Assembly: GCA_963681505.1 (NCBI GenBank)
Contig: OY811974.1
Location: 8,518,239-8,582,238 of the forward strand
DNA: 64,000 nt
Reading direction: 5' to 3'
Source: Eunapius fragilis
Taxonomy: Eukaryota > Porifera > Demospongiae > Spongillida > Spongillidae
Positions 1-64,000 of this stretch are shown here, piece after piece. Under the pieces are notes generated by a model. That model worked only from the letters and a program-made list of their open reading frames with translations. It was not told the DNA's origin and searched no databases. Positions within the stretch are counted from its first letter, which is position 1, and the number at the start of each line of letters is the position of its first letter. A program made the position numbers and the translations under genes.

Positions 1-289
1 GGCTGGCGTCGATGGTAATCCACATTGTTGTATCATTACTTTGGATTTAGTAGTACTAACTTCTAAACCCCATGTCTCCGCCGCCTTAGTGAACCGGTTG
101 ATAAAGTCTTGTAACAATGATTGGCTATGACAGGTGGCCATAAGATCATCGGCAAACCTTAGTTCTGATATGGTCATCTTCAAAGGAAGCTTGTACCCGC
201 TTCTGCGGAAAAGCTTTCCATCAATCTTATAATTAAGCTGTACATCACCTTCATAACCAGATAAAGCAGTGTGAATGACTTGATCGAAG
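1..289 (-). mobile_element. LINE reverse transcriptase fragment
   Basis: The minus strand is open through the whole stretch and encodes part of a non-LTR retrotransposon reverse transcriptase. The catalytic FADD box lies in the run ELRFADDLMATCHSQS, followed by the usual helix and a GLEVSTTKSKVM segment, an arrangement typical of CR1/RTE/L2-type LINEs. The piece is cut by the window edge on one side. On the other side it abuts sequence shared with AAA copies B and C at about 290, so either this LINE or a rearrangement removed the 5' half of AAA copy A. The clade is not determined. Confidence 0.8.
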
Positions 290-1315
290 TAGCATTTGGG
301 GGCTGGTCTTTCAAAGGCTGTCATACTGTGATGATGTGTTAGTCTATAAGTATATGCAGTCATTCCAGGTGTTTAAATTTCACCCCAATCCAAAGAGGTG
401 TGGTCTTCATCAAAACCACTTTCCCCACCCCTCCAGTTGTTGCCACGGCTACGTCAGGGTGCATGGTTTATGTTTACATACACGTACATGTAAAACATTC
501 GGATAATTTGCGTTGCATTGTGCTAGAAGTGATGTATATGTATTTGGCTATCTGTGCCTTCTGAGTGTTTGTGTGTGTACTTGCATCACTGTGTAAAAGG
601 TTATATCAAATAGTGTACATGTATGTCATTCGTTAGCAGTGTATAAAATTGCATATTGGGACATCATTTTGTTGTGTATGCACTAGTATTGTAGCCTTCA
701 TCATTGTGCATGTATTGGGCTATTATTATGTCTGTATGCATAGCATGCTCACCTTGACACTGGGCTAAATCACCAGTGTTTGTATTGGCTACATTGTATA
801 TGTTTGTGTGTGTGTGTTTGTGTGTTTGTATGTGTGTTTGTGTGTGTGTTTGTGTGTTTGTATGTGTGTGTGTGTGTGTGTGTGTTTGTATGTGTTTGTA
901 TGTGTGTGTGTGTGTGCTTTGGTAGAAGTGCAGTTTGCTGGCTATGCACACACAACATGTGTGTTAGTACAGCAGTGACTATGTGCATGCATACATGGTC
1001 ACTGCTAAGGGACATTGCTGGGTGAAACTGTTCAATATACCAGTGTGTGTGTGTGTGTGTGCATGCGTGTGTGCGTATGTGTGTGTGTACATGTACAGTG
1101 TACATGTATGTGTGCGTGCGTGCATGTGTGTGTGCTTTGACTGACTGCAGTACATCTACAGTGTATGTATGTCATTTTAGCATGCAAATGATGTAATGCA
1201 AAATGATGTAATGTGTACGTACTGGAGCTGACAGAGTCCTGTTTCCATTTGAGCTGTATGTACATGAACTGGTCCTGTCCTGTTTCCATTCCGTTCATCT
1301 TGCCTCTGTTTCCAG

Positions 1316-3926
1316 CTGCCGTAGTGGCACCTGATGTGAGCTGGTCCCACCTGGCCATGAGCTATGAGCTAACAGGAGGACTGATACGTAACGCTGTCCT
1401 CTCTGCACTGGCCTTGGCCATCAAGGGTTGCCATGGCGGCACACTTGTCATCACAGAGCAGCACCTTATGGAGGGAGCCAGACTGCAGCTAAGGTGTGTG
1501 TGTGTGGAGAGAGTGAGGGAGGGGGAGGGTTGGTGGCAATTTAATTAGTAGATAAACCACTGTATACAAGTATACATGTATATGACAAAGATGACGACTG
1601 TTAGGGATTTAGATATTTAAATGGTGCCTAGCCATAAAGTATATCATTAAGCTTGTGAATATTGTGTACTTTTATTTATACTAAAGGCATGACCAGGTAT
1701 TACATCTGTGCACATTTAGCCAATGGGTTAGTGGCATTTAGCTGATGAGTCATATGACGTTTATGAACCATTAATTAATTGTATTCTTTTTTACTTTGAG
1801 GGGGGGGATGCTCGCTAAAAAGTTTTATCTCATTGGCACCTGGACTTATTATTTTTCAAGCTGGCAGGTGCAGGGTTGGTGGAAGGTGTTTTAGTAATAC
1901 TATGAGTATGTATGGATGTGGGCGTGGCTGGTCAAGGTTGCTCTTGTTGTGTGTACTGAATATCTCTACCTGCTCTCGATAAATTACATCTACTGTACTT
2001 AAAATAGTCCAAATGTCAAGCTTCTTTACGTGTTCAAATCAGTTAGCAATATTGATGAAAGTTAGCCAAATTAACCCCCTGGCAACCCCCTGGGGAAATA
2101 TCTCCTTTGCTACCTCCCCCCCCCCCCCCCCCCCCAGGGGTCTGCTAGAGATGGTGGACTTTGAGAGGCGGGTCATCCCCACCTTTGGTCTGAGGGACCT
2201 GGTGTACAGCCAGCCTACCATGGATACCCTCCAACACTTCCTCGTGGCCGCCAAGGCACGCAAGTTTGTGGCCGCCCAGTGGGGCTTCTCCTCTGAGGAG
2301 AACGTGGCCCAGACCCACGGCATCATTCTGCTGGTGTGCGGGCCTCCCGGGAGCGGGAAAACGGCCATCGCCCACGCCATGGGCTACGAACTAGGGCAGC
2401 CAATAAAGGTACTCTCCACACCCTCATCCTGGGCCATGTACATGAATATGAGTTGACATATAACTTTACATGTATAACAATAACCACACCAAACATCTAC
2501 ACATGTACATATAATTACCACGTAATAATAACTATGGGCATTTATAGCAACTACATGAACCAAAATTACATCTATTATTACAGGTAATTGTATATTCCAT
2601 GTTGGTTGGTGAAAGCTTGTGGTCAACTGGCGAGGGTGGAGAGTGGTTAGGGAGGGTGGAGGTGTGGTTAGTAGAAGTGGAAGGTGTGTTGATACAGGTG
2701 GCAGATAATCTTTTCTGTTTCAAAAAACAACGTAAATAGTGCAGTTGCACAAACTTAAGGTTTTGTTTAGCAGATAAGGAGGAAGGGTGTGGTTAGTTAG
2801 GGTAGAAGTTTAGTTGATGAAGGTGTGTTCCTCTCACCCCTCCCTCATACCCCCTCCCTCCCCCCTCACAGGAGGTGAACTGCACAGAGCTTCTCTCCCA
2901 CACGATGACTGCCAGTCCCAGGAACAATAGGGGCGTGGCTGCCTTCTTCAAAGATGCCCAGAGGGCCAATGCCATGGTGGTACTGGACGGAGCAGAAGTT
3001 ATCCTGGGAAGCTATGGAGGTGTGCTCTATTCAGAGTGGTATGTATATATTTCAAATGCTAGCTTTTGTTCTCTACAGTGGGCAGTTTGGTATCCAGCCT
3101 TGTTGGGTGTGAGACCGTCACCTTGGCATATCAGATTGAGCACTACAACGGGATAGTTGTCCTCACCAGTCGACAGCCGCTGGGCCAGTTGGACGTGCCA
3201 CGCCTACCTAGGCTGAGGTACATGTAGTTATGGTTGTGTGCACATGTGGATACGATTGCAGTGTAGTTGGTGTACTGCACATATTGAAATGCATAGTTTG
3301 TGCAGACAATAATGTAAAATGAATATGGCCAGACATGGAAGGCCAATGACACTACATGCATGTACCCATATCCCCATCTACACTAACAGCACACATGTTG
3401 TGTACCTATGACATGTCGCATACTTGTAAATGTCTGATACAAGTATTAGTTCTGATTTAAATGTCTTGAATATTTAATACCAACATTGGGTCTTCTAGTA
3501 CCATTAATGTAGCGTAAGGGAATATTTCACATGTAATTGATGAGTCTGCAGTATAATAATTGTACCGTTGAACTAATTAACTATAATAGTATTATGCATA
3601 AATGGCTGACCATTGAAGGTTAAGCAGTCCTTATTCTGCAGGTACCTATAGGAATTATTTTCATGCAGGCAGATATATGTGTACATCACATCATCACATG
3701 TACACACACTTGTACATCACATCATTACATACGTGTATACGTGCACTTGTATGTCACGTTGTACATCATCGCACCATTACATGTACGTGTACACATGCAC
3801 ACACTACAGATATGTTCTAGACCTCCACCCTCCTGACGTCCAGCTAAGAATGAAGCTGTGGGCCAAGCTGATACCAAGGAGAGCACCTGTGAGCACTGGT
3901 CTGGATTTTGTGGGGCTAGCAGAGAG

Positions 3927-3979
<53 letters not shown>

Positions 3980-4238
3980 TGTGTGTGCATGTATTTACAT
4001 GTATGTGTATGTGTGTATATGTGTGTGTGTGAAGCAGTGGTGACTTGCCTTCTATTTGCACAGGTTTGAGTTTACTGGTGGGCAAATTGCCAACAGCATA
4101 TGTTATGCCTCAGAGTGGGCATCAAATAGACCGCATTCAAATGCAGTCATCACAAATGACGACCTCAATGCAGCAGCAGAAGAGGAGTGGAAAAGAATGC
4201 AGCAGGGAATTTCTCCTGCAATGGGCATTTTTCAGTAA
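1316..4238 (+). CDS. Double-AAA ATPase, copy A, 3' part only
   Basis: Exons read from splice sites and phase: 1316-1493, 2138-2408, 2872-3038, 3086-3217, 3810-3926 and 4064-4238 (stop TAA). The first exon encodes the lid of the first AAA module ([12 protein letters not shown]). The rest encode the second AAA module: Walker A GPPGSGKT, a Walker B-like MVVLDGAE, a sensor-1 region VVLTSRQ, and a C-terminal lid FTGGQIANS ending in GIFQ. The intron after 3926 starts with GC (AG|GCAAGT), as in the other two copies. The exons for the first AAA core are absent; sequence upstream of 290 is LINE. I see no broken frame in these six exons. The gene name is not recognised. Confidence 0.85.
2117..2137 (+). 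promoter_or_regulatory. Poly-C splice acceptor tract
   Basis: An uninterrupted C run directly precedes the CAG acceptor of the Walker A exon. The same acceptor in copies B (before 24595) and C (before 60781) has C runs of other lengths, so this polypyrimidine tract is a mononucleotide microsatellite. Confidence 0.7.
3930..4032. repeat. TG microsatellite in an AAA-gene intron
   Basis: A (TG)n tract follows the GC donor of the last intron in copy A. It is shorter in B (26360-26422) and of different length in C (62575-62685), so it is length-variable between copies. Confidence 0.9.
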
Positions 4239-4520
4239 CTGAGTTTGTAATTGTAGTTGAGTTCGTTGATGGCACTGCTGAAAAGTGCAGTAAAGAATTT
4301 TTAATACATGTAGTTTCAAGTGATTGTGTAAATATTCCTAATACATTTACATGCATACATAAATTCCATCTTAAAGCCGTCCAAAATGAGATAGCAATGA
4401 AAATCCACATGTTGTTCAGTAGAGGTAGAGTCATTGTCACACTCCTGTGGGAACAGGAAGCAACAGACACTTTTGGTCAGCATGAACAATCTAATTAACC
4501 TGATCTTTGAGCACAGTGCC

Positions 4521-4639
4521 TAGTCTCGTACCCAGACCCACATCGCAGCTGCGGATGGAATACATCACCGCCTACGCGACTCGCGTAGGCGGTGATGTAT
4601 TCCATCCGCAGCTGCGATGTGGGTCTGGGTACGAGACTA
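4521..4639. mobile_element. 119-bp perfect palindrome MITE
   Basis: Two 59-bp arms are exact reverse complements around a single central base. The ends are TAGTCTCGTACCC and GGGTACGAGACTA. It is flanked by the 9-bp direct repeat CACAGTGCC (4512-4520 and 4640-4648). Copy B has one unduplicated CACTGTGCC here with no insert (about 26903), which is an empty site. An 8-9 bp target duplication suggests a hAT or Mutator-type family, but the family is not identified. Confidence 0.9.
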
Positions 4640-5510
4640 CACAGTGCCAGTCGTTTCTTCAGCAATTCCCATTGTTCTGTACGCACGGAAAAATAACCAT
4701 CGCTACTGCTGTAACGCTCGCAAAGATAATTAGCATAGTTTACATATGTGGTCAACTTTTTCACACCTAATAACTTATGATATTTAAAAGTTAGTATAAT
4801 ACATAAAAATACGCAGGGTAATAGCCTGCACTCATCCACAAAAATGCTTCCAAAAATGAAACTTTTGTGTGTTGAATCGATATAGAATGACCCATTACCT
4901 GCAGCGAAATCACTACCTCGCTTGCATCTACAAAATTAGTTCAATTCAGCCACACCTAACAGTAAGCACTCATATAATAAATATGGCTAAGGGGACTTTA
5001 CATACTCTTTACCAAGTTTATCTATTTTCCTTTGAGAATGCAAGTTGCTCCAGGAAAAAGTTCTAGCAGATGAAATACTGCGACATTATTCCATGGAGAA
5101 CATACAACTCAGAAGAGGAAAACAAGGATGTTTGTCTTGCTCCTTGACAGCCGACTGTACTTTACTAAGAACGGATGGGACACCCATCTGCTGATATATA
5201 AACAATGTGAGAATACTGTTTGGATATAGGCTACCACGTAAAAAAACATATTTTTTTATTTCAGTGGAAGGCAGGAATATAAAACGGTCGATAAAATGGC
5301 CATGCAATGTTTAAATTATCACCATCACGTACTATCTGCGATAACATTGCATCATGCATGTATTATTATTCGGTATATGCATGGCATGTAATCCCGACAT
5401 GTCTGTCTCGAAATGCCATTCGATATTGACTTAAGCTCCATGCAGCGCCATACATGATGGGATTATGATATCTGTGCCCCATGTAGTGCTAGGGTTTAAA
5501 ATGGCGTGCG
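4640..5510. other. Downstream flank of AAA copy A, no gene seen
   Basis: Non-coding flank shared almost base for base with 63294-64000 and, from about 4880 on, with 28235-28855 in unit B. Open frames here are short and differ between copies. I see no gene. Confidence 0.6.
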
Positions 5511-5536
5511 CCCCCCCCCCCCCCCCCCCCCCCCCC
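5511..5536. repeat. Poly-C tract of 26 bases
   Basis: Uninterrupted C homopolymer. The matching tract in unit B starts at about 28853 and has a different length. Confidence 0.95.
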
Positions 5537-5892
5537 ACAAATACATGCAAGTACATGTATGGTATCTGCATGTGTAGGAAGCAATCCTAACTTGGAAGTC
5601 TGCATGGGCATAATAAACTATACGCCTGTGAGTAGACAAAACATTGTGTGCCGGTTGTGGATTGAACAGTGTTTCTGTGGTGTACGGCACAGTGTGCATG
5701 CGTGGTGTGTGGACTGAAATGTGTTTGCATATGTGTGTCCGATGAGGACTGAATGGTGTACACGTATGTGTATTTGTAGGACTAAAAGTATTAAGATGTG
5801 TGGACGTTGCGCGTGTGTGAACTGAACAGTGTGAAGTGCAGCTGCAGGTTGGGTGCATGTGTGCAGTGAAGTTGTATGTGATCATAGATTAT

Positions 5893-6018
5893 GATCATAG
5901 GACTATGACATTTTCCCTTACTATTACAGACCCTTGTTTCCTTGCTTTTTACACCACCACTGTCTATATCTCACCAACTTTCTCATGGGGAATGTTTTTA
6001 GTTACTTGTTTCATAAAT
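5893..6018. mobile_element. Half copy of the 46203-46475 hairpin MITE family
   Basis: The run from CATTTTCCCTTACTATTACA through CACCAACTTTCTCAT to TTTACTTGTTTCAT-like sequence matches the right arm of the full hairpin at 46203-46475. The left arm is missing. The same half copy occurs at 29444-29565 in unit B. Confidence 0.7.
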
Positions 6019-6030
6019 TTTATTCTCATG

Positions 6031-6251
6031 CATAACTGCATGATAGTTTGGAATTTACAATATATTTACTACTGATCAAGTGCGGTACAAATGCGTTAGT
6101 AAATATGGTATATGTGACATCAACACAATAGTAAATATAAAGCTTTCATTTACTATAGCGGAAATGTCACAATACAATATTTACAACACATTTGCACCAT
6201 ATTTGAACAGCTAGTAGTAAATATACTGTAAATCCAAACTTTCATGCAGTG
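6031..6251. mobile_element. Foldback MITE of the ACTGCATGAAAGTTTGG family
   Basis: Long imperfect terminal inverted repeats of about 90 bp run from ACTGCATGATAGTTTGG to CCAAACTTTCATGCAGTG. Two relatives lie in unit B, at 29107-29321 and 29566-29783. Confidence 0.8.
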
Positions 6252-6504
6252 ATATCTCTAATTATACGCCTTACACTGACCGTACACATGTAGTTGATTG
6301 TAAATCATTTGCTACTTCTCCTGTAGTTTTCTGGTTTGGTATTGACAATTTTAAACTTGTCAAGATCCTGCCTTGTAATGATACGAGTAGCATTCAGTAC
6401 GGCCCAAATATAACATTACAATTAATATACAATTGACTATTTCCTCAAGTAGGCACTTTTCCAGCCAATTCTGAAGCTATTGGTCGACTTACCATTCTTT
6501 AATT

Positions 6505-6760
6505 GTGTTCCTATCCTAAGTTATGCGTGGTCAAGAAGAAGGATAATTCTGGGACTGGGTACGCGAGGACGTACCAGTACTCTTTTGTTCTCTACAACCG
6601 CGCGATTTTGCGACATAAAACATAGGACGAAATTAATCACTTTCGTCTTCTCGTTCGATTACAACAACTAGCTAAACGATCCGATCGTCAGGAGTCTCGT
6701 TATCACGGCTCGTGTGTTTTTAATGATTTCATAGACGGGATCAAGTCCTATATATAAGGT
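6505..6760 (+). pseudogene. Unclassified repeated coding fragment
   Basis: One frame is preserved between this copy, 30036-30290 and 46861-47045: a CSYP-x-LCV segment, a run of lysines, SGTGY, then a VLYNR-x-x-LRHKT motif. In this copy the frame meets a TAG just after HKT; the unit B copy has TAC there and continues to a GIKFYM end. It is probably the remnant of a mobile-element or multicopy gene. I do not recognise the family. Confidence 0.45.
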
Positions 6761-7035
6761 TGTAAGCGAAACTTCCGATGATGTGATGTGGATTGAACAG
6801 TGCGTGTGGTGTGGGCTGGAATATGTGTGCATGGGTGGTATGTTTACTGAACAGTGTGCTTGTGGAATGAACAATCTGTGTGTGTGAATGTGTGCGTGTG
6901 TGTGGACAGAACAGTGTGTGTAGTGTGCGGTTGGCTGCATGTGTGCAGTAAAGTGTGTGGATGTGCGTGTGATTATATCTATGGTGTGATGTGGAGTGTG
7001 TACTGAATAGTGTGTGTGGAATGAACTGCCTGTGT

Positions 7036-7141
<106 letters not shown>

Positions 7142-7643
7142 AACAGCGTGTGTTCGTGTGGATTGCATAGTGTGTGCGGTTTGTGGAATAAAGCTAAGGG
7201 TAGGAATCTTCATAAGTACTAACCTTTGTTGTACTTTCGATACAATCACGGAAAGCAGACATAGTACTGAATCTTTAAAAAAATCTACTAAGCTTTGTTG
7301 TAGAAGTAACTTTCGATGCACCTATATTACATTGGAAATCTGTCCTCAATTACTAGTACCTGTACTCTCCATTCTAGGCCCTATATACATAGACCATATC
7401 ATATTCCTCAGTTGTGATGTATACAGGGCCTGGACATGAGATAAATTGCTAAGGGTTACCGTACATTAAAACATATGCCATGTCATGCATGATCATTAAA
7501 AGGTCCTAAATCATGCATATTAAAATTTAGGCCCTAAACTACCCAACTAAGCCTATCGTTCAGGACCTATCATGCGTACTGCTAATATTATCGTAATCCG
7601 GACTCGGACTTTTCCGGGAATTGTTGAGACAGTGTTGTACATG

Positions 7644-7926
7644 TATTTATACACCTGCAGCATAACGGAGAACGATGTTGAATATGAATTGCAAACGTAA
7701 TTTTGACGTACAGCACACCAATGCCCGTATCCAGGTCCGCTTGCTTACTCTCGGTCCGTACACGCGGGATAACATGCATATGCCGATCACGTAAGACGGT
7801 TGCGATCACGTGCTAATATGTGCCTGTCATTGCGCTTGCAAGCCGCTGTGACTGTCTGAAGTCCTTGAGGGAACAGTTGCGGTTTGTGGGCTTCTTGTTT
7901 AGACGGTTGTGTCACAGCCTGGACCG
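7644..7926. other. Upstream region of the micro-exon peptide gene
   Basis: Unique sequence after the end of the A/B homology and before the TATA box of the peptide gene. No gene is seen. It should contain the upstream control region of the gene starting at 7988. Confidence 0.4.
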
Positions 7927-7934
7927 TATATAAG
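7927..7934 (+). promoter_or_regulatory. TATA box of the secreted peptide gene
   Basis: TATATAAG stands 61 nt before the ATG at 7988. A start site would be expected at about 7955-7960, giving a short 5' leader of about 30 nt. Confidence 0.65.
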
Positions 7935-7987
7935 CAGCCTAACAATTTTGGATCAAACTCAGATTTCTCGGACTACAACGTTCAACG

Positions 7988-9390
7988 ATGGCCTCAATAA
8001 TCGTGAAAGTAGCTGTAATTGCAGCCGTTTTTGTCATCGCCGTACACGGCCGACCTCGCAATGATGAGCGAGGTACTGCAGATATTATGCATAACATTGA
8101 CATGTAATTGTTATACATTTACAATTTGAATGAAAGGTATGGAAGAGGAGATGAAATCTAATGGTATGTTTGTATGCCTCATTCCTTCTCCCCCCCCCCG
8201 AGCCCTTCCGTAAACATGTATCACCCAAATCCCACATTGTATGTGACCGGCCGTTAACAAACAATGATATATTGCTCCACCAGGCTGTTGGACATCTGTA
8301 AGTGTGCAACGTAAACTTGTAGCCACACTAAACATATTTTACTTCTTCATATGATATTCACCTCATGACAACGAAGTGCGTAAGTTCATCCACTGATAGA
8401 TGATCTTCAATTCTTGGATTATTTTGCTTCCAATGCATAATGATATTCAAGACAGTAAGTTAGTCACTCACATCAACGATTGCGTTACTTGTATTTGCCG
8501 CATAGTCTCCAGGCCATGTAAGTACTCAAGATTGGTGGTGGTAAGAAAACCACATTTTGCTCCATGAACGTAAAATGGCGTCTCTCAAATCACTTATCTC
8601 TTAGTGCGTAAGTGCGTCAATGAAATTTATGGCATAATATTTACTTATCCTCTAAATTTCCAAAACAGGCCGGCCTTGAATGCGATTACGTGAGTACAAT
8701 TTTCAACATGCATGCCCCACGGGATGGTAAACGATTGCTACATCCCAATCCTCGTTCCACAATTAATCTCTTAGTGCGTAAGTGAATTTTGATTAGTACA
8801 TTATGCCACCTAATATACTTGAATGCATTTTCACATCAGCATCCATTCGTAAGTATTTGTTACAATGACGAACCATTCATTTGTCCGTTCAAATTCAACG
8901 ACGGCCTCCTCGATGGACTTTACAGATAGTAAGCGATGACTGGTAGAATTTATGTCTCAAGTTATAAGCTTTTCTTCTTTTGCATTTGATTTCTAGCGAG
9001 TGAGTTATCCAATTAATTGTACAGTTGTTTCAATAAGTGAATGCATTGTAATATAACTTCAAAAACGATCTCCTTTTTTTCCAGAAAGTAAGTAAATCAT
9101 GCCGGTTCTCTGTCATGTTAAACACTTTCGGTTGCCTTTTATTCTAGTGTGTAAGTATAAATGCAACAGTTTGAAGTGACCTCCATATGTATACCACCTA
9201 AAGTGCAAAAACTTTGGGAATTGCTCTTGAATTTGAAGCATGTACGTATTTTTTGAATTATATGAATCTGCTTTTATGCTATGTAATTTTATCGTCTCTG
9301 TTGCCTCAATTACTTCAACCAAATTGGTACGTCTCTCATCGTATCAATAAATCAATTTAACAGGTCTATCCGAATTATAGCACTCCATGA
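7988..9390 (+). CDS. Secreted six-cysteine peptide from a micro-exon gene
   Basis: Predicted 64-aa precursor from 15 coding exons: 7988-8072, 8284-8297, 8377-8379, 8452-8454, 8506-8517, 8605-8607, 8669-8689, 8775-8777, 8840-8848, 8926-8928, 8997-8999, 9085-9087, 9148-9150, 9239-9241, 9364-9390. Every internal exon has an AG acceptor and a GTAAGT, GTGAGT, GTAAGC or GTACGT donor. The first intron is phase 1 and all later ones are phase 0. Exon 1 is a signal peptide (MASIIVKVAV..., cut predicted after AVHG) followed by RPRNDER. The rest carries six cysteines spaced C-x3-C-x5-C-x4-C-x2-C-x6-C, within the range of inhibitor-cystine-knot (knottin) peptides, and ends in YSTP and TGA. Introns are 51-122 nt apart from the first (211 nt). 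Four of the six cysteines are each encoded by their own 3-nt exon. Function is unknown; a secreted defence or signalling peptide is inference. No copy exists in unit B. Confidence 0.8.
8377..9241 (+). other. Run of nine single-codon exons
   Basis: Nine predicted exons are exactly 3 nt: TGC 8377, ACA 8452, TGC 8605, TGC 8775, ATA 8926, CGA 8997, AAA 9085, TGT 9148 and CAT 9239. Larger exons of 12, 21 and 9 nt (8506, 8669, 8840) are interspersed. Typical contexts are CTCTTAG-TGC-GTAAGT, TTCTAG-CGA-GTGAGT and TTTCCAG-AAA-GTAAGT. All are phase 0 on both sides, so skipping any one keeps the frame. Confidence 0.75.
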
Positions 9391-10269
9391 ATATTTGAAG
9401 CGGCATCTACCCTACCCGAGTACGTTAACTCATTGGTTTATTGTACTCATGGTTGACTCATAAATTTCCCAGACCATTCACAAAATGCAGTTTGAGCTAT
9501 GTAGGACATATAGGACTTGCAAGTTGCGTTTTTTTTTTAATTGGCTGTGTTTTTCGGCGCTCAATGAAAACAATTCTCTAATATATGTATTTCAATTCTC
9601 CTCGCGCGGCACGTACATGCAAATAAAATCAAAACAGTGTGATACGTTCCAGTGTTGCCGCGGTAAAAAAAATTTGGACTAACCGTTATTATTAACCGCG
9701 AGATGTGTATCGCAGGTAGTCCATTTAACCTTGGTTAATCTACATTTCATTTCTATTGCATACGGCGGGAAAAACGAGTGAAAAGCAAGCAGAGCCGAGC
9801 GACTTAGTGCCTGCCGCCTGCTCTCCCATATCACAATTCACAGCGTGGCCTACTACGTATACTGAGATATGCAGGGTCAACTCACGCTAATGTATGCAGA
9901 TACGTAAGCATACATGCGCATATGCGGACCAGTATGTTGGCTCGTACAAAATATGCAAATATCAAGAGCAGTGTGCAGAAGGGGGTTTACTATTCGAAGG
10001 GTATCAAACAATTAAACACACTTAATTTGGAAACGAGCGTGTGCAGTATAAATAGTGCGTAATTAATAGGAATATTTAAGCCAGAGATCAATACTTTGTA
10101 CACAGAAAAAAAAGGTTTGAAATACATTTGGCCATCTTTTTCAACAATTTTATAACATGGCATTTTAAATTCATGATGATATCTGTAGTTTGTGGAAAAT
10201 ACAACAGTTTGCGTCAGTTTTCCACGGATATACATATTAGCCTCCACCGTTGTAGTATTATTCGTAGAA
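9391..10269. other. 3' flank of the peptide gene, mostly empty
   Basis: Contains a likely polyadenylation signal AATAAA at 9622-9627, 232 nt after the stop codon. At 9650 a hAT-like terminus, CAGTGTTGCCGCGG, begins; its mirror image ends at 35680 in another locus. No partner end was found here. Otherwise AT-rich, with no gene seen. Confidence 0.5.
9622..9627 (+). promoter_or_regulatory. Polyadenylation signal AATAAA
   Basis: First AATAAA downstream of the micro-exon gene stop codon on the coding strand. Confidence 0.5.
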
Positions 10270-13250
10270 AAATATACGTTTCTGTCGGTTGAACGTCGTG
10301 AATTAGACAGAAACTATGCTCCCTCCGTTTTGTGATTGGTTGTACAGCACGTGATTGCCACGTGGATAGAGGTTTAAATAGAAATGGAGCTGGGCTCTTA
10401 TTCAGTCTAAGTGTCGTGCACGTGCTGCTAACATTTTCTTGCTGCGATGCCTGGTGAGGGAGAAACGAATGAGCAGACTACGACAAGCGACTCGATAGCC
10501 CTACTACTAGAAGGCATGAGGCAGATGCAGGAGGAGCTCAAGGTGGTGCGACAGGGGCAGGAGGAGACAAGCCAGCGGTTCGCTATACAGTCGCATAAGG
10601 ATAGCTACTCCTTCAAGAAAAAAGGCAACGAGTGCCAGTTTAAAGCTAACCAGCAAGTGACAGATCGTCTGGCGGTGGTTGCGAGCTGTCTTGACCGGGT
10701 GGAGGCTATCGGCACATCTGGGAAAGAGCAGTTAGAGAGGGCGAGGAAAGAAGTTGTCGAAGGTTACTGGTATGTCCTTCCTCGCCCGCAGGCAGAAACT
10801 TATAAAGTTGGCGGATCGTTCTGAGTCGGGGTGGGCCGTCGTCGAGGAGTACGACGCGGATGCCCTAGCCGACAACTCTGAGGACGAGCGGAAGATCGAG
10901 AAGGCCGAAAAAGCGGCGGAAAGGAAGTTGGCCAAGCGAAGGAAGGCACAGGATGTGAAGCATAAAGCAGGGATTGCCAGGAGTGACGCTGCAGAGACCG
11001 TAAGGCAGACCTTACCAGTGCTGCAACCGAAGATCCCCAGTGCCGAGTCCAAGGCTGGAGGCAGTGGCATGGCCAGAGCTAGATTCCCTGTGGGGTCATG
11101 CTTCAGATGCGGTGACCCTGGCCATTTTCAGAGAGAGTGCCCAAAGATGGCACCGCCAAGGGCAGAGTATCCATTAATCAGTGGTGTTGAGCATGTGGAC
11201 ATGGAGGGTGTTGATGGAGGGGATGTGTCACCTTATATGTGGAGAAGTGGGGAGAATGTGTTACCTGAGGAAGACAAGTGTATCTCTAATACATATAGAT
11301 GCTGGGAAGCCCAAGAGGGAGATGATGGTATTGGTTCTGTAAGGGGACGGTTGGGTGCGTGTATTTCATACTGGGAGAAGGTGCTGTGTGCACCACCATG
11401 GGTGTTGGAAACACTGAGAAATGGGTATGTTAGAACTACCCTTCTATTCAGAACCGGCACCCTATGCACGTCCTAATCAGCATTCTGCTCAAGTAGAGGT
11501 AGAATTTGTTTCAAAAGCAGTAGCAGAGTTACTAAATGGTGGGTACATTGAGAAGGTATCCGAGCTACCTGTGGTATGTAGCCCATTATCTGTAGTTACC
11601 AATGGAGTGGGTAAACAACGGCTTGTAGTTAATCTACGGCATGTTAATCGCTCTCTTTGGAAACAAAAGTTCAAGTATGAAGATTTGCGTGTGGCGATGA
11701 TGATGTTCAAACAAGGTGAGTGGATGTTCTCATTTGATTTGAAAGCTGGTTATCATCATGTGGATGTTGCTAAGTGTCATCGTAAGTACTTGGGTTTTGA
11801 ATGGGGGGGAAGCTTTTACACATTTGTGGTATTGCCATTTGGGTTGTCCTCAGCACCTTATGTATTCACTATGATGATGCGTCCCTTGGTACGATTATGG
11901 CGTAGTAAGGGGTTAAAGGCAGTTGTGTATCTTGACGATGGCATTGTAGCAGTACCGGATGAGACAGGTGCAATTACTGCCAGTGGCTTCGTAAGGTACA
12001 CACTATATAAGGCGGGGTGGGTGTGTAATGAAGCTAAGTCCACCTGGGTGCCAACACATAGGCTGTCATGGTTAGAGTTTACTATGGATCTAGAGTTGGG
12101 GTTAATCATGGTGCCTGACAAGAAGATTGAAGCCTTAAAAGAAAAATTGCTTACAGCCATGGAGCAACCAATGCTTAGAGCTAGATTTATAGCAAGCTTA
12201 GTGGGTAAGATTATATCAATGAGTCTAGCTCTTGGCTCAGTGGCCAGATTCATGACACGTGCTTTATATGCACTGCTGCTAACTAGGCAGGCATGGTGCG
12301 ATAGGTTGCCTTTAACATCTGAGGCGAGGGAGGAACTTAAATTCTGGTCTGAGTCACTCAAAGAGTATAATGCACAACCTATATGGCACAGTCCATCTGC
12401 AGTCAGATGTGTGTACTCTGATGCTAGTGACACTGGTTACGGAGGCTATACAGTTGAGCATGGCATGCATGTTGCACAAGGGATGTGGTCACCAGAGGAA
12501 GCAAAGCAGAGCTCTACCTGGAGGGAACTGGTAGCAGTGGGTAGGGTGTTAGATTCAGTTGCAGGCAGGCTTTGTAATGCTCGAGTGCGTTGGTTCACAG
12601 ATAATCAGAATGTTGTACGCATTCTTCAAGTAGGTAGCAGAAAGCCCCATCTTCAGGTGGAGGCCTTAAGAGTGTTTAGATTTTGTATAAAGTACAATAT
12701 TCGGCTTGAGCCGGAATGGGTACCCAGGGAGATGAATGAGCTTGCAGACTATTTTAGTCGTGTGGTAGACTATGACGATTGGTACATTGACCATACTGTG
12801 TTTAAAATGGTGGATGATTGGTGGGGGCCACATAGAATCGATCGATTTGCAGCTCCATACAACAAGCAGGTAGAACGATTCAACTCACGTTATGCATGTT
12901 CTGGGACAGAGGCAGTGGATACTTTCACAGCGAACTGGTATGGGGAGAACAACTGGTGGTGTCCACCACCCAGTCTTATCCCAAGGGTGATTAGGCATGC
13001 AGAGTGTTGCAAAGCCCAAGGGACATTAGTAGTTCCATGGTGGGAGTCAGCCCCGTTTTGGCCCTTGTTGTGCCCTAAGGGTGGCAAATGGGCGTCATTT
13101 GTAGTGGATTGTGGGACATTGCCATTGTCAGAAGAGCTTATCAGACCAACAATTAGGTTCTACCCCCTGACAACCATATTCAAAATCTACCCGCAATGCT
13201 ATCACTGCAGTGTTAGGGAATTTTCCTCCAAATAAAGCTGAACCCATTTT
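10270..13250 (+). mobile_element. DIRS-type retroelement fossil
   Basis: Parts in order: a short leader with a TTTAAATA box; a gag-like coiled-coil and basic region from 10447; a CCHC zinc knuckle (CFRCGDPGHFQREC) at about 11098-11140; then a long frame (11421-13235) with reverse transcriptase (LPFGLSSAPYVF, then YLDD), RNase H (YSDASDTGYGGY), and the DRFA...NWWCPPPSLIPRV domain that follows RNase H in DIRS/PAT-like elements. The tyrosine recombinase expected downstream is not found, so the element is incomplete. The gag part carries one or two breaks, while the RT-RNase H frame looks whole. This suggests a fairly young but defective copy. Confidence 0.85.
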
Positions 13251-13633
13251 GCCGTAGCTTTTAGAATTGTGTCGATCAGTATATCGACTCCATTGTTGCT
13301 CTTCGTGTATGGTTTTTTGTTTTTGTGTTGTACTGTATGTTGCTCTATGTGGTTTGCAGGCGTGCACAATGACGCTGTACCTATGTGTGGTTAAGTGGTT
13401 AGTGCTGTACTGGGAGCATGAGGAGGGAGTTAAAAGTAATGGCTTTCACACAGGCACACAGCATTCTGCCCTTATACATGTACCATCCTAACAGCACTGG
13501 TCCCCAGCCCCTCCTGACGTGATTCACCCCCATCCCTAATACTGGTCCCCATTCCTCTTAATGCCAGGCTCCTCCCAGTATCAGTACAGTACCCTATAAA
13601 TGCAATAACAATGCAAATCAAAAAAAGTGGACG

Positions 13634-13690
13634 TAGTCTCGTACCCAGACCCAAAGTTTCACAGCTGCGGATGGATTACATCACCGCTAG
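13634..13690. mobile_element. Half copy related to the 119-bp palindrome
   Basis: It begins AGTCTCGTACCCAGACCC, then has an inserted AAAGTTT and continues CAGCTGCGGATGGA and TACATCACCGC, matching one arm of the element at 4521-4639. The second arm is absent, so this is a diverged single arm. Confidence 0.65.
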
Positions 13691-13928
13691 CCTAAGTGAA
13701 AAATGGGCCTGGTAAAGTCCTATATTCAATTCACCCAGAATGTCGGGGGACCAATCAGATTTGAGGTATGCGTTTATCACCCATTATCGTGCGATTAATT
13801 AGCAATTACCCGGCGCGAGTGGAGAGAGTGAGAGAGAGCGATCGAATCGGCATGCCGACATTTGGGGCATTCGAAGTTGAAAGAAACGCAACGGCTAGAT
13901 ACATGTAAGAAGCGGGATGGGCGCATGA

Positions 13929-14159
13929 ATGAATGATTTTTTAATAGTAATATTCGGTGCTCTTTTGGAATATTTCGCTTCTTCAAAGGTAATGGGTATG
14001 AGAAAATTTAGACTGGTGTCACACCGAAAGAATGTAGAACGCATGAAGCGATCTTTCATCCTATCCATTAAACGCGAGAATATCAGCGTTCATGTTTCAT
14101 CCCTGAGTATAACAACGTACGTCACAACAAAGATCAATGCGGACTGGAATGAGAGCTGA
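13929..14159 (+). pseudogene. Transposon-like N-terminal frame
   Basis: The encoded segment SSKVMGMRKFRL, then HRKN-x-ER-x-K, then SIKRENISVHVSS is also found on the minus strand at 52553-52400 and in diverged form at about 33018-32950 inside the TIR element 32377-33621. Three scattered, diverged copies with a shared frame point to a DNA-transposon protein with a basic N-terminus. The superfamily is not recognised. Confidence 0.5.
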
Positions 14160-16231
14160 GAGCATATTATCTGACATGGTGATAAATATGTGGGGGTTTG
14201 TATTCGTGGATTCTCTTACATCAGTGCGTGGATTGAGAAGTATAAAGTGGATCAGAAAAAAACAACACAGAAGTCCAAAGAGCTGAGGAAGCAATTGTAG
14301 ATACTTATACGTGTATTTGAACACGTAATTGTTGTCTTTTAATCTCGCAAACCCTCAGTATTCAAGGATGGGGAAAAGTCAATTTATTGCAAAAACTATG
14401 ACCAAGCACATAACTCAAACAGATATCAGAAGGTGCATTAGAATTCTTAATAATTCAACCTTTAATGCAACCATTGAGAATGTCTTTCATCTATGTTATA
14501 ACCTTTATTAAGCAAACGCATTAATATTTGCCTACGAGCATTAAGGACTGTTGAAGCGATTCTGACACAGGCGCCGGACAATGCTCTGGTCAACGCAGTA
14601 GGTACTGGGCAACTGCTCAGGAAGCATCAACAATAACCAGTGTCGTAGTCCAATAAGTACCACATGTAGCTACGAACTGAATATTTCAAAGTCACACCAA
14701 AGTAGCTCACAGTGGATGTACGGGTGTTTGTAACACACTACATGGGGATTATACTCAGAAGTGTTTACGGACAATGAATGACATGCTGGCTATGCTGAAG
14801 GCAGCGCAAATGGGTTGCAATCTCAGCTGTCCCATGGCGACCAGAAGCATACGTGTGACCCTGCAAATCCCAACAGGCTCTCGAGACAAGGTTCCACCAG
14901 CACCACACGAAGCATTAACTAATGTTTTATTGCTCTTTCAATACAAACGACAGTTTTGAAAACGAAATATTGAAGAAGACATTCTCTAAATGAAGCTGCA
15001 CGATGGTAATAAATGCGCTTTAAAAATGTCTTCTACTGTGTTTTAAATAATATACGCAAAGTGTATAGTCAGGCACGCCTTATCCTTTCAGTAGATCCTT
15101 TGGTATATGAAACCTGTGTTTGCTTTCGGTTGCATCGCGCCCCAATTGACAGTTTGGGCAACTCATACAATAAAGAGCCACGAGGGACACAAATTTCAAA
15201 TCTTATAACGATGTGCGATTAAAGGAATACTATGCGCGTGCGCGTCATAGTTATAAGATTGCAAAAAGAGAACCTTTCCGCTATGATATGTCCCCATCCT
15301 AAGTTTCACATGCATGCTAAATAAAATATTACTGACAAGTAGTTCTCTTCAGCGTCTGTTCCACTTCATTTATGAATTGTGGATAATTGTGACGGGGTTG
15401 GCAGAGCATACATCTAAACAACAAGCCTGTATATTCAAACCTTCCTTTAAGGTATAATCTAATTAAAGAACTCGCTACTTTAGACTGCACGGTCACTGTT
15501 CCTCTAAATCAGAAAATCAGCAGTTAAGTGGACAAGTGAGCTGGTGTGAATGTGGGTCAGCAGCAAAGAAAGTTACCTATATGACACCACATGGTAGCAT
15601 GTCTATTCCATGCTATCTTTAGTTAGGGGTCTCTCTTTTCATTGCGCTGCTCGGTCTGTAGTGGGTGCCATGGGTTGGTTGTCATGCACTAAACATCGAA
15701 ATCTGTACCTGACCTAAGATAAATTTGTTCCATCTGGTTTTCTACTACTGCCCCACTGCTCACCACTGCTTTTCTGAACAAAGCAGCATGTCTGCAGCAA
15801 ACAATTTCTACAAATGACAGAGAAACCACAAGTGCCATGAACTGGGCTGGGTGTGTTCTCTTTAGAGCAGTAAATCATTTTAATCATCATTATTCAAAAA
15901 AACATATTATTAGTTATAAACCAATGCACATGCATTTTACAGCATGCATTGCCAAGCACAATGCCCAGAAAGAATGGCCCTGGAGTTAGCTCTGATGTGC
16001 ATAGTTTGGTTTGTTCAATCAAATCCCTTGCTGGATTGTAAAAAGCATACACTGTTGAACCATCTTCAGCACATAAACTTCAATTTGTAAAATTGTATCG
16101 TATCTCCTGCTTGTATCATGTATGTTTTTATCTATGCACATGCCCTGTACTTATAAATCCAAGTCGTTGTTTTGTACTGTTTATGATGAGAGGTTTTTGT
16201 TGTTGGTTACCTAAAATACTACATACTCTAT

Positions 16232-16432
16232 ATGCTCGCACTGCCAAACACGTTTCAATTTTATCCTGATTCATTTTTGCCATTTGGCGTTAAACGTGGC
16301 ATACCTTCCAACAATATGCCTTGTGGTGCACTGATGGATATTGGTTTTAGTCAGCAGAAGCCCTGGTGTTCATATGGACGAATTATAAAGTTTGCATATG
16401 TAATAGCAAGGCATTGGCCTGGTACTTCAATG
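16232..16432 (+). other. Open frame of unknown origin upstream of AAA copy B
   Basis: A frame with NTFQFYPDSFLPFGVKRGIP and a tryptophan-containing PWCSYGRIIKF segment runs into the AAA exon region. Its composition looks protein-coding. I do not recognise it; it could be a transposase remnant or part of the 5' exon. Confidence 0.3.
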
Positions 16433-16879
16433 GGTAGAGGCCACGCCCCTCGTGTGCGCGCTCGACGACTTCCTGCCCGCCTTGGACCGCATCCTCCTGA
16501 GGCACGAGCCGCCCGGCACCCCGCCCCCAGGTGCCTCCCCCGCCGCGCCCCCTCTTGTCTCGGCCGGGGGACCGTGACCAGGAGTACGTGGAGCTCCTGG
16601 AGATGTACTGTCTCCTGAAGGCAAGGCTATTGGACGTGCAGATGAGGGGAGGGCCGTGGTGACGGGTTCCCAGCCCGCCTCACGCTTCCCGGGGTTTGCT
16701 GAGCGGTATTACAACGAAAACCTCCCCTCCCTCTCCTCCCTCGTACAACACTGCTGGTCCCTGCTCCGTTGCTACGAGGGACAAGGGGGAGGGGCCCTGG
16801 GGGAGGAACGGGGAGGGGTCCCCTGTCAGTACCTTCGCCTTTTACAGAAGCTGGGCCTCACAAATAAGGTGTGTGTGTG

Positions 16880-16941
<62 letters not shown>

Positions 16942-19267
16942 CATGTATGTGTTTAGTATGGTGGTTATATGACCACCTCGTATACATGTACTCACAGGAG
17001 CGGGAAGCTTTTCACTTCATCTTTGTGAACAACACTGGTACCTTGTTCCCCACGGTACGTACAGGGAATACATATTTGTGTATGTATTTTCACCCTTCCT
17101 ACTCCCCCCCCCCCATCTCCGCACCCCCCACACACAAAGCTCTACCCACGCTTCCAGCCCCCTATGGCCAACTCTGGGGTAGGGGGCAGCAGGACCACCT
17201 CCATGGCTCTGGCTGCAGCCACATTTGCCCAAATGTCACCCAAGGAGATGTGTGAGTGAGCCACCTCCAGTTATTCAAATAATGAACTACCTACTTCCTC
17301 CTCCCCTTCCTCCTCCCCTTCCTCCTCCCCTTACCCCTCCCTTTCCTCCTCCCCTTCCTCCTCCCTTCCTCCTTCCCTTCCTCCTCCCCTTCCTCCTCCC
17401 CTTCCTCCGCCTCCTCCCCAGTGCAGTTCTTTGACCAGCAGCGTCAACACATGAAGCAAGAGCTGTTTGAAGCTGATGATGAGTTTTCCTCTGTTACCAC
17501 AACAGCCTTCATAAAGATCCCTTCCACGGTGTTGAAAGTTTGGTAGGGGATGGAGGAGAGAGGGAAAGGAGTGTAGGGAGGGAGATGAGGGAAAGGAGAG
17601 AAGGAAGTGTGAAAAGGGATAGAGAGAGGAAATTGAAGAAGAGTTGGGAGGGGGGAGCGGTGGGAGGGAGGTGTAAGGAAAATTCATGTCGGATTGTACT
17701 GCCATGTGTAGACTATGTATTCACACCTCACAGCTGTGGGTGTGTGCTCAGTGCTGATGAACTGTACAAGGTGGACAAGACAGTTGTGGCGGACATCTTG
17801 GTGCAGGAGCACATGGAAGGGGAGGGTAGCCCGCCTGCACCGTCAGGTGACAGGAAGGATGAGGCGGAGCAGGAAGAGGTGAAAATGGAAGAGGTGGAGC
17901 TTGAAAATGATGAGCACAATTTGAAGGAAAGGAAAGTGTTGGAGCAGGAAGGGGAGGAGCAGGAAGGGGAGGAGCAGGATGCGGAGGAAGAGGACACATC
18001 TGCTGTGGAATCTCTTCTGCAGGAGAGCAGATCAAACATTCTGGTGGTTGTCAAGGAAACATCACATAAGAAGGGAAATACATGTATGCACATCCCAAAC
18101 TCGGCATACATACCAATCTAGCTGTGTTTTACATTGGCTCACTTCCTCCCCATCCACCTACATGTATCTTTAAGCTGGCAGTAAGCCATCCCAAGACGTT
18201 ACAATACCTTCTCCATACCAGAGTGATCTGGAGTACCTGGAAGACAACTTTGAGGTAAGTATGCTTGCACTGGTGTCAAAAGGAAGGCCCCACCCCATCA
18301 CCACACCCCCCCCCCCTCCTCCCGACAGCTGATAGAGGCTCTGGTCAAGGCCAGGAAGATGGAGCTGAGCGATGACATCATGTTTGCTCGCCCAGATCAG
18401 CGCAAACCTGAGGCCATCATTAGGGAGCTCAAGGCCAAAGCTAGGGGACTGAGGTGGGCGGGGTCATGGAGTGGGTGTGCTTTAGGTATGAATATTTTAA
18501 TGAATATTTGTTCTTGCATCATGTCTTTGTCTTTAGGTCCAAATTGAGAAACGTTTGGAGGCTACACGCAGAATTGGAGGTTGTGTGGGTGTGGCATGTG
18601 TGGGTGTGGTTGTGGAGATGATAGCACATTTGGGTTGAAATGTCTGTACTGTATTTGCATGTGACGCTCGTAACATGGCCTTATATGGTATGGGGCTTGT
18701 GATGACTTCATCTGATGCATACTTACTCATAGATGGACGAGGGATTGGTGAGGTGAGGTGGTGGGATAAGGGGTGAGAGCATGTGGGGTGGGGTGTGTGT
18801 GGTAGGATGATTAGTCTGTATGGGATCCCCCCCCCCCACCTCCCCCTCACTCTGCAGTGTGGCTTCCTAGACTGGAGAGGCTCTCAGAGCTGAGGAAGTT
18901 GGAGACATTTGAGAGGAATGTTTTATTGGTTCTCACAGGGTCCATGGTCTCCCGTAACCTAAGAAATCCTGGTAATTTGCCTGTGTGTGTGTGTGTGTCT
19001 ATGCATGTTCAGTGGTTCCTCCCCCCCATCTTTTGCAGTGGTGGGGGTAAGTAGTGAGTACATGTGTGCTATGCCCTTCTGTTGACAGGCTCCAATGGTG
19101 ATTCCTTGTTTGGACGTCACCTGACTATTGGTGCGGCCATTGGTCTGTTCTGTGAGGACCTCAGCGATGAGATACGCTCCAGGACATACTTCTATAAGAA
19201 CTCCAAGCTGGTAACTAAGTCGTTTGGAGGTGTCTTTTGTTATGACATCCAAACTCCTCTCTGCATG

Positions 19268-19318
<51 letters not shown>

Positions 19319-19479
19319 TGGGGTGCACAGGTGTCAGAGGGGCTGGTTCACATCAATGACCCGCCCCTCCATGACAGGGGAAACTTTCTGGACTGTGTGG
19401 TGGAGCTGGACCGAAGACTGTTGGACTACATAGTAGGCCTGGATACCGAGATGAATGAGCTGGTGGATGGAAGTGTGAG

Positions 19480-19525
<46 letters not shown>

Positions 19526-19938
19526 GGATGTGTGTTCCCTGTGACTACGTATCATATTGACCTGCAACGATAGCATTTTTTGCTCATCATTTTTCAAAAT
19601 TTTGTTATGCAACATTTGGTCATGTGATGGCAGTCTTGTGATGGTAGTCATGTGATGACAGTCATGTGATGGCAGTCATGTGATGGCAGTCATGTGATGG
19701 CAGTCATGTGATGGCAGTCATGTGGCTCATTCCCTCCTCCCCAGGACCTGTACACACCAGAGGTCACCCTATCACAGGTCTCCCTCCCACCTGAGCATGT
19801 TGCTGTCTTGATGAACACCTTTGAGTCATTTGATCTGTTCCAAAAGGTGAGCCACACCCCTTTGTTCAGCCATGTGTCGACACACACACGTGCACACATA
19901 CACACGTGCACACACGCATACACGCACGCATGCACACA

Positions 19939-19979
<41 letters not shown>

Positions 19980-21276
19980 ACATGAACACACACACACCTT
20001 TCCCTGCAGACATGTAAGGACCTTGGTCTTAGCACCAAGGGAACAGCTAGAGGACTGTGTTTGCTATTCTATGGACCTTCAGGGACAGGTACACACACAT
20101 GTAGAGGGACAGAGGGATGTGAAGGGCACAGGGGTTACCTAGGGGATGTGAGGGGCACAGGGGTTACCAAGGGGATTTGAGGGGCACAGGGGTTACCTAG
20201 GGGATGTGAGGGCCACAGTGGTTACCTAGGGGATGTGAGGGCCACAGGGGTTACCTAGGGGATGTAAAGGGCACAGGGGTTACCTAGGGGATGTGAGCTA
20301 CATGTACATACATATTGTGTACATGTTTTCTGTGGTGCTGTGTTCACTGGCATGGTTTTAAGGATACATGTATGTGTGTATAACCTCAGATTATGGAGAT
20401 GTTTAGGATGTTACATGTACCATCTATGGAGGTGTTGGGATGGTCCCATCTATGGAGGTGTTGGGATGGTCCCATCTATGGAGGTGTTGGGATGGTCCCA
20501 TCTATGGAGGTGTTGGGATGGTCCCATCTATGGAGGTGTTGGGATGGTCCCATCTATGGAGGTGTTGGGATGGTCCCATCAATGGAGGTGTTGGGATGGT
20601 CCCATCTATGGAGGTGTTGGGATGGTCCCATCTATGGAGGTGTTGGGATGGTCCCATCTATGGAGGTGTTGGGATGGTCCCATCTATGGAGGTGTTGGGA
20701 TGGTCCCATCTATGGAGGTGTTGGGATGGTCCCATCTATGGAGGTGTTGGGATGGTCCCATCTATGGAGGTGTTGGGATGGTCCCATCTATGGAGGTGTT
20801 GGGATGGTCCCATCTATGGAGGTGTTGGGATGGTCCCATCTATGGAGGTGTTGGGATGGTCCCATCTATGGAGGTGTTGAGGTGGTCCCATCTATGGAGG
20901 TGTTAGGATGGTGCATTGGACAAGAACTGTTCTGGGTTGTGTTTCCATGAGGACTGCTTGAATCCATGATGTAGGTTATTAATTGTTTGGTTGCATAATA
21001 GGAAAAACAATGACGGCAAATGCTGTGGCTAACTTCCTTAAGAAGAAGGTGTTGCTTGTGACTGTGTCCATGTTAGAGAAGAACCTCAGCAAGGTATGTA
21101 TGTATGTATGTATGTATGTATGTATGTATGTATGTATGTATGTATGTATGTATGTATGTATGTATGTATGTATGTATGTATGTGTGTGTATGTATGTATG
21201 TAGGTATGTATGTATGTATGTATGTATGTATGCATGTAGGTACGTACGTATGCATGCATGTATGTATGTATGTATG

Positions 21277-21310
<34 letters not shown>

Positions 21311-24300
21311 TGTATGTATGTATGTACATGTATGTATGTTTTTTTGTTTGTTTGTTTGTTTGTTTGTTTGTTATGTGTCATGTTGTCTTTCCTTTACTCA
21401 AGGGAAAGTTCTGTTCTTCTCCCCTAACGTGACTGTACTCTATGCATGTATGTACATGTGTATGATGGAAGTTATTATCATGTATGTTCAGTATTGTTCC
21501 ATTGTCATTTCCCGTACTCAAGGAGCTCTTGAAGTTCCTCTTCAGAGAAGCTAAGATCCATAATGCTATCTTGTTCTTTGATGAGTGTGAGTCGCTGTTT
21601 GAGTCCAGGGAGACACGACCCAACCCAAACCTAGGTGTCCTGCTAACTGAGGTACCTCTAACACTATGATCCCTGCTCTCATTTGGTTGGTGGGTTTTTA
21701 CGTCCCAGATTGAGCAGTATGATGGCGTGATCATCTTGGCAACCAACAGGCACCATGACCTTGATGAAGCCATGCATAGGAGGTAACTGTTGTGAGTGGT
21801 TTTGGCCACACCTCTTAATGATGCTGACCACACCTCTTAATGATGCTGACCACACCTCTAAATGATGCTGACCACACCTCTCTGCAGGATACAGCTGGCC
21901 CTGTCCTTTGCTGTGCCTGACTACACCCTCAGGGTTAGTATATGGCGCTCCCATGTCCCAGGTATTGTGTGTGTGTGTGTGTGTGTGTGCACATTTATGT
22001 ACATGTGCATGTATTGTTTTTTGCCATATATGGTTGTGCTTGTCCCAATGTAACAACTGCATGCTCTAAAAGCAGTTTTGTATTTTTATTTTTCATTTTC
22101 TACTATCAAATGTACACATATACTCATAAAATGAATAGTGAGTGGCTAACATCAACTTTTCCTCACCTGTGGTTTGCACATGTATGGTGGTTGCCATGGT
22201 AGCCATCTGTGGTACATGCGTGATGGTGTACGTGGGTTTTGCCATACAAGGGTCACTCCTTAAAACAAGGGGAAGGGGCGGGGCTTATTGTGTCATTGTT
22301 GAGATGTGTTCACAACAACAAGAACACGCATGTGTGTATACCCTTGGTGTGTAGTAGTGTTACACTCACATATCTTATATGTACAGGGATGTGTGGTTTG
22401 TGTGATGATGTAAGTGGGCGTGGTAGGGAAATACGAGGATCACTCACATGCATCAAGGGGGAGTTGTACATTCTGTCATGCCATCTGTGTGATCATTACA
22501 AGGGTGATGATCACTTGATGTTAACTGCATGGGTGTATGGGCCCTTGGTGTTGGTGTCATTACACCCATGTACTCATGTATTACATGTAAGCCTTGCATG
22601 CATGCACACACCTAAACACACACATACACACACACACACACACACACCACACACACACACACACAATTTCATGAGCTCTATTTGGAAGACCTCTGCAAGC
22701 TCACTTGTGCCGCAAGGGTGGTGTGGTGGGTGTCGTCTTTTAGCATTTGGGGGCTGGTCTTTCAAAGGCTGTCATACTGTGATGATGTGTTAGCAGCGAT
22801 CGTCTTAAAGTATATGCAGTCATTCCAGGTGTCTAAATTTCACCCCAATCCAAAGAGGTGTGGTCTTCATCAAAACCACTTTCCCCACCCCTCCAGTTGT
22901 TGCCACGGCTACGTCAGGGTGCATGGTTTATGTTTACATACACGTACATGTAAAACATTCGGATAATTTGCGTTGCATTGTGCTAGAAGTGATGTACATG
23001 TATTTGGCTATCTGTGCCTTCTGAGTGTTTGTGTGTGTACTTGCGTCACTGTGTAAAAGGTTATATCATACAGTGTATGTCATTAATTAGCAGTGTATAA
23101 AATTGCATATTGGGACACCATTTTGTGCTTGTGTATGCACTAATATAGTAGCCTTCATCATGTGTTGGGCTATTATTATGTCTGCATGCATAGCATGCTC
23201 ACCTTGACACTGGGCTAAATCACCAGTGTTTGTATTGGCTACATTGTATATGTTTGTGTGTGTTTGTGTGTGTGTGTGTGTTTGTGACTGTGTGCGTGTG
23301 TGTGTGCTTTGGTGGAAGTGCAGTTTGCTGGCTATGCACACACAACATGTTTGTTAGTACAGCAGCAGTGACTATGTGCATGCATACATGGTCACTGCTG
23401 AGGGACATTGCTGGGTGAAACTGTTCAATATACCAGTGTGTGTGTGTGTGTGTGCATGCGTGTGTGTGCGTGTGTGCGTATGTGTGTGTGTACATGTACA
23501 GTGTACATGTATGTGTGTGTGCGTGCATGTGTGTGTGCTTTGACTGGCTGCAGTACATCTACAGTGTATGTATGTCATTTTAGCATGCAAATGATGTAAT
23601 GCAAAATGATGTAATGTGTACGTACTGGAGCTGACAGAGTCCTGTTTCCATTTGAGTGTATGTACATGAACTGGACCTGTCCTGTTCCCATTTCATTCAT
23701 CTTGCCTCTGTTCCCAGCTGCCGTAGTGGCACCTGATGTGAGCTGGTCCCACCTGGCCATGAGCTATGAGCTAACAGGAGGACTGATACGTAACGCTGTC
23801 CTCTCTGCACTGGCCTTGGCCATCAAGGGTTGCCATGGCGGCACACTTGTCATCACAGAGCAGCACCTTATGGAGGGAGCCAGACTGCAGCTAAGGTGTG
23901 TGTGAGTGTGGAGAGAGTGAGGGAAGGGGAGGGGAGTACAAGGGAGGGGAGGGGGAGGGGAGGGGAGGGGGAGGGGGGGTTGGTGGCAATTTAATTAGTA
24001 GATAAACCACTGTATACAAGTATATATGTATATGACAAAGATGACGACTGTTAGGGATTTAGATATTTAAATGGTGCCTAGCCATAAAATGTATCATTAA
24101 GCTCATGAATATGTGTACTTCTATTTATACTAAAGGCATGACCAGGTATTACATCTGTGCACATTTAGCCAATGGGTTAGTGGCATTTAGCTGATGAGTC
24201 ATATGAAGTTTAAGAACCATTAATTAATTGTATTCTTTTTTACTTTGAGGGGGGGGGGGGGGGGATGCTCGCTAAAAAGTTTTATCTGATTGGCACCTGG

Positions 24301-26628
24301 AGTTATTATTTTTCAAGCTGGCAGGTGCGGGGTTAGTGGAAGGTGTTTAAGTAATACTATGAGTATGTATGGATGTGGGCGTGGCTGATGAAGGTTGCTC
24401 TTGTTGTGTGTACTGTGTTACCTGCTCTCGATAAATTACATCTACTGTACTTAAAATAGTCCAAGTGTCAAGCTTCTTTATGTGTTCAAATCAGTTAGCA
24501 ATATTGATGAAAGTTAGCCAAATTAACCCCCTGGCAACCCCCTGGGGAAATATCCCCTTTGCTACCTCCCCCCCCCCCCCCCCCCCCCCCCCAGGGGTCT
24601 GCTAGAGATGGTGGACTTTGAGAGGCGGGTCATCCCCACCTTTGGTCTGAGGGACCTGGTGTACAGCCAACCTACCATGGATACCCTCCAACACTTCCTC
24701 GTGGCCGCCAAGGCACGGAAGTTTGTGGCCGCCCAGTGGGGCTTCTCCTCTGAGGAGAACGTGGCCCAGACCCACGGCATCATTCTGCTGGTGTGCGGGC
24801 CTCCCGGGAGCGGGAAAACGGCCATCGCCCACGCCATGGGCTACGAACTAGGGCAGCCAATAAAGGTAATCTCCACACCCTCATCCCGGACCATGTACAT
24901 GTATATGAATATGAGTTGACATATAACTTTACATGTATAACAATAACCACACCAAACATCTACACACGTACGTTTAATTACCACATAATAATAACTATGG
25001 GCATTTATAGCAACTACTTGAGCCGAAATTACATCAATAATTTTATATTCCATGTCAGTTGGCGAGAGCTTGTGGTCAACTGGTGAGGGTGGAGAGTGGT
25101 TGATGAAGGTGGAGGTGTGTGGTTAGTGAGGGTGGAGGTGTGATTGGTAGAAGTGGAAGGTGTGTTGATACAGGTGGCAGGTAATCTTTTCTGTTTCAAA
25201 AAACAACGTAAATAGTGCAGTTGCACAAACTTAAGGTTTTGTTTAGCAGATAAGGAGGAAGGGTGTGGTTAGTTAGGGTAGAAGTTTAGTTGATGAAGGT
25301 GTGTTCCTCTCACCCCTCCCTCACCACCACCTCCCTCCCCCTTCACAGGAGGTGAATTGCACAGAGCTTCTCTCCCACACGATGACTGCCAGTCCTAGGA
25401 ACAATAGGGGCGTGGCTGCCTTCTTCAAAGATGCCCAGAGGGCCAATGCCATGGTGGTACTGGACGGAGCAGAAGTTATCCTGGGAAGCTATGGAGGTGT
25501 GCTCTATTCAGAGTGGTATGTATATATTTCAAATGCTAGCTTTTGCTCCTTGCAGTGGGCAGTTTGGTATCCAGCCTTGTTGGGTGCGAGACCTTCACCT
25601 TGGCATATCAGATTGAGCACTACAACGGGATAGTTGTCCTCACCAGTCGACAGCCGCTGGGCCAGTTGGACGTGCCACGCCTACCTAGGCTGAGGTACAT
25701 GTAGTTATGGTTGTGTGCACATGTGGATACGATTGCAGTGTAGTTGGTGTACTGCACATATTGAAATGCGTAGTTTGTGCAGACAATAATGTAAAATGAA
25801 TATGGCCAGACATGGAAGGCCAATGACACAACATACATGTACGCATATCCCCATCTACACTAACAGCACACATGTTGTGTACCTATGACATGTCATATAC
25901 ATGTAGATGTCTTATACAAGTATTAGTTCTGATTTAAATGTCTTGAATATTTAATACCAACATTGGGTCTTCTAGTACCATTAATGTAGCGTAAGGGAAT
26001 ATTTCACATGTAATTGATGAGTCTGCAGTATAATAATTGTACCGTTGAACTAATTAACTATAATAGTATTATGCATAAATGGCTGACCATTGAAGGTTAA
26101 GCAGTCCTTATTCTGCAGGTACCTATAGGAATTATTTTCATGCAGGCAGATATATGTGTACATCACATCATCACATGTGCACACACTTGTACATCATCCC
26201 ACCATTACATGTATGTGTACACATGCACACACTACAGATATGTTCTAGACCTCCATCCTCCTGACGTCCAGCTAAGAATGAAGCTGTGGGCCAAGTTGAT
26301 ACCAAGGAGAGCACCTGTGAGCACTGGTCTGGATTTTGTGGGGCTAGCAGAGAGGCAAGTGTGCGTGTGTGTGTGTGCATGTATTTACATGTATGTGTAT
26401 GTGTGTATATGTGTGTGTGTGAAGCAGTGGTGACTTGCCTTCTATTTGCACAGGTTTGAGTTTACTGGTGGGCAAATTGCCAACAGCATATGTTATGCCT
26501 CAGAGTGGGCATCAAATAGACCGCATTCAAAGGCAGTCATCACAAATGACGACCTCAATGCAGCAGCAGAAGAGGAGTGGAAAAGAATGCAGCAGGGAAT
26601 TTCTCCTGCAATGGGCATTTTTCAGTAA
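16433..26628 (+). CDS. Double-AAA ATPase, copy B, most complete but damaged
   Basis: Predicted exons: 16433-16655 (frames change), 16656-16868, 16998-17054, 17140-17251, 17422-17542, 17752-18065, 18175-18254, 18329-18453, 18537-18579, 18858-18971, 19089-19210, 19331-19474, 19745-19846, 20010-20088, 21002-21093, 21523-21651, 21709-21782, 21888-21961, 23718-23895, 24595-24865, 25349-25515, 25563-25694, 26238-26354, 26454-26628. This gives about 1,080 residues: a helical N-terminal part, a Glu-rich acidic stretch (exon 17752), then two AAA modules. An alternative acceptor at 17733 would lengthen the acidic exon by 18 nt in frame. Damage compared with copy C: the donor after 18065 reads AT instead of GT, and exon 18537 lacks one A of an AAAA run. 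The 5' exon changes frame twice near G-rich runs, which could be real decay or assembly error. The start codon is not identified, and no named family was recognised. Confidence 0.8.
17285..17421. repeat. Polypyrimidine CTTCCTCC repeat before an exon
   Basis: An almost pure C/T tract of CCTTCCTCCTCC units ends at the CAG acceptor of exon 17422. The copy in unit C (53172-53277) is shorter, and the B/C homology begins at its left edge (17284 / 53162), so the tract marks a duplication breakpoint. Confidence 0.85.
19615..19725. repeat. 14-bp minisatellite in an AAA intron
   Basis: Tandem units of about 14 bp, GTCATGTGATGGCA, just before the exon at 19745. Unit C has more copies with an extra GAT (55480-55668). 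Confidence 0.9.
20095..20300. repeat. 29-bp minisatellite in the P-loop intron
   Basis: About six units of GGGATGTGAGGGGCACAGG then GGTTACCTAG. Unit C has about three to four (56068-56165). Confidence 0.9.
20418..20910. repeat. 26-bp minisatellite in the P-loop intron
   Basis: About 19 near-perfect units of 26 bp, each with GGTGTTGGGATGGTCCC followed by ATCTATGGA. Unit C (56285-56965) has about 26 units with several variant types, so copy number and variant order differ between duplicates. The long reading frames across it are by-products of the repeat. Confidence 0.95.
21094..21330. repeat. TATG tetranucleotide microsatellite
   Basis: (TATG)n starts directly at the GTATGT donor after exon 21002-21093, so the 5' splice site is itself part of the repeat. 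It is followed by (GTTT)n at about 21338-21371. Unit C carries a longer array (57164-57510). Confidence 0.95.
22615..22665. repeat. CA microsatellite
   Basis: Interrupted (CA)n within the long intron before exon 23718. The unit C counterpart is at about 58820-58863. Confidence 0.9.
24595..26628 (+). other. Second AAA module of copy B, catalytically altered
   Basis: Walker A GPPGSGKT is intact. The Walker B strand reads MVVLDGAE, with Gly directly after the Asp where the catalytic Glu normally sits. The sensor-1 position reads VVLTSRQ instead of an ATN-type Asn. The pattern is the same in copies A and C. By the family's known chemistry, such a module should bind but poorly hydrolyse ATP. It ends with a canonical lid, FTGGQIANS, and a short C-terminus. 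Confidence 0.75.
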
Positions 26629-26932
26629 CTGAGTTTGTAATTGTAGTTGAGTTCGTTGATGGCACTGCTGAAAAGTGCAGTAAAGAATTTTTAATACATG
26701 TAGTTTCAAGTGATTGTGTAAATATTCCTAATACATTTACATGCATACATAAATTCCATCTTAAAGCCGTCCAAAATGAGATAGCAATGAAAATCCACAT
26801 GGTGTTCAGTAGAGGTAGAGTCATTGTCACACTCCTGTGGGAACAGGAAGCAACAGAAACTTTTGGTCAGCATGAACAATCTAATTTACCTGATCTTTGA
26901 GCACTGTGCCAGTCGTTTCTTCAGCAATTCCC

Positions 26933-28233
26933 ATTCACCCCCAAAAATCAACGAGGGATGTCTTCATCATCTATATCATAACATTGTAGTTCCGTTTGCA
27001 TATTCACTGATGCCTGTGTCAGAATTTAAATCATTGATGATATTCTGCTTCCCTATACTAGCAGCATATAGTAAAGGATGGTTATGAAAAAAAATTTTCA
27101 ATACATCCATAGACTGGAAATGGCTCTCCAGTCACATCTTCAAGGCAGTTCCAGCACCCCATCTCTTCTCTCAAGTTATACATGTACATGTAATCCTCCA
27201 TCGATCTGCCTCCTGTTCGGATATGCAATAATTACTGGTGGTACATCTTACACAAGTTGGACTTGTAATAACTTTTATTCATTGGCCCACAGTAAAACTC
27301 TCAACATCACCCATCTCAGAATAACAGTCATCCTTACTCCCAAACATTGGGCTTTGATTTTCTATGGAAGCCATATTTGTTATTCCAAATTTCATGCGTC
27401 TTACATAAATATAGTAATCATAATTATGTCATTCTTGAAGCTTAAATGTCCCTCTCAACATCATCAAGTAATTTTCGTATACTCATCAATAAAATGTCAA
27501 CGGGTTTATATTACACACTGATCTTGAGCAACCTCAATAAGATGTATAGCATCAGAAGTTGAGCATATTTGGTACAAACCAATTGACGTGCAGTTCAACT
27601 ATTATACACATGCAAGACCTCATGTAATTTACCGTGCTCTTGTGCTTGTTTCATTCTCTGTGTTTCGTGCACCAGGATCGCATCAGTCTGCACCACGTTC
27701 CATGAACCCACTACATTCGAGCGTTGGAAGTGTTCATGCAATCGGAGGTAACACTCATCGACATTATGAATATAATTATATCCCTCTTCGCGCGCGCAAG
27801 ACGTACAGACCATTTTCATCTGTCATGTGACAATTCCGTAATCTGCCTTACGTCAGCATCACACAACATAAATTAATATATGATTTGCGGGATTGGAACA
27901 TGCTCAAGTTATGCACCTATCATTGTTACGTGAGACCCCCCCCCCCCCCCTCTGGGGCGAACTACATGTAGGGCGAAGTCAGGAATAAGTGGGGATTTGA
28001 CGTGTGAATATCATTACTGGTCACACATTTGACCATAGTCGGGCACGCATTATAGACCTTTTATCAGACCACGTAGTATAGACATATTATATTAACATAT
28101 TATTATATTATTATATAGACATATTATATTAACCCCCAACCAGGGGCAGTTTGCTTTAATAAAGGTGAAATCCCTCCCAATGCCCCAAGGGGGGGTGGGG
28201 GGGTCTCACGTAACAATAATGGGCGCATTACCG
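26933..28233. other. Segment unique to unit B
   Basis: It replaces about 220 bp found in A (4666-4890) and C. It contains a MITE at 27922-28217 and a TA-rich palindromic stretch at about 28075-28135. I see no convincing gene. Confidence 0.6.
27922..28217. mobile_element. MITE with ATTGTTACGTGAGACCCCC ends
   Basis: Terminal inverted repeats of about 20 bp: ATTGTTACGTGAGACCCC on the left and GGGGTCTCACGTAACAAT on the right. It is only in unit B, so it was inserted after or during the rearrangement. Confidence 0.75.
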
Positions 28234-28851
28234 GCGGCGAAATCGCTACCTAGCTTGCATCTACAAAATTAGTTCAATTCAGCCACACCTAACAGTAAAC
28301 ACTCTTATGATAAATATGGCTATAAGGGGACTTTACATACTCTTTACCAAGTTTATCTATTTTCCTTTTAGTCAAGTTGCTCCAGGAAAAAGTTCTAGCA
28401 GATGAAATACTGCGACATTATTCCATGGAGAACATACAACTCAGAAGAGGAAAACAAGGATGTTTGCTCCTTGACAGCCGGGCCGACTGTACTTTACTAA
28501 GAACGGATGGGACACCCATCTGCTGATAAATAAAAAATGTGAGAATACTGTTTGGATATAGGCTACCACGTAAAAAAACAGATTTTTATATTTCAGTGGA
28601 AGGCAGGAATCAGTATAAAACGGTCGATAAAATGTCCAATGTTTTAATTATCACCATCACGTACTATCTGTGATAACATTGCATCATGCATGTATTATTA
28701 TTCCGTATATACATGTGTATGCATGCATGTAATCCCGACATGTCCGACTCGAAACACCATTTGATTATTGACTTGAGCTCCATGCAGCGCCATGCATGAT
28801 GGGATTATGATATCTGCGCCCCATGTAGTGTTACGGTTGAAAATGGCGTGC

Positions 28852-28880
28852 GCCCCCCCCCCCCCCCCCCCCCCCCCCCC
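28852..28880. repeat. Poly-C tract in unit B
   Basis: Long C homopolymer corresponding to 5511-5536 in unit A. Confidence 0.9.
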
Positions 28881-29106
28881 AAATACATGCAAGTACATGT
28901 ATGGTATCTGCATGTGTAGGAAGCAATCCTAACTTGGAAGTCTGGGCATAATAAACCACGCCTGTGAGTAGACAAAACATTGTGTGCCGGTTGTGGATTG
29001 AACAGTGTTTCTGTGGCGACGGCACAGTGTGCATGTGTGGTGTGTGGACTGAAATGTGTTTGCATATGTGTGTCTGATGAGGACTGAACAGTGTACACGT
29101 ATGTGT

Positions 29107-29321
29107 CACTGCATGAAAGTTTGGATTTACAATATATTTACTACTGATCAAATGTGGTGCAAATGTGTTAGTAAATATGGTATATGTGACATCAACACCA
29201 TAGTAAATATAAAGCTTTCATTTACTATAGCGGAAATGTCACATATACAATATTTACATACACATGTGCACCACATTTGAACAGTAGTAAATGTATTATA
29301 AATCCAAACTTTCATGCAGTG
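29107..29321. mobile_element. Foldback MITE inserted only in unit B
   Basis: Terminal inverted repeats of about 90 bp, CACTGCATGAAAGTTTGG to CCAAACTTTCATGCAGTG. Unit A has an uninterrupted GTATGTGTATTTGTAGG at the matching place, so this insertion postdates the A/B split. Confidence 0.85.
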
Positions 29322-29443
29322 TGTGTTTGTAAGGACTAAAAACTATTAAGATGTGTGGATGTTGCGCGTGTGTGGACTGAACAGTGTGAAGTGCAGGTTG
29401 GGGGCATGTGTGCAGTGAAGTGTGTGATCATAGATTATGATCA

Positions 29444-29565
29444 TAGGACTATGACATTTTCCCTTACTTTTACAGACCCTTGTTTCCTTGCTTTTTACAC
29501 CACCACTGTCTATATCTCACCAACTTTCTCATGGGGAATGTTTTTAGTTACTTGTTTCATAAATT
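29444..29565. mobile_element. Half copy of the hairpin MITE family, unit B
   Basis: Counterpart of 5893-6018; matches the right arm of 46203-46475. Confidence 0.7.
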
Positions 29566-29783
29566 CATAACTGCATGATAGTTTGGAATTTACAATATAT
29601 TTACTACTGATCAAGTGTGGTACAAATGCGTTAGTAAATATGGTATTTATGACATCAACACAGTAGTAAATATAAAGCTTTCATTTACTATAGTGGAAAT
29701 GTCACACATACAATATTTAGAACACATTTGCACCATATTTGAACAGTAGTAAATATACTGTAAATCCAAACTTTCATGCAGTG
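29566..29783. mobile_element. Foldback MITE, unit B counterpart of 6031-6251
   Basis: Same family and same position as the copy in unit A, therefore older than the duplication. Confidence 0.8.
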
Positions 29784-30035
29784 ATATCTCTAATTATACG
29801 TCTTACACCGACAGTACACATGTAGTTGATTGTAAATCATTTGCTACTTCTCCTGTAGTTTTCTGATTTGGTATTGACAATTTTAAACTTGTCAAGATTC
29901 TGCCTTGTAAAGATACGTGTAGCATTTAGTACGGCCCTAGTATAACAATACAATTAATATACAATAGACTATTTCTTCACAGTAGGCACTTTTCCAGCCA
30001 ATTCTGAAGCTATTGGTCGACTTACCATTCTTTAA

Positions 30036-30290
30036 TTGTGTTCCTATCCTAAGTTATGCGTGGTCAAGAAGAAGGATAATTCTGGGACTGGGTACGCGAG
30101 GACGTACCAGTACTCTTTTGTTCTCTACAACCGCGCGATTTTGCGACATAAAACATACGACGAAATTAATCACTTTCGTCTTCTCGTTCGATTACAACAA
30201 CTAGCTAAACGATCCGATCGTCAGGAGTCTCGTTATCACGGCTCGCGTGTTTTTAATGATTTCATAGACGGGATCAAGTTCTATATGTAA
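30036..30290 (+). pseudogene. Unclassified repeated coding fragment, unit B
   Basis: Same frame as 6505-6760 and 46861-47045. Here the frame remains open through VLYNRAILRHKTYDE and on to a stop after GIKFYM. Product unknown. Confidence 0.45.
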
Positions 30291-31123
30291 GTTTGTAAGC
30301 GAAACTTCCGATGAAGTGATGTGGATTGAACAGTGCGTGTGGTGTGGGCTGGAATATGTGTGCGTGGGTGGTATGTTTACTGAACAGTGTGCTTGTGGAA
30401 TGAACAGTCTGTGTGTGTGAATGTGTGCGTGTGTGTGGACAGAACAGTGTGTTTAGTGTGCGGTTGGCTGCGTGTGTACAGTAAAGTGTGTGGATGTGCG
30501 TGTGATTATATCAATGGTGTGATGTGGAGTGTGTACTGTGAATAGTGTGTGTGGAATGAACAGCCTGTGTGTGTGTGTATGTGTGTGTTTATGTGTGTGT
30601 GTGTGTGTGCATGTGTGCGTGTGTGTGTGTACTTAACAGCGTGTGTTCGTGTGGATTGTATAGTGTATGCGGTTTGTGGAATAAAGCTAAGGGTAGGAAT
30701 CTTAATAAGTACTAACCTTTGTTGTAGTTTTGATACAATCACAGAAACAGACATAGTACTAAATCTACTAAGCTTTGTTGTAGACTTAAGTAACTTTCGA
30801 TGCACCTATATTACATTGTAAATCTGTCCTCAATTACTAGTACCTGTACTCTCCATTCTATAGGCCCTATATACATAGACCATATCATATTCCTCAGTTG
30901 TGATGTATACAGGGCCTGGACATGAGATAAATTGCTAAGGGTTACCGTACATTAAAACATATGCCATGTCATGATCATTAAAAGGTCCTAAATCATGCAT
31001 ATTAAATTTTAGGCCCTAAACTACCTAAGCCTATCGTTCAGGACCTATCATGCGTACTGCTAATATTATTGTAATCAGGACTCGGACCTTTCCGGGAATT
31101 GTTGAGACAGTGTTGTACATGTA

Positions 31124-32376
31124 GAAGGGTCTCTCTGCGCTATGACGTAACCGTTATACTAAAATTAAAATCGTGTATCGAGTTGTTTGCTTGGCGCTAG
31201 GGTCTGGATTTACAGTCCAGACCCTAGCTGTATAGGTACATATCATAATATCCTTTTAAAACCCCCATTCTATTCATTTAAAACCATGAATACTGCCAAA
31301 GACTTTTAAATTTAAAAACAATCAAACAGAAGAGGTTGGGGCCTAATGCAAACATGCACAACGAACAAAAATATGATTTCTGACTGCGTTTTTTTTTTTG
31401 GTGTTATGATAGCACCAAACACACATGCGTTGACCCTCCGTAAACTTGATGATGAGATGTGGTCCAGGAGGCTGGCTTTCAGTCCCCATGCATGCAGGGT
31501 GTCCGTAACACGCACATCTTCTGACACTGAGTGTTGACAGTTGAGGGAACGTGCAGCAAACAGTTGTATCACTCTCAAATGAAAAGTCTTATGTTTATTC
31601 ATGCTTGCGTTATTCATAAAAAAAGCAACTCATATTTTTCATTTTTTTTTCGATGGGTAGTGTGCCACACGATTAAGACGAAAGACGAAACAGGGAGGTG
31701 GAGAGGAATACACTCGTTAAATACTTGTTATTTGACCGCAGCAAAATGCAACAGATAAGGTTCGAAGTACAAAAGTACATCTAATCACAATACACATGTT
31801 TTATCATGAATGGTGCTTTAACGTTTTAGGATGGCCATCCTTAAATAAGGATGATGACCGCTTTCTAGAAGAATGATGTAATCTTGGTGCTTTGTTTTAT
31901 ATTAGTGATTCACTAGATTCAAGATCATGCAGATCAGCGATACTGCCGCGATTAAAACAGGTTTGGCTTGCTCAAAAACCGGTAATGCAATGTAAATACG
32001 GCGAAACCATCATTTGCCGCTGGCGATATAGTAGTAAGCAAAATCAATTTAAAGTGACGTATGGCAAGGAATTAAGGACAGGTTTCTAGGAGTATAATGT
32101 ACACTGTCAGATGGATCTTTGGAACAATATCCTTGCGGCGTCGACAATCTACGCTCACTTACGGACCAGTACTTCCAAAGATCGAAGCGATTGCATACAC
32201 TCGAAAGCTGACGTCAAGCTAAACAACCCTGCTTAGATACCGAGGGGTGCCACAGAAAGCAACGGGTGTAATTCCTCAGTACGGATGGATGACATACATG
32301 TAGGCGTATATAGGAGACCAAAGCGGCGGCAGAACAACCACATGCAGTGCACGTGGTTTCAGTGAGGCTAAGGTAC
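31124..32376. other. Unique stretch, no gene seen
   Basis: Starts where the A/B homology ends. It holds a strong hairpin at 31196-31228 and one copy of the 16-bp palindrome ATCCTTAAATAAGGAT at 31837-31852. Open frames are short and show no recognisable motif. Confidence 0.5.
31196..31228. repeat. Perfect 13-bp stem hairpin
   Basis: Arms GCTAGGGTCTGGA and TCCAGACCCTAGC with a 7-nt loop TTTACAG. It could be the fused ends of a lost foldback element. Confidence 0.7.
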
Positions 32377-33621
32377 CAGAGATAATATATAGAGGGATTG
32401 GAAACGAGCCCAATTAACACCAATTAACGCGGACAATGCTACATGCAACATATATGGCTTCGACACCGCATATGTGAGTTTTTTTTTTGTTTTTTATATA
32501 TTATCTCTGCTATTATTGTAACAGCTGAGATGGTAGATGGGACTTCACCAAGTTCAGGGAACTGCTCAGGCATAACCATCTTGTCCAAGACAGTTGCAGA
32601 CCATTATAACTCAGCTGTAACTTTAACTGACATCAATACAGTAGGTTGTAACTGCGTACAGTGCATTCTGTAGACAAAAAGGGGTAAGCCATCAAGAATA
32701 ACCCACATACATAGAAGGGAGGGTTGTCATTTTCAGCCTTGACAACAGGACATCCAATGCATGCACTTCACTTAGCATAAAAACTGATAGTGGGAAAGAT
32801 ACAAGAAATGGACCAGTATCCTCCATACGCTGATTTTCAACAACAGGATGGAGGTCTGCTTTCGAACTTTGAATGGTCATCGAACCAACTGGCACCGCTG
32901 TAAATAAATCACTGGGAACTGATACACGCCTCAATGCTGATACACGCCTCAATGCTGCTTTCCTTCGCTCTTCATTTTTTCGATGAACCGACAGTCGAAA
33001 TTTTCTTCGTCCCATCTCTTCAAAAATAGTTTTAGACATGTTTTTATACGAAGACACCATATAAAAATACAACTATGCAAAATAGGTAACAGTTTTTTAC
33101 ATAATGGAGCCTTCCGCGACAGTTCTCGATACGAAACAAAAGCTACGCTGTCCCGCAAAAAGGAGGCATCCACGTATCTATATGTGACGATACAGCCGAT
33201 TCTAGAAGCGCTTTCTCAACAAAACCTTATTCATGCAAAAATTTATTCAGTTACCAACGTTACTAGCTACTTTTCGATTTATACACATCATTAGCTGAGA
33301 AACGGCTGTCCCACAAAAAAACAGGCTAGAATAAATGCCCTTTAAAGCATCTTTGTGATGTAAAATACCACGAAAACTGCGTTTTCTTTGCGTAAAAACA
33401 ATATCCTACCATTATTCTTTTTTTAAAAATGTAAACCTACCTTATTGTGTTCAATACTGACGAGCGCAAGCCAAAAAAAACCCTGTACGTGTTCTTCTTT
33501 ACCGCCCCTTTTGACACTCTAAAAGGTGTGATTAAACACTTATAGCATTGCCCGCAGTTTTTTTCAACGAATGTATGGCGCACGTGATTCGTTTCCAATT
33601 CGTTTCTATATATTATCTCTG
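32377..33621. mobile_element. DNA transposon with CAGAGATAATATATAG ends
   Basis: Terminal inverted repeats begin CAGAGATAATATATAGA and stay similar for about 31 bp (TTGGAAACGA shared inside). It is flanked by the 7-bp direct repeat AAGGTAC (32370-32376 and 33622-33628). Inside, the minus strand carries a frame (33072-32692) with MGRRKFRL and HRKNEERRK, related to 13929-14159 and 52553-51996. The CAGAG start and 7-8 bp duplication recall hAT elements, but no transposase core is seen, so this is a non-autonomous or decayed copy. Confidence 0.7.
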
Positions 33622-33851
33622 AAGGTACGTCCTGCACGCTGGCGTTTGAGCAGAAGGGAGCATCTACATTAGTACACGTCATTATAAATGCTTGATTTTA
33701 ATTTTGAAGTGTTATGGTGTAAAAAAGCTAACCGCAAGTCATTTCTTCGACGAATCAGGTTGTGAGTATAGCTGGATCAACTGGCTATCAGAGAAAATCA
33801 AGAGTTTTAAAACCATCATGGTTTTTATGGTCAATAATCTCTACTGTTGTG

Positions 33852-34076
33852 ATCCTTATATTTAAGGATGGCGTCAATCCTTAAATAAGGATGTGCCACT
33901 TCCTCCCTGTTTTACCACACGGACATTGATCATATTGACATCATTAAAAGTTTGTTATGGAGGCTAATCAGTATACAATTGACCAATACCATTTATTCTA
34001 TCTTACTTGGTTAGCAAAAATATGCAATGTAAAAGGTGATCCTTATTAAAGGATAATGACATCCTTAAATAAGGAT
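33852..34076. repeat. Cluster of ATCCTTAAATAAGGAT palindromes
   Basis: Copies or near copies at 33852-33869, 33877-33892, 34039-34054 and 34061-34076, with another at 31837-31852. They lie just upstream of the subtilase remnant. Spacing is irregular, so this is not a satellite; it may be a scattered short element or binding site. Confidence 0.6.
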
Positions 34077-34305
34077 TTTCCCCTGGATTAATATTAAAAG
34101 ATATCTGGTGCTTTTTACCTCAAAGACTGCATGCACCCGCTTCAGCAGTATTAGGCGTAGGATGTAGTGGAGATACTAGCTTTATAGAGTATCAGTTGTG
34201 ACACCATGCGAATGACCCTGCGCCAACTTTAACTGGTACAGAAAGCCTTAAAAGATTTTCCTGAGCGCATTATGGCGTGAGCTAACATCACCCCTACATT
34301 TTTAG

Positions 34306-36370
34306 GCTAAAAAGCTTGGTGTCCAAGTTAAAAGCGTTAAACTATGGGCAGGCTGCACGTTAGAGATTAAGGAACAGAAATTAACTCCTATTACATGTAT
34401 GTTATTCATGGACAGGGTAATTTTTTTGTAGTTACAGATGCTGGAAATGAAGCGAAAGACGCTTGTCTATATTCTCCTGCTATTGCTGCTAAAGCGTCAG
34501 TTTGATAAACTTATTTTGTTATTCTATTAATTGGTCCCGTTCTTCTTTCATCTATATAGCATAACCGTTATGGCTTGTAACAGCAGGGACGAATTCGCCG
34601 CTGAATTCAGCAACTATGGCCAATGCGCTCACATCATTGCGCCAGTGAGCGTTATCACTAACTGTTATTATTTGGTGTATTAAATCTATGCATATACATG
34701 TAAATGGAACAATTTCAGGGTATTAATACTGACTCCATTATGGGCGGAGATGGTCACAATATGTATGCTGGTGAGCAACAGCTAGAATGTAGTAAATTGC
34801 TAAACTGACACAATTCAAGCTATTCTTAAAAATAATAAACTAGAGTTTAATGTCACCTATCTGATGTTCCGGTCATGGGATTTGGACGAACTATATGTGC
34901 ATGCCTGTCCACACAAAATATGCTAATTGTACGATTTCACTATTATAATTCATTTGGACGCAACACCATTTTGACTCATCACACCTGCAGGAACATCAAT
35001 GGTGGCACCTCACGTTGTAAGTACATGTATATGTATCCATCTTTATCAACAACCTTAGCTGCATGTACATGTGTACGTATTGGACAAATTCGTGCATGTA
35101 TATTCTTGCTCGTAGTTTTAATTTATTCTTATCACTCATATGGGACAGTTCACTACAAAATGTTGTGACTCAACTGATATAAATATCCATGCAAAAGGGA
35201 GGTGAAACTGTTTGGATTCCTCGCAATGATGGGCCTACTACAAGGATGAAAAAACATCTGATTGATGTTCATAACTCTCAAGTACCTGGCTATTCCAGCT
35301 TCCAGTGCGCCCTCTGAGAGAGTATTCTCACAGCTATAACTGATCGTGGAACGAAAAAGATGGCGCATGGATGGAGGAAGGGCGGAAAGAGTCATCTTTC
35401 TTCGATGTAACAAAAACTTCAACGTATAACTAACTTTTAAACTTGTATAAACAGGCTATTTAAAATTATTATTCATGTGTTTATTATAGATGTATGTATT
35501 ATTTATCAAACACTCAAGCATCTGGTTCGTCCATAACCGTCTAGATTTTCCCGGTAACAGTCAACTTTGACCGGATGGATTGTAAACGGTCAGCTATCGT
35601 CCACGAACGTGACCGGGATGATCCGGTACAGTTCGCAGTGATCGTGACCGGATCGATCGCGGCTGACCGCGGCAACACTGGTCTTATTCATACGGGGTAC
35701 CGACGTTACTAGGTGATAGCCGTAGAATTGCTATTGATTTGTTCGGTTCGTTAATTTTTACGAACAACGCACAGCAAAAAAAAAAAAAAGAAGGCAAAAC
35801 CTGCATCATCCTGATACAAGAAGTTCGGTTAACAAATTTGCCGTTTTGCCCATCCCTTAACAGAACTCCACCGCCTATATGGCAATGGAATTCTATAATG
35901 CAATGGGTTGACAAATACACACGGATGACATGCAGCGAAATAATTTATAGACCCAGCTCCGAACTCGACATCCATAGTAGTTTACGCACAATATACTTAC
36001 GGCTAAAATTATAGTCCACTATAGAGGCAGGAATGTGTCCCATACATTGCTGATTGATATTATAATCCACATATGCATTTTGTATTATTTTGTTACACAC
36101 GCAGTCTGGTGCAGTGGCCAAGTTCATTAGCAGCTTGGATGCAAACGATCACCCTGTCGTGCTACAGTTTTACGGAACATGTGAGTTTGCGGGACGTGGG
36201 ATGCATGAATTACAACCATACATGTATTATATAATGGATGTCACTTGTGTATGAATGATTGAAAATATGTCCTTACAGACTTGGAAACGCTAGAGCGACA
36301 AATGTACCTCCAAATACTGAACAGCGGCTGCTATATTACAAGGACTGCTGGTGCATGGACAACTGACTGA
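34306..36370 (+). pseudogene. Proteinase-K-like subtilase (S8) remnant
   Basis: Exons in order: 34306 to about 34358 (AKKLGVQVKSVKL), 34432-34495 (VTDAGNEAKDACLYSPA, with the oxyanion Asn), 34560-34644 (ITVMACNSRDEF then FSNYGQCAHIIAP), 34719-34770 (GINTDSIMGGDG then YAG), 34991-35016 (GTSMVAPHV, carrying the catalytic Ser), 36105-36180 (SGAVAKFISSLD) and 36279-36370 (C-terminus, TGA). Phases fit from 34432 onward. The exons for the catalytic Asp and His, and the strand expected between the first two exons, are not found. It therefore looks like a 5'-truncated, non-functional copy, although the surviving exons have open frames and good splice sites. Confidence 0.75.
35196..35680 (+). mobile_element. 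hAT transposon remnant in a subtilase intron
   Basis: At 35257-35425 the frame reads LAIPASSAPSERVFS, a stop, then LIVERKRWRMDGGRAERVIF and LRCNKN: the hAT C-terminal dimerisation domain. Just upstream, in another frame, TTRMKKHLIDVH resembles the end of a BED zinc finger, so the middle of the transposase is deleted. The right end ACCGCGGCAACACTG (35666-35680) mirrors the terminus at 9650. The left end is not found. An internally deleted, inactive copy. Confidence 0.7.
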
Positions 36371-37916
36371 CTAAAATAGTATAAAGATGGAACATATGCA
36401 TCAGTACTGCATACATTTTAGTTATAAATAGGCAGAACATGTTACACTCTAACAATTATATAATTATAGAGCTAGGCCTTGCATGTGGTCGTAGCATGCA
36501 CTGGCAGGTCCTTTCTTTTAACACCACCATTTCTATCCCACCAACTTTCTCATAGAGGTTTTTTATTTTCTTGTAAAATTTGTTACCAAATTGAATTAAC
36601 ACTCTTGATTACTTGGTGGCCATCACGTTTATCGTTTTGACACTTGCAGAATAAAATCGATTGCACTCTAATGAAGACTACTCGACGGGTGTGGTATAGT
36701 ACAAAATATGCACACTTTGATTACACGGACTGAATATTAACTTCTTTGCTTCGTCCAGTGCCACCTTTCTAATGCATGTCAATGAGTGCGAAACGATCAG
36801 CTCTTCTTCACAAAGTGTCGAAAGGAATCGTTTAATCCTTTGAGGTGATTGCGAGTATCATATGCCTTATCAAAAGATTTCTTTCGAGCTGTTCAGCGTT
36901 CTTTATGCAACAAGTAATAAAAGCATTCTCTGATGGCATATAAGGCAAAAAGGAAGAAAACAAGGGTCTAATAAGAAGGGGAAATGTATAATAGTCCTAT
37001 ATTTCTCACAAAAATATAATGCCCAACAAATAGGCGAAATATAGGACTACTACACTTCCCCTTCGTATTACACCATTGTTTCCTTCCTTTTTACACCACT
37101 ATTGCCTTCCAATCCTATATGCACACTTTGACTACACGGACTGAATATTAACTTCTTTGCTTCGTCCAGTGTCAGCTTTCTAATGCGTGTGAAACGATCG
37201 AGCATACATTTCTTTCGAGCTGTTCAGCATTCTTTATAAAACAAGTAATAAAAGCATTCTCTGATGGCATATTAGATTGGAAGGCAATAGTGGTGCAAGG
37301 AAACAAGGGTCTGATAAGAAGGCGAAATGTAATAGTCCTATACTTCGCACACAAATACAATGTCCAACAAATAGGCAAAATATAGGACTACTACACTTCC
37401 CCTTCATATTACACCATTGTTTCCTTCCTTTTTAAACCACTATTGCCTTCCAATCCTATACACCACCAACTTTCTCATAGATTTTCTGATAACGACATGG
37501 TGTCCAATTGGACTGCAACAAAGTTGCAAAGTTGCAGCTGACCCCTTCCCAGATATGAAGAGATGGTATATTAGGATCTGTGTCTACTTGTGGATGTGAA
37601 ATTGGGGGTTGCATATACTGGTGGAGCAGCAGGGGTATACTATGCGGAGGGGGCATTTATACTGGTCCAAGAGAGGAAGTGTCTCAAAGTGGAAGTGCAT
37701 GCAGCATCTAAGGAAATGGGGTACTCTGGTGAGGAGGAGCTAGGCCCTTGTAGTGGCGTAAACATCTCAACATGAAAGGAACTTGATGGAGCTAACTCAC
37801 ACACTAGGGACAGTGCTACCATGAAAAAAAAAAAAACAATCCTTTAAGTATGACATATGATCATCAGACAACAGTATATACAGCTATAGCACACGTATAA
37901 TGTCAGCTGTGTTATA
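36371..37916. repeat. Tandem foldback repeats, no gene
   Basis: Two diverged direct copies (about 36712-37115 and 37126-37465) share CACGGACTGAATATTAACTT and an internal inverted pair around AATAGTCCTATA. Half copies of the CACCAACTTTCTCATAG MITE lie at about 36505-36585 and 37455-37490. Nothing coding is seen, except that the 3' end of the minus-strand receptor begins at 37917. Confidence 0.65.
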
Positions 37917-40900
37917 TTACTTTACAATTCCATATGCAGAATTGGCCTCCACCTCAAATATAGATGTGATATTCTTCTGACCAGTATCAACCATCTCATA
38001 CACAGATGGTTCCAGGGTAGGCTTATGGGGAGTAAGTTTGGACTTCGTTTTGAGCACATGACCAACACACATGGTCAGCAACACTCCCAGAGAGAAGAAC
38101 GCAACGAATGAGGAGGCAATTGTTATTCCGATAAAAGTGTACCACATGTCAATGGAGGCCGCATTCACTGCAAAGAAATTAAAAGTAAAAAGCGAGTTCT
38201 TTCAGTGGAATGCTTCATTGTAAATGTGAAATTCATGTTAGTTCTAAAGCATGCAATTAAAATCGGCATGTATGCGGAGCCATGCACGACTACTATGATT
38301 ATTGTACTGTATATACGTCAGCTGCATTTTACATCCATTGCATGAATCAATTTGATTATGCAAATAGAATAATGAATTACTTTGGCCAAAGGCGGAAAAT
38401 ATTTATTAGGAGAAAAGAATATATTATATAACACTAAGCTTTAATGCTTCGCTGCTGCTCCTAACAGTTTGTCACCAAGTCCTAAGTACACACTGTTTAC
38501 ATACCTGCACTGTTAATGTTCTAGGGTGTATCAGAAGCAAGTTGAATTGTGTCATTTAAGTAACGACCTAGCTGGTATGAAGGTGCAACCTGCATGTTTG
38601 TGCTTTGAGAAGTGCATGCAATAGAGAGTGTTGAATCAAACAAAAATGCACCATTACAGGAATTATTTTGCAGATATGTACCATTGCCGGTCATTCAGAC
38701 AGACGTACCTGAAAACCACCAGAACCACTACGAGAAATGTTTTTCTAGCCCAATTCTTTCTTTACTTCAACACATGCATATACATCCTTGTGTTAACTAC
38801 TATGCACTTACATGTAGTGGGTGAGCTAGTTGGGAGAAGGCTTGTCACAAAGCTGAAGTACATTGTCACATTACCAATGACAGGAATAGTGTAGCTCGCA
38901 GAATAATTGTTGGTAGCAGCTGCCTTGCAGTAGTACATCTGACCTCCGGGTAGACCTTGAAGGGAGACAATCACCTTCGTATCTCTGGTAGTGGAGATGT
39001 TGTACACACTTGAATCAGCAGGAACAGATGGATCAGTACTGCAGCACACCATACAGTAGTAGGACTGATTGTTCAGGAATGAACAGTCAATGGAGTTATT
39101 GTAAATTGATATGTTTTGAAAGATATAATTGATAGTAGGTCCTGCAATTAAGTAATGAATCATATGGTATTTGTTGTGCATTGATATAATTGTGACGACG
39201 GTACATGGAAAGGAACACATAAAGGCATTGCTTCGCCATTCATTCGCTGTATGATCAATCTGTCGACCTGAATTGGTTGGACCTTGCATTACTCGCAAGA
39301 TCCAAAGTCGACAAATTGATCATACAGTGAATGAATGGCGAAGCAATGCCTTTGTGCACTCCACACACACACACACACACACACATACAAACACACACTC
39401 ATGCCATGACCCTACACCAGGGCTGGCTTGCCAAAAATGAATCTGTTCAAAGACACCAATTTTCCACTTGTTGCTAAGGTAAAGGCATCAGCTATCATCT
39501 GGTCACCACCTCTCTAAATTCCATGTACTCCATGTCTTTTATACATTTGGACCTAGTGTGTGTCGAGAGTGAGTATGTATGTATTGTACGTGTTGTGTGT
39601 ATGTGTGTGTGTGTGTGTGTACTCCAGTGTATTGCTAGAACTCTTGGGTACATGGGAACCCATGGCTGCAGTTGTATGTGAATACAATTACCACTCAATC
39701 CATTACAGAGGCCCAGTCTAGCCACTAGGTTAGAAATGATATTCACTGGCAGGCATGCAAGGCTTCCAACCCCAGTGAAAATGTATGCAGTAAGCCCTTT
39801 TCCAGAGTACTAGAACCACACATATAAATCACACGTACCAGGTACACGCGCAACACGCACAACACATACACAGGTACACACACGCAGGCACACACATGCA
39901 CACACACAGGCACACATGCACACCCACACATACACACACTGGTAGAGTGTTTCCACTTGTTGCTGAGTTCTATGGACAGAGGCATCAGCTATAGAATGGC
40001 CTCTAGCTGTTTGTCACCACCTCCTTACATGTAGCTAATGGATGTCATTTAGATATTGATTGGGTTGTGTGTGTGCATGTGTGTGTGTGCCAATGTGTGT
40101 GACCCCAGATAATAAGAGTTGGTGTCATAAAACCAGCATACTTTCGATCTTTGTGGCCTGGGCTGGCATGCTGTATGTCCATCATTTGAAGAATTTGAAT
40201 AACCGTGCAAGTGATACCGCATGATTGTAGTGGTATTGTCCTGTCGTGAAACCCACTTCATGCACTTGAAAGTTCATTAAGTAACTGCATGTGAATAGCA
40301 ATGGACCGCCACACGTCGTTTACATGTATATACTTCCCCCGGTCCATTTAGGCGAGATCTCATAAATGGACCAGGGCTAGCTTAATCTGAAACGCAACCC
40401 TTCCTTTTTTACTTCTGCACATGCACAGATCTATCAAACATGCATTCCCTTGTACTCAGGATAGGGGAACAGCACACCCACAGTCGCCTGAGCCCTTTTG
40501 GGCAAACAATCAACTATGCCTTGCACACACTGATTGCAAGCTAAGCATGAGGGAGCATTCTGACAGAATTAATTGAAACCAGTTGCTCTGATCTGGGGTT
40601 GTGTATGTATTTGAGTGTGTGCATGTGTGTATATGTGACCTATGGATATTATTCTGTAGAACCAAATTAATTGGTTCACCAATGAAGATAAATTAAACAA
40701 GAAACAGATTTTAGTAGGCCAATGAGAGTTTTCTGCATGTTGGTAAATACATGTGTGGCTGGATTACCATTTGGTTAGCCCACACCTTGATGCTGATCAA
40801 GTTATGGTGGTTAGGTCAGGGTAAACTCCCAAAGGGTGCTGCCTGCCATTGATGTATAAACAATAACACCTGTAGCAATGAATGTATAAGTACAGCCAAT

Positions 40901-41664
40901 GCACAGGTGGTAAGCTATGCAGCTGGCATTTAGCTGTAAACTGAGTGATTGCAGCCCACCCCTACCATCCTTTATATATACATGTGTGACCTGGAACCAT
41001 ACCAGGTGTCAATATTTAAGGGACAGTGTGTTGGATTGGGTATGACTGAAAGTGAGGGAATTAGTTCAATGGAGGCGAGGCTTTCCCAGACTTTTAGGCT
41101 TAGGGTTGAATGTAAGTGCTGCTTTCCCAGGGATGCTCCAGGCTAAAATCTAGGTGTGAAATAGCTGTGTATTGCGATGTTGCCATGTGCACTTACACAC
41201 ACACATACACACACACAATGGGCAGTCAGTCATTCACATCAACATCAATGCTTTGCTATTGCAATTTATTTTGTTTCCTAATTTTCCACCTACATACAAA
41301 CACAAAACTGCCTTTAGCAGTCATCCTATTAATCACTTTGTATCTAAATTTGTATTTCTATTGGAGCCTTTGCTTTTTCTAAATTGGCTTGTGTTTCAAT
41401 GTCCATATTTATGCTAGCTTGCACACACATACACACCACACACAAATTCAAGCATTAGCATACTCTTGCTACTGTAGTCACATGTGTTTCTTTGCTCTGG
41501 CAATATTATTACCAATTACCAACTGGTCTCTTGTTGCCTTTTGCACTTTTAAACATATGCATGCACATGCACACACCCACATGCACACACACTGGAGTAT
41601 GCTTCAATCACAAACATATGTGCATATACACACATAAAAATGGTTTTGGCAGTCATCCATCATA

Positions 41665-41703
<39 letters not shown>

Positions 41704-44700
41704 TAAATTTGTGTTTTAATTTCCCTGTTGTCTCTTGATGCTATGTGCAGATTTAGATGTGACAAGAATGCACACTTATGCACACACGCATGCACGAACA
41801 AACACACACACTCACACAAACAAACAAACACACACACACATACACAAGTACAAGCCACTTGTTGCCACCATTCTGCTCACACTTGTACCTCCAGCATTAT
41901 AGCCTTACCCTTTAATTCACCTCATAGGCAATTTCTGTTTATTTACTTTTCCACTGCTCTTGTTTGGCTTCCACTAATGTACCCATGGCATCCACTAGAT
42001 GCTCATGTCCCATGATTTTAAGTACTAATTTATCAGGTTGAATAACGCCAGCAGCTTGGTACGTGCTCAACCATAGGCCATCACCCACAGCTTTTGTGGT
42101 TTTCAATGTACAGCACATGAATCCAGGCTAAGCATCTCCTACGCTACAGATAGATAGATCCAGAGCTGGCTTCTGTGATTCCATTATAATTATTCACCTT
42201 GACCCATCCATGTTGCAACTTGGCTTGTAGAATCGTCTTATGCCATAGGTTGGCTACCCCCACCACAATAGGCTCAGTGATTTCCATCACTTAAGCTCAC
42301 CTCAGTGTATTACTGGAAACTTTAGTAAGCCCATGGCTCTTGACCTGTGGTTTATCGAAACCCCTAATAAGTAAGTTTTACTAGGATCGTATTTTTCCAC
42401 TCACCCAATTAATGTCATAACTTCCCATTCCATACCATGCTGTTCTAGCAAACGTATCAACACCAATGCAGTCTCCTCAGATGCTAATGAGTACCATAGA
42501 CACCGTTGTGCAAAAAAATCCAGCGCATGGAGGATTGAAAGGCCAATCTTGACTAAGATCAAGCTGATCATCTATTGCTTGACTCATTTTGTGCAAATCT
42601 GTTGCCGAGCTCTCTGGTGGACAGTCCTAAATTTTTTACGTCTTCTGGAATTTGTATCGCATAGCACCTGTTCCCCCTCACAGAACAAAGATGATTGAGA
42701 TTTTTAGTAGAAAAGAGTAACAGCCAGTAGGTGTTCGACTGCCGTACGCGTACAAATACACCGGAAAGCATCCGCCTCATTAAAAAATGGCTCGGTTTTT
42801 AATGTGTACCCGCGAACGCTTATAAATATCGTTTTTCAGTATTATTTATTCCAAAAAAAGTTTGCGGAAGCGTTCACAGTTGCGGGATAATTCCTATAGC
42901 GCACATTATAAAAATGTTCTAAGAAGAGCATCAAAGTTGCCACGTCCAGTTAAAATGTGCGCTTTTTAAAGTGTGGGCCACTATAACTCCATGATGGAGT
43001 GCGTAAGAAAGAAGTTGTAGAGGACATAGGATATGAAAATACTTGAAAAATGGCGAGAAATAAAATGCGCTAGGTCCGAACCTGGCTACCTGTGTATACG
43101 GGTTATTATCGGTTACAGTACTAATGATTCAGAATATTCTGATGTGCCTTTTCTTTGTGCATGTCGGGCACCTTGGCAGATCTCTACCACGCTCTTAATT
43201 AACATCAGCATATAAACCATCTGAACATCTTCTTCTCCCCAGCACGCACTTCTTTTCCAGCCAACGCGCCAATTGCCCTTCTGGCTCCTTGAAATTTTGC
43301 ATCCATGCCAACGAACTGTGGTCTGTTCTTAAAGTGAATTTCTTACCTAAGAAGTAGGGTCGGAAATGATGTGTGAACTCCACCACAGCTAATAACTCCT
43401 TCCGGGTTACGCAGTACTTTTGCTCTTGTCTGCTGAGCGTGCGACTAGCGTATGCTATTACACTTTCCGACCCGTTGCCCTGGATTTGTGAAAGGACCGC
43501 CCCTAACCCAACATCGCTTGCATCGGCGCCTAAAATGAATGGTTTTGAGTGGTCAGGGTAAGCGAGGATGGGAGAAGACACTAGGCATTTACGAAGATCG
43601 TCAAAAGATTTTTGACATGCTGCAGTCCACTCAAAAGGTGCACCCTTTTCGGTTTGATGTTGGAGAGGTTTGGCAATCAACGCGAAGCTTTTTATGAATC
43701 GCCTACAGTAGTTTGCTAGGCCTAAAAATTGATGCAATTCACGCTTGCTACTAGGGGCCGGCCACTTCTGTATTACTTCGGTTTTGCCAGGATCGGTTGA
43801 AATCCCCTTTCAGATACTATATGCTCCAGAAATTTCACCTCCTTTTATAAAAACCTGCACTTTGAAGGTTTTACGCGCAGACCGGCTTCACTCAGCCTAC
43901 CCAACAGGCATCCCAGGTTCTGTAAATGCTCCAGCATGTTGCCTCCCACTACCACAATGTCATCAATATAGACTAAACACTTCAGCCCATGGAGCACTCT
44001 GTCCATTAAACGTTGAAACGTCGCGGAGGCGTTACATAATCCAAACGGCATCATGTTAAATTGGTACAGACCTTCTGATGTGTTGAAAGCTGTCTTTTGT
44101 CGATCTGCCTCCTCCACCTCTACTTGCCAGTACCCATTTTTTTAGGTCGAGTGTTGTGAACAGTCTGGATCCAGCCAAGGTATCTAAAGTGTCATCAACG
44201 CGAGGAAAAGGATACGCATCCATTCTGGTTATCGCATTAACCTTTCTGTAATCAACGCAAAATCGAACAGACCCATCCTTCTTTTTGACAAGTACAATAG
44301 GAGAGCTCCAGGGACTATCTATCCGATGCCTGGATCACTCTTAATTCCAGCATGTCTCGAAGTAGTTTTCTGACTTCCTCCTTCTGAGCATGGGGCATCC
44401 TTCGAGGGGGACAGTGAACAGGAGGGGCGTTGCAGTGTCTATTCTGTGCTTTGTAGCGATGGTGTGCCTTACATCGTTATCGTGCAAGGAGAAAACATCA
44501 CCATATGCTGACAAAACAGAAAACAATTGCTCTTTCTCAGTGGACAATATATGGTCGCCAACCTCTGATACCATTTTCCATATAGGGTTTCATTGTCTTC
44601 CGGGGATAGCTCTGGACTAGGGGTGATACCCACTGAATTTACGTTGATGGGTCTTTGCTCTACCGGCTCCATCCTAGCGATTAGGTCTCCTTTCTTAAGT

Positions 44701-47700
44701 ACCACTGGTTGCTCGCGTGGGTTGAGCACCCGAATAGGTACAGACTGGTTATTGGGGCATACAAGCGCATGAGCGACCATGACTCCATGTCTGCTAGCCA
44801 CCTCCCCCTCTAAGATCCAAGCACCACTCTCAATCTTTTCCAACGGTGTTACCATTAACTCTAACTCACATCCAGCAGGTACAGTCGTTACTGAGTTGAT
44901 AACTAACCCAATAGTTCTGGTGTCACCACCTCGCGGACTGTCATCTAGTGGCAGGGAAAAGTCTTTGGGGGGAAAAGTTATAACTCGCTTGCTGCAGTCA
45001 ATCATGCAATGGTTTTCCTTCAAAAAATCTAGCCCCAAAATTGCATCAACTTTTACATCGTCCGTAATAATAAACTTGGCATTTAACTGCTTACCTTTCA
45101 CTGATATTGGGATGAGACTGTAGCCTCTTACCGATAGCTTGTTCTCGTTGACCCCAACTAGCGTCTGTCCAGTCCACTCCTGTAGCGTTTGCACGAGACC
45201 ACCAGCCACTATCTTCGTCCATACGTTGCCGTGCAGGAGGGAAATTGCAGCTCCTGTATCAAATAAGCATTCTACGGGGATGGTATTGATCGATACTACA
45301 ATACGAAAACTCGCACCACACGTTGCGGATAGTGTTGTAAAGTTACAGTGTTGTCTGGGGCTTTTACATGTCTCCCCTCATGTGGCTGGCCCGTGCCACC
45401 GAGGGACTGGAGTTTCCCTGATGCTCTGTGGAGCGGTTTCTACACGCCTGGGAAGTGTGGCCATTCTCACCGCAGTTCCAACACACCACAGGTCTTTGCG
45501 GCTTTCCACCTCCGCTCCTCTCTGACTTTGACATGGGACGGGAATTATCCCTTGAGCACAGTCCTCGAAATCTGGGTACGCTTTATCAGAAAGAACCCTC
45601 AGAGAATCGCCGAAAGAGGCCCAGTCCTCGTCTCGTCGTTTCGACCTCGTCTGTAGCTCCGCGACGTACAGGTCCTTCCTGCTATCGGGAACGAAACGTT
45701 TTTTTAATGCTTTGACGCACTCACCGTAATCGTCTCTTTCAGTTCCTAGCAGTTTCGTGAAGGCAGTCTGTGCCTTTCCTGTTAAACATACGCGTAACCA
45801 TTTCAGCTTCTCACCGCCAGTTTCCCATTTGTTGATCACCGCGACACTTTCGAAATGGCTCAACCATTTGTCCCAATCTCCCGCCTCGCCACTGAACGGC
45901 TCGGGAAATAGTACTGGTTTTGCCATCCTGCCGACTATGCCAGTGTAACGTTTCTTAGATCAACAGATATATAATCAAGAGCAGTTACATAGCACGTGTC
46001 TGTACATACAAAAATAGAGGTTTATATATCTAACAGTCAGGTGAGAGTTCAGGGTGCAGACATGTAGGGTGCGCGTCTCAGACATGTACAGAGCCTGCGA
46101 TGCACAGCTGACGTCACTATTACACTTGTATACATGACATTATGCACTGATATACTTATAATACTCTATAAGCCATATGTTGGTGCACCCCAGAAGTTTG
46201 GGACAAGTAAATAAAAAGCCTTCTCTATGAGAAAGTTGGTGGGATATATAATTTGAAGGCAGTGGTGGTATAAAAAGCAAGGAAACAAAGGTCTGTAATA
46301 GTAAGGGAAAATGTCATATAGTCCTATATTTAGCCCGTTTGTAGCATATACTATGTTCGTGTGCTAACATTTTCCCTTACTATTACAGACCCCTGTTTCC
46401 TTGCTTTTTACACCACCGTTGCCTTCAAATCTTATATCCCACCAACTTTCTCATAGAGGTTTTTTATTTACTTGTTTCATTCATTTTTTTCTTTTTTCGT
46501 GCACATTGATCCGTAATGTTCAGCCACCAATGTCACTATATTATAAACCACGCTTAGTAAAAGTAGGTAGCGACATTTACATACCTTTGAATAAATTTAT
46601 CGATATCACTCTTTCGACGGCCCCGTTTGGTTTTGCAGGGTACGCTTAGCCTTCCCGTACCGCACTCTCTTCGCCAAGCGAGCAGATTCAGGACTCTCCC
46701 AATAACGTTGCCTTTTAGCGGACCGTTTCTTCATTGGGTCTCCTTGATACTGCCATTTTTACTTTAAGATATCTAAAATGTTATCTAATTATGCGTCTTA
46801 CATATACCGTATAGTCGATTGTTTACCAAAATATAACATCGACTATTTTACATGAAAGCGGCTCTTCCAGCCTATTCTGAAGCTATTGGTGAAATTTATA
46901 AGTGTTCCTATCCCGAGTTATGCGTTGCCAAGAAGAAGAAGAAGTCCGGGACTGGGTACGAGGGCGGGCAGTACCATTTTGTTCTCTACAACCGCTCGGT
47001 TCTGCGACATAAAACAAAGACGAAACTGCTCATTTTTGGCTTCTAGTTAGATTGCTATAAAAAGTTTAATGATCCGATCGTCGGGAGTCTTGTTAGAGAC
47101 GGGTCGCGTATTTTTAATGAGTTCATAGTCGGAGTCAAATCCTGTATGGAAGTTTCTAGCGAAACTTCCGATAGCTGAACTATCGATCAGAATCACAACT
47201 TCCATTGGCTGCCGGAGCGGTTGTAGTGTTGTTGCGTCCTTGGGTATTGTGTCTTGCTATTGTATTGTGTTAATTTCCAACCAAGCGTATAACGCAATAT
47301 CATAATATTCTCCTAGGGGTTCGAATGCTCCAATATAATAAGCAGCACAAATGTATTGTATCCCCAATCGATACAACACAATAAACTATTCCACTATACG
47401 CATGAGGAAGCCCTAATCCATTGTACGTGGCATGGGTTCGGATTCCACCCTCGTCGCCAATGTAATATTTGCTGAACACGCACAGATAGATCCATTTTCC
47501 CGCTAATAGTCCAATAATTTACCATACTGATGAATGTTTCACTTACCAAAACTTGCGATGATATTTCGTGAGCCTAAAGTTAGGTCTTGATCTATAGACG
47601 TCACAATAATGTTGTATTTATTTGCAACATGTGTGACTTGGTGGACATAAACACACGGTGAAGTAGTGCAGACAGTTAAACCTGCACCGACAGAGCTGTC

Positions 47701-47887
47701 AGAGCCAACAACTCTAACGATGTACCAGGTCACATTGTCTTCCTGTAAGGAATGTAATATCAAAGATAATGCCAACAGATACATGTACGAATGTTTACCA
47801 CAGGCATCCAGGATATCTCAAGTTGTCGAAGGGTGTTGTCTTGGTTGAGAACAGATATAACCTGAATATTCCTCAAGGAGATTATTT
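37917..47887 (-). CDS. FN3 receptor with two ITIM-like tail motifs, 3' exons
   Basis: Minus-strand exons: 47887-47799, 47742-47547, 39141-38875 and 38167-37917, all phase-compatible. The first two encode a fibronectin-III-like domain (QLEISWMPV ... EDNVTWYIVRVVG ... YNIIVTSID). The third encodes a Cys-rich ectodomain with several N-glycosylation sequons (NIS, NNS, NQS, NYS) and an LQGLPGGQMYYCKA segment like an FN3 edge strand. The last encodes the transmembrane helix (WYTFIGITIASSFVAFF...), a basic stop-transfer region and a tail with SVYEMV and SAYGIV, both matching the S/I/V/L-x-Y-x-x-I/V/L inhibitory motif, 22 residues apart. Stop TAA at 37917. The 5' exons and signal peptide are not found. 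The 8.4-kb intron between exons 2 and 3 contains a Ty3/gypsy fossil. Confidence 0.7.
39221..39353. repeat. Foldback element with about 45-bp arms
   Basis: AAAGGCATTGCTTCGCCATT is mirrored by AATGGCGAAGCAATGCCTTT. The arms extend through ATGATCAAT and GTCGAC with two mismatches, and a spacer of about 40 bp separates them. It lies in the receptor intron, upstream of exon 39141-38875. Confidence 0.85.
39360..42560. repeat. CA-rich intronic repeat region
   Basis: Many short CA tracts (for example 39362-39385, 39840-39940, 41195-41217, 41670-41700, 41800-41845) separated by diverged related spacers such as GGCAGTCATCCAT and GCAGTCATCCTATTAATC. It resembles an old, eroded tandem array seeded by CA repeats. 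No gene is seen. Confidence 0.6.
42561..43194. other. Short unique stretch, no gene seen
   Basis: Lies between the CA-rich array and the truncated end of the gypsy element. Only short frames, none recognisable. Confidence 0.4.
43195..46190 (-). mobile_element. Ty3/gypsy retrotransposon fossil
   Basis: Reading leftward on the minus strand: probable 5' LTR (about 46190-45944); a leader with CTGGCATAGTCGGCAGG, like gypsy primer-binding leaders; gag from 45926 (MAKPVLFPEPFSGE); an aspartic-protease region at about 45209-44950 (ending ILGLDFLKENHCMIDC); reverse transcriptase (MPFGLCNASATFQRLMD, VYIDDIVV) around 44117-43850; and RNase H (LGADASDVGLGAVLSQ) to 43195. Integrase and the 3' LTR are missing. 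The element is broken in several places (about four) and truncated. Codon structure is still clear, so it is of moderate age. Confidence 0.85.
45944..46190 (-). repeat. Probable 5' LTR of the gypsy fossil
   Basis: The inner end is set at GTTACA next to the leader CTGGCATAG. It contains a TATATAAACC box on the minus strand. The outer boundary is approximate because no second LTR is present for comparison. Confidence 0.35.
46203..46475. mobile_element. Full hairpin MITE, CTATGAGAAAGTTGGTGGGA family
   Basis: Long inverted arms: ACAAGTAAATAAAAAG, CTATGAGAAAGTTGGTGGGA and AGTAAGGGAAAATG on the left are mirrored by CATTTTCCCTTACT, CCCACCAACTTTCTCATAG and TTTATTTACTTGT on the right. Single-arm relatives lie at 5893-6018, 29444-29565 and about 36505-36585. 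Confidence 0.85.
46861..47045 (+). pseudogene. Unclassified repeated coding fragment, third copy
   Basis: AYSEAIGEIYKCSYPELCV, lysines, SGTGY, then FVLYNRSVLRHKTKTK: the same frame as 6505-6760 and 30036-30290 at clearly lower nucleotide identity. Conservation of the frame across diverged copies suggests it once encoded protein. Confidence 0.45.
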
Positions 47888-48226
47888 CTACAAGTAAGAG
47901 ATGGACATACTGTGAGGTTCATAGCACTAAGCATATACCTTTGTATGAAGAACATTTATAGTTTATAAGTCGAACTATGTTCATGGGAATATGTGCATGC
48001 ATAAATTATTATTATGTGCCCATTAAAGCCGCTTCCGCAAAAAACACCTCAAACCGCCGCATCGAACCGCACTAATCTAGCTCATTCGGGCTCCATCCGC
48101 TTCGTTGGAGCCCGCAACAGAAATTTGATATTCATAGCAAACTGGATCGAGTCGGTTTGGTGTGGTCTTGGCTGGACCGCATGTTAAAATTGCAGCGTTG
48201 CTGATGTGCGTTAATTCACATGGAAC
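47888..48226. other. Between receptor exon and possible promoter
   Basis: No coding signal. A G/C-rich pair (TCGGGCTCCATCCGCTTCG / TTGGAGCCCGC) lies at 48085-48115. Confidence 0.35.
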
Positions 48227-48233
48227 TATAAAA
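48227..48233 (+). promoter_or_regulatory. TATA box before a signal-peptide frame
   Basis: TATAAAA 48 nt before the ATG at 48275, comparable to the layout of the micro-exon peptide gene. Confidence 0.4.
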
Positions 48234-48274
48234 CGCACCGTAGATACAGAGCGGGAATAATTTACTTCTGGATC

Positions 48275-48427
48275 ATGGACATGGTTTTTTTTTTTTTAAC
48301 TTTGGTGCTCCCAAGTCTTGCTATAACCGTTCTCAATGCACATATGTGCGTGCAATCCTCTGGTAGATTGATTTGTTACGGCTGACCCTATCGAGTTGGA
48401 GCAGGATTAGCCGCTCCCCATACTAGT
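48275..48427 (+). CDS. Possible signal-peptide exon of a secreted or surface protein
   Basis: The ATG opens MDMVFFFLTLVLPSLAITV followed by LNA-HMC, a convincing signal peptide, with a T13 run coding FFF. Unspliced, the frame ends at 48385 (36 aa). A GTAGAT donor after 48362 (phase 1) could join an exon at 48411-48427 (acceptor GATTAG, donor GTAAGG), which returns the frame to phase 0, as in exons 1-2 of the gene at 7988. I could not trace convincing further exons. It is either an independent small secreted peptide gene or the 5' end of something disrupted by transposons. Confidence 0.35.
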
Positions 48428-48837
48428 GTAAGGATCTCTCCAATGCCATAGCGGCCACCTTAACGTAATTGTCTCGATCTAGATTGCTATAATTATATAT
48501 TTTTAATATTAAAAATTTCATATGGCAAAAAGGAACACAAATTTGTGTAACTCTAAGTATGTAGTGTTCTCCTAGAAAGGTTAGCTGTGATATTAGCATG
48601 AACCGGCCGAATTTTGAAGGTGAAATCCACCAAAAAAGACTATATTCTAGCTATACAATTCAAATGAATAATGATTTATTGTGTACATGTATATAGTAAA
48701 GATCAGTGAATTATAAACACCTATTTAGTGGACAAAACTGCCATAAATTTCATCACGATAAGCCATTCATGAGCCGGCCTGCTATATGTATATATGGAAC
48801 GTTCTATGAGAAAATGGGTCTTGTGGATTTATAGATA

Positions 48838-49102
48838 CAGGGGCTGCTCGGTTGAGCGGAAAATGACACCACGCTGTAGCGAAAATATAAATTTTTCATC
48901 GTACGACTATGCAATTTGAGGTCGATTACCGTGGTACGGCTACGTCAAAAAAAGCCCTTACGTAAACATATTCATTATGGTTACAGCGAATTGGTTTGCC
49001 GTTACCATGGAAATTGACCTCAAATTGCATTGTGGTGCGATGAATAACTTTACTTTTTCGCTCCGGCGAGGTGACATTTTCCGCTCAACTGAGCAGCCCT
49101 TG
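48838..49102. mobile_element. MITE with CAGGGGCTGCTC ends
   Basis: Imperfect terminal inverted repeats of about 88 bp: CAGGGGCTGCTCGGTTGAGC on the left, GCTCAACTGAGCAGCCCTTG on the right, with CAATTTGAGGTC shared inside. Flanks TATAGATA and TATAGCAC could be a worn 8-bp target duplication, which would fit hAT. Confidence 0.7.
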
Positions 49103-49845
49103 TATAGCACAATAATCAAATCGATAAATCTCCCGAAATATTAATGCTATCGGGTTTCTATATTAAAAAAAAAACATACCACACCGTTACTGTATGTTAA
49201 AAATCCAGTTTGGTGTCTTACATTTGGGGTACCGGTCCGATACCCCATATGGTTCAAAACGGCCACATCATTAGGTAGGAGCGTCCAAATCGGTTCAAAA
49301 TCGGCATGTACGTAGAAGGGTCCTGTCGCTTGATTTGTTCTGTGCGTTTATCCGTTACGGAGATATAGCTGTGCAAAGTGCGTGCACGGTTTCCGCTCTA
49401 TTCGCGCCAATGATTTCGACACTCGGCTCCCATACATTACATCATTGTTTGGGGTAGGGTGGAATTAGAGGTGATGCATGCGCAGTTCATGATTTATTGG
49501 GGAGCATCTTGCTAAACCCAGATCATTCTCGCAGCAGCGGGTGGATTATACATCACCACTACCCGAGAAATAGTCTGGCCAAATGCCTCAACAAAGTTGT
49601 TCCGATAGGAATTGACGTAAAAGAGTGCTGTGTGACGTCTTATTTCTACTTCGGTGTTTGTCAAGCACGTTTCATTAAGAATGAAAGCTGCAAGTGCAGT
49701 TTTAAATTGCAAGGATATAGAAGGCTGCTCGTAGGCTTATTGCTCTAACTCCATTACATCATTTATCAAAGGTGTACTCAAGACTGGAAATGCTTGGTTT
49801 CTGTCTATACACCACCAGCACTGTTAAACTGCTTGATATCATTGG
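49103..49845. other. Unique stretch with an unexplained short frame
   Basis: Between two MITE-like elements. A plus-strand frame at 49497-49748 is cysteine-rich (ECCVTSYFYFGVC, SCKCSF), and a minus-strand frame overlaps it at 49712-49512. Neither has convincing splice sites or a family match. Confidence 0.35.
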
Positions 49846-49934
49846 CAGTGGCGTCCGCATAGGGGGGGGGGGGGGGGCATTTGGGGCAGATGCCCTCCCC
49901 CTCCCCGCTATTTGGCGCCCCCTCCCCGCTATAT

Positions 49935-49965
<31 letters not shown>

Positions 49966-50870
49966 GCACACACGCACACAATCCTCGTCGATTAATAACT
50001 GAAGCGCCTCTGTCTGAAGTTACCGCCCGTATTACATCATTCAAAATATATCGTTGATTTCGAATACAATGTCGAACACAAAGCGAAAACTTATAGCGGG
50101 GCTGAGAATCGAAATCTATAAGTTGCAACGTCAACTGCATTCAAGCGCGCAATCCGTTGCATCGATAACGTAGTGTTTTGCACCATCGAGCTCGAGCGAG
50201 CCTGTTTCTCTGCGTCGCCAGGTCAACCATGGAGCGCGCAATGCAAGCCTAAATAAAATCAATCATAATATTCCCTTATGATCCTTCATGAACCATACTC
50301 AGTTCTGTTTCGTCAGTTGCACATATTTGCCTCCGATGTCTCCTGTCTCTGAACCGACGGCGTCAATTAAAAATCCATCTCATACCATTGTATCCTGTAA
50401 TTGTTTCTTCTTTTCCATGTTCACTAATCGATCGTCCGCGGCCGGATACTCTTGCATCGACACTAATTAGTGGTGATGGGAACGTTTTCCTAATATTTTC
50501 CGCTTGATAAAATTTGGTTGCACGCTTCCAAATACTAGTTGCAGCTGCGAGAGAAGCTTTTCTACCTTACACCATCTGAGAAAAATGGCTATGTTCCTCT
50601 ATGAACTGTAGATAGCTTTCTTAGCTAGTACTTATGAATTTCATTACGCACATCAGTAAACTACGACACAGCGGTCGAGTTCTTTCTCAAGATGTACCCA
50701 AGATGAATAGAACTATCAAATCTGCTTATGGGGTAGGGATAGTTTCACAATCTAGCCATACTGTTATTTTGTGTGCCTCATAGATTAGTCAGAGCCACTC
50801 CCCCTTGGCAACCCTGGCCTCTGTATGATTAGCACCCCCCACCCCCCCCCTTTTGAAACACCTAGGGACG
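49846..50870. mobile_element. Possible non-autonomous hAT-like element
   Basis: The left end CAGTGGCGTCCGCATAGG is mirrored by CCTAGGGACGCCATTG on the right. CAGTGGCGT-type ends are common in hAT families. The interior begins with G and C homopolymers and a duplicated CCCTCCCCGCTAT-TTGGCGCC unit (about 49895-49945). No transposase frame is seen, and the target duplication is unclear. Confidence 0.4.
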
Positions 50871-51429
50871 CCATTGATTGGTATTGTTCATATTGTCAAA
50901 ACACGGATTGAAGAGTCAACGAAGTGAATGCCGACAAGCTATGTGAGTTACACTTCAGCTATTATGTTAGTCATAAATTTATTATATTCTTTATTGTTGC
51001 AGGGCTTTATCTGCAGTCGGCCACCTCATAACTTGTTGAATTCATCAGATCATGACCATGTTCCTATTAAATCAAACAATCCAACTCTCCTAGTACTAAG
51101 TTTATGTTTTGTCACTTTTTTCTTACCCATGCCTTTACCATTACATCAACCTTCTAGTCCACACGTGTCTACTCTACCTATTTCATTTAGCGTGGATTGT
51201 GATCTTGCACAGTCAACACCCATTCCAACTATGCGAAGAGGTGTATTACATGTCAACAAGGCAAAATATTGCTAGGTTTGTTGCTCTTATTGGCTTTCTT
51301 AAGGGATGAGTAAAAGAAATGGAAAATATGTTTACCCTTGGCAACCTACGCCTTGAATTCCGTAGCCGGTTTCCTTGGTGATGCCATAAAGATTGCGAGT
51401 CGATAAGTCTCAAAATTCTCTCGTGTCGT
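50871..51429. other. No gene seen
   Basis: AT-rich stretch before the RecQ-like fragments. Only short open frames without motifs. Confidence 0.4.
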
Positions 51430-51446
51430 GGTTGTAGGCATAAACC

Positions 51447-51563
51447 TGTGTCATATGGATAGCTGCATACCTGGTTCTTCATTAGGGCAAATAGGGGTGA
51501 CACCACAATTAAAATACTTCCAGCACTACCACGGGAATAGTCAAAGCAGAATGGAAGCATTAA
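51447..51563 (-). pseudogene. RecQ-like helicase fragment, minus strand
   Basis: The minus strand reads MLPFCFDYSRGSAG then SILIVVSPLFALMKNQV, matching motif Ia of RecQ helicases (usually VVSPL-x-x-LM-x-DQV) together with the LPFVFD region just before it. The frame degenerates on both sides. Confidence 0.5.
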
Positions 51564-51829
51564 GAAGAACAGAGTCTCGGGTGTACATGCTTAAAAGATA
51601 TTTCCCTTGGTGGAAATGCAACATGCATGTATCAAGCCATCAGATTGTAGGAGAGTTCATACAAATGAATGTGCAGCATACAGTCATAGCTCACAGCTAC
51701 GCGAGTAGTGGGTCTGGTGTCCTCCTGTACAAATTTCTGTCCAGCTCACCCGGAATGTTGGGGCGATATCGGTATGGCGGTATGGATGATGTACAGGTAA
51801 AACGTGCGATTCATTCGTCGGGTGAACGT

Positions 51830-51958
51830 ATGAGGCATGCCAAAGTTAAGGACGAACAGTTCCGAGTCATCGAAGACGTGGTCTGTGGTTGGGACACGTT
51901 TGTAAGCTTACCAACATTTGTTATGGCGTTCTGCTATGGGTATATATTTGACGAGTAC
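51830..51958 (+). pseudogene. RecQ-like helicase N-terminal fragment, plus strand
   Basis: The plus strand reads AKVKDEQFRVIEDVVCGWD then TFVSLPT and FCYGYIFDE, resembling the RecQ motif 0 / Walker A approach (K-x-EQ ... G-x-D-x-FVSLPTG-x-GKS-x-CY). The GxGKS box itself is missing. It lies opposite in strand to the motif Ia fragment at 51447, so the helicase has been rearranged or two copies were captured. Confidence 0.5.
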
Positions 51959-51995
51959 ACTGTAAAAACCATGGTGGGTATAGCCCACTAAAACC

Positions 51996-53111
51996 TTAGC
52001 CCACCACTGATTCTACTGTCCCACCAACGATCCAGGGTGGGCAAGTCACACCACGGACATGGTGGGACTGATTTCTTGAGACAGAACTAACCACTGGAGG
52101 GAAACTAGACAGCAAGCTACAAGTATCATGGTTGATCTTCCTGTTCTGAATGCACAATGACCACTGTAGCTCTTGATCAATGGTTAGACAATAGCTGATT
52201 GCTTTGAGACCAAAAAAATGCAATCTAGAAATAACCAACACGCCATGATCAGCTACTGTCCAAGATGAAAATGGATTCAGCAACTGGAGCAATGCTGCAA
52301 GACGATCAAGAGTTTCAACAACAGCGTCTGACAAAACTTGTAGTGGTACAGAGACTGTGCAAGTCAATGGCTGTGGATCCACGGTAGTCTCAAGTTGTGA
52401 TGGTGTAATAGTCACTGACGAAACATGAACGCTTATGTTCTCTCGCTTTATTGACACGACCAAAGCCGATTTCTTCGAACGTTCTTCATTCTTTAGGTGT
52501 GGCGCTAGTCTGAATATTCTCCCACCCATCACCTTTGAAGAAGCGCATGCCATGAAAAAGTGACTAGTTGCACAAAAAAAATCTTGGACTCAAAAATACA
52601 AAGCAAGAGCTACAAGACAATACCACTTTTAGACATGTAACGTGTATGATGAGGGGTACATATCCCCACAAAGTTACTATACCCGACATCCTACCTGGCT
52701 TGTTCAGAGCACCGTCGCTACAAAGTAACAACGCGATTCGAGAGTTTAATCCCATGGCATGTTACATAGCTAATCTTAGAAGAAAAGAACCACGGAATCC
52801 CAAGATTCTCCCCCACAAAAAACTTTGGCACGGACTATCGCCATTAAAGCTCAAAATACGTATAAACCTGGGCGACGGGACAATTCTATCCTTTCAAAAA
52901 AAAAACGCACGTAGTACCTATTGCACCCTATACCGCTACACCACAATAAACAGTTCCCCTACTTCTTTGTTCAAACAAACCACCGATTTCAGACCTTCGT
53001 TTCACACTTATGAAAACGTGCGATTCACACGATGTCGGATGGCACGCACGGCCAAGCGCGTATTCTATGGGGCACGTGATGCGTTTCCAATCCCTCTATA
53101 TATTATCTCTG
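51996..53111 (-). mobile_element. Truncated copy of the CAGAGATAATATATAG transposon
   Basis: The right terminus ...TTTCCAATCCCTCTATATATTATCTCTG ends at 53111, matching the ends at 32377 and 33621. The minus-strand frame 52553-51996 starts about 560 bp inside (SSKVMGGRIFRL, KNEERSKKSAL, SIKRENISVHVSS), the same layout as in 33621-32377. The left terminus is not found. AAA unit C begins 50 bp beyond this end. Confidence 0.6.
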
Positions 53112-53277
53112 GTTCTTCCGCTTCCGTGCCGTACTGTTGTGGCGGAAGCCATGTTCTTAATAAGAACTACCTACTTCCTCCTCCCCATCTTCCTCCCCTT
53201 CCTCCTAACCTTCCCCCTCCCCTTTCCCCTCCCCTTCCCCCTCCCCTTCCTCCTCCCTTCCTCCGCCTCCTCCCCAG

Positions 53278-55876
53278 TGCAGTTCTTTGACCAACAGCGT
53301 CAACACATGAAGCAAGAGCTGTTTGAAGCTGATGATGAGTTTTCCTCTGTTACCACAACAGCCTTCATAAAGATCCCTTCCACGGTGTTGAAAGTTTGGT
53401 AGGGGATGGAGGAGAGAGGGAAGGGAGGGAGGTGAGGGGAAGGAGAGAAGGAAGTGGGAGAAGGGATAGAGAGAGGAAAGGGAAGAAGAGTTGGGATAGG
53501 GGAGCGGCGGGAGTGAGGTGTAAGGAAAAGTCATGTCGGATTGTACTGCCATGTGTAGACTATGTATTCACACCTCACAGCTGTGGGTGTGTGCTCAGTG
53601 CTGATGAACTGTACAAGGTGGACAAGACAGTTGTGGCGGACATCTTGGTGCAGGAGCACATGGAAGGGGAGGGTAGCCCGCCTGCACCGTCAGGTGACAG
53701 GAAGGAAGAGGCGGAGCAGGAAGAGGTGAAACAGGAAGAGGAGGAGCATGAAAACGATGAGCACGATTTGAAGGAAAGGAAAGTGCTGGAGCAGGAAGGG
53801 GAGGAGCAGGAAGGGGAGGAAGAGGATGTGGAGGAAGAGGACACATCCGCTGTGGAATCTCTTCTGCAGGAGAGCAGATCAAACATTCTGGTGGTTGTCA
53901 AGGAAACATCACGTAAGAAGGGAAATGCATGTATGCACATCCCAAACTCGGCATACATACCAACCTAGCTGTGTTTTACATTAGCTCACTTCCTCCCCAT
54001 CCACCTACATGTATCTTTAAGCTGGCTGTAAGCCATCCCAAGACGTTACAATACCTTCTCCATACCAGAGTGATCTGGAGTACCTGGAAGACAACTTTGA
54101 GGTAATTATGCTTGCACTGGTGTCAAAAGGAAGGCCCCACCTCTCCTCCACCACCACCCCCCCCCCCCTCCTCCCGACAGCTGATAGAGGCTCTGGTCAA
54201 GGCCAGGAAGATGGAGCTGAGCGATGACATCATGTTTGCTCGCCCAGATCAGCGCAAACCTGAGGCCATCATTAGGGAGCTCAAGGCCAAAGCTAGGGGA
54301 CTGAGGTGGGCGGGGTCATGGAGTGGGTGTGGTTTAGGTATGAATATTTTAATGAATATTTGTTCTTGCATCATGTCTTGTCTTTAGGTCCAAAATTGAG
54401 AAACGTTTGGAGGCTACACGCAGAATTGGAGGTTGTGTGGGTGTGGCATGTGTGGGTGTGGCATGTGTGGGTGTGGTTGTGGAGATGATAGCACATTTGG
54501 GTTGAAATGTCTGTACTGTATTTGCATGTGACCCTCGTAACATGGCCTTATATGGTATGGGGGCTTGTGACGACTTTATCAGATGCATACTTGCTCATAG
54601 AGGGACGAGGGATTGGTGAGGTGTGGGGTGGGGTGGTGGGGTAAGGGGTGGGGTGGTGGGTAAGGGGTGAGAGCATGGGGGGTGGGGTGTGTGTGGTAGG
54701 ATGATTAGTCTGTATGGGATCCCCCCCCCCTCCCCCTCGCTCTGCAGTGTGGCTTCCTAGACTGGAGAGGCTCTCTGAGCTGAGGAAGTTGGAGACATTT
54801 GAGAGGAATGTTTTATTGGTTCTCACAGGGTCCATGGTCTCCCGTAACCTAAGAAATCCTGGTAATTTGCCTGTGTGTGTGTGTGTCTGTGCGTGTTCAG
54901 GGGTTCCTCCCCCCATCTTTTGTAGTGGGGGTGTAAGTAGTGAGCACATGTGTGCTATGCCCTTCTGTTGACAGGCTCCAATGGTGATTCCTTGTTTGGA
55001 CGTCACCTGACTATTGGTGCGGCCATTGGTCTGTTCTGTGAGGACCTCAGTGATGAGATACGCTCCAGGACATACTTCTATAAGAACTCCAAGCTGGTAA
55101 CTAAGTCGTTTGGAGGTGTCTTTTGTTATGACATCCAAACCCCTCTCTGCATGGTGTGTGTGTGTGTGTGTCTGTGTGTGTCTGTGTGTGTGTGGGGTGG
55201 GGTACACAGGTGTCAGAGGGGCTGGTTCACATCAATGACCTGCCCCTTCATGACAGGGGAAACTTTCTGGACTGTGTGGTGGAGCTGGACCGAAGACTGT
55301 TGGACTACATAGTAGGCCTGGATACCGAGATGAATGAGCTGGTGGATGGAAGTGTGAGTGTGTGTGTGTGTGTGTTTGTGTGTGTGTGTATGTTGATGTG
55401 TGCTCCCTGTGCCTGCCTATCATATTGACCTGCAACCATTTTTTGCTCATCATTTTTCAAAATTTTGTTATGCAACATTTGGTCATGTGATGGCAGTCAT
55501 GTGATGGTAGTCATGTGATAGCAGTCATGTGATGGCAGTCATGTGATGATGGCAGTCATGTGATGGCAGTCATGTGATGATGGCAGTCATGTGATGGCAG
55601 TCATGTGATGATGGCAGTCATGTGATGACAGTCATGTGATGATGGCAGTCATGTGATGGCAGTCATGTGGCTCATTCCCTCCTCCCCAGGACCTGTACAC
55701 ACCAGAGGTCACCCTATCACAGGTCTCCCTCCCACCTGAGCATGTTGCTGTCTTGATGAACACCTTTGAGTCATTTGATCTGTTCCAAAAGGTGAGCCAC
55801 ACCCCCTTGTTCAGCCATGTGTTGACACGCACACGTGCACACATACACACGTGCACACACGCATACACGCACGCAT

Positions 55877-55935
<59 letters not shown>

Positions 55936-57370
55936 TGAACACACACACACACCTTTCCCTGTAGACGTGTAAGGACCTTGGTCTTAGCACCAAGGGAACA
56001 GCTAGAGGACTGTGTTTGCTATTCTATGGACCTTCAGGGACAGGTACACACACATGTAGAGGGACAGAGGGATGTGAGGGGCACAGGGGTTACCTAGGGG
56101 ATGTGAGGGGCACAGGGGTTACCTAGGGGATATGAGGGGCACAGGGGTTACCTAGGGGATGTGAGCTACATGTATATACATATTGTGTACATGTTTTCTG
56201 TGGTGCTGTGTTCACTGGCATGGTTTTAAGGATACATGTATGTGTGTATAACCTCAGATTATGGAGATGTTTAGGATGTTACATGTACCATCTATGGAGG
56301 TGTTGGGATGGTCCCATCTATGGAGGTGTTGGGATGGTCCCATCTATGGAGGTGTTGGGATGGTACCATCTATGGAGGTGTTGGGATGGTCCCATATATG
56401 GAGGTGTTGGGATGGTCCCATCTATGGAGGTGTTGAGGTGGTCCCATCTATGGAGGTGTTGGGATGGTCCCATCTATGGAGGTGTTGGGATGGTCCCATC
56501 TATGGAGGTGTTGAGATGGTTCCATCTATGGAGGTGTTGAGGTGGTCCCATCTATGGAGGTGTTGGGATGGTTCCATCTATGGAGGTGTTGAGGTGGTCC
56601 CATCTATGGAGGTATTGAGGTGGTCCCATCTATGGAGGTGTTGGGATGGTTCCATCTATGGAGGTGTTGAGGTGGTCCCATCTATGGAGGTATTGAGGTG
56701 GTCCCATCTATGGAGGTGTTGGGATGGTCCCATCTATGGAGGTGTTGGGATGGTCCCATCTATGGAGGTGTTGAGATGGTTCCATCTATGGAGGTGTTGA
56801 GGTGGTCCCATCTATGGAGGTGTTGGGATGGTTCCATCTATGGAGGTGTTGAGGTGGTCCCATCTATGGAGGTATTGAGGTGGTCCCATCTATGGAGGTG
56901 TTGAGATGGTCCCATCTATGGAGGTGTTAGGATGGTCCCATCTATGGAGGTGTTGGGATGGTGTATTGGACTTAAGTGGTCAAGAACTGTTCTGGGTTGT
57001 GTTTCCATGAGGACTGCTTGAATCCTTGATGAGGGTTATTATGGTTTATTAATTGTTTGGTTGCATAATAGGAAAAACAATGACTGCAAATGCTGTGGCT
57101 AACTTCCTTAAGAAGAAGGTGTTGCTTGTGACTGTGTCCATGTTAGAGAAAGACCTCAGCAAGGTATGTATGTATGTATGTATGTATGTATGTATGTATG
57201 TATGTATGTATGTATGTATGTATGTATGTATGTATGTATGTATGTATGTATGTATGTATGTATGTATGTATGTATGTATGTATGTATGTATGTATGTATG
57301 TATGTATGTATGTATGTATGTATGTATGTATGTATGTATGTATGTATGTATGTATGTATGTATGTATGTA

Positions 57371-57403
<33 letters not shown>

Positions 57404-58142
57404 ATGTATGTATGTATGTATGTATGTATGCATGTAGGTACGTACGTACGTATGCATGCATGTATGTATGTATGTATGTATGTATGTATGTACATGTATG
57501 TATGTTTTTTTATTTGTTTGTTTGTTTGTTTGTTTGTTTGTTATGTGTCATGTTGTCTTTCCTTTACTCAAGGGAAAGTTCTGTTCTTCTCCCCTAACGT
57601 GACTGTACTCTATGGATGTATGTACATGTATATGATGGAAGTTATTATCATGTATGTTCAGTATTGTATGTCATCTTCCATTGTCATTTCCCGTACTCAA
57701 GGAGCTCTTGAAGTTCCTCTTCAGAGAAGCTAAGATCCATAATGCTATCTTGTTCTTTGATGAGTGTGAGTCGCTGTTTGAGTCCAGGGAGACACGACCC
57801 AACCCAAACCTAGGTGTCCTGCTAACTGAGGTACCTCTAACACTATGATCCCTGCTCTCATTTGGTTGGTGGGTTTTTACGTCCCAGATTGAGCAGTATG
57901 ATGGCGTGATCGTCTTGGCAACCAACAGGCACCATGACCTTGATGAAGCCATGCATAGGAGGTAACTGTTATGAGTGGTTTTGGCCACACCTCTTAATGA
58001 TGCTGACCACACCTCTTAATGATGCTGACCACACCTCTAAATGATGCTGACCACACCTCTCTGCAGGATACAGCTGGCCTTGTCCTTTGCTGTGCCTGAC
58101 TACACCCTCAGGGTTAGTATATGGCGCTCCCATGTCCCAGGT

Positions 58143-58177
<35 letters not shown>

Positions 58178-58833
58178 ACATTTATGTACATATACATGTA
58201 TTGTTTTTTGCCATATATGGTTGTGCTTGTCCCAATGTAACAACTGCATGCTCTAAAAGCAGTTTTGTATTTTTATTTTTCATTTTCTATTATTAAATGT
58301 ACACATATACTCATAAAATGAATAGTGAGTGGTTTCACTTCCTAACATCAACTTTTCCTCACCTGTGGTTTGCACATGTATGGTGGTTGCCATGGTAGCC
58401 ATCTGTGGTACATGCGTGATGGTGTACATGTACGTGGGTTTTGCCATACAAGGGTCACTCCTTAAAACAAGGGGAAGGGGCGGGGCTTATTGTGGTCATT
58501 GTTGAGATGTGTTCATAACAACAAGAACACATGTGTGTATACCCTTGGTGTGTAGTAGTGTTACACTCACATATCATATATGTACATGTATGTGTGGTTT
58601 GTGTGATGATGTAAGTGGGCGTGGTGGGGAAATATGAGGATCACTCACATGCATCAAGGGGGAGTTGTACATTCTGTCATGCCATCTGTGTGATCATTAC
58701 AAGGGTGATGATCACTTGATGTTAACTGCATGGGTGTATGGGCCCTTGGTGTTGGTGTCATTACACCCATGTACTCATGTATTACATGTAAGCCTTGCAT
58801 GCATGCACACACCTAAACACACACATACACACA

Positions 58834-58864
<31 letters not shown>

Positions 58865-61800
58865 ATTTCATGAGCTCTATTTGGAAGACCTCTGCAAGCT
58901 CACTTGTGCCGCAAGGGTGGTGTGGTGGGTGTCGTCTTTTAGCATTTGGGGGCTGGTCTTTCAAAGGCTGTCATACTGTGATGATGTGTTAGCAGCGATC
59001 GTCTATAAGTATATGCAGTCATTCCAGGTGTCTAAATTTCACCCCAATCCAAAGAGGTGTGGTCTTCATCAAAACCACTTTCCCCCCCCCCCCCTCCTCC
59101 AGTTGTTGCCACGGCTACGTCAGGGTGCATGGTTTATGTTCACATACACGTACATGTAAAACATTCGGATAATTTGCGTTGCATTGTGCTAGAAGTGATG
59201 TATATGTATTTGGCTATCCGTGCCTTCTGAGTGTTTGTGTGTGTACTTGCATCACTGTGTAAAAGGTTATATCATACAGTGTACATGTACATGTATGTCA
59301 TTCATTAGCAGTGTATAAAATTGCATATTGGGACATCGTTTTGTTGTGTATGCACTAATATAGTAGCCTTCATCATGTGTTGGGCTATTATTATGTCTGC
59401 ATGCATAGCATGCTCACCACTGGGCTAAATCACCAGTGTTTGTATTGGCTACATTGTATATGTTTGTGTGTGTTTGTGTGTTTGTATGTGTGTGTGTGTG
59501 TGTGTGTGTGTGCTTTGGTGGAAGTGCAGTTTGCTGGCTATGCACACACAACATGTTTGTTAGTACAGCAGCAGTGACTATGTGCATGCATACATGGTCA
59601 CTGCTGAGGGACATTGCTGGGTGAAACTGTTCAATATACCAGTGTGTGTGTGTGGCATGTGTGTGTGTGCGTGTGTGCATATGTGTGTGTACATGTACAG
59701 TGTACATGTATGTGTGCGTGTGTGCATGTGTGTGTGCTTTGACTGGCTGCAGTACATCTACAGTGTATGTATGTCATTTTAGCATGCAAATGATGTAATG
59801 CAAAATGATGTAATGTGTACGTACTGGAGCTGACGGAGTCCTGTTTCCATTTGAGCTGTATGTACATGAACTGGACCTGTCCTGTTCCCATTCCGTTCAT
59901 CTTCCCTCTGTTCCCAGCTGCCGTAGTGGCACCTGATGTGAGCTGGTCCCACCTGGCCATGAGCTATGAGCTAACAGGAGGACTGATACGTAACGCTGTC
60001 CTCTCTGCACTGGCCTTGGCCATCAAGGGTTGCCATGGCGGCACACTTGTCATCACAGAGCAGCACCTTATGGAGGGAGCCAGACTGCAGCTAAGGTGTG
60101 TGTGTGTGCGGAGAGAGCAAAGGAGGGGGAGGGGAGCAAGAGGGAAGGGATGGGGAGGGGGAAGGTTGGTGGCAATTTAATTAGTAGATAAACCACTGTA
60201 TACAAGTGTGTAATCTGTATATATGACAAAGATGACAACTCTGTTAGGGATTTAGATATTTAAATGGTGCCTAGCCATAAAGTGTATCATTAAGCTTGTG
60301 AATATGTGTACTTCTATTTATACTAAAGGCATGACCAGGTATTACATCTGTGCACATTTAGCCAATGGGTTAGTGGCATTTAGCAGATGAGTCATATGAA
60401 GTTTAAGAACCATTAATTAATTGTATTCTTTTTTACTTTGAGGGGGGGGATGCTCGCTTAAAAGTTTTATCTGATTGGCACCTGGACTTATTATTTTTCA
60501 AGCTGGCAGGTGCAGGGTTGGGTGGAAGGTGTTTTAGTAATACTATGAGTATGTATGGATGTGGGCGTGGCTGATCAAGGTTGCTCTTGTTGTGTGTACT
60601 GAATATCTCTACCTGCTCTCGATAAATTACATCTACTGTACTTAAAATAGTCCAAATGTCAAACTTCTTTACGTGTTCAAATCAGTTAGCAATATTGATG
60701 AAAGTTAGCCAAATTAACCCCCTGGCAACCCCCTGGGGAAATATCCCCTTTGCTACCTCCCCCCCCCCCCCCCCCCCCAGGGGTCTGCTAGAGATGGTGG
60801 ACTTTGAGAGGCGGGTCATCCCCACCTTTGGTCTGAGGGACCTGGTGTACAGCCAGCCTACCATGGATACCCTCCAACACTTCCTCGTGGCCGCCAAGGC
60901 ACGCAAGTTTGTGGCCGCCCAGTGGGGCTTCTCCTCTGAGGAGAACGTGGCCCAGACCCACGGCATCATTCTGCTGGTGTGCGGGCCTCCCGGGAGCGGG
61001 AAAACGGCCATCGCCCACGCCATGGGCTACGAACTAGGGCAGCCAATAAAGGTAATCTCCACACCCTCATCCTGGGCCATGTACATGAATATGAGTTGAC
61101 ATATAACTTTACATGTATAACAATAACCACACCAAACATCTACACATGTACATGTAATTACCACGTAATAATAACTATGGGCATTTATAGCAACTACATG
61201 AACCAAAATTACATCTATTATTACAGGTAATTGTATATTCCATGTTGGTTGGTGAGAGCTTGTGGTCAACTGGCGAGGGTGGAGAGTGGTTGGGGAGGGT
61301 GGAGGTGTGGTTAGTAGAAGTGGAAGGTGTGTTGATACAGGTGGCAGATAATCTTTTCTGTTTCAAAAAACAACGTAAATAGTGCAGTTGCACAAACTTA
61401 AGGTTTTGTTTAGCAGATAAGGAGGAAGGGTGTGGTTAGTTAGGGTAGAAGTTTAGTTGATGAAGGTGTGTTCCTCTCACCCCTACCTCACCACCCCCTC
61501 CCAACCCCCTCACAGGAGGTGAACTGCACAGAGCTTCTCTCCCACACGATGACTGCCAGTCCCAGGAACACTAGGGGCGTGGCTGCCTTCTTCAAAGATG
61601 CCCAGAGGGCCAATGCCATGGTGGTACTGGACGGAGCGGAAGTTATCCTGGGAAGCTATGGAGGTGTGCTCTATTCAGAGTGGTATGTATATATTTCAAA
61701 TGCTAGCTTTTGCTCCTTGCAGTGGGCAGTTTGGTATCCAGCCTCGTTGGGTGTGAGACCTTCACCTTGGCATATCAGATTGAGCACTACAACGGGATAG

Positions 61801-62570
61801 TTGTCCTCACCAGTCGACAGCCGCTGGGCCAGTTGGACGTGCCACGCCTACCTAGGCTGAGGTACATGTAGTTATGGTTGTGTGCACATGTGGATACGAT
61901 TGCAGTGTAGTTGGTGTACTGCACATTTTGAAATGCGTAGTTTGTGCAGACAATAATGTAAAATGAATATGGCCAGACATGGAAGGCCAATGACACTACA
62001 TGCATGTACCCATATCCCCATCTACACTAACAGCACACATGTTGTGTACCTATGACATGTCGCATACATGTAAATGTCTGATACAAGTATTAGTTCTGAT
62101 TTAAATGTCTTGAATATTTAATACCAACATTGGGTCTTCTAGTACCATTAATGTAGCGTAAGGGAATATTTCACATGTAATTGATGAGTCTGCAGTATAA
62201 TAATTGTACCGTTGAACTAATTAACTATAATAGTATTATGCATAAATGGCTGACCATTGAAGGTTAAGCAGTCCTTATTCTGCAGGTACCTATAGGAATT
62301 ATTTTCATGCAGGCAGATATATGTGTACATCACATCATCACATGTACACACACTTGTACATCACATCATTACATACGTGTATACGTGCACTTGTATGTCA
62401 CGTTGTACATCATCGCACCATTACATGTACGTGTACACATGCACACACTACAGATATGTTCTAGACCTCCACCCTCCTGACGTCCAGCTAAGAATGAAGC
62501 TGTGGGCCAAGCTGATACCAAGGAGAGCACCTGTGAGCACTGGTCTGGATTTTGTGGGGCTAGCAGAGAG

Positions 62571-62625
<55 letters not shown>

Positions 62626-62892
62626 TGTATGTGTGTGTGTGCATGTATTTACATGTATGTGTATGTGTGTATATGTGTGTGTGTGAAGCAGTGGTGACTT
62701 GCCTTCTATTTGCACAGGTTTGAGTTTACTGGTGGGCAAATTGCCAACAGCATATGTTATGCCTCAGAGTGGGCATCAAATAGACCGCATTCAAATGCAG
62801 TCATCACAAATGACGACCTCAATGCAGCAGCAGAAGAGGAGTGGAAAAGAATGCAGCAGGGAATTTCTCCTGCAATGGGCATTTTTCAGTAA
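53278..62892 (+). CDS. Double-AAA ATPase, copy C, lacking only the first exons
   Basis: Exons: 53278-53398, 53599-53912, 54022-54101, 54181-54305, 54388-54431, 54748-54861, 54975-55096, 55210-55353, 55690-55791, 55965-56043, 57072-57163, 57702-57830, 57888-57961, 58067-58140, 59918-60095, 60781-61051, 61516-61682, 61730-61861, 62454-62570, 62718-62892 (TAA). All exon lengths match copy B, except 54388-54431, which is 44 nt and restores the phase lost in B. The donor after 53912 is an intact GTAAGA. Both AAA modules are open and keep the motifs described for B, including MVVLDGAE and the GC donor after 62570. The four 5' exon segments seen in B (16433-17251) are absent, so expression would need a new start or promoter. 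Confidence 0.85.
55480..55668. repeat. 14-bp minisatellite, unit C
   Basis: Expanded counterpart of 19615-19725, with alternating GATGGCAGTCATGT and GATGATGGCAGTCATGT units. Confidence 0.9.
55870..55932. repeat. CA microsatellite before the Walker A exon
   Basis: Long (CA)n just upstream of the acceptor at 55964. The unit B counterpart (19935-19980) is shorter and interrupted. Confidence 0.9.
56285..56965. repeat. 26-bp minisatellite, unit C
   Basis: About 26 units with at least four variant types (GGGATGGTCCC, GAGGTGGTCCC, GGGATGGTTCC, GAGATGGTTCC). The order shows higher-order blocks, unlike the nearly uniform array in unit B. Confidence 0.9.
57164..57510. repeat. TATG microsatellite, unit C
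   Basis: Starts at the donor after exon 57072-57163. Over 300 bp, longer than in unit B. Confidence 0.95.
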
Positions 62893-63174
62893 CTGAGTTT
62901 GTAATTGTAGTTGAGTTCGTTGATGGCACTGCTGAAAAGTGCAGTAAAGAATTTTTAATACATGTAGTTTCAAGTGATTGTGTAAATATTCCTAATACAT
63001 TTACATGCATACATAAATTCCATCTTAAAGCCGTCCAAAATGAGATAGCAATGAAAATCCACATGTTGTTCAGTAGAGGTAGAGTCATTGTCACACTCCT
63101 GTGGGAACAGGAAGCAACAGACACTTTTGGTCAGCATGAACAATCTAATTAACCTGATCTTTGAGCACAGTGCC

Positions 63175-63293
63175 TAGTCTCGTACCCAGACCCACATCGC
63201 AGCTGCGGATGGAATACATCACCGCCTACGCGACTCGCGTAGGCGGTGATGTATTCCATCCGCAGCTGCGATGTGGGTCTGGGTACGAGACTA
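63175..63293. mobile_element. 119-bp perfect palindrome MITE, unit C
   Basis: Identical in structure and site to 4521-4639, flanked by CACAGTGCC (63166-63174 and 63294-63302). Confidence 0.9.
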
Positions 63294-64000
63294 CACAGTG
63301 CCAGTCGTTTCTTCAGCAATTCCCAATGTTCTGTACGCACGGAAAAATAACCATCGCTACTGCTGTAACGCTCGCAAAGATAATTAGCATAGTTTACATA
63401 TGTGGTCAACTTTTTCACACCTAATAACTTATGATATTTAAAAGTTAGTATAATACATAAAAATACGCAGGGTAATAGCCTGCACTCATCCACAAAAATG
63501 CTTCCAAAAATGAAACTTTTGTGTGTTGAATCGATATAGAATGACCCATTACCTGCAGCGAAATCACTACCTCGCTTGCATCTACAAAATTAGTTCAATT
63601 CAGCCACACCTAACAGTAAGCACTCATATAATAAATATGGCTAAGGGGACTTTACATACTCTTTACCAAGTTTATCTATTTTCCTTTGAGAATGCAAGTT
63701 GCTCCAGGAAAAAGTTCTAGCAGATGAAATACTGCGACATTATTCCATGGAGAACATACAACTCAGAAGAGGAAAACAAGGATGTTTGTCTTGCTCCTTG
63801 ACAGCCGACTGTACTTTACTAAGAACGGATGGGACACCCATCTGCTGATATATAAACAATGTGAGAATACTGTTTGGATATAGGCTACCACGTAAAAAAA
63901 CATATTTTTTTATTTCAGTGGAAGGCAGGAATATAAAACGGTCGATAAAATGTCCATGCAATGTTTAAATTATCACCATCACGTACTATCTGCGATAACA

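What the first reader, a model, noticed from the sequence alone, without database searches (positions are those of the whole stretch)
7988..9390. Secreted cysteine-rich peptide gene built from micro-exons, nine of them one codon long
Seen: a TATA box, a signal-peptide exon, then in 1.1 kb a series of AG-(3n nt)-GTRAGT cassettes that all join in frame to a stop, giving a 64-aa precursor with six cysteines in C-x3-C-x5-C-x4-C-x2-C-x6-C order. Nine internal exons are only 3 nt. Known: 3-nt exons exist but are rare (one in vertebrate NCAM), and schistosome micro-exon genes for secreted proteins use short in-frame exons, mostly longer than 3 nt. Inference: an extreme micro-exon gene. The coincidence of strong splice sites, unbroken phase and a knottin-like cysteine pattern is unlikely by chance.
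Basis: partly seen in the sequence, partly recalled or inferred. Interest (0 to 1): 0.96.

Follow-up and report, generated by a model that had tools for sequence, protein, structure and literature searches.

The report
Secreted peptide genes with one-codon exons
A freshwater sponge appears to spell out small secreted, often cysteine-rich peptides largely one amino acid per exon, in dozens of places in its genome, which would be an extreme way of building a gene that I did not find described.

Summary
The cassettes are real and beyond chance. The window lies in the freshwater sponge Eunapius fragilis (assembly statistics match). My gene model has 15 exons, eight of exactly one codon, and gives a 72-aa secreted precursor with eight cysteines. 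The gene is not alone. Paired YAG-NNN-GTRAGT cassettes occur 939 times genome-wide against 83 for the reversed pattern. I listed 65 loci, 46 with at least two places; two arrays read hold 32-35 one-codon exons. Of 54 relatives of one leader exon, 34 lie upstream of a listed array on the same strand, about 0.34 expected. Codons differ more than flanking introns between units of an array, but in only 1 of 8 whole-locus comparisons significantly. TAA/TGA open 1 of 939 pairs. No RNA evidence was available, and ten paper searches listed no description. Probably a family of secreted disulfide-rich defence peptides; that function is inferred.

The parts
7927..7933 (+). TATA box (TATATAA)
   Evidence: read; consensus only
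7988..8072 (+). exon 1: signal peptide and start of propeptide, MASIIVKVAVIAAVFVIAVHGRPRNDER+G; donor GTACTG, phase 1
   Evidence: unchanged in paralog; 2 copies in genome
   Evidence: unchanged in paralog
8284..8297 (+). exon 3, 14 nt, phase 1 to 0, residues CWTS; 3 of 14 nt differ in paralog (TS to EY)
8377..8379 (+). one-codon exon TGC (Cys), AAG acceptor
8452..8454 (+). one-codon exon ACA (Thr), AAG acceptor; least secure
8506..8517 (+). exon of 12 nt, SPGH; the paralog's one change here (CCA to CCT) is silent
8605..8607 (+). one-codon exon TGC (Cys)
8669..8689 (+). exon of 21 nt, AGLECDY; paralog AGYECDY
8775..8777 (+). one-codon exon TGC (Cys)
8840..8848 (+). exon of 9 nt, HPF
8926..8928 (+). 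one-codon exon ATA (Ile), donor GTAAGC
8997..8999 (+). one-codon exon CGA (Arg)
9085..9087 (+). one-codon exon AAA (Lys)
9148..9150 (+). one-codon exon TGT (Cys)
9204..9230 (+). proposed terminal exon, CKNFGNCS and stop TGA, AAG acceptor; 2 nonsynonymous changes in paralog; chosen after seeing the paralog
9622..9627 (+). candidate poly(A) signal AATAAA, unchanged in the paralog (the one at 9346-9351 is changed there)

Best explanation
The window gene is one member of a genome-wide class of sponge genes for small secreted, often cysteine-rich peptides whose mature part is encoded largely by one-codon exons. Shown by sequence: a signal-peptide exon, one or two transitional exons that bring the reading frame to phase 0 (followed in five loci), then a series of introns, mostly about 50-120 nt, with YAG and GTRAGT ends enclosing exactly 3 nt (sometimes 6, 9, 12 or 21), then a terminal exon. 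Inferred: each intron is removed by intron definition, since 3-nt exons cannot be defined across the exon, probably one after another, so that each step adds one codon to the reading frame. Peptides lengthen by tandem duplication of the intron-plus-codon unit, and in some arrays codons then change faster than introns. Because every such exon is a whole codon in phase 0, losing or skipping one never breaks the frame. The products are most likely secreted disulfide-rich defence (antimicrobial or deterrent) peptides; this last step is inference from secretion, cysteine content and residue change.
For: Cluster beyond chance in the window. The 98% paralog keeps all eight one-codon exons of my model with their splice sites, and shows 8 changes in 107 mature-exon nt against 4 in 841 intron nt (Fisher p 7e-6; without the terminal exon, chosen after seeing the data, 6/80 against 4/787, p 8e-5); 5 codons changed residue, 1 was silent. 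Genome: 939 cassette pairs against 83 reversed; at least 100 on chromosome 1 for 3-nt gaps against 2 for 4-nt gaps. In 18 stretches the nearest YAG before GTRAGT (within 60 nt) is exactly 3 nt away in 251 of 308 cases on the sense strand and 0 of 55 antisense. Arrays with 32 (L041, strict pattern) and 35 (L055, looser pattern) one-codon exons. 34 of 54 related leader exons lie upstream of listed arrays, about 0.34 expected. Within arrays, codon positions 1+2 differ more than flanks: 30/52 against 5.3% in pairs picked for alike flanks, and, on the flank not used for picking, 39/66 against 193/792 and 46/60 against 235/720 (p 1e-8 and 3e-11). TAA/TGA open 1 of 939 pairs, 29 expected for even codon use. 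50 of 280 codon exons are Cys.
Against: No transcript was seen. The TAA/TGA deficit could also be selection against a second donor (AG-TAA-GTAAGT holds an overlapping GTAAGT), so it speaks for splicing more than for codon reading; with only about 94 independent pairs it is p 0.05 or 0.003. Faster codon change is not general: of 8 whole-locus comparisons 1 is significantly faster (L043/L044), 3 are higher but not significant, 4 lower, e.g. L052/L054 0/30 against 289/2006. The within-array result rests mainly on L041 and L055, and the flanks were compared without gaps. L053 has TAA and L051 TAG in a slot. Frame through the transitional exons was followed by hand in the window, L041, L050, L055 and L057 only, and failed to resolve in L044. 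The 939 count includes some short tandem repeats, and 19 of the 65 listed loci rest on one place. The fetched stretches were picked because they hold the pattern, so their 3-nt peak is partly ascertainment. No unbroken relative, Pfam family or significant PDB match was found. Function is unproven.
Confidence: 0.85

Rival explanations
1. The arrays are tandem repeats (minisatellite or introner-like intron copies) with pseudo splice sites; the spliceosome removes each array as one long intron and joins the signal exon to a distant exon.
For: In L041, L042, L055 and L057 units are tandem and alike, and one L041 unit has 586 matches genome-wide. Short tandem repeats do match such patterns (4-nt control; C22:775511).
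Against: A neutral repeat would not differ most at the 3 nt between AG and GTRAG, nor avoid TAA/TGA there, nor sit behind related signal-peptide exons. In L050, L052-L054 and the window gene the units' flanks are scarcely alike (entropy mostly 1.5-2 bits; window units differ at 30-39 of 48 flank bases), yet the 3-nt exons are kept.
Confidence: 0.08
2. Recursive splicing: the AG-NNN-GT sites are ratchet points whose 3 nt are normally removed again, so they help remove a long intron and are not coding.
For: AG and GT lie close together; L057 has an AG directly followed by GTAAG before its array. Known ratchet points join AG and GT (recalled).
Against: Ratchet sites should have 0 nt, not exactly 3 nt, between AG and GT; introns are short (median 81 nt) and need no ratchet; the residue-changing substitutions and 18% Cys codons are unexplained.
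Confidence: 0.04
3. The exons are real, but there is no special diversification: gene conversion or unequal exchange keeps introns alike while old, different codons persist, and the products are ordinary structural or signalling peptides.
For: Loci on chromosome 1 include near-identical duplicates. Codons are not faster than introns in most whole-locus comparisons, and L052/L054 look constrained. L043-L047 end in LLGK before a stop, like an amidated signalling peptide.
Against: Does not explain the excess of exon change between the two window paralogs, whose surroundings are about 98-99% alike.
Confidence: 0.3

Closest known systems
Schistosome micro-exon genes (MEGs)
   Different: As recalled, MEG exons are about 6-36 nt; here most are exactly 3 nt, in arrays of up to 35, some with a shared intron family. 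Homology was not tested by direct comparison.
Aphid bicycle genes
   Same: Recalled: secreted, fast-evolving, many micro-exons, cysteine pairs.
   Different: Recalled exon sizes are mostly above one codon; insect genes; not compared here.
Single 3-nt exons (mouse Ncam, Drosophila troponin T)
   Same: Exons of exactly one codon exist (passages of PMC8042270).
   Different: There a single 3-nt exon is reported; here 8 (window) to 35 (L055) are predicted in one gene.
Conotoxin-like precursor superfamilies
   Same: Works like: conserved signal peptide, variable cysteine-rich mature part, gene copies (recalled).
   Different: Codon-by-codon exon layout; no sequence family match.

Membership tests
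Micro-exon gene (MEG) in the structural sense | Most of the mature coding part in exons of 36 nt or less that are multiples of 3 (definition recalled) | tested here: met
   13 of 15 predicted window exons are 27 nt or less and multiples of 3; the others are 85 and 14 nt; arrays of L041 and L055
Micro-exon gene (MEG) in the structural sense | Signal peptide on a conventional first exon | tested here: met
   by eye, hydropathy and leader homology; no signal-peptide program. The scan found a leader of one of two related kinds in 12 of 18 stretches, none in L048, L049, L052, L054, L056, and missed the window's own because its donor is GTACTG. It is not specific alone: 28 antisense candidates in the same stretches.
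Micro-exon gene (MEG) in the structural sense | Micro-exons shown in mRNA, with variants by skipping | not testable with these tools
   no transcript data
Schistosome MEG families | Homology to a known MEG family | tested here: inconclusive
   no Pfam match for five typed precursors or parts up to E 10; whether Pfam holds MEG models was not checked
Knottin (inhibitor cystine knot) | Six-cysteine order with adjacent Cys 3-4 and a knot (recalled) | tested here: not met
   predicted window order C-x3-C-x5-C-x4-C-x2-C-x6-CC-x5-C: the CC pair is Cys 6-7; the fold was not tested
Introner-derived introns | Near-identical introns dispersed in many unrelated genes by insertion (recalled) | tested here: inconclusive
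   586 matches of one unit, a lower bound; many of the listed ones lie in runs about 91 bp apart; ordinary genes were not examined

The most novel reading that the evidence does not exclude
These are codon-slot genes: the intron is a standard, homogenised cassette and the single codon inside it is an exchangeable payload, diversified by selection or by an unknown active process. In-frame skipping of slots could further make a combinatorial set of secreted peptides from one gene. That would be a new way of generating molecular diversity in an animal without adaptive immunity.
Probability: 0.22. Interest if true: 0.98.

Novelty: new variant of a known kind. Interest (0 to 1): 0.94.

Why it matters
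If transcripts confirm it, dozens of genes in one animal encode peptides residue by residue, with runs of more than 30 consecutive one-codon exons. Standard gene prediction and short-read aligners would probably miss such genes (inference), so a secreted peptide repertoire may be hidden in published sponge genomes. The arrays would be a natural test of how a spliceosome handles exons too small for exon definition, and of how new codons enter a protein by duplication of an intron unit.

Tried and rejected
Chance: rejected. A 5-nt reading of the exon ending at 8517 (8513-8517, listed): the paralog loses the AG it needs, while the 12-nt reading takes the same change as silent. Borders of three exons were wrong by one or two bases (7989-8074, 8927-8929, 9205-9231), so its printed translation is meaningless; correct borders are, and the same 8 substitutions are exonic under both. 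In one search the paralog offset printed for exon 8775 points to an earlier TGC exon; the letters are the same.

Mended on re-checking: the 5.3% flank rate comes from pairs picked for alike flanks and so is too low; one search picks on one flank and measures on the other (24% and 33%, compared without gaps), and the codon excess stays but is smaller, with position 3 at 14/33 and 14/30, also above the flanks. The random expectation used guessed lengths for C18, C20, C21 and C22. My notebook says 105 rows for and 13 leaders; 100 and 12 are right.

Looked for an unbroken relative of the mature peptide in the genome: none at E up to 10, but the tool says an empty answer shows nothing. Intron unit in viral contigs: none. 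Rfam (gathering threshold) and tRNA scans of the window: none. Pfam: none. PDB: only insignificant matches, E 0.34 or worse. Structure prediction was not run: I judged that spliced products would not pass its rule on sequences. The 18S family search failed twice; the species came from assembly statistics. The 4-nt control was noisy: 285 matches against 1716 reversed, largely short tandem repeats among the rows shown, so I use only its chromosome 1 part (2 rows).

Paper searches. Judged by titles and abstract starts, none of the listed papers describes arrays of one-codon exons. The library holds only open-licence papers and no preprints.

Full report
What was checked first. The stretch 7988-9390 holds a TATA box just upstream, an ATG with a hydrophobic leader, and a one-strand run of short cassettes between AG and GTRAGT. 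Across the whole window the motif YAG-NNN-GTRAGT occurs seven times, five of them within 555 bases of the + strand at this place; shuffles of the window gave 2.48 on average and 1 of 100 reached seven. With exon lengths 3, 6, 9 and 12, seven cassettes fall in about 650 bases here; the only other cluster of three or more in the window and the 40 kb fetched beside it is that of the paralog.

The gene model. I prefer a 15-exon, 72-aa model: exons 7988-8072, 8137-8163 and 8284-8297, then phase 0 throughout, eight exons of one codon, others of 12, 21 and 9 nt, and a terminal exon 9204-9230. Predicted introns are 51-120 nt. The precursor is MASIIVKVAVIAAVFVIAVHGRPRNDERGMEEEMKSNGCWTSCTSPGHCAGLECDYCHPFIRKCCKNFGNCS, with eight cysteines. 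Three acceptors are AAG (8377, 8452, 9204).

The paralog. A tandem copy lies at C4:8584755-8586365, 98% identical. Between 7146 and 10500 there are 21 substitutions; 8 fall in the 107 nt of mature exons and 4 in the 841 nt of introns between them (Fisher p 7e-6). Leaving out the terminal exon, which I chose after seeing the differences, it is 6/80 against 4/787 (p 8e-5) (three exon borders corrected without changing which substitutions are exonic). Five codons change residue (T-E, S-Y, L-Y, G-V, N-D) and one is silent. The signal-peptide exon is unchanged.

The organism. G000 has 218,937,333 bases in 24 contigs, C1 24,992,492, C4 14,351,435 and C7 10,094,019. The Eunapius fragilis genome note (PMC12616128; abstract and found passages seen) gives 218.91 Mb, 23 chromosomes plus a 28.5 kb mitochondrial genome, and chromosomes 1, 4 and 7 of 24.99, 14.35 and 10.09 Mb.

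The class. Two YAG-NNN-GTRAGT cassettes 50-80 nt apart occur 347+592 = 939 times in the genome, the reversed pattern 83 times. The 100 places listed are all on chromosome 1, in 14 stretches when merged within 10 kb. The same pattern with 4 nt lists 2 on chromosome 1; genome-wide it gives 285 (reversed 1716), with many short tandem repeats among the rows shown. Requiring a Cys codon first gives 127 against 11; the listed rows lie on fifteen contigs and include one evident tandem-repeat artefact at C22:775511. I fetched 17 stretches with arrays. In these and the window gene, the nearest YAG before a GTRAGT is 3 nt away in 251 of 308 cases on the sense strand and in 0 of 55 on the other; 280 codon exons (YAG-NNN-GTRAG) include 50 Cys and 3 stop codons; the median intron between neighbours is 81 nt. 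These stretches were chosen for the pattern and include near-duplicate loci.

The largest arrays. L041 has the leader MLKELALIVTLLALFADARPQ..., a 23-nt exon that ends in phase 0, and 32 strict one-codon units in its main run, a few more with weaker sites, closing with Cys-Cys-Cys. L055 on C19 has a related leader and 23-nt exon, 35 one-codon units (looser pattern), a different series of codons, and the same closing Cys-Cys-Cys. L057 reads C H T R P A C P L S G N C R S G V K I G G Q T Y C C C (frame). L048 lists W C G S K C P G G C Y N L C C C A S G P G F P L P (no leader found in the stretch). L043 and L044 give ...LLGK followed by a 17-nt exon that begins TGA, not cysteine-rich; the frame through the transitional exons of L044, the one I looked at, is not settled. 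In the other fetched loci the frame was not followed.

The leader family. A search with the L041 leader exon found 54 places at E up to 10; 34 of them have a listed cassette pair or intron unit within 12 kb downstream on the same strand, where about 0.34 would be expected at random with rough lengths for some contigs. A second leader (MLVLIAALFALSA...) serves L050, L051 and L053; the window's leader is a third, found only in its two copies.

What varies. Among 340 pairs of units within a locus with at most 7 of 48 flanking intron bases different (13 loci searched, 332 pairs from L041 and L055), 315 encode different residues, 1 differs silently and 24 are the same codon. In 26 non-overlapping pairs, positions 1 and 2 differ in 30 of 52, position 3 in 7 of 26, flanks in 5.3%. 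That flank rate is lowered by the choice of pairs. Picking on one flank and measuring on the other gives positions 1+2 39/66 and position 3 14/33 against flank 193/792, and 46/60 and 14/30 against 235/720 (p for positions 1+2 1e-8 and 3e-11; flanks compared without gaps). Between whole paralogous loci the picture is mixed: L043/L044 codons changed faster than introns (12/33 against 276/1596, p 0.008); L043/L046 4/27 against 104/1549 (p 0.11), L050/L053 4/48 against 147/2517 (p 0.31) and L053/L054 7/36 against 444/2444 (p 0.49) are higher without significance; L050/L052 5/36 against 319/1921 is lower; L052/L054 0/30 against 289/2006 looks constrained; L044/L045 0/36 against 6/1705 and L046/L047 0/27 against 14/1587 are too young to tell. 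So codon slots often follow other rules than the introns, in both directions.

Stops. Of 939 pairs only one begins with TAA or TGA, that of L053. Even codon use would give 29 and the base make-up of the 280 sampled slots 56; with zero in about 94 independent pairs the p-values are 0.05 and 0.003. TAA and TGA after AG also make an overlapping GTAAGT or GTGAGT donor, so the deficit may reflect splicing accuracy. Either way the sites behave as used splice sites.

How it would work. Exons of 3 nt cannot be recognised across the exon, so introns must be recognised as units; strong donors and acceptors fit this, though they are partly built into the search pattern (inference). Each splicing step would join one codon to the growing frame. 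Tandem duplication of a unit adds one residue without harming the frame. The products are secreted, many are cysteine-rich, and some change quickly, which resembles defence or venom-like peptides; the role is inferred. Pfam and PDB searches gave no relative.

Comparison with print. Single 3-nt exons are known in mouse Ncam and Drosophila TnT (PMC8042270, passages). Schistosome micro-exon genes and aphid bicycle genes are the closest kinds, described here from memory. Ten paper searches listed no paper that, by title and abstract start, treats arrays of one-codon exons; most subscription papers, and all preprints, are outside that library. I file it as a new, extreme variant of the micro-exon gene. 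Transcripts would decide, and I could not test them.

Noticed in passing
290-7645, 22741-31123, 58940-64000: A segmental duplication, about 91-97% identical, occurs three times in the window (the third cut by the window end) and includes a gene with an AAA-ATPase-like motif ([15 protein letters not shown], by eye). In the middle copy the similarity ends at 31123, before where the micro-exon gene would lie.
   Followed up: partly
10432-13235 +: Retrotransposon-like ORFs (zinc knuckle, reverse-transcriptase-like motifs) about 1 kb downstream of the micro-exon gene (by eye only).
   Followed up: no
43195-45959 -: Retroelement-like gag-pol ORFs in several pieces (by eye only).
   Followed up: no
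8596-8614 and 8766-8784: Two of the TGC exons share the 19-base stretch ATCTCTTAGTGCGTAAGTG around the splice sites, perhaps a trace of unit duplication within the window gene.
   Followed up: no
L043, L044 (C1:22.38-22.41 Mb): Peptides ending LLGK before a TGA at the start of the next exon: a possible C-terminal amidation signal, unlike the cysteine-rich members.
   Followed up: partly
L053 and L051 (C1:18.03 and 17.97 Mb): A codon slot reads TAA (L053) or TAG (L051); these copies may be decayed or may skip the slot. Left as they are.
   Followed up: no
L051 and L052 (C1:17.965-17.985 Mb): L051 holds codons like the first part and L052 codons like the second part of L050 and L053, so the two may be one gene stretched by an insert; they are counted as two loci.
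   Followed up: no
L057, - strand, about 756-762: An AG directly followed by GTAAG (exon end or ratchet-like site) before the array.
   Followed up: no
L050, - strand, about 5363: A likely one-codon exon AAG with a GC donor (GCAAGT), so counts that require GT donors miss some exons.
   Followed up: no
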